A stretch of 31,437 nucleotides of DNA from Isohypsibius dastychi (lineage: Eukaryota > Tardigrada > Eutardigrada > Parachela > Isohypsibiidae). A program made the position numbers and the translations under genes. The notes beneath the pieces were generated by a model that did no database searches, was not told the origin of the DNA, and saw only the letters and a list, made by a program, of their open reading frames with translations. Positions 1 through 31,437 of the stretch are shown here, in pieces. The stretch covers positions 1 through 31,437 of the forward strand of contig JAQIWT010000151.1 in NCBI GenBank assembly GCA_034696485.1. The letters are read 5' to 3'. Each line of letters begins with the position of its first letter. The first letter of the stretch is position 1.

Positions 1-2895
1 AGCGATTTTACAAGTTTCATGACCACTAAAATTTTAGCTCATTATTTGCTCAAAGTACCTCCAACGAAGCCCTGGGGACTTTAATTGTACCGGTCTCTGT
101 ATTTTCGAGGTTCATTCTGTGCATGATGATATCTAAGTCGAATAAAAGGTATCAAAAAATATTTTTTTTCATTCGGTAATCTTTTGGAATCTGCTCAGAA
201 TAACTAATAATCTTTGAATGTTTGCTCTTTTACTATTCAGTCTTGATTTATTTGATTGATTTGATTTGGTTTGGATGAATGCTATACTTTATCGAAAATA
301 AAAGACCTGATTCTTACTCTTTCATTTCACCCGTAGTTAATTGAGGTCGATGTTTTCTGTAATGACAGTTGAAGGAAGCAAGATGTTGTGTTGCTTACTC
401 CACTGATCATCTCTCATCAAGGCCAAACAATATTTTGCAAACGACACAAATAAATATAGTGTACGTTGAAGCGCTCAACTAGTTCTCATCTCAACAAAAG
501 CCCGGCTAGAAAATTGAGTGGGTTTCGATTCAGAATACTAATTTTTCGACCGGATCTCCACGCGAAGAGAAATTCTTTATACCAAACATGAGTCATTATT
601 TATCAAGTTTTTTTCGCAGAAGAGATTGCTTTGATTTGGTAATTTAGGTCGCGCAAACAGCGAGACTCGGTTATTTCGCTTTTCGGTAATTTATTCCACG
701 CAATGGGTGGGGATATTAATTAACACGAATTGTTTCTGGGTTCTTGATTATTAATCACCGAAAACAGAATATTTCATGAAGCCATTTTTTGAGAAAATTC
801 GCATTTCTTTGACTTCATTGATTCCAGGCACTCTCCTCTGATAAAAGTAGTTTATTTAATTCTGTTAAATCGTTCAATTTTGTTCTATTTAATTATTTTC
901 AGTATTCTATGTAGTTTTGTTTAATCTAATAAATTGTGTTTAATTCTGTAAAATTTTAATTTGTTTAATTCTAATTTAATTTAATTTCATTTGTTTAATT
1001 TTAATTTTTAATTTTATTTTACTCTATTTATTTATGTTTTTCACAAAAAACTAAACTGTCTTCCGGAAAAATTAATGATTAATCCGTATAAAGCAATTTA
1101 TCAAACCCGATTTTAACCTATATTTCTGACACCTGTCGTCAAATGTACATTTTACTTTCATAACATTTTCGGTAAACATATTTTTGATGACAGAAAAGGT
1201 TGGTGATAAATCATGAATTTTGCGAAGGAATACCCGTAATTAAACAATTTTCATCCAAATTGAGAAAAGTCATTTTTTTTTGAAATGTTTCGTTTGATGG
1301 TCCACTTCTTTCCGAAAGAATAATAAACTTTCACACCGTCGCTCTAATTTCGTATTGTGAGATATGATGATGTAACACAGAGAATCGCGCCCGAGGAAAT
1401 GTTTATCGATAATTTCATCTGAAGAAATAAATTTGGGTCATTGTGAACATGTTTTTGGTGATTGAAAGAAAAGCGCATCGGTTTTTGCCTCGCCTCGTTG
1501 ACTTGTGCCATTATTCTGGCACGTAATAATTATCGTTTTTATTTTTTCTGCGCCGACGCGAGAAAATCGCCCGAAAATGATAGAGTTTTATTCGAAAGCT
1601 GTAAAATGAGTTATTGCCTGGCTAAATGATTGATTTTTGAGCAGAACCGTAAATTTCGGTATTTGGGCTGACGAGAAATAAAATTCGGTGTGTGTCAAAG
1701 GAAAGAAATTATTATTTTATTGATACAAAATAAGGTTGTGCGCCCTGGATCGTAAAATCACGAGTTTCAAAGCTCACTCATGCTCGAGTAGTTGAAGAGA
1801 ATTTAAGTATTGTAAATACGGAAGTTTTACGAATTCTCGCATTCGCAAATATAAATGCATGAAATGCGTCATCAGTCACATTCAGTTTCCTTTCAGAATT
1901 TCGGAAATAATGTTTGATCCACCTTGATAATATCCGTCACTGATAAATTTTTTTTATAAAATTTTTTTTTGAAAAACTGTACGGTAAAAATAAAAAATGG
2001 ATGTTGAACAAAAGTAAATAGCAAGTATACTTTATATTGGATTCAAAAAAACTTTTTCTAACAGAGTTTGTAAAACTGATTTTTATCTGACAAGAAATCG
2101 CTGTGTTTTTGAGATGGTGCTATTGAAATGCTGATATGTTTACCTGTGCCGAGTTTGACAAATTGGTCGGTTTGATTTGGAGCCTGTTGTATTTGCATGT
2201 CCCGTGTTGCACTCACCGGTCTATGCGTTTATTTATTTGACGAACTGACGAACAAGTCTTGAAGCGATCAAAGGGAAGAGAAAACATGTCAGCGGCTCAG
2301 AGACGAAATTAATTGTTGAATCACCGGTTGATGTTTACGCGGGTCGTTTGTATCTTCCGTATCAAATTATCATCGCGATGACCTTGGGGGCTCTCGCTGC
2401 ACTGCTGAATTGCCGTAGAATAGTGGTTCAGTTTAAAGGGAGTAGAGGTGATACTCTTGACCGCACTTGCCCGGCGCACGCGCTTCCTCTCCACAATTCA
2501 AAAATGAACTTTTGGTTGCTTATTTGTGGACCATTATAATTTATTTTGATTCGAAAAGTTTAAATTTATTTTAGTTTGAAAAAAAACAAGTTTCATAAGC
2601 TATGTATTTTTGATGATGCTTTTACAAGCAAATAATGGGTAGCGCGAATTCGCGGAGTGATGATTGCAGACTGAAGTAATTCCGTAGAGAAGTGGGAAAT
2701 CTCACAAGTAAATGACATCCTGCCGCTGTTCTTCATTTCAATTTTCACTGTACATCTAGTGTTTAATTTCAAAAAACTCTACGAAGTTTGCCGTTCTACC
2801 TCTAAGTCACTAGAATCTGTGGTCATAATTTTTGAAGATCAAATAATATTTCTCTGGTTGTATGCTTTCAAAAGTTCATTCGTTTTATTTTGCAG
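1..2895. other. non-coding DNA upstream of, or in an intron of, the hillarin gene
   Basis: No open frame in this stretch resembles a known protein or shows convincing splice signals. The first recognisable hillarin exon opens at 2896 behind a good acceptor, so at least part of this region should be intron, and the true start codon lies here in a short unrecognised exon or left of the window. An ATG at about 2288 follows a purine-rich tract but hits a stop after eight codons. The region is AT-rich, with a TTTAATT-rich patch near 850-1025. Confidence 0.5.
850..1025. repeat. low-complexity TTTAATT-rich tract
   Basis: The motif TTTAATT and close variants recur many times over about 175 bp (for example TTTAATTCT and TTTAATTTTAATTTTTAAT). 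It looks like decayed simple sequence. No coding or RNA-gene signal is visible. Confidence 0.6.
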
Positions 2896-5800
2896 GATAT
2901 TGAAGCACAGAAAGCGTTGGAGATGAAGTTACGAAGTGAAGAGGAGCGGATGTACAAACAGTTTCAAGAAGAACGGAAGGAGAAAGAACAGCTGATCAAC
3001 GAAGAAATCAAGGTACGAAAGAAGCAAACAACATGCGGTTTATTTTAAATAGAATTTCCAGATCAGAATATTTTGAATCCATTTAAATTCACGGGAAATT
3101 TAAAGTCCCAGAATGCTTTCAATTCTGAAACTATTGCTTAAATTAGACCATTTATTCTGGATGAGAAACGATGCAGTGAGCAGCGGTCCAATCGTCATTT
3201 ATCATCTTTATTTCAAAAGAGTAGATCAGTGGAATATTCGTAAACGCTGAGTAGCTCAAAATTATTCAGGAAGAGCTAGATCATTGTTGAAAGGGAAGTG
3301 CCCAGCAATAATCATAAAATGAATTTATCAAAAGAAGCCCATTGCCCGTGATGGAGCATTGGTGCTCAATCGTCCTTAACAAGTCAGAATAATAAAATAT
3401 CCAAAGACAGATGGTTGAATCGAAATTTGTTTCCCAGTTTCGGACTGTTATGAACCGATGGTCGTAAACGAAATATTACAGAGAATTTTGTGAATTTTTT
3501 CGAAAAGGTTGAAAACACGTATATTCAGTCTCTTTTCTTTTATTCGTTGGGAATCCACTGAACCTTAGCCGATAGTTTTTTATCATGGCGAGTTTTTTGA
3601 AACGATCGAAAAACATCAAACATATTTCCGGGTACAAACTGCTGTCCGGAAGGAGCACATTTTCAGAATGTTTTTGGATTTCATTTCTGAGAGTTGTTTG
3701 GTCAGAAATAAACTTTGATCCCTTTTGGCCCTGAAATATAATTCCATTATAATACTAGGGCGTATGTGAGTTGACATCACTCACTCTTCTCCATGAATTG
3801 CTTTGTCAGTCCAGTCAGTTGACCAGTTTCGCTGCAGGAACATGGCTATTCTCAATGCTCCCGTATTTATTCTACTAGCGGCACTTAACGTTTCCCTCGG
3901 GAAGCAGACATGACAAGTTACAGAACTTGTCATCCCTCAAATTTCAGTTTACGATCTGATCCCGCAATTTCATACTGAATTATCGGGAATGATGTTTTCA
4001 AAATGAGTGTTGTTTCCGAAAATCTGCCTGTTATAGTAATAAGGAGTTTATAAAGTTCCGATTTTCACTCGACCGGAAGTGGTGTTCTTGGACTGGACTA
4101 TTTTCTCAAGTACCGGTATTTATTGTACCTCGAATCAGCTGAGTAAGCTACTTTGATGGGATTGCCGTTTTCTCTGGCGGAAGTGTTTTGATCTGTGAAT
4201 TGAAGTTTTTCGGTACTCGCTCTTCTTCTCTCTGTTGAAGATCAAGAAATCTTATTTACTCTAGCAAAAAATTATGCTGAATCATCAAAATCCGATAATA
4301 TACGTACTTTAAATCAAGCAAAACAATATTATTTATTGCGGAATTTCTGGCTGGCTTTTGAGGAATTAAGATGGCGGATTCTGAAAATAAAAGCTATTTA
4401 GCATATCCAAAGCGTTATTTGAATAACGATATGAAATTTTCGATTTTCTTGTAATTGAAACTGATGAGTCCAATATGAGTTTTGAAAATTGATTGTATTA
4501 TATTTGGATGAACGCACATGAATGCCGGAAACCAAAATGCATTTCAACCAAACTCTTCAAATGAGTGTCTAGTCGAGATTTGAAATATGAACTGAACGAA
4601 TATTTTATTCTCAAGGAAACAAACCAATTAATAATAAAAAGTATTGTTAAGTTATTGATGAATATTTACTTCATACATTCCTTTGTTATTTTTTCAGGCT
4701 GAATGGGAAGTTGCTTTGGAAGAGCTGACAAGCAAATTCGAGCACGAATTCAACCACAAGAAAAAGAAAATCTCACCGGAAGAGCAGAAGAAGCTGACCA
4801 TCAAACATATCAAAGAAAAGGAGGACTTGGAAAAATTCATGACGCTTCGACGAGACAAGAAAAAAGAATCGGTGACCAGGAAATTGCTCGATCTGGAAAG
4901 AAACGCCACCGCCGATTTGGTCGACAAGCAAAGTGAGGAGATGATGCAGTTCATCAGTGCCAAACGCGTCGAATATGCCAGCAAGAAAAAGGAACAAGTC
5001 GAGGTATTTATTTTATCGAATTTCGTTTTGGAAATAACTCTTTTTAAATTATGGGAATTATTCTGAAATTATTGCCCGAACTTTTTCTTTCATGGGAAAG
5101 TTGTTGTAGTACGACATTGATTTCTGACAAAGTGAAATGATTGAACAGGATAACGTTTGATTTGCGTTCGAAAAGGACACATTCGATTATATTGGAACAA
5201 GATCAGATAATCTCGCTTGAGAGAGAAATTTCACATGCGCCCTGGAAGAGATTAGCGGTTATTGATTTTGCGTAAGATAATTGTTGACCAAGTGGCGGTC
5301 AGTTGGTAGAACGTCATGACATTTCTTGCTGAGCTGGACCGTCAGAACCAATTGTTTTCCTAAATTTCCAGCAAAATATTTAAACGTTAAAATAGAAAAA
5401 AGTTGAGATGAATAGGCGAATAAATAAATTCTTTCTATACAATTCGTACAATTTTTATTAAATCAAACGGTGCAAAATGTTTTCTAGTATGTTAAAGAAA
5501 AATGACGATATTGTTGATGATGAAGTCATCTGCCTGACTGGGTTAGGAGATCAAGTTGAGATGCAAACAAGTTTCCGGTTTCCGTAATGTTATTCTGGTT
5601 GGGTTACATGCGATATCAATTTTAACTATCGTTTTTTTGCAGGGTGACGAAAATCGGAAAGTGATTCAAAATGGTTCCGGGAATAAAGCTAACCACGAGA
5701 ATTCCAACGGTGATCACCACCGGAAGGGAATCAACGGTGGCTCATCTTCACCGGATGTTGAGATAATCGCTTATCCCCTCCATCCTCCAGTACCATCTCC

Positions 5801-8239
5801 ACCGGTTTATGGCAAATCACATATCTATAAGGACCCACATGTGTTCAATCAAATCGACCAAGTCGCTATCAACGTAAGTTTTACAAATTTCCATATTTTT
5901 CATCCAGGTTGTTTTGATACGTTTCTGAACAGGTTGCGCAAGCGGATCAGACAACTTTTACCGATTTGATTGCAAATTTGATCGCCAGTTCGGACAGTGA
6001 TGTCGAAAAGGCCAGGTTAGTCAGTCAAATAGCACTTCCACGAAGTTAGTAACTGTTAGTTGATTACCAAAGATTGCTTTTGGTGCTTCTTAGAATTCAC
6101 AATAATACTGAATCTTTTGGAGTCTTTTGTGAGATGGAGCATCAGAGTTTGCGTTGAGATTATTTTGTGTCCGCAAAAAATATTTTATTTTGGACCAGAA
6201 AATGTTCTCATGAATGCTGTGAAATCGTAGAATGTAGATTTCAACTGGTTTTCTTCGATAAATTCGCTCCTAATTTCGCCCTTAAATTCGCTCCCTTGTA
6301 AGCCGGGTTTGGCACTTCTGGACATCAAGAAATTTGTTGCACAAATGTCACAATTTCACAATATGAAAACTGACAGAAGAATTCACATTTCTTATTGCAG
6401 AATGCTTTGTGATTTCAGTTCGTGTAATTTTTGGTTATTTACAGAGCGATATTTCGATGGATCACAGTCAAGAATCTTAATCTCATGGAGTTTGATGACA
6501 ATGTCAATCCGGATACGCCAATGGGGATTCTCCGTGGGATTAAGCATGGAACAGAGAGCTATCATGTCCTCTTCAAACGCCTTTGCAGGTACTTGAACTT
6601 TGGACAGCACGTTCATCCGATCGCATGTTGATAAAATTAATTCTGTTATCCACTTTGTTGATAATGTCACAATGAGACATAACTTGTTCAGCCAGAAATA
6701 TGACTTCACAGCAGAACATTTTCTTTAACGTTTTGATCCAATCACAAGCCTGTTCGCTGATTGTGGCGGTATTCAAAGAAGTTCCGACTTTATTCGCACT
6801 TGACTACATTCTCTCGTTTTTGCAGTTACGCCGGTCTCCACTGCGTAGTGATCAAAGGCTACTCGAAAAGCGCCGGTTACCAGCCAGGTGTCTCCTTCGA
6901 TGACAACAGATTCCGTAACTCCTGGAACGCGGTGTACGTTGACAATGCATGGCGATTTGTGCAGTGCAACTGGGGTGCTCGTCATTTAGTCAACGCTAAA
7001 GAAGCACCTAGGGGAAGCAAAGCGCAAAGTAGCAAAAATGGCCATGGTAACTTCGTGCGTTCTATTTAACACTTTGCTGGTATTAACGGAGTTTCTTTGT
7101 TAGGTGACAGTTTGCGATACGAGTATGACGATCATTATTTCCTAACCGACCCAGAAGAGTTCATCTATGAGTTTTATCCCCTTCAAAGTGAATGGCAGCT
7201 ATTACGCCGGCCAGTCACTCTTCAGGAGTTCGAACAGCTGCCGTTTGTGAGATCACTCTTCTTCCGATATGGACTGTGGTTTCCAGATGAGACGACGAAA
7301 GCTGTGATCCCGACAGATGCATCTGGGGCGGCGACCATTAGGATTACTATGCCACTGGAGATTACTAACCGACTGATATTCCACTATAACCTCAAATTCT
7401 ACGATAAAGAAGGTAAGTTGGCGAGATTAGAACCCAAACAGTTAGAGAAGTGTTAACTGGTTGAAAGGTCAACTGACCGGGTAGACTCTTGACATTGTTG
7501 CACAGTGAAGTTGCAAACTGAGGTTGCCAGGCTGGTTTAGGAGCCTGCGAACAGATCTCTTTCAAATCAAATCTATGTTTGTCAAGTTTTTTGCTTTGAC
7601 ATTAGTTTTGCTGTTTCAGGTGATTCCTGCCCGGATGGCGTTCTTCTCAAACGCTTTGTCATGCAATCCGTCCTGGGCAACAGCGTCATATTCCGTGTCC
7701 ATGCTCCATTATCCGGCAGCTACCTGCTCGACATTTTCGCCAACGCCGTCACACCCGCCGAGTATCTTGCCGGTGATCCAATGAAATTCAAAAGTGTTTG
7801 CAAATTCCGGGTCGACTGTAAACAACTCCAGACCGTCATGGTCCCACTTCCGGAATGCGCAAGTGGCGAATGGGGTCCGACCAAGGCAACTCGCCTATTC
7901 GGACTGATTCCGCTGACTCACGAGGACGCACTAGTTTTTGCTGGTCGAGAACTGGAAGTCCGATTCAAAATGCAGAGGAGTTTGACGGATTTCATGGCGG
8001 CACTGCATAAAAATGGACTAGATGACAAAAAGTTGGCCAAACATGTCCAACATATGGTTCAGGGCGATTTGGTGTCGGTTCATGTAATATTCCCGGAGGA
8101 TGGTCAATATGGACTGGATATATATACGAGAGACGCAAAAGTGTCAAACGCGAGTGGAGCTGTGAAGAGTAATGGGGAGAAGCAACAGTTATTGACGCAT
8201 TGTTGTAAATATTTGATCAATGTTACTAGACGGACTTAA
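2896..8239 (+). CDS. Hil: hillarin-like transglutaminase-fold protein (KY/hillarin family), 5' end not found
   Basis: Eight exons join in frame: 2896-3012, 4698-5003, 5643-5873, 5933-6015, 6445-6588, 6826-7046, 7104-7412 and 7620-8239 (TAA). They give 676 residues, without the true N-terminus. All introns are GT-AG. The first two exons are charged and Glu/Lys-rich, a likely coiled coil. Exon 3 is polar with a Pro-rich patch. Exons 4-6 hold the transglutaminase-like domain (AIFRWIT, ESYHVLF, YAGLHC, NSWNAV, VQCNWGARHLV). Exons 7-8 form the beta-rich C-terminal region typical of hillarin and kyphoscoliosis peptidase. Family members are cytoskeleton-associated and linked to septins, cytokinesis or muscle. 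By eye the catalytic Cys-His-Asp positions appear to be Thr, Asn/Ser and Gln, so the fold is probably non-enzymatic. A degraded partial copy lies at 25821-26711. Family assignment is strong; the exact N-terminus is unknown. Confidence 0.9.
3013..4697 (+). other. large intron of the hillarin gene
   Basis: It opens with GTACGA after a phase-0 codon and ends with a T-rich tract and CAG. I see no exon or RNA gene inside. A short antisense ORF at 3476-3658 has no recognisable content. Confidence 0.7.
5004..5642 (+). other. hillarin intron
   Basis: It begins GTATTT and ends TTTTTTTGCAG, in phase 0 on both sides. Nothing else was recognised in it. Confidence 0.75.
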
Positions 8240-8373
8240 GGTCTGAGTTTGGGATAAGGTTACATGTAGAACTTCCTTGTGGGACTGTCAGATTTCTTTC
8301 GAGTATTGTTAGTTACAAGAGCCTGGGTGTATATTTCAGAATGTGAACTTGCGGAACTCTCTGAGTGGCCCTT

Positions 8374-8379
8374 AATAAA
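8374..8379 (+). terminator. AATAAA poly(A) signal of hillarin
   Basis: A canonical AATAAA lies about 135 nt after the hillarin stop codon, a usual 3' UTR distance for a compact invertebrate gene. I see no competing hexamer between stop and signal. Confidence 0.7.
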
Positions 8380-9818
8380 CTTGATAATTTAGAAACTTGC
8401 TGTGATTCTATGAATTGACCTTTTCCATTTGGAATACATCAGTGCTCCAATTTCGCCTACCTGACCAAGTGGCAATAACGATCGGTGACTAGAAAAGCAA
8501 ACTTTCATACAAATCAACGCATCAGAGAGCTGTAAGAGACACACAAACACCTGCAATATGGCAACATGAAAGGAACAAGTCTGTTCAAGCAGAATTTCTC
8601 CAGTACCGGCTTCGTTACCACTCAGTGGAGCAAAAATGGTAGAAATATAAACATACTATCCGTGCTCTGATCGTTCCACGAACTGAATGAGAAAGGAGAA
8701 GTGACTTCAAGATGCGTAATCCGCAGAATACTCCCCAAACCTCATTTGGGTCTTGAAGTCTATTTCCCGGGTCGCTAACCCAATTCCAGATTTGGTAAAG
8801 CTGAAGCCTAGTGAAGTCTAGAACGGTTCTTATCGGATTCGAATGCTAGACGAGGTTCTTCTCAAGAGTATCTCAAAAGCGTGTCGTCTATCTGATTTAT
8901 CCACCAATTCCAATGGGGGTCCGGCACTTTTCCGAACTAAGTGATTTTCGCTACAGGAACAGTTGCCCACTTGCTCTCTCCTGTCCGTGACATTTCGCCT
9001 TTGTTGCCCTGCTGCAACCGAGTTGTGGCCAGGCCAGCGGTTAGAAAGTAGTGCCCACTACTTTGATGTGCCATGATGGCAATGAATGGCCATGATGGCA
9101 AGAAATGGCACTGCCAGACCGGACAAAAATCGATTGTTTCTGCAAATACTCGTGAAGCTCACAGCTGACACAGCAAAGATATTGATTTTGCTCGCTCATG
9201 GCGTACAGCCATCTGGCTGTTATGGCAGATTTCGCTTTATGGGCAAGCTGCAATATATCTGGCCATGAGTCGACGTCAATGGCCATGATTTCAAGATGGA
9301 ACCAACACGATAACTGTTTATTCTGTTTGATTCAAAAATCTCTGAGCTCGAAGCACATTTGGATATCGCCGCTTTTCGTTGGAACATCTCTTCTGTTCAT
9401 CGTTTCTTATTGATTCTTGATTGCCTAATGAGGGAGGTATTTGACAATAAGGAACGCTTTCCCGTTCGGCAAATTTCGATGTGGCCAATGCTTTAGCCTA
9501 GGTAATTTCTCGTCAGACGTAAGAAAATCTTTCTGAAATAATTTTGCTGGAAGTATTTAGATCGCTGAAAGCCATTTTTTGATCGTTTTGATTCATTATT
9601 GGAAGTTCTTTCGATTTAAAAACCTCTCACAGAAAAGCTGACCCACGAAATTTTTGTACTTGAGTTTTTATAACTTATGTATTCTGATTCCAAAATTTCG
9701 CGAGAACGAGAATAAAATGCATCGTAATTCCACGGCATGATTTTCGTGGTATAAGAGAGTGTCAAATTCATGCTCTTTATTTTAGAGAGATTTGTAATAA
9801 CGTAGCGACATCGCACCA
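8380..9818. other. intergenic region between hillarin and the kelch gene
   Basis: No open frame here looks like a real exon. I searched it for a BTB domain, expected upstream of a BACK-kelch protein, and found none. The kelch promoter and 5' UTR probably lie in the right part. Copies of ATGGC/GCCAT cluster near 9065-9290. The second copy of this locus lacks the whole region. Confidence 0.5.
9065..9290. repeat. clustered ATGGC/GCCAT motifs, partly palindromic
   Basis: The string GGCCATGATGGCA, its variants and its inverse recur about ten times in 225 bp, for example near 9070, 9088, 9198, 9222 and 9280. It could be remnants of a small repeat or binding-site clusters. No clear ends or target duplication are visible. 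Confidence 0.35.
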
Positions 9819-12800
9819 ATGCCATCTCTCCACAAACACTTGGCTGTTCCAAGTCTTCAGTCCTGCTGTGAAGCATTTTTGCTATCAAATGCTGATGTCA
9901 AGGATTATATCATGGTTTACCTATTTGCTGTACATCTTCAAGCCAGTAATCTGGCATCAAAAGTTTGGACGTTGATACTGAAAGAGGGAGAAGAAATGTG
10001 CTCGAAAAAACTCTTCCTCAACTTAAATGAGACCCAGGTAAGAAACTGATATCGAATTTACGACCCACTTTTAACGTTGATTATCGTAGATGGCAGACTT
10101 TCTGGCATCCGATGATTTGTGCGTTACTGACGAGTCAACATGCTGGTATGCGCTCAAGGCATGGTATAATCATGACCAACAGAACCGTGGAGTTTCTCTC
10201 AGTCGCCTGTTGGCATTGGTCAGATTCCCGCTCATGAAGGTATTGCTCAACATTGGATATGGGCAAAAATTTTAGACATTTGTACTACAGAAAACGATAT
10301 TGAGACATATCGAAGCTGAAATCAGAAAAGATGATATTCTCAAGAATATTGTATCACCATTGATTGACTCGGCACGTTCAATGCATAAAAAGAAGGACGT
10401 TTCATTCGAGACCAGCCATTCGAAATATGGATTGAGGAACTCAGGTGAGCCACTGTAGATTGTCAGTTTCAAACACGCTCACGTAGTTCACGTTTTTTTT
10501 CTTTCAGGCTTTAAAAGTGGTATTCTTATGTTTTGTGACCGGTTAGAATTCCTGCCGAAAGTTCCTCCATCATTACGCAGACCATCAATCTGTTACGGCC
10601 ACACTGGTCGACTCCTAATCGGTGTATTCGACCCCCTCACAAAAAGTAGTTCCTGGCTTCGTGAAGTGCCAGATTCGCTGTGGCCTGAACTAATTTGTCG
10701 GTCAGCAAATGGTGACCTCTTTGTATTGGATAATGAGTCTCTCAATTCAACAAGAGTGCTAAGATATTCTCTTGGAAGTGATTCATGGGAAACCAACATT
10801 CAAGTTCTATCTGGTTGGAGTTTTGGTGAGTACACGAACAGATACGATTTACTGTCAGCAGGAAATTTAACATCAGGCTTAACAGGACTCTGCACCATTG
10901 CTGACGTTTTGTATTTATTTTATGGAGGAAGTCCAATGGAATCAATCCAACAGATGTGGTGTTTAAATCTATCGTTCGAAAAAGAACGCTCGGTAGATAA
11001 ACTGGAGATACCGTTTCTTGGGACATGCAGCACGGAGATTGTTGCAGTTCAGCAGTGTATTTATGCGTTCAATTGCTCTACAAAGCATTTATCGTTCATC
11101 GGCGATGCCAGACAAACTTACTGCTTTGACACTACATCATCAAGCTGGTCACAGAAGTCAGACTGTCCAAAGACCGCCGGAAGAATCCAAACCTTTTGTT
11201 CTCATTCTGATGGACTGATATATTTCTTGGGTAAGGATGAATGCTAATACTGAGATTACCAGGCAGGTATCCATTGTCTGCAATAATGCAGGCTCGAAAT
11301 ATCACGGCAAATGGCTGCAGCGGTGCGTTCTCTATTGTTACAATCCCAAAATTGACACCTGGTCCTTTGTTGCAAGTGAGGAACTGTTATAATAAAGAAT
11401 ATGACAAGAATATGCACCACATTTGAGATGAATTCTTTTTGCAGAGATCCGCAAGAATCTGGACCCACAAACTGTGACATCGTGGGGGAACGTGCTGGTA
11501 ATCAAGAATAAGACCGCCTGGTGGCATTGGCGAGATTGCAGCATTTCGCCACCAGAGCATGATATGTAAGCACCAAGCAGTAACCATACCTAAGCACGAG
11601 AAATCAGACCTAGGTTTGAAACGATTCCATGACTCGGAAAAAATGTATTTATCTCCTTATGAACCTGGCAGAACGTGCGCAAACAGAGGTCCTTTATGAA
11701 TTCTTTGGTTGCAACATCACGATCTTATCTTTGGGTGGGGAACGGTTCAGTCTCTTCAGTCTGCTGGATCAGCGCAGTACTTCATTATCGAAGCCCGATT
11801 AAAAGCTTCCTTTTTTTAGTCACTGCGAACACGGCGTTGTGCATGACACATGCGAATCTTGCTCTGGATGGACTGTCAGTATATACGATCCAGCGGAACA
11901 TTCATGGGTTTCAAGCGAAAAGATGGATTCCACTGTGTGCGGGGAATCGTTGGTTAGCCTCACTTTCAGAATACGCAAAAGTAAGTTTGCGGATCAATGA
12001 AAAAAAATGCTGTGCAACCCGCTCGTTTCACTCACTCTGTTCAATCATAACACATCGTCAAAAAAACCCCAGTGGAACACTTGGAATTCATTCAAACGGC
12101 ATAGTCCTTAACTTGGGTCGCCATACGTTGCCTTTTAACTTCATAATTTACAGTATATCAAATATGTTACTTTGCGGAATACTAAGCAGTTTTTCTGCTG
12201 GTGACCTTCTGTTTTCATTGATTTGTTAAATTCAGATCCGCTATTTTGTAATTCTAAGACAGAATCTAATGATTTTTTATGCCGGATCTTTTAAACTATA
12301 GCTTGAGATTCTTGATGCAACGATCACAAAGTTCAATTCGTGAAATCAAGCCTAATGGCTATTACCGCTATCTACCAGTTTCAAAGAGAAATATATTAAA
12401 TAGCGGTGGAACTGAAGGTCATTTCGAGTGAAGTCTCAGGAAAATAAGATTAAGATTGTTTGGGCATGGGAAAGCGGGGGACTGGGTGAAATGGGCCGCG
12501 GACGTAATTTTGTGTTCTAAGGAATCCCTTTTCCCGCCAGGTTTAAATAATGGTTCGGCGAAAAACATGATATCACATCGAAAATGCGCACCGGACTTTG
12601 GGAAAAATCGCAGTTCCCATGATTCAAACATTACTGGTAAATCCTTGTTGCTAAATGAACCACATAAAGCAGGTCATATTTCTCATTCGTATGAAACTGT
12701 TCGAGAGTTTTCTTCAAATTGCAAATTGACAGGTAGCACACCACCAAGTCTCTGCTTGCCCAACAGATCACACATCTGGCAAATTGCCACTTTCAACTGT

Positions 12801-13198
12801 TGAATATGAACAATTCGATCCCATTAGTCTAGTTTTCCATTGAATAGTATATTCACAATATTTTCAACCAGAAAGCATCCAGATGACGGATTTCGATATT
12901 CACCAGATCATGGTGTGTGCCCATCGGGAAGCGTGATTTCTTGAGCCGTGGAATCACGTTATTTTCCTTTCCTGTCCTGTTTTGGAATTGTTGGCGAAAC
13001 TTTGAGTGAGTTTTGAATGATGTCTTTGTTCCAGGCGCACTTACTGAACGACATGATGACATCCGAACTGTAAACTTGAAGTATTCACCAAATTCAGAAC
13101 GCTCTGTACCGAGGTCGGGAGTGGATGAGCATGGAATACGAGGAATGTCTTCCGTTTTTTGGCGGCTACGTGGGCTTTTCAAAAACCAAAAGCACTGA
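9819..13198 (+). CDS. BACK-kelch protein without a visible BTB domain (copy A)
   Basis: Eight exons join in frame: 9819-10037, 10090-10239, 10291-10444, 10508-11230, 11292-11375, 11445-11565, 11820-11980 and 13035-13198 (TGA). The summed length is 1776 nt, exactly 591 codons plus stop. Residues 1 to about 165 match the helical BACK domain and the BTB-BACK linker (for example SCCEAFL, SDDLCVTDEST, VRFPLMK). The rest has kelch-type blades ending in Asp/Asn-Pro-x4-Trp or similar: VFDPLTKSSSW, CFDTTSSSW, CYNPKIDTW, IYDPAEHSW. Such proteins usually bind substrates for CUL3 ubiquitin ligases, but CUL3 contact needs the BTB domain. An in-frame TAA at 9798 precedes the chosen ATG, so a BTB domain would need an upstream exon I cannot find. 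The exon-3 acceptor at 10291 was preferred over 10276 because the latter leaves only a 36-nt intron. The last exon is conserved in copy B. Confidence 0.82.
11981..13034 (+). other. last intron of kelch copy A
   Basis: It begins GTAAGT and ends GTTCCAG, in phase 1. Copy B has a 472-nt intron at the same place (28638-29109), so the two copies differ by several hundred bases here. No exon was recognised inside. Confidence 0.7.
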
Positions 13199-13572
13199 CC
13201 ATGCTGGAGAGGGATTCGGTCGCATATTCTTTCAATGATCAGCCAGCTGAATGGTACGGAAAAACTCGAATATCTGAATAGCTAGAGCATCAGTTTGTAA
13301 TGATTAGCCACAATTTTCTATGTATTTTCGGATGCATCTTTTGTTAGTGTACATGTATCTCTGTATGGAGATACGAGAGTATTCAATTATTGTGGTGATG
13401 TATGTACATTGTGGTAAGCACGTGTAAGAGAGGACATAGTCTCATCTCCAGAGCGGACTGACAGATGGAGGCTTGACTACCGATAGACAACAAGCACACC
13501 TCGAACTTCAACTTTTATATTTCTTTTCAGCCCTCTGCGATTCTAATAAACGTTACTTTCATGAATTTTCGA
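13199..13572. other. 3' flank of kelch copy A and junction of the tandem duplication
   Basis: The part up to about 13440 resembles the flank of copy B (29274-29522), with shared landmarks such as TATTCAATT and ACGTGTAAG. From about 13500 the sequence starts to resemble hillarin intron 4 and exon 5, so the join between duplicated units lies near 13440-13540. No gene is present. Confidence 0.45.
13545..13550 (+). terminator. possible AATAAA poly(A) signal for kelch copy A
   Basis: This is a canonical AATAAA about 347 nt after the kelch stop. It may instead be chance sequence at the duplication junction, because copy B has no hexamer at the matching place. Confidence 0.4.
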
Positions 13573-13628
13573 GAATTTAAATCTACTGGGGATCTAAATA
13601 GACATTGATGACAATATTGGTCAAGATA
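13573..13628 (+). pseudogene. left fragment of the hillarin pseudogene, cut by the transposon
   Basis: About 56 nt align with hillarin exon 5 near 6470-6518. An 11-nt stretch, TTGATGACAAT, is identical, and 14 of 19 positions before it match, with a 13-nt insertion between. The next aligned base after the transposon is at 25821. The match is weaker than on the right flank, so the joint is probable rather than certain. Confidence 0.5.
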
Positions 13629-13630
13629 TA

Positions 13631-13658
13631 CCGGGTGGTCCACTATTTTTGACCACAA
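13631..13658 (+). repeat. left terminal inverted repeat of the 12.2 kb element
   Basis: It starts CCGGGTGGTCC directly after TA and pairs with 25791-25818. Similarity to the ends of the nested element at 18838-19759 extends to about 13745. Confidence 0.8.
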
Positions 13659-14229
13659 ACTTTGGGACAGTGCCGCTAGCGCCCTTTTCTCCCAAACTTG
13701 TGGTTTTTAGCATAGCCGATAGAGAATTCATTTCTCTACTCAGTTTCTTTTCGGATTTTTTGGATCTCATGGAACACAACCTAGTGTCGAGTTTGAACAA
13801 AAAATTCGGGCAAAACGATCGATTTTAGTATCGGTTTTGTCTTGATGTTTAAAAGACACGATCAGTTTTCTTCCATTTGGTGACTGAATTTTCTCAAAAA
13901 TAGAGAAATGGTTCTAGATTTTTGTGCTATAGTTAGTTCGATAGCGAATTGAATTTTGTATCGGGTACTGGGCATCGGGAATGATTTTATCTCAACTGTC
14001 TTGATCAGGAAAAAAGACGAGACATGATGCTGGTTAGGACAAGAACTGTGTTTTGAGGTATTTGCTGAGAACATTGGAACAAGTCAACATGAGACAACGA
14101 TGTGGAACAGAAATGAAAACCGGCTAATATGGCCTCCAGTAAACCCAATGAATTATGAAAAAGGGTCCACAGTTCAGAACAGCCAACAACGATAATGTAG
14201 TTAGTGCAGTGTAACACATACCTAGGTTC
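13659..14229. other. left subterminal region of the element, no gene
   Basis: Positions up to about 13745 are like the ends of the nested 922 bp element. The rest carries only short chance frames. The subterminal array starts near 14230. Confidence 0.5.
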
Positions 14230-15130
14230 TAACGGAACACTGTCAACAGGCGGAACAACAGTCAACCCAATTGCACAGATACTGGGGTTCACATGGAACA
14301 CTGGAACACCGGAACACTGTCAACAGGTGGAACAACAGTCAACCGAGTCGCACACATACTGGGGTTCTCATGGAACACCGGAACACTGTCAACAGGCGGA
14401 ACAACCGTCAACCCAATTGCACTGATACTGGGGTTCTCATAAAACACTGAAACACCGGAACACTGTCAACAGGTGGAACAACAGTCAGCTCAATCGCACA
14501 CATACTGGGGCTCCAATGGCACACTGAAACACCGGAACACTGTCAACAACCGGAACAAGTCAGCTCACTCGCACACATGCAGATGTTCTCATGGAACACT
14601 GGAACACCGGAACACTGTCAACAGGCGGAACAACAGTCAACCCAATTGCACAGATACTGGGGTTCACATGGAACACTGGAACACCGGAACACTGTCAACA
14701 GGTGGAACAACAGTCAACCGAGTCGCACACATACTGGGGTTCTCATGGAACACCGGAACACTGTCAACAGGTGGAACAACAGTCAACCGAGTTGCACACA
14801 TACTGGGGTTCTCATGGAACACTGGAACACCGGAACACTGTCAACAGGTGGAACAACAGTCAGCTCAATCGCGCACATACTGGGGTTCTCATCGAACACT
14901 GGAACACCGGAACACTGTCAACAGCCGGAACAAGTCAGCTCTGTCGCACACATACAGATGTTCTCATGGAACACTGGAACACCGGAACACTGTCAACAGC
15001 CGGAACAACAGTCAACCCGATTGCACAGATACTGGGGTTCACATGGAACACCGGAACACTGTCAACAACCAGCACAACAATCAACCCAATTGCACACATA
15101 CTGGGGTCCTCATGGGACGCTGTTAACAGC
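14230..15130 (+). repeat. left subterminal tandem array, about 12 units of 69-81 bp
   Basis: The core GGAACACTGTCAACA recurs about 12 times (near 14235, 14312, 14383, 14457, 14536, 14608, 14686, 14755, 14836, 14909, 14984, 15054). Units also share TGGAACACTGGAACACC, GTCAACC and CACACATACTGGGGTTC, with point changes between units. The array is open in several frames only because its units lack stops. The right end of the element holds a related array in inverted orientation, so this is likely a transposase-binding or end-assembly region. Confidence 0.88.
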
Positions 15131-15733
15131 TGGTGCGGTTGTAGCCAGTGTAGAGTGAGCAGGGAGCTGATGCAATATTGGAACGTTGTCAACAGTTTAA
15201 GATTGTAAGAGTGAATTTCCGAAGGCTAGGGAACTGTGACAGTTGAAGTCACTGGTAACACAGTGAAAGACTCGTTGGTTGGTGCGCCCGCCCTTTCAAT
15301 GGCGGGAATGTGTTAAAGCGAGATGTTTTCACTCTCAAAGTTTCTTTGAGTCCAATAGTCAACAGCTAGTCTGCCCCATACGGAAACTCATATTGAGTCC
15401 TTACCCAATCAATTCCAAGCTTACAAGGAAAATTCTGTCTGAAAATAAAGCTACTTTGGTTCGAACATGGGAGTTTCAAAGTCATAAGCCAGAGATTCGA
15501 TGCATCGTTTAGCGTGGAGAGCTTTGCAGTAAGCTGTGTACTGCATCAAATTGAGAGCCATACCACACATACACTAACACACCAAGAACCGAAATTCGAA
15601 TTTTTGACTCTTCCGAATACCTGTTATTCTCTGCAAGAAAAAAAATCTCGAATTTGTGAGTATTCAACTTCATAGTTCGTATCTGAGAGGTGAGTGTTTT
15701 CCGTTCATAGTTTCACTGGCGTGAGAGCAGGTA
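15131..15733. other. spacer between the left array and a MITE
   Basis: No gene-like frame, RNA gene or clear repeat was recognised. Short frames such as 15279-15512 have no motif. Confidence 0.5.
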
Positions 15734-16307
15734 CAGTAGAACCAACCGAGTGGACCACCCCACCGTGCCTGGTTTACTGGTCCACTTCCATAGGTGGTCC
15801 ACTTACACAGATTCCACCCTAGGTATGGACACCAGACTTGAACGTCGGACCCCTACTTGTAAACACTACATACCCTTTTGGTTTTTTGGTGGGTTGTCTC
15901 ATTCGTTTCAAGCTAGCAACCTTCACGCAACCAGTTGTTATCAATATTATTTTACTTATGTCCGCCAATGTTCGCTGGAATATTTTGGAATCCAGAATCA
16001 AGATCACTCGAAGCTTCTAGTTTTTGCTGAAGCGTGAGCTCATTTGGTCGGCTCTTTGCCTACGTTCAGACATCTTGTTTGATACAACTATTTTAACTGA
16101 GTAACGAAAATGGCCCACATAACTGGTTGACCAATAACCACGGTGCCTGAGTTACTGGTCCACTTACACAGGTGGTCCACTTAGAGTGGTCAACTCACAC
16201 AGATTCCCCCCTATCAAAAATATCAGAAGAAAATTTAGTTCCAATTTTGTTGGTCCACATACATAGGTGGTCCACATACACAGAGGTCCAATTAGTTGGT
16301 TTCACTG
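15734..16307. mobile_element. 574 bp pogo-like MITE
   Basis: The ends CAGTAGAACCAACC and, reversed, CAGTGAAACCAACT match at about 17 of 22 positions and are flanked by TA on both sides (15732-15733 and 16308-16309). CAGT-starting ends with TA duplication are typical of pogo/Tigger and Tc1/mariner relatives. No coding capacity. Inside, the motif GGTGGTCCACTTACACAG and variants repeat several times. Confidence 0.7.
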
Positions 16308-16464
16308 TATAATAGAATGAAAAAACACAAAAGTGAGACTGGAAGATAAACAATCTTCATTGAAATCAAGCTACTGCTGTACGCCAAAAAGCAGTTAAGA
16401 TTTGTTCTGGAATGATAACCGTGCCATACATATTCGAAATCAAGACTTGAATAGCAGGTCTATC

Positions 16465-16470
16465 TTTATT
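16465..16470 (-). terminator. AATAAA poly(A) signal of the KDZ transposase
   Basis: On the minus strand a canonical AATAAA lies about 55 nt after the transposase stop codon (stop at 16525-16527). The close spacing suits a compact transposon gene. Confidence 0.7.
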
Positions 16471-16524
16471 CAAAAAGGTCGGAATTCCCGATTGTCGGCG
16501 GATTCAAGCAGGGTCTCTATGGCG

Positions 16525-19500
16525 TTAATCCTTCAATTGAAATTCCAAATACCGATTGTGCAGTGTAATGATGCGGTGAAAATAAAAAAGTTGTCGGCTC
16601 TTTGGCATCTTGTACGTATTTTGTTTGTATTTCCGGAACCAAGAGAAGCACTGCTCTGCACACTGCGTGTTCGACGACTTCAAATCAGGATGCGTCTCTT
16701 TGATGCGATTGGGATTGTAGATGGTTTTGCAGTCGTGGCCGACGTGGTTACCAAGGTGGAAAGCGTCAATCACTTTCGAAACCTTGGCCCACATCTGGTC
16801 ATATGGTTGGGGAAGCGGCAACTTTTCCTTCGTAGCTTTCAGTTTGTCCAGCTGACACATGTTGTCGTACGCTAAGAATATGTCACCCCATTTACTCTCT
16901 GGCACATTCTGGAGTATTCCGTACAACCAGCTGATGACGATGAGGAACACTTGTGAAAGCGATTCCGCTCTTTAAAATAAATCACAAATAATCAGTAACG
17001 CTGTAGACAACCTCTGTCACTGAACTGATTATGAGCAACAATTTACCCATAAATAGGTGAAAATGTTTCGATGTGGCCTCCTGCACGAACTATGAAAACA
17101 TATCCTTTGGTTCTTGTTGACTGAACTGTCAGCTGGCCTGAATTTTTGGAACATGATGACCCTTCACTGAATATCTCGCCAGATTTCATATCACTCTCGG
17201 TGGTCTTGAGAGATTTGAATTTTTTCCTGGAACTCACTTTCTGACAATTTTTGCCCTCTCCCGCGTGAGTTGTATCTTTTTGCTCGATAGGGAGCTCAAT
17301 CGTGGCGTTGGTGAGCTGAGTCAGAAATCCATCAACACCTGTATAATTTGAAAAATTGTGTGCAACATCATACCAGTTCTAGTAACGGTGCAAAAAGCAG
17401 TTCGCATAGATTTATAGATAGCCATACCTTGTAAATGCAGATTTCCTGATGTCAGCATGCCACGAACGTCGCTGCGATACGCCGGAATATCCAAAGCTTC
17501 TGCAATAGACCTGTGCCTGATGCAAAAAAGTGCTCCCTTCTTCCGTTCTACTTCACCAGGACAAATTTTGGGGAAGTTGAGAAGCTGGATATTTGATACA
17601 GTATTCTAGGAGGAACAAAAAATACTTGTTTCTAGCAGATATCTTCAGATCAACCCAACTTGAACCTCTTGAACGAATGCACAATGCTGCATTGTATTCT
17701 TCCAGTTGCCATCGATTGCAAACAGCAGACCACAGCCTCGCTCCTTGCATTTAGTGCTGCACTGGTGTTGATAAGGTGACTTGCATCGAAGTTCGTCTAT
17801 CTGCGGCAGGACTTCGTCCAGTTCGAGATCGCTTACAAAGTCAAAAGTATGCGTGTCGGTTTCTCTCAGCTCCCTCTCAATTTCGAACCGAAAGAATGCA
17901 TCTGACACATTCAAGCGACTGAACTCTGTAACACCGATACATTAACATCAAGCTTATTGAACATTAATTCTGGATGAACTCACGTTCAGTTAACGCGTAT
18001 GTTTGTGACCATACTGCAGCGAATCCATCGAAAGTGCTCTGGGTATGGACTCTGCAAAGTTAAATTCTGGAATAAACTGATTATCATCATCTTCGAATGC
18101 GGAAATCCCGCTTTTTCTTACATGCTGTTCGTTAGCAACAGGCACAAGTCACGCGTCCAGAATATTTTCGAGGTGATCCGAACATGAGCTGCTGGTTGGT
18201 CGTAAAACGAGTATTTTCCAGTCGATCCATCAAGATACATGTCATACAAATATCGTGAACCACAGGTGTTGGATTTACCCCGGCATCGCAAGTTTGGGAT
18301 AAGCACCTTCGTTCTGGTCCCACCGGCTCCAAACAAGACACCCTGTTTGAACAATTTAGCTTAACAAAACCCCTCCTAATTCGTGATCAACGAGTACAGA
18401 ACAGAAACAAACGCGATGAGTAACCACACGCGTAACTGGAAACGCTACTCACTTCGGTAGACTCATTGTGAACCTCGAGCCTGTACGGTTCATTCCGTTT
18501 TGCACCTTTCGTGTACAAGCAACCACTCAAACACACTGTAGTTGCAGGCATCAGCACCAGGGGCAAGGTGTCTTTGGGAAATACCAGGAGCACCGGCGCA
18601 TTCGTCAAGACGAATTCATAGGCTTCCGTCATGTCAGCAGCTGTCATATCCACGAGCAGAGCCAGTTTCTGTCAAGGAAAATAACGTGGTAAATCATAAG
18701 GCACTCATCGCGTTAGTTTCTGTATGCACCAGGCCCATAACATTTCTGGTCAGTGATCACGTTAGCAGACTTTCACCTGAACCGTAGCCCTCGCTACAAA
18801 GGTGTTTCTAAATACGACGGCTGAATGGTTTAACTCACCGGGTGGTCCACTATGTTTGACTGTAAACTTTGGTAGTGCAGCTCGTCACCGTTGGTCGAAA
18901 ACTCGTAACTTTAAACGCGATCGATATAGAATTCATTCATCTATTCGGAACTGAGCAGGCTATTTATATGTATCGAAACCTGTCCAAGAGGTGCTGTAAA
19001 ACTGAGGGCCGGTCAAAACGCGCCATGGCTTTTTGACATTTTTTTGTTTCAGCAAAGTTTCCTTCAAAACAGCTATTGATGCAATGGTCGGTTCACCATG
19101 TTTCTGATATTCACGCATACGAAAAAGGCTATTCTTGGAAGCTGCAGTTGGTTTTGATAGAAAAATCGGGTTGACATGGTGGAAAATGCGCAAAAACCAA
19201 AACTGGCAGTTTTCGGAAAAATTTTGAGGTTTTCTTGAGCTGACAAATTTAAACTCTGATACAAGAGACATTAGTTTGTTCGTTGTGTTTTTGGCTACAA
19301 AATGAGTGGCTTCAGTGGCCGGTCCAATACCATCGAAGACCACCAGCGGCACAGAACCGAAAGTGAAGAACACGTAGCCGCGAAAAGAGGTTTTCGAAGA
19401 ATTATTAGTTTACGAGGTTGCTGCATCTCTTCGGTGCTTCATCCAATCTCGGCATATCTGCTATAAAAAATGTAGCGCTTTAAAAATCAACAACAAAAAG

Positions 19501-20375
19501 TCTCGCTGATGCAGGAGAAAAAAGTTGTTCAAGGGTTTGGCAGATTTCAAATTTTTTTGTCAAGCCATGAAATTTTCTGACTATTTCTTCTTCTTTTGAC
19601 GCTCATGGCGGAAATCTGTTGTTCATCGTTCAGTTAGACATTCGGTCCGATAGAAAAATGGATTCTCAACCGGCTGTGCTAAAAACTACAAGTTCTGAAG
19701 TATAAGGGGGCAAGCTGTACCACCCCAAAGTTTACAGTCAAAAATAGTGGACCACCCGATATAACAGAATACTGATACATGTGGTGCTCATCAACTCAAC
19801 TGCTTTGAGCAAACGAAAATGCCAAACCAATGGTCAGCAAGCTTTTGCAACAAACAACAAGGTCTTACCGTTATAATTTCCGTGGGTAAATCTTCCATAC
19901 TGCCCGAGCATGAATGAAGAAGACGCATCTTCTCGATGATTTCCCATCCATATTTCTGAACACAGTCTGCGACTCCTGTATGTCCCGAATTCATCTTGAT
20001 AAGCTCACAAAAATTCTGCTTGAAAATTGCTTGAAACATCAACAAAAAATTCGAGACAGTTTTAAAACGAGATGAACACTTGATCGCTTTATTCTGGATA
20101 AAATTGAATTCGGTCGGCTATCATTGTTCGCTCTAGAACTTGGCACTGGTTTAGGAGGTGTAAACAACTCGGGCCTTTACTGCGTACGTCACGCTGCTTC
20201 TTTGTGCAACATGAACAAAACAGATCGGTTCAAAGTTCAAATTGGACAGAGAGCGGTCGAACAAAGAATGCAGCTCGGCCGCTTTCTCAAACGTTGTAAG
20301 CCACGATAGTTCACTTGGGTAGCTTTCTGGACTGGCATGTTCAGCTTTAAAGAATGATGTGAATCTACAAATCAT
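16525..20375 (-). CDS. KDZ-superfamily transposase (Kyakuja/Dileera/Zisupton type), intact
   Basis: Nine exons read leftward: 20375-20181, 20018-19869, 18668-18453, 18342-18122, 18051-17984, 17925-17666, 17605-17428, 17338-17047 and 16969-16525 (TAA). They sum to 2025 nt, exactly 674 codons plus stop, with no frameshift. Family signs, in order: YLYDMYLDG and AAHVRIT, a Cys cluster with GCGLLFAIDGNW (Asp about 355), FPKICPG...FCIRH, RTKGYVFIVRAGG, YGAESLSQVF, YDNMC (Asp about 562), DAFHLGNH...CKTIYNP, and CAEQCFSWFRKYK (Glu about 632). This layout matches KDZ transposases and the related domain of animal HMGXB3. The two Asp and one Glu are plausible catalytic residues of an RNase-H fold (inference). 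The first exon's start and the exon-2 acceptor are the least sure. Intron 2 carries a nested element. Confidence 0.85.
18838..19759. mobile_element. 922 bp non-autonomous element nested in transposase intron 2
   Basis: The ends CCGGGTGGTCCACTATGTTT and, reversed, TCGGGTGGTCCACTATTTTT form imperfect inverted repeats of about 110 bp. The right flank is TA (19760-19761) and the left is CA, a likely mutated TA. Both ends resemble the left end of the 12.2 kb element for about 110 bp. A minus-strand ORF at 18960-19373 has no known domain. Without the insertion the host intron would be about 278 nt. It is probably mobilised by the transposase that acts on the large element's ends. Confidence 0.8.
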
Positions 20376-20396
20376 CTTGTCAATTTTCGGTCCAAA
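20376..20396. promoter_or_regulatory. 21 bp between two divergent start codons
   Basis: The leftward transposase ATG (20375) and rightward ATPase-PHD ATG (20397) are only 21 bp apart. Either transcription starts inside each opposite gene, giving overlapping 5' ends, or one true first exon lies elsewhere. No TATA box is visible in the gap. Confidence 0.45.
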
Positions 20397-23300
20397 ATGT
20401 CGAATGAGCAGTCAGCGGATGACTCGATCACGTTAATTCAGGTGAGTTTCCAAAATTGTTTCGTACGAATTATTCACGATATTTGGTACGATGCTGATTC
20501 TCAAAATCTGACCGAGCTGTTATGAAGGAGCCCAAAATCAAGCTACGATTCAAGGAGTATGACGGCAGAACTTACTACGGAAAGAAAGGAAAGCCGATTG
20601 AGATTGACAGCTGGATTCTGAGCTTTACCCTACGATTTGAGTACTACATCACTGGTTCAGCAAATTCAGAAACTTCTGGTCAAGTGTGTAGCCTAAGATT
20701 ACGTGAGAATCCTGATGATAGAAGGTAAGAAATTTTGCTCGTTTGGAATGCCCTGAAGAGCGAAATCTCTCGATGCCGCCTGTGGAAAGCATACTACCCC
20801 CCCCCCCCCCCTTCCCCTCGCACCTGGGGCTTCAAACATGGTATCATACGTGAGAGCCTAACGTAATCTAGTGTGATGCACGTGACTTATCATGACGTCC
20901 TGTGGCATGCGTAGCATATCGTGCGTGACGAACTGTTCCATACGTTACGTAGCGTGGATGACGTACCATTCCGTACGTGCTGTAGCGTACCGTTCGTTAC
21001 GTGTAAAGCCCTGTGTCTGTTGACCTGCACTATTCAAATCTCAGTCTGCTAAGCCAAAAGGTCGTGAAAGTAGTTTGTCTAATAAGCGACTGATCAGTCA
21101 GGGATATCGGAGCTTTTGTAGGTCGCCGTCCTTTTGGGCGGGGACAAAAAAATGTTGTCACAAATACGGCTAACCCGCGTTCTCAAAACAGGGAGGTTTT
21201 CATAAGGAATACATCCTGGGGTAACCTAAAGGATTTCTCGACTGACCTGAAGTTGGTACCAACGTTCACTAATCTATCTTCCGGAATACTGCAAAAGTAT
21301 GGAGAATGGAAACGCGAGCAGTTTATCAGGTTGGTTAGCATTTATGGATCGTATTTGCTGTTCTGCCTTGAATACATGCCCTTTTCGTTTAATAGAACCT
21401 GCAAAACAGAGGGTCGTCCAGAAAGCAAGTCAGCGATACGTTGCTTGGGTTTCCAGAATTCGTCGATGGGCGCCGAAAATGCCTGGTGCGCTGGGCCTGA
21501 TTTTATTTTACAGTTATCCGCAGCTGGTTGGGTCAATGCTTCACGGGAGAGCCGAACTTTTGAATGGACTCCGCGAACATCAGAAACGGTGGATCGGACT
21601 TTTGAAGTCTACACAGGTGGAAAAACATGTCGGCTCCTGGCTGTATTGAGAAACAACCTGCCAAGTGAATCATTCATGGCTTTCCTATTAATGTCGGGTG
21701 AGAATGCTTGCCCATGCTGCTAGAACTAAAGCTCTCGGTTCTCACTGAACAGAGTGCACACTCTTTTTTGGGTCTAGGACATACTTGGCTGAGCACATTG
21801 TACAAAGTTCTCATCAAGCCCTTGGAAGCCATTCCGTGCCTAGTTGCTTACGGACCGACTGCTACAAGGAAGTCGAAGCTTGCTGTCTGCGCAACCAGCT
21901 GGTTTGGATCCAATCTGGGTGAAATCTGCAGTTTGGGAAAGGTTTCAGAGTTCGGATTCGGAGCGAACGCAAAATCTTATGCCTTGCCCGTGATTATCCA
22001 CGACATCGACGACACTAAGCTGATGGCCGCACTCATATCCAGTTCTTACGAGTGCCTCCCAGTCGTCACTGCAAGTACATCTCGGAAAGGATTTCGCCCA
22101 TCTTCTTCCATTCTATTCACAATGAATAACGATACACTGAAGTCCTTTCATAACCGTTGCAGAAAAGACAGAAAGTATATCGTCTCTGTCTAATTGATGT
22201 GAACAATTATGGCATCAGTTATATTTCAGCATGCGACCTCTTTCAAGAGCAGTTTTTATCTGCATGGACAAAGTTTCGGGTGATTTCGAAGAACGAGTAG
22301 AAGCCGATTTGAAAAAACAACTCCGTCGCGCTTCACGTTACATCTGCAGCCTACTTCAAATGGATGACTCCTCATTGATCGACCTGAATCGACAAGTAAC
22401 TGCGAGAATCCGCGATATTCGGAGTATTCTCGACAGAAATGGGGTGACCGAGAGTCGAGATCGCATCGCACGTTCGTGGGCGGTTCTGTGGACGGCGACC
22501 GAAATGGTATGTTAGTGGTGGGTTTTAATTCAAATATCCAGCTAGATTTCCTAATTTTCCAGTTCTTATCACGTGTGGGTGGGAACCCGACAGACGAGCA
22601 ACAACTGAAATTTTTTGTTGAGAACCAACTTGTCCAGTCTTCTTGGCTCTATCAGTTTGAGTTTGAGGCAACATGTTCCCAAACAATGGAAAACACTGCA
22701 TTGCTCATGGAGAGGCTGACCGGTTTGCTGAAGTTCCTCCGCCCCGTTGTTGCATCGGTTAGTGAACCCTAGAATTATCGCATGGACACATCACAGTTTC
22801 AGTCTCTGTTTCAGTGGGACCATATCGTACGTGGGCTGTCGACAAATCGTCCTGGCCTAGAGGAAGCACTGGCTTTGAACGTTGAACAAATGAGAACTGA
22901 GTGCAAACAGGCTTCAGCATCGCTGGATTACGAGAAACTCTTCAATGACCTGTACAATATTGACGGTATTGTTCGTGGTCATAGAACCAGATTCGGAGGC
23001 GGAGGTGGCAGTAATGTACGGGCTCTGCTTATTCCGAAATCACTTGCTCCTATCGAACTTCTGGAACTCGTGGGTGCAGGTAAGAGGCTGTTTAGATCGG
23101 TCTTATTATGAACGGGAGAATCACATGCTCCATGACAGATCCGGATCCAGCTACGAGCATGTCTCGCTCAATGCTAGGATCAGCTGGAAGCCGCGGCACG
23201 TTGTTGTCCCTGCCTCTGTCGAGCAGTACACCATTGAAAGTGGGGAAAGAACAGGATGCACCCCGGCTGAGAAGCAAAAACTATGAGTTTGGTTAGTTTG

Positions 23301-24186
23301 AGTTTTCTGAACTGCTCGAGGAATACAGATACAACGCAGATTGATACCCAGTCAAACCAATTTTTCTGTATTTAAGATGCAGCCGATCCCTCGATGGTAC
23401 ACGAAGATTCACCTGTGGGTTCAGTGCACAACTCATTTTCGATTCCAAGAGATGTGCAGAGACTCAGTCAGCCGGTTTCCATTTGTGAGGAACGATTCGA
23501 TGTCACGCAGCCACACAACAATGAAAGGAACAAAAGAGAGAGAGAAAATGGTCAACTTGCAACAGAACGGAAGAGTGAGTGAAATAGCTGTTAAATGGAT
23601 CTTTTTGTGACCAAAGTTTTTATTAAGGTCCTTCCGATGTAACCGACGTCTCTGTGGAGATCAGACGGAGTGCATTTGCTAACAAGCTGCCCATTTCTGG
23701 TGTTATGCACGAATCTGTACATGAGCAGGCTGTTGTTAACCCCGGTATGGTTTTCTGCCTATAGCTGTTTATAATTCTCACCCTTGATACATTCAGGAAC
23801 CACAAAACAAAGACGAAACTGCGACCGTCTGCGAGTGGAAATGAATTCACAAGGTTGTAGGCATCGGCGTCTGCAAAAGCAAAATTATCAGCTAATGCGA
23901 CAGTGTTTTCGTATGAATTTCAGACAACCCCAAAGCGACACTGGCAAAACTCAGGAAACGCTTTAAGTCTGATCCAAATAACATGGTGAAAACGGTCCAG
24001 TGGAAGTGTGAAGATTGTCATAACGATTTGGATCTGAGTGAGCTGCTTTTTTCGTGGTTGACCTGCAGCCAGTGCTCCAAGGCTTATCACGAGCGATGCA
24101 TTGTTGGTCCAGCTAAATTGCTCTCTTCTCGGAACAAAGCTCGGGCAAAGCAGTGGAAATGTTCAAACTGCACAATCAATTCCTGA
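20397..24186 (+). CDS. ATPase-like protein with C-terminal PHD finger, transposon-encoded
   Basis: Thirteen exons: 20397-20441, 20528-20724, 21192-21329, 21396-21697, 21778-22174, 22230-22506, 22563-22757, 22815-23079, 23139-23291, 23377-23574, 23628-23744, 23797-23853 and 23924-24186 (TGA). They sum to 2604 nt, exactly 867 codons plus stop. Residues 1 to about 225 are unrecognised. At 253-260 GPTATRKS sits where a Walker A loop would be, VIIHDIDD (299-306) resembles Walker B, SSSILFTMN (336-344) a sensor-1 strand, and MRPLSRAVF an arginine finger region. This order resembles AAA+/SF3-type ATPases, but no subfamily is recognised. Helical and low-complexity polar segments follow. The C-terminus has a complete PHD finger: C809, C812, C828, C831, H836, C839, C860, C863. 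The 66-nt intron 21330-21395 is open in frame and may be retained. The role is inferred to be a chromatin-targeting or assembly partner of the KDZ transposase. Confidence 0.72.
20797..20811 (+). repeat. 15-C homopolymer in intron 2 of the ATPase-PHD gene
   Basis: An unbroken run of 15 C is followed by TTCCCC. It could be real or an assembly artefact. It is intronic, so the reading frame is not affected. Confidence 0.7.
20860..21005. repeat. ACGT-rich degenerate repeat cluster in intron 2
   Basis: Elements such as ATACGTTACGTAGCGT, TGACGTACC and TTCCGTACGTGCTGTAGCGT recur with about 25-35 bp spacing over 145 bp. They are partly palindromic, centred on ACGT or TACGTA, and stand out from neighbouring introns. 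The rest of the intron (20725-20860 and 21005-21191) shows nothing. Confidence 0.5.
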
Positions 24187-24620
24187 GTGCGTCCTGATAA
24201 ACTGAGACAGCAGGAGATTAATTTGTTATCAGACGTCTCAGACTTCGATTATTCATTTTGTTTTTCATTTTCTTGTTAAAAATTTTTTTTCTTGGTAAAC
24301 CGTAGTTATAAGTTTCATTTCCTCGCCTAACTTTGAATTGCCAACCATGTTACCATCAAGTTCATGAATACCACGGATTTCAGTTTCTCTTGTTTTGAAC
24401 TCTTCGATGGTGAGGTGAAGGAAATGAACAGTGGTTGCTTTGCGCTTAACGGCCAAACAGTCACGATCTTCAACCTTTCGTTCGCGAGTAATTCAAACTG
24501 CTGACACGGTTCTGGTATTACAGTATTCCACAAGCATTGTCATTCCTGTTCCAGCGATTGACTGTGTGCTAGTATATTATCGCGTACCCCGATAGTTGTG
24601 TCAGCCTTGACTTCTGTTAC
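24187..24620. other. 3' flank of the ATPase-PHD gene
   Basis: No canonical AATAAA was found close after the stop. The AT-rich tract near 24255-24290 may hold a variant signal. Small antisense frames (24265-24533) have no recognisable content. Confidence 0.4.
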
Positions 24621-24629
24621 CGCTGTTTA

Positions 24630-25440
24630 CACTGTTCCAGTGTTCCACTGAGAATCCGGTGTAGACCTGCTAAAGCAGGATGTTCCCAGTGTTGACTGTG
24701 TTCCAGTGTTCCAGTTCCACTGAGAATCCAGGGTGGCCCCCTGCAGCAGCATATTCTCGGTGTTGACTGTGTTCCAGTGTTCCACCAAGTCTTGAATGTG
24801 TGAGCCTGCTACAGCAGGATGTTCCCAGTGTTGACTGTGTTCCACCAGGTCCTGAATGTGTGAGCCTGCTACTCAGGATGTTTTCGGTGTTGACTGTGTT
24901 CCAGTGTTCCACTGAGAATCCGTGGTGGCCCCCTGCAGCAGCATGTTCTCGGTGTTGACTGTGCTCCAGTGTTTCACCAAGTCTTGAATGTGTGAGCCTG
25001 CTACAGCAGTATGTTCCCAGTGTTGACTGTGTTCCATCAGGTCCTGAATGTGTGAGCCTGCTACTCAGGATGTTTTCGGTGTTGACTGTGTTCCAGTGTT
25101 CCACTGAGAATCCGGGGTGGCCCACTGCAGCAGCATGTTCTCGGTGTTGACTGTGTTCCAGTGTTCCACCAGGTCCTGAATGTGTGAGCCTGCTACATCA
25201 GGATGTTCCCAGTGTTGACTGTGTTCCAGTGTTCCACTAAGAATCCGCGGTGGCCCCCTGCAGCAGCATGTTCTCGGTGTTGACTGTGTTCCAGTGTTCC
25301 ACCAGGTCCCACTAGTGTGTGAGCCTGCTACTCAGGATGTTCCCGGTGTTGACCGTGTTCCACTTGGCGTCTTGTATGTGTGATATGCATTGCGATCACT
25401 GCTGTTTTCGCTGTTGACTGTGTTCCGGTGTTCCATTTGG
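24630..25440 (-). repeat. right subterminal tandem array, about 12 units, inverted relative to the left array
   Basis: The core TGTTGACTGTGTTCCAGTG recurs about 12 times at roughly 56-75 bp steps between 24690 and 25425. Read on the minus strand the units contain TGGAACACTGGAACAC, GTCAACA and CACACAT, the same words as the left array in the same order. Interspersed variants carry TGAGCCTGCTACAGCAGG and CCCCCTGCAGCAGCATGTTC, suggesting a higher-order repeat of two alternating unit types. The peptide frames across it are by-products. Confidence 0.88.
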
Positions 25441-25445
25441 TCCCC

Positions 25446-25790
25446 TGTATGTGTGGGAAGGCTGCCATTCTTCCGTGAAACTGTCAGATGGCTGTTCTCC
25501 GGATCAAATGTATTGAACGAGCGGAAGGAATGTGGCCTCGTATTACAACCGTTGACTTGGGAGTTTGCAGTGAAGTTAGCTGCCTGAATATTTAGAAGTG
25601 CTATCCTTGCTGTGCACGGAGTTCATGATTACATCAAGCGACATGTTAATGTGGGCGGGTAATGAATTACTCCTTCTCAAGCTTATCCTTCTGTTCACAC
25701 CGTCACCCCATGTTGACTTGTTCCCGTGTTTTTAAATCACGTCAAAAGATATTTGTTGTCCTGAACAGCATCATGTATGAAAAAGACAAA
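25446..25790. other. right subterminal region of the element, no gene
   Basis: It links the right array to the right terminal repeat. No gene-like frame or clear similarity to the left subterminal region was seen. Confidence 0.5.
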
Positions 25791-25818
25791 GTGTAGTCAA
25801 AAATAGTGGACCACCCGG
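25791..25818 (-). repeat. right terminal inverted repeat of the 12.2 kb element
   Basis: It is the reverse complement of the left end over 23 perfect bases and ends in CCACCCGG directly before TA. Inside this stretch the sequence departs from the left end, so the TIR is short or the right subterminal part was rearranged. Confidence 0.8.
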
Positions 25819-25820
25819 TA

Positions 25821-26711
25821 CCAATGAGAATTCTCCGCGGAATTAAACATGGAATCGAGACCTATCATGTCTTCTTCAAACTCCTTTGCAGGGACTTGAA
25901 CTCTACGTCTGTTTGGGTCAGACAGCATGTTGATGCATTTCATGTATTCATCCAGTCCAATCAATTAAAAAAAGGAAAATGACGTCCTTTTGGATCCAAT
26001 CAGAACATATTAGCACAAATTCTAATCAGTAGTGGGGAACCCAAAGGGTCTCCTCTGCTCTTCTGATTTGAGCTCTTAGTCGTTTTGTCACTGTTACGCC
26101 GGTTTCCACTTCGTATCAATGAAAGGCTACCAATGCTTGAAAAGCGCCGGCTACTAGCCAGGTGTCACCTTCGTGGCAACAGGTTCCGTAACTCCTGGAA
26201 TGCAGTATATGTTGTCAATTCATGGCGATTCGTCCAGTGTAACAGGGGTGCTCGTCATTAAGTCAACGCTTAGGAAGACCCCCCCCCCCCCCCCGGGAAG
26301 CAAAGCGCAGAGTAGCGAAAATGGACATGGTAACCTTGGTCATCATGTTCTTCCGGTTTGTTGATTTATCTCTGACTGAAGTAAGTGACTTATCTCTTCA
26401 AGAGGACAGCCCGCGATAAGAGTATGACGACCATTATTTCCTGACTGACACAGAAGAGTTCGTCTATGAGTTCTATCCCCTTCAGAGTGAATGGCAGCTA
26501 TTACGACGGCCAGTTACTCGTCAGAAATTCGAACAACTGCTCTTCGTTAGATCACTCTTTTTCCGGCCTTGATTGTGGTTTCCGGATCAAACGACGAACG
26601 GTGTGATCCCGACAGACGCGTCTGGAGCGGCGACCATCAGGACTACCATGCCACTTGAGATTACTAACCGGCTTATATTCCACTATAACCTCAAATTCTA
26701 CGATAAAGAAG
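25821..26711 (+). pseudogene. hillarin pseudogene (parts of exons 5-7)
   Basis: Three exon copies are recognisable at about 25821-25891, 26094-26329 and 26402-26711, roughly 85% identical to the functional exons. Splice sites are broken: the exon-5 donor GT is GG and the exon-6 acceptor AG is lost. In-frame stops include TAG for Gln near 26153, TAA in the VNAK region near 26258, TAA near 26415 and TGA near 26570. A 16-C run (26279-26294) sits in exon 6. Exon 8 is missing. Exon 5 is cut by the 12.2 kb transposon, whose insertion may have followed or caused the decay. Confidence 0.9.
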
Positions 26712-26934
26712 GTTAGCCAGTGAAACCTCATTACTAAGTAGAGAACTAAGAAGGCCTGAAACATTGGATTTCGCTCCCGGTAGTGTAATGCAGCGTCGAG
26801 GTGGGAGGGCGGTTCTTGGTGAAAACACCCGAAACTGCCTCACCGGCTACCTGTAGATTGAGTCTGTGGAACTGAAACGAGAAAATGCTTTTCCAGAATT
26901 TCTGCTTACAGTACTTTGGTTTTTTGATATTACT
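26712..26934. other. deletion join between the hillarin pseudogene and kelch copy B
   Basis: In unit A about 2.9 kb separates the matching points (hillarin intron 7 and kelch exon 3). Here only about 220 nt do. Similarity to unit A stops soon after 26715 and resumes near 26935. Confidence 0.55.
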
Positions 26935-29273
26935 ATTGAAATAGGAAAAGATGATATTCTCAAGGATATTGTATCACCACTCATCGACTTGGCACATTCA
27001 ATGCAAAAAGACAAAAGCCTTTCATTCGAGACCAATCATTCCAAATATGGACCGAGGAGCTTCAGTTAGCTAAATTATCGCTTTCAAAACTGCTCATTGC
27101 AGATTTTTTTCATGCAGGCTTAAAAAGTGGTATTCTGACCTTTTGTGACCGATTAGAGTTCCTGCCAAAAGTATCTCCATCACTGCGCAGACCATCGATC
27201 TGTTATGGCCACACTGGTCGGTTCCTAACCGGTGTATTCGACCCCCTTACCAAGAGTGCTTCCTGGCTTCGTGAAGTGCCGGTTCCGATGTGGCCTAAAC
27301 TTGTTTGTCGGTCGGCAATTGGTGACATGTTTATAGTGGATAATCGGTCTCTCAATTCAGCAAGAGTGCTGAGATATTCTATCGGAAAAGACTCATGGGA
27401 AACCATCGTCGAAATTTTCACAGCTTGCATTTTTGGTGAGTACATGAAAAGATATGATTTGCTGTTCGCAAAGAATTTCATATCATACTTAACAGGAACC
27501 TGCGCCATTGCTGACGTTCTGTACTTGTTTTTTGGAGAGAGTCAGGAGCAACTGACGGAAAAGATGTGGTGTTTGAATATGTCCTGCGAAAGTGAACGCT
27601 TTGCAGATAAATTGGAGATACCGTTTGTTGAGACCTGCAGAACGGAGATTGTAGCAGTTCAGCAGTATATCTATGCGTTCAACTGCTCTTTGAAAAATGC
27701 TCCCGTCGTCGACAGTGCCAGACAAACTTACTGCTTTGACACTGCATCATCAAGCTGGTCACAGAAGTCAGACTGTCCAGAGAACGCCGGAAGATTGCGA
27801 AAATTTTGTTCTCATTCTGATGGTTTGATATATTTTTTTGGTAAGAAGAACGGGGATACTGAGGTAACCAGGCGAGTATTCTTTGTTGACTTTTATGCAG
27901 GCTCGGAAGTTTACCGTGAAGGCATGCGGCGGCCCGTTCTTCATTCTTACAACCCCAAAATGGACACTTGGTCCTTTGTTGCAAGTGAGGAACTGTTGCC
28001 ATATTATAAAGAGAATTCACCAGATTCATGATGAATTCATTTTGCAGAGATCCGCAAGAACCTGGACCCAGAAACTATAACATCTTGGGGGGACAAGCTT
28101 TTCATTAAGAATGAAACGGCGTGGTGGCACTGGCAAGATTACAGCAAACCTTTTTCGCCACCGGAACAAAATGTGTAAGCACTTATTGGCTGTAATTTCC
28201 CGTTCATACATCTGCTTTGGGCACTAAAATTCAGACTTCAATTCGGAAATGACACCTCTACTACGAGAGAAAAAATTTTACGTCTGCTTGAACCTTTTAC
28301 CCCGTTTGTGAACCCGGAGACTTGTTAGAACCCAGTCTGGCAGAATCTGCGCAATCAAAGAAATAATTGGAAATTTTCGATCCTAAAATCACAGTCTGTG
28401 GGGGAGAACTTGCCAGTCTGCTTGATTAGCGACGAACTTCGTTATTCAAGCCCGTTTAAACGCTTTCGTTTTTCAGTCACTGCGAACACGACGTTGAGCA
28501 TAATACATGTGAAGCTTGCTTTGGAATGACTGTCAGTGTATACGATCCAGCGAAACATTCGTGGATTTCAAGCGAAAAGATGGATCCTACTGTTTGCGGG
28601 GAATTTTTACCTAGCCTCACTTTCAGATTACGGAAAAGTATGCAGCTCATAGGAAAAGCGTGATTTTCTCGGTTTGGAAAGCGAAAAGCGGGTGTGCTGG
28701 CGGGCCGGAAACCTGATTCCATGATGCAATTAATCATGTTTTCCGGCGGGATAAAACCATGATCCGGCGAGAATCATAAGACCACATCAAAATGAATAGC
28801 AGACCTCTGATAGAACACAAATCACCAGGATTCAAAGAAAAGATCCTTATTGACACATTTTAACACGTGTGGCCGAATGAACTAACTAGAAAGCACAGCT
28901 GTTTCTGGATGAACACAGCAAATTATGATTCTCACCGCTATAAAACTGGTTTAGAAGTGGGGGTTTCTAGCCGGCTACATGTTTGCGGATTGCGGTACTC
29001 TGTCCTAACCAAACCTGTAGTCTTTTGCCCCGAACTTCGTTTCTTATGCTGATATCCCTGTTGTTTTCGATACTTTTTGTGAGTTTTGAATGATTGTCCT
29101 CTTTTCCAGCCGCAGTTACTGAAAGACATGACAACGTTCAAGCTGTCAACTTGAAGTATTCACCAAATGCGGAATGTTCCACAGCGAGGCGGGGAGTGGA
29201 TGGGCATGGAATACGAGGGATGTCTACCATTTTGTGGCGGCTACGTGGACTTTTCAAGAAACAAGAGCAGTGA
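26935..29273 (+). CDS. 5'-truncated kelch paralogue (copy B), open through its last five exons
   Basis: Exons match copy A: about 26935-27065, then 27118-27840, 27901-27984, 28048-28174, 28477-28637 and 29110-29273 (TGA). The last five join without stop or frameshift, in the same phases as copy A. They keep the blades VFDPLTKSASW, CFDTASSSW, SYNPKMDTW and VYDPAKHSW. Protein identity to copy A is about 70% by eye. The first half of BACK and any promoter of the ancestral gene are gone, and the donor after the first exon has changed (GT to TT near 27066). Intron 27841-27900 is 60 nt and stop-free, so it could be retained. Copy B may be a recent pseudogene or a kelch-only gene with a new start. 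Confidence 0.6.
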
Positions 29274-29849
29274 CCATGTTGAAAAAACAACTCACTCGCG
29301 TGCATTTTCTTAACAGATTCAGAGAACTGTCAGCTAACTTGACGAGATGGCAAAAAGTCGGGGAATTTGAAAAGTTGGAATTTTTTCCACTCATACTGTC
29401 TGGCCACAATAATTCGTGTATGTACTCACGAATCAGTAGCTGAGGTATGGATAAGGGGAATATTCAATTGTTTCTGTCGATTGTACAGCAAATGTAGCTG
29501 TGTGTAGGTAGAGATAGAACGTGTAAGTAAGTAAGTAAGATTTATCAACTCTTCCTTGGTTTAGGAAGCAGTGACCTTTTAAACCAGTCATGGTTTACAA
29601 ATACACGTATGCCTCCTTTCATTTTATATAGCGGTCCAGCTGGTAAAATGAAATGAAAAGAGGTCTAAAGAGAAGAGAATTGATGAGAAAATCTGTCTGC
29701 CAGACATATTTCTCTGAATGTCAACCCAGTTTTTGTTCGCGGCAGCAAGACCAATAAAACAAATAACATTTCGCCAAAATGGAACGGTAATGAGCGAGTA
29801 GGGCAGGAAAGAACAACTTGGCAAGAACAGAATTTGATGGGATGGATTT
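29274..29849. other. flank of kelch copy B and 3' part of a pogo-like element
   Basis: Similarity to unit A runs to about 29522, where a (GTAA)4 microsatellite (29523-29539) begins. The remaining 300 nt up to the transposase stop probably hold the end of the pogo-like element, but I could not fix its terminal repeat. Confidence 0.4.
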
Positions 29850-31437
29850 TCAACGTGGAAGACCATTGGATGCAGGAACCAGTCCAATCTTGTCAACGGT
29901 TGCAACATGCAACATTTTCATTAACAAACCCAGCCCTTCAGAATCGACCGCCGTTTTATAGTAGAATCGCTGAACTTGCTTCAGATTTCGAATGACTCCG
30001 TCGAAATCTTCAAGACTGGCTAGACTTTCGGTTGAAGGAGGTTCTTGAACATCCGATTGCTCACTGCCGTTTGCGACGTCAGACTGTGCTTCTCCAACTG
30101 ATTCCTCAACAGTTTCCGAACCTCCAGTATGAGGCTTCATCAATTCTTCGAAAATATAATCAGCGCAATCGGACTCTTCATAACAAGCCAGGTCGTCATC
30201 CAAAAACAAGAAATCCTCCATTCCACCTAAAGACAAATTCTATTATCACCGACCAGTTTAAAAGAAGAACTATTTTCTTACGTATTTCGGCCGAAATTCT
30301 GCTGTTCAAAATTTCAGTCCCCATAAAAATATCGGCAATGTCGTCTTCGGATGAGTACAAATTATCAGCATTTACTCCAGCCTTCTTGAAGCAATTCACA
30401 ATCGTCGATTCCTTGACCGAATCCCACGCTGAAACAATCCAAATGATTGCATCCAAGACGGTTATGGTCTTGCAGTATTCATAAGCTGATTGATACATAT
30501 CAATATTGGCGATCAGGAAATTCACGATATGTTTCCGGAAATAACTCTTCATGACGGAAATTACTCCCATATCCAAGGCCTGAATTTCCGCGGTGAGATT
30601 CGGGGGATAAAAAACCAACCGGATGTGTGATAAATAAACATGTGGATGGCTGGGCGCATTATCAACAAATAACAAGATACGACGTCCCTCCGCTTTCATG
30701 TCTTCGTTGAAAGTGTGAAGCCATTCGCGGAAAATAGTTCCAGTCATCCAGGCCTTCTTGTTTGCTCGATAATCGACGGGTAGAACTTTTTGATCGCGAA
30801 TACCATTCTTCTTGAAACACCGGAGATTAAGCGCATGTCCAATAACTAGCGGTCGCCTTTTCTCACCAACCATAGAACAACAAAGTAGAACGCTGCAATT
30901 AAAACATTATTAGAAGAGGAATCAAAATTCAAAACAACCCTTGCTTAAAATCGGCTGAAATTTGCTTAGTTGATGGATTAAAAAATATTCCTCTCACCTG
31001 ACACGATCCTTTGCCAGCTTTCCACCTTTGACGTCTTCTCTCCTGCCAACCATCGACCTGGTTTCCAGAGCTCGGTACAAGGCCGCCGTTTCATCAGCAT
31101 TCCAGATATCTCTCTCTTCGTAGCCACGACAGATAGCGGGAATTGATTCCCGAAAGCGTTCAGCCGCCTCTTTATCAGCACTCGCAGACTCTCCTCGTAT
31201 GTTTTGGATGTTTTGGATTCCATGACGGATTCTGAATTTCTCCCACCAGCCATTACTGGCAACCAATCCATCAACTTTCAGAGCAGCCACAGCTAAAGCT
31301 TTCCCTTTGACCAATTCACCAGCTACAGTGATATTCTTTTCTCTGCACTGTTGAAACCACTGACGCTCAAGGGGTCCAGACTTCTCGGGGGTGGGGTCCA
31401 ACACGACCAAGCGGGCACGTTACCATGCGAAGGAGGC
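29600..31437 (-). mobile_element. pogo/Tigger-like transposon, partial (right end outside the window)
   Basis: Defined by the DDE transposase at 29850-31410. The left boundary is approximate, because no CAGT-type terminal repeat with TA flank was identified. It abuts the end of the duplicated hillarin-kelch block. Confidence 0.6.
29850..31410 (-). CDS. pogo/Tigger-type DDE transposase, N-terminus beyond the right edge
   Basis: Three exons read leftward: from the right edge to 30998, 30892-30282, and 30226-29850 (stop). Both introns have consensus sites and keep frame. The first exon has the end of a CENP-B-type DNA-binding HTH (FQQCREKNITVAGELV, NGWWEKFRIRHGI). The DDE_1 domain follows: NADETALYRALE-like first Asp, LLFVDNAPSH second Asp, and third Asp in IQALDMGVI, with 29 residues between the last two, as in pogo-type enzymes. 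VLLCCSMVGEKRRPLVIG is a family hallmark. The last exon has an acidic tail. An in-frame stop at about 31420-31422 lies just upstream of the visible frame. It may mark an intron or a break, so activity is uncertain. Confidence 0.88.

Follow-up and report, generated by a model that had tools for sequence, protein, structure and literature searches.

The window, i.e. the entire stretch of 31,437 nucleotides of Isohypsibius dastychi DNA that was analyzed, contains a KDZ-type two-gene DNA transposon, which with corrected borders extends from 14019 to 25779 (11,761 bp). It carries a KDZ-type transposase gene on the minus strand (16525..20375; nine exons, 675 aa) and, arranged head to head with it, a plus-strand gene (20397..24186; 13 exons, 867 aa) coding for a protein with a predicted P-loop-like core and a predicted terminal PHD finger, referred to here as the ATPase-PHD partner. 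The exons of the transposase gene are located at 20375-20181, 20015-19869, 18668-18453, 18342-18122, 18051-17984, 17925-17660, 17605-17428, 17338-17047, and 16969-16525, and those of the partner gene at 20397-20441, 20528-20724, 21192-21329, 21396-21697, 21778-22174, 22230-22506, 22563-22757, 22815-23079, 23139-23291, 23377-23574, 23628-23744, 23797-23853, and 23924-24186. Both exon chains had been proposed in the initial annotation and were confirmed; all introns are of the GT-AG type, and the frames stay open over 2028 nt including the stop codon (2025 coding nt) and 2604 nt including the stop codon, respectively. Among the exons of the transposase gene, exon 1 has the weakest support. Intron 2 of this gene contains a 922-bp insertion of the CCGGG repeat family (18838..19759), which is not part of the element proper.

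The transposase matches the Pfam model CxC5 (PF18718) with 29.6 bits (cut-off, 26.9 bits). The Pfam KDZ model (PF18758) did not match the protein at E values up to 1, and gave no match in the six frames of the genome or in the control genomes. Among the matches listed from a large protein set, homologs were identified in Acanthaster planci (P0001; E = 3.9e-67) and Mytilus edulis (P0002; E = 3.9e-51). P0001 is recognized in Pfam by CxC5 only; P0002 scores exactly at the cut-off of PF18758 (26.6 of 26.6 bits). The link of the window protein to the Pfam KDZ family runs via P0002, and judged by this homology the transposase belongs to the KDZ superfamily. Three acidic residues kept in all three aligned proteins, D354 (DGNWK; 17711..17713), D563 (YDNMC; 16864..16866), and E633 (AEQxF; 16654..16656), all encoded on the minus strand, are predicted to be catalytic and probably constitute the catalytic triad. 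The fold predicted for P0002 with P0001 had a pLDDT of 32, too low to be of use.

The partner gene shares the phases of introns 1 to 8 with its relative on contig C284. Its P-loop-like core comprises, on the plus strand, a Walker A position (GPTATRKS; 21852..21875), a Walker B-like motif (LPVIIHDID; 21984..22010), and a sensor/motif C-like segment (ILFTMNN; 22110..22130) which reads TCN in four aligned relatives. Walker A is canonical in four of the seven copies read, and deviates in those of the window, C597, and C1401; in the window copy, an R occupies the site where the four canonical copies carry G. The P-loop assignment made initially needs qualification: the motif of the window copy is degenerate, the label “ATPase” is weaker for this copy itself, and it may have lost the ATPase step or depend on other copies for it. 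In pairwise comparisons of the ATPase cores of C284, C790, and C1347, the codon positions 1/2/3 that differed, of 117, numbered 39/23/79, 36/23/72, and 35/16/74 (pairwise rows at 2–6% identity were out of register and were left out), a bias such as would arise under purifying selection. The terminal PHD finger (24007..24171, plus strand) shows a C4HC3 signature with the ligands CEDC, CSQC, HERC, and CSNC, and all eight ligands are present in the window, C284, and C121. The PHD claim is supported by this signature, while the Pfam scores stay under the cut-offs (PHDvar_NSD, E = 2.7e-5, in the window). A PHD finger accompanies the ATPase also in C284, C121, C790, C611, and C597.

Searches of PDB sequences, Pfam, NCBIfam, and PHROGs did not yield a usable match to the ATPase core or identify an AAA+ domain in it; weak matches to Get3 (C-terminal to the P-loop), the P-loop of myosin, ABC proteins, and two functionally uncharacterized PHROGs were set aside. 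Relatives of the ATPase-PHD protein were found neither among the best 7993 candidates from the large protein set when region 200-620 of the window protein was used as query (E up to 0.1), nor among the best 7995 candidates when an alignment of five rows served as query (E up to 0.01). The fold predicted for the window ATPase exon alone had a pLDDT of 33, which was likewise too low to be of use. The order of motifs in the relatives (Walker A, LPxxxHD, TCN, SRxVxxP) would be compatible with a partner that serves the element other than by targeting, namely as an ATP-dependent helicase- or chaperone-like factor whose task is to remodel complexes or ends or to help with copying, the PHD finger being merely a chromatin tether. 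Compared by eye, the order and spacing of the motifs presumably resemble SF3 helicase or AAA+ layouts; however, no usable sequence match connects the core to a helicase or AAA+ family in the four collections searched, and we consider a role of this kind possible but rather improbable. Histone marks are commonly read by PHD fingers, which would also suit a partner that counters host silencing by opening or re-marking chromatin at the copies of the element. Pfam, however, detects no catalytic chromatin-modifying domain in the partner, and a role of the partner against silencing appears unlikely. Its purpose would be like that of the TET/JBP dioxygenases of fungal KDZ elements, which are proposed to act against silencing by methylation (PMC12730594).

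The initial annotation had described a single element of 12.2 kb bounded by TA-flanked terminal repeats at 13631 and 25818. These CCGGG...CCCGG repeats are indeed inverted and flanked by TA, but they belong to a separate family, a member of which is the host of the KDZ element insertion. The left part of this host element is located at 13631..14018, its last 8 bp being the duplicated target, and its right part, as delimited by empty-site comparison, at 25788..25818. The genome contains at least 33 matches to the left end of the CCGGG family, including that of the window, with TA flanks at most of the ends seen. A genome search with 13900-15300 revealed a sharp homology break at 14017/14018: five loci on five other contigs start at 14018/14019, three loci on three other contigs end at or before 14017, and the border point is crossed by just one of the 24 matches, that of the window itself. 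An exact 8-bp target duplication, AAAAAGAC, abuts both ends of the KDZ element (14011..14018 and 25780..25787) and sits within the CCGGG repeats, and two related CCGGG elements, on C873 and C909, span the junction without an insert. Because of the sharp break, the position of the duplication, and these insert-free relatives, the outer repeats were rejected as ends of the KDZ element, and the 12.2-kb span retains next to no probability. At the element's own ends, a TA duplication was not found.

The corrected ends form inverted termini of about 90 bp, a left imperfect repeat (14019..14112, plus strand) which starts with GAGACATGATGC, and a right repeat (25689..25779, minus strand) which terminates in GCATCATGTATG; the segments 14022-14112 and 25689-25776 share 77% identity. 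A right end found on C54 reads GCATCATGTCTC and complements the left end exactly. Contig C260 harbors a nonautonomous relative of 1,168 bp with identical termini and an 8-bp duplication, CGATGTCG, and both copies with two readable ends (window and C260) therefore show a duplication of this length. The ends of the C284 element were not found when inverted ends with duplications of 7–9 bp were sought (best, 8/14; for a duplication length of 8 bp, 7/14 as compared to 6 and 7 in controls). Inside the termini, about 12 units of 77 bp constitute a left subterminal array (14233..15122, plus strand), and a right array with units of 65–133 bp is inverted relative to it (24666..25455, minus strand). The inverted arrangement, as initially noted, is borne out by the heptamer GGAACAC, which occurs 26 times on the plus and not on the minus strand of the left arm (14019-15400), 20 times on the minus and not on the plus strand of the right arm (24501-25779), and once between the arms.

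That the KDZ transposase and the ATPase-PHD protein are coupled in one element, as had been suggested, is supported by repeated divergent pairing in the genome. The partner is not a single-copy host gene; ATPase loci are present on 13 contigs, not counting PHD-only matches on C469, C344, C35, C1514, C454, C1403, and C1193. Partner and KDZ gene occur together on eight of the 13 KDZ contigs, corresponding to eight of the 13 ATPase contigs, and are divergent in every case; in a simple hypergeometric estimate with 1,648 contigs, the chance of such pairing is about 1e-15. Moreover, the pair lies within inverted arrays in both the window and C284, and identity between partner copies is as low as 24–27%, suggesting that the association of the genes is old. 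Its recurrence on eight of 13 KDZ contigs indicates that the partner likely serves the element.

KDZ copies hence do not consistently lack the partner, but it was not found on five of the 13 KDZ contigs (C669, C906, C561, C98, and C1279). These contigs, and the partner copies without a nearby KDZ gene on C597, C319, and C493, would fit a host gene which was captured by the transposase or adjoins it by chance. Against such an origin stand the head-to-head pairs on eight contigs, the position inside inverted arrays in the window and C284, and the low identity between copies, and we regard it as very unlikely. C1279 has no sequence on the partner side, and C669 shows a C-terminal fragment. A KDZ gene was not found on five of the 13 ATPase contigs, i.e. 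the three mentioned above, C121, and C400; C121 and C400 start near the contig start, which does not account for the other three. C218 and C784 contain N-terminal parts of the partner only, and C1401 has stops in its copies of both genes. On C284, the ATPase-PHD chain is open, but the KDZ reading frame shifts near the first catalytic D, and this copy is therefore not claimed to be intact.

We put at about an even chance the interpretation that this transposon with divergent genes for a KDZ-type transposase and a P-loop ATPase-PHD protein encodes a transposase together with a chromatin-reading regulator which would help to choose the insertion site. The sequence itself shows both exon chains, the duplication of 8 bp, the arrays and ends in inverted orientation, the conserved D/D/E residues, the divergent pairing, and the codon-position bias; the working of the pair proposed here is a model. 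The short region between the two starts would drive both genes. Binding of the transposase to the arrays and ends would be followed by cut-and-paste movement of the element, with 8-bp staggered joining. The partner might bind DNA or the transposase in an ATP-dependent manner, its PHD finger might read histone H3, and it might restrain the transposase until a suitable chromatin target is met. By analogy to the RAG1-RAG2 and IstA-IstB pairs, it may be an ATP-dependent chromatin-reading regulator. More tentatively, and with the balance against it, the pair could mean that a RAG-like design evolved independently for a second time in animals, in which KDZ insertion would be licensed by an element-encoded, H3-reading ATPase-PHD protein, as a eukaryotic form of Tn7/IS21-type ATP-gated target selection.

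Some eukaryotic DNA transposons encode a conserved second protein, and V(D)J recombination is regarded as derived from one such pair, RAG1L-RAG2L. In the KDZ lineage described here, the orphan ATPase-PHD partner is kept in divergent pairing although ATPase identity between copies can be as low as about one quarter, and chromatin-guided and possibly ATP-gated insertion could thus be put to the test in a eukaryote. Knowledge of the true ends and the 8-bp duplication of this KDZ branch makes it possible to find further copies, as well as host genes domesticated from it, if there are any.

The literature searched, i.e. work other than the founding KDZ and Zisupton papers, did not show any KDZ element paired with an ATPase-PHD gene. 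The element resembles KDZ transposons (Kyakuja-Dileera-Zisupton, and KDZ1-3 of Cryptococcus neoformans) in transposase homology via a CxC5/KDZ protein and D-D-E residues, in its multi-exon genes, and in a size of about 9–12 kb (PMC12730594, PMC12810828, PMC9297572). The 8-bp duplication is shared with Zisupton and Dileera (PMC12730594) and with mobilized KDZ1 (PMC12810828), whereas duplications of 4–8 bp in KDZ2 and KDZ3 and of 7 bp in Kyakuja are given in the available portions of these reports (PMC12730594, PMC12810828, PMC9297572). The extra genes named there, on fungal TET+ Dileera/Zisupton elements, code for TET/JBP dioxygenases (PMC12730594), and none for an ATPase-PHD protein as found here; the subterminal inverted arrays and the CxC5 cluster, as opposed to CxC1 in KDZ1-3, are further differences (PMC12730594, PMC12810828, PMC9297572).

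In TransibSU, RAG1L-RAG2L also form a head-to-head pair of a transposase and a PHD-bearing partner, the Kelch-PHD protein RAG2L (PMC4411706). Its transposase superfamily is unrelated, however, its duplications are 5 bp, and its partner is a beta-propeller protein rather than a P-loop ATPase. Neither a RAG1/Transib transposase nor a 5-bp duplication was found in the present element, which has a KDZ-type transposase and an 8-bp duplication, and the likeness is one of layout only; homology is not claimed. KolobokP is a DNA transposon of animals which also encodes a second enzyme, a His-Me nuclease, besides its transposase, but differs in superfamily, partner, and its long terminal direct repeats (PMC9587614). 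The ATPases of IS21, Tn7, and Mu are bacterial AAA+ proteins, whereas the core described here has no AAA+ assignment by sequence. These AAA+ proteins are not known to contain a PHD finger. As in the arrangement proposed for the tardigrade element, a dedicated ATPase regulates site selectivity and catalysis of the transposase in the IstA-IstB, TnsB-TnsC, and MuA-MuB pairs of these elements (PMC11208146).

The two-gene KDZ-type element occupies 14019–25779 and is inserted within a separate TA-flanked element of the CCGGG family (13631–14018 and 25788–25818), whose terminal repeats the initial annotation had taken for the ends of the KDZ element. When the I. dastychi assembly was searched with 13900–15300, matches on contigs C260, C110, C1155, C1238 and C1124 started at 14018/14019, those on C873, C909 and C636 ended at or before 14017, and the break at 14017–14019 was crossed by one of the 24 matches, the window's own. 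The junctions read AAAAAGAC / GAGACATGATGC ... GCATCATGTATG / AAAAAGAC, where AAAAAGAC is an exact 8-bp duplication, and a search with the right end identified inverted termini (25689–25776 versus 14022–14112, 77% identity). CCGGG elements related to the insertion site are present, without the insert, on C873 and C909. The two window flanks, joined with one copy of the duplication retained, aligned continuously across the junction with both (82% over 295 columns and 79% over 296 columns, respectively), the only gap in each alignment being one base at the junction. The homology break, the inner 8-bp duplication and the empty sites therefore define the ends of the element and rule out the TA-flanked repeats at 13631 and 25818.

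A gene-free relative of 1,168 bp on C260 has the termini of the window element and is flanked by an exact 8-bp duplication of its own (CGATGTCG), and a right end on C54 (GCATCATGTCTC) complements the left end exactly. At another site, on C1155, 77 bp of the left end are 100% identical up to the last bases of the locus, an identity that speaks for recent movement of the element; that the available sequence breaks off within the left end is what a repeated, recent copy would lead one to expect.

The left end of the CCGGG family, many copies of which are about 935 bp long and carry TA-flanked CCGGGTGGTCCACTATTTTTGAC repeats, is matched at least 33 times in the genome, a count that takes in the window's own match; a second copy lies at 18838–19759 within intron 2 of the KDZ gene. 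KY-like and kelch-like coding pieces occur to the left of the KDZ element (6814–7417, 10317–11573, 11757–11983) and are repeated to its right (26080–26716, 26937–28182, 28414–28640) with 79–84% identity, and the element is thus flanked on each side by one copy of a host gene region. Together with the homologues of the transposase, these KY-like and kelch genes point to an animal host. Pieces of a Tc5/pogo-type transposase are found at 30199–31410 on the reverse strand (DDE_1, E 2.8e-39; HTH_Tnp_Tc5, E 1.9e-9).

The KDZ-type transposase gene (20375–16525, reverse strand) comprises 9 exons with 2,028 nt including the stop codon and codes for 675 amino acids; the ATPase-PHD partner gene (20397–24186, forward strand) comprises 13 exons with 2,604 nt including the stop codon (867 amino acids). 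About 20 bp separate the two start codons. The exon-chain sizes noted initially, 2025 nt without and 2604 nt with stop codon, proved exact, and all introns of both genes have GT-AG borders; the first exons are the weakest part of both models. The longest intron of the partner gene (20725–21191, 467 nt) contains a C run and repeated CGT-rich text.

The transposase contains a CxC5 cluster scoring above the Pfam cut-off, and the Pfam KDZ model gave no direct match to it. Scoring of the best word-sharing candidates revealed at least two homologues, from Acanthaster planci and Mytilus edulis, the latter with both CxC5 and KDZ, the KDZ match lying exactly at the cut-off. All three proteins share the predicted catalytic D, D and E positions (D354, D563 and E633 in the window protein). 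Duplications of 8 bp are reported for Zisupton and Dileera (PMC12730594) and for KDZ1 (PMC12810828), of 4–8 bp for KDZ2 and KDZ3 (PMC12810828), and of 7 bp, with inverted repeats absent, for Kyakuja (PMC12730594). Judged from sequence, the transposase and the 8-bp duplication agree with those KDZ marks that could be examined. Over 93 residues, a KDZ piece on C669 (last exon) matches its C284 counterpart with 96% identity and with 3, 1 and 17 differences at codon positions 1, 2 and 3; in the C669 piece, E replaces the second catalytic D.

KDZ and ATPase matches were each found on at least 13 contigs, and among the matches listed eight contigs carry both (C151, the contig of the window, C284, C1347, C790, C218, C1401, C611 and C784); the chance of this overlap is 1.2e-15 in a simple hypergeometric model, outside which lie the contigs' lengths and clustering. 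The pair is divergent on all eight, on the whole bearing out the head-to-head co-occurrence in multiple copies about which the initial annotation had asked; for C218 the searches recovered only N-terminal exons of the partner, and for C784 a single N-terminal exon. KDZ matches were also present on C669 (C-terminal part only; no partner within 10749–13000), C906 (no partner within 4385–6700), C561 and C98 (no partner in whole-genome searches) and C1279, where no partner was found and the contig has no sequence on the partner side. ATPase matches without KDZ were found on C121 and C400, both near contig starts, and on C597 (no KDZ within 7630–11200), C493 and C319.

The partner on C284 (10 exons, 805 amino acids) is divergent from a KDZ gene and shares 24% identity with the window partner and the phases of introns 1–8 (0, 2, 2, 1, 2, 0, 0, 1); it contains GETNTGKT and a PHD finger. 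Inverted arrays of a repeat differing from that of the window enclose this partner (5941–6806 and 13403–14058). Because its KDZ gene changes frame near the first catalytic D, the C284 element is not called intact. The Walker A motif is canonical in four of seven copies (C284; C790, GASNTGKS; C1347, GDSHTGKS; C121, GPRNTGKT) and deviates in C1401 (CPNNTGKT), the window (GPTATRKS) and C597 (GAQNGLAR); with its altered motif, the window copy may no longer turn over ATP. Among C284, C790 and C1347, the ATPase core shows about two changes at the third codon position for each change at the first, and three to almost five for each change at the second. For this core, searches of PDB sequences, Pfam, NCBIfam and PHROGs gave no usable match, and two protein database searches revealed no ATPase-PHD relatives among the best word-sharing candidates. 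PHD fingers resembling that of the partner, with no ATPase detected, occur on C469, C344, C35, C1514 and C454 and perhaps belong to another element with the same PHD type; the one on C469 adjoins an open reading frame that by eye recalls an Ulp1-type protease and has no Pfam match.

The two-gene element thus possesses ends, a target duplication and arrays of its own; its divergent gene pair recurs and appears to be under constraint. As the most likely mode of action, we infer that the transposase would cut and join DNA with an 8-bp stagger, that the arrays would supply extra binding sites close to the ends, and that the ATPase-PHD protein, by analogy, would be a chromatin-reading regulator that gates or steers insertion. 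RAG1L-RAG2L transposons (PMC4411706) likewise have a transposase head to head with a Kelch-PHD partner, albeit without homology to the present pair. The proposed role of the partner can be compared to that of the dedicated AAA+ ATPases that regulate the transposases of IS21, Tn7 and Mu (PMC11208146), again in the absence of homology.
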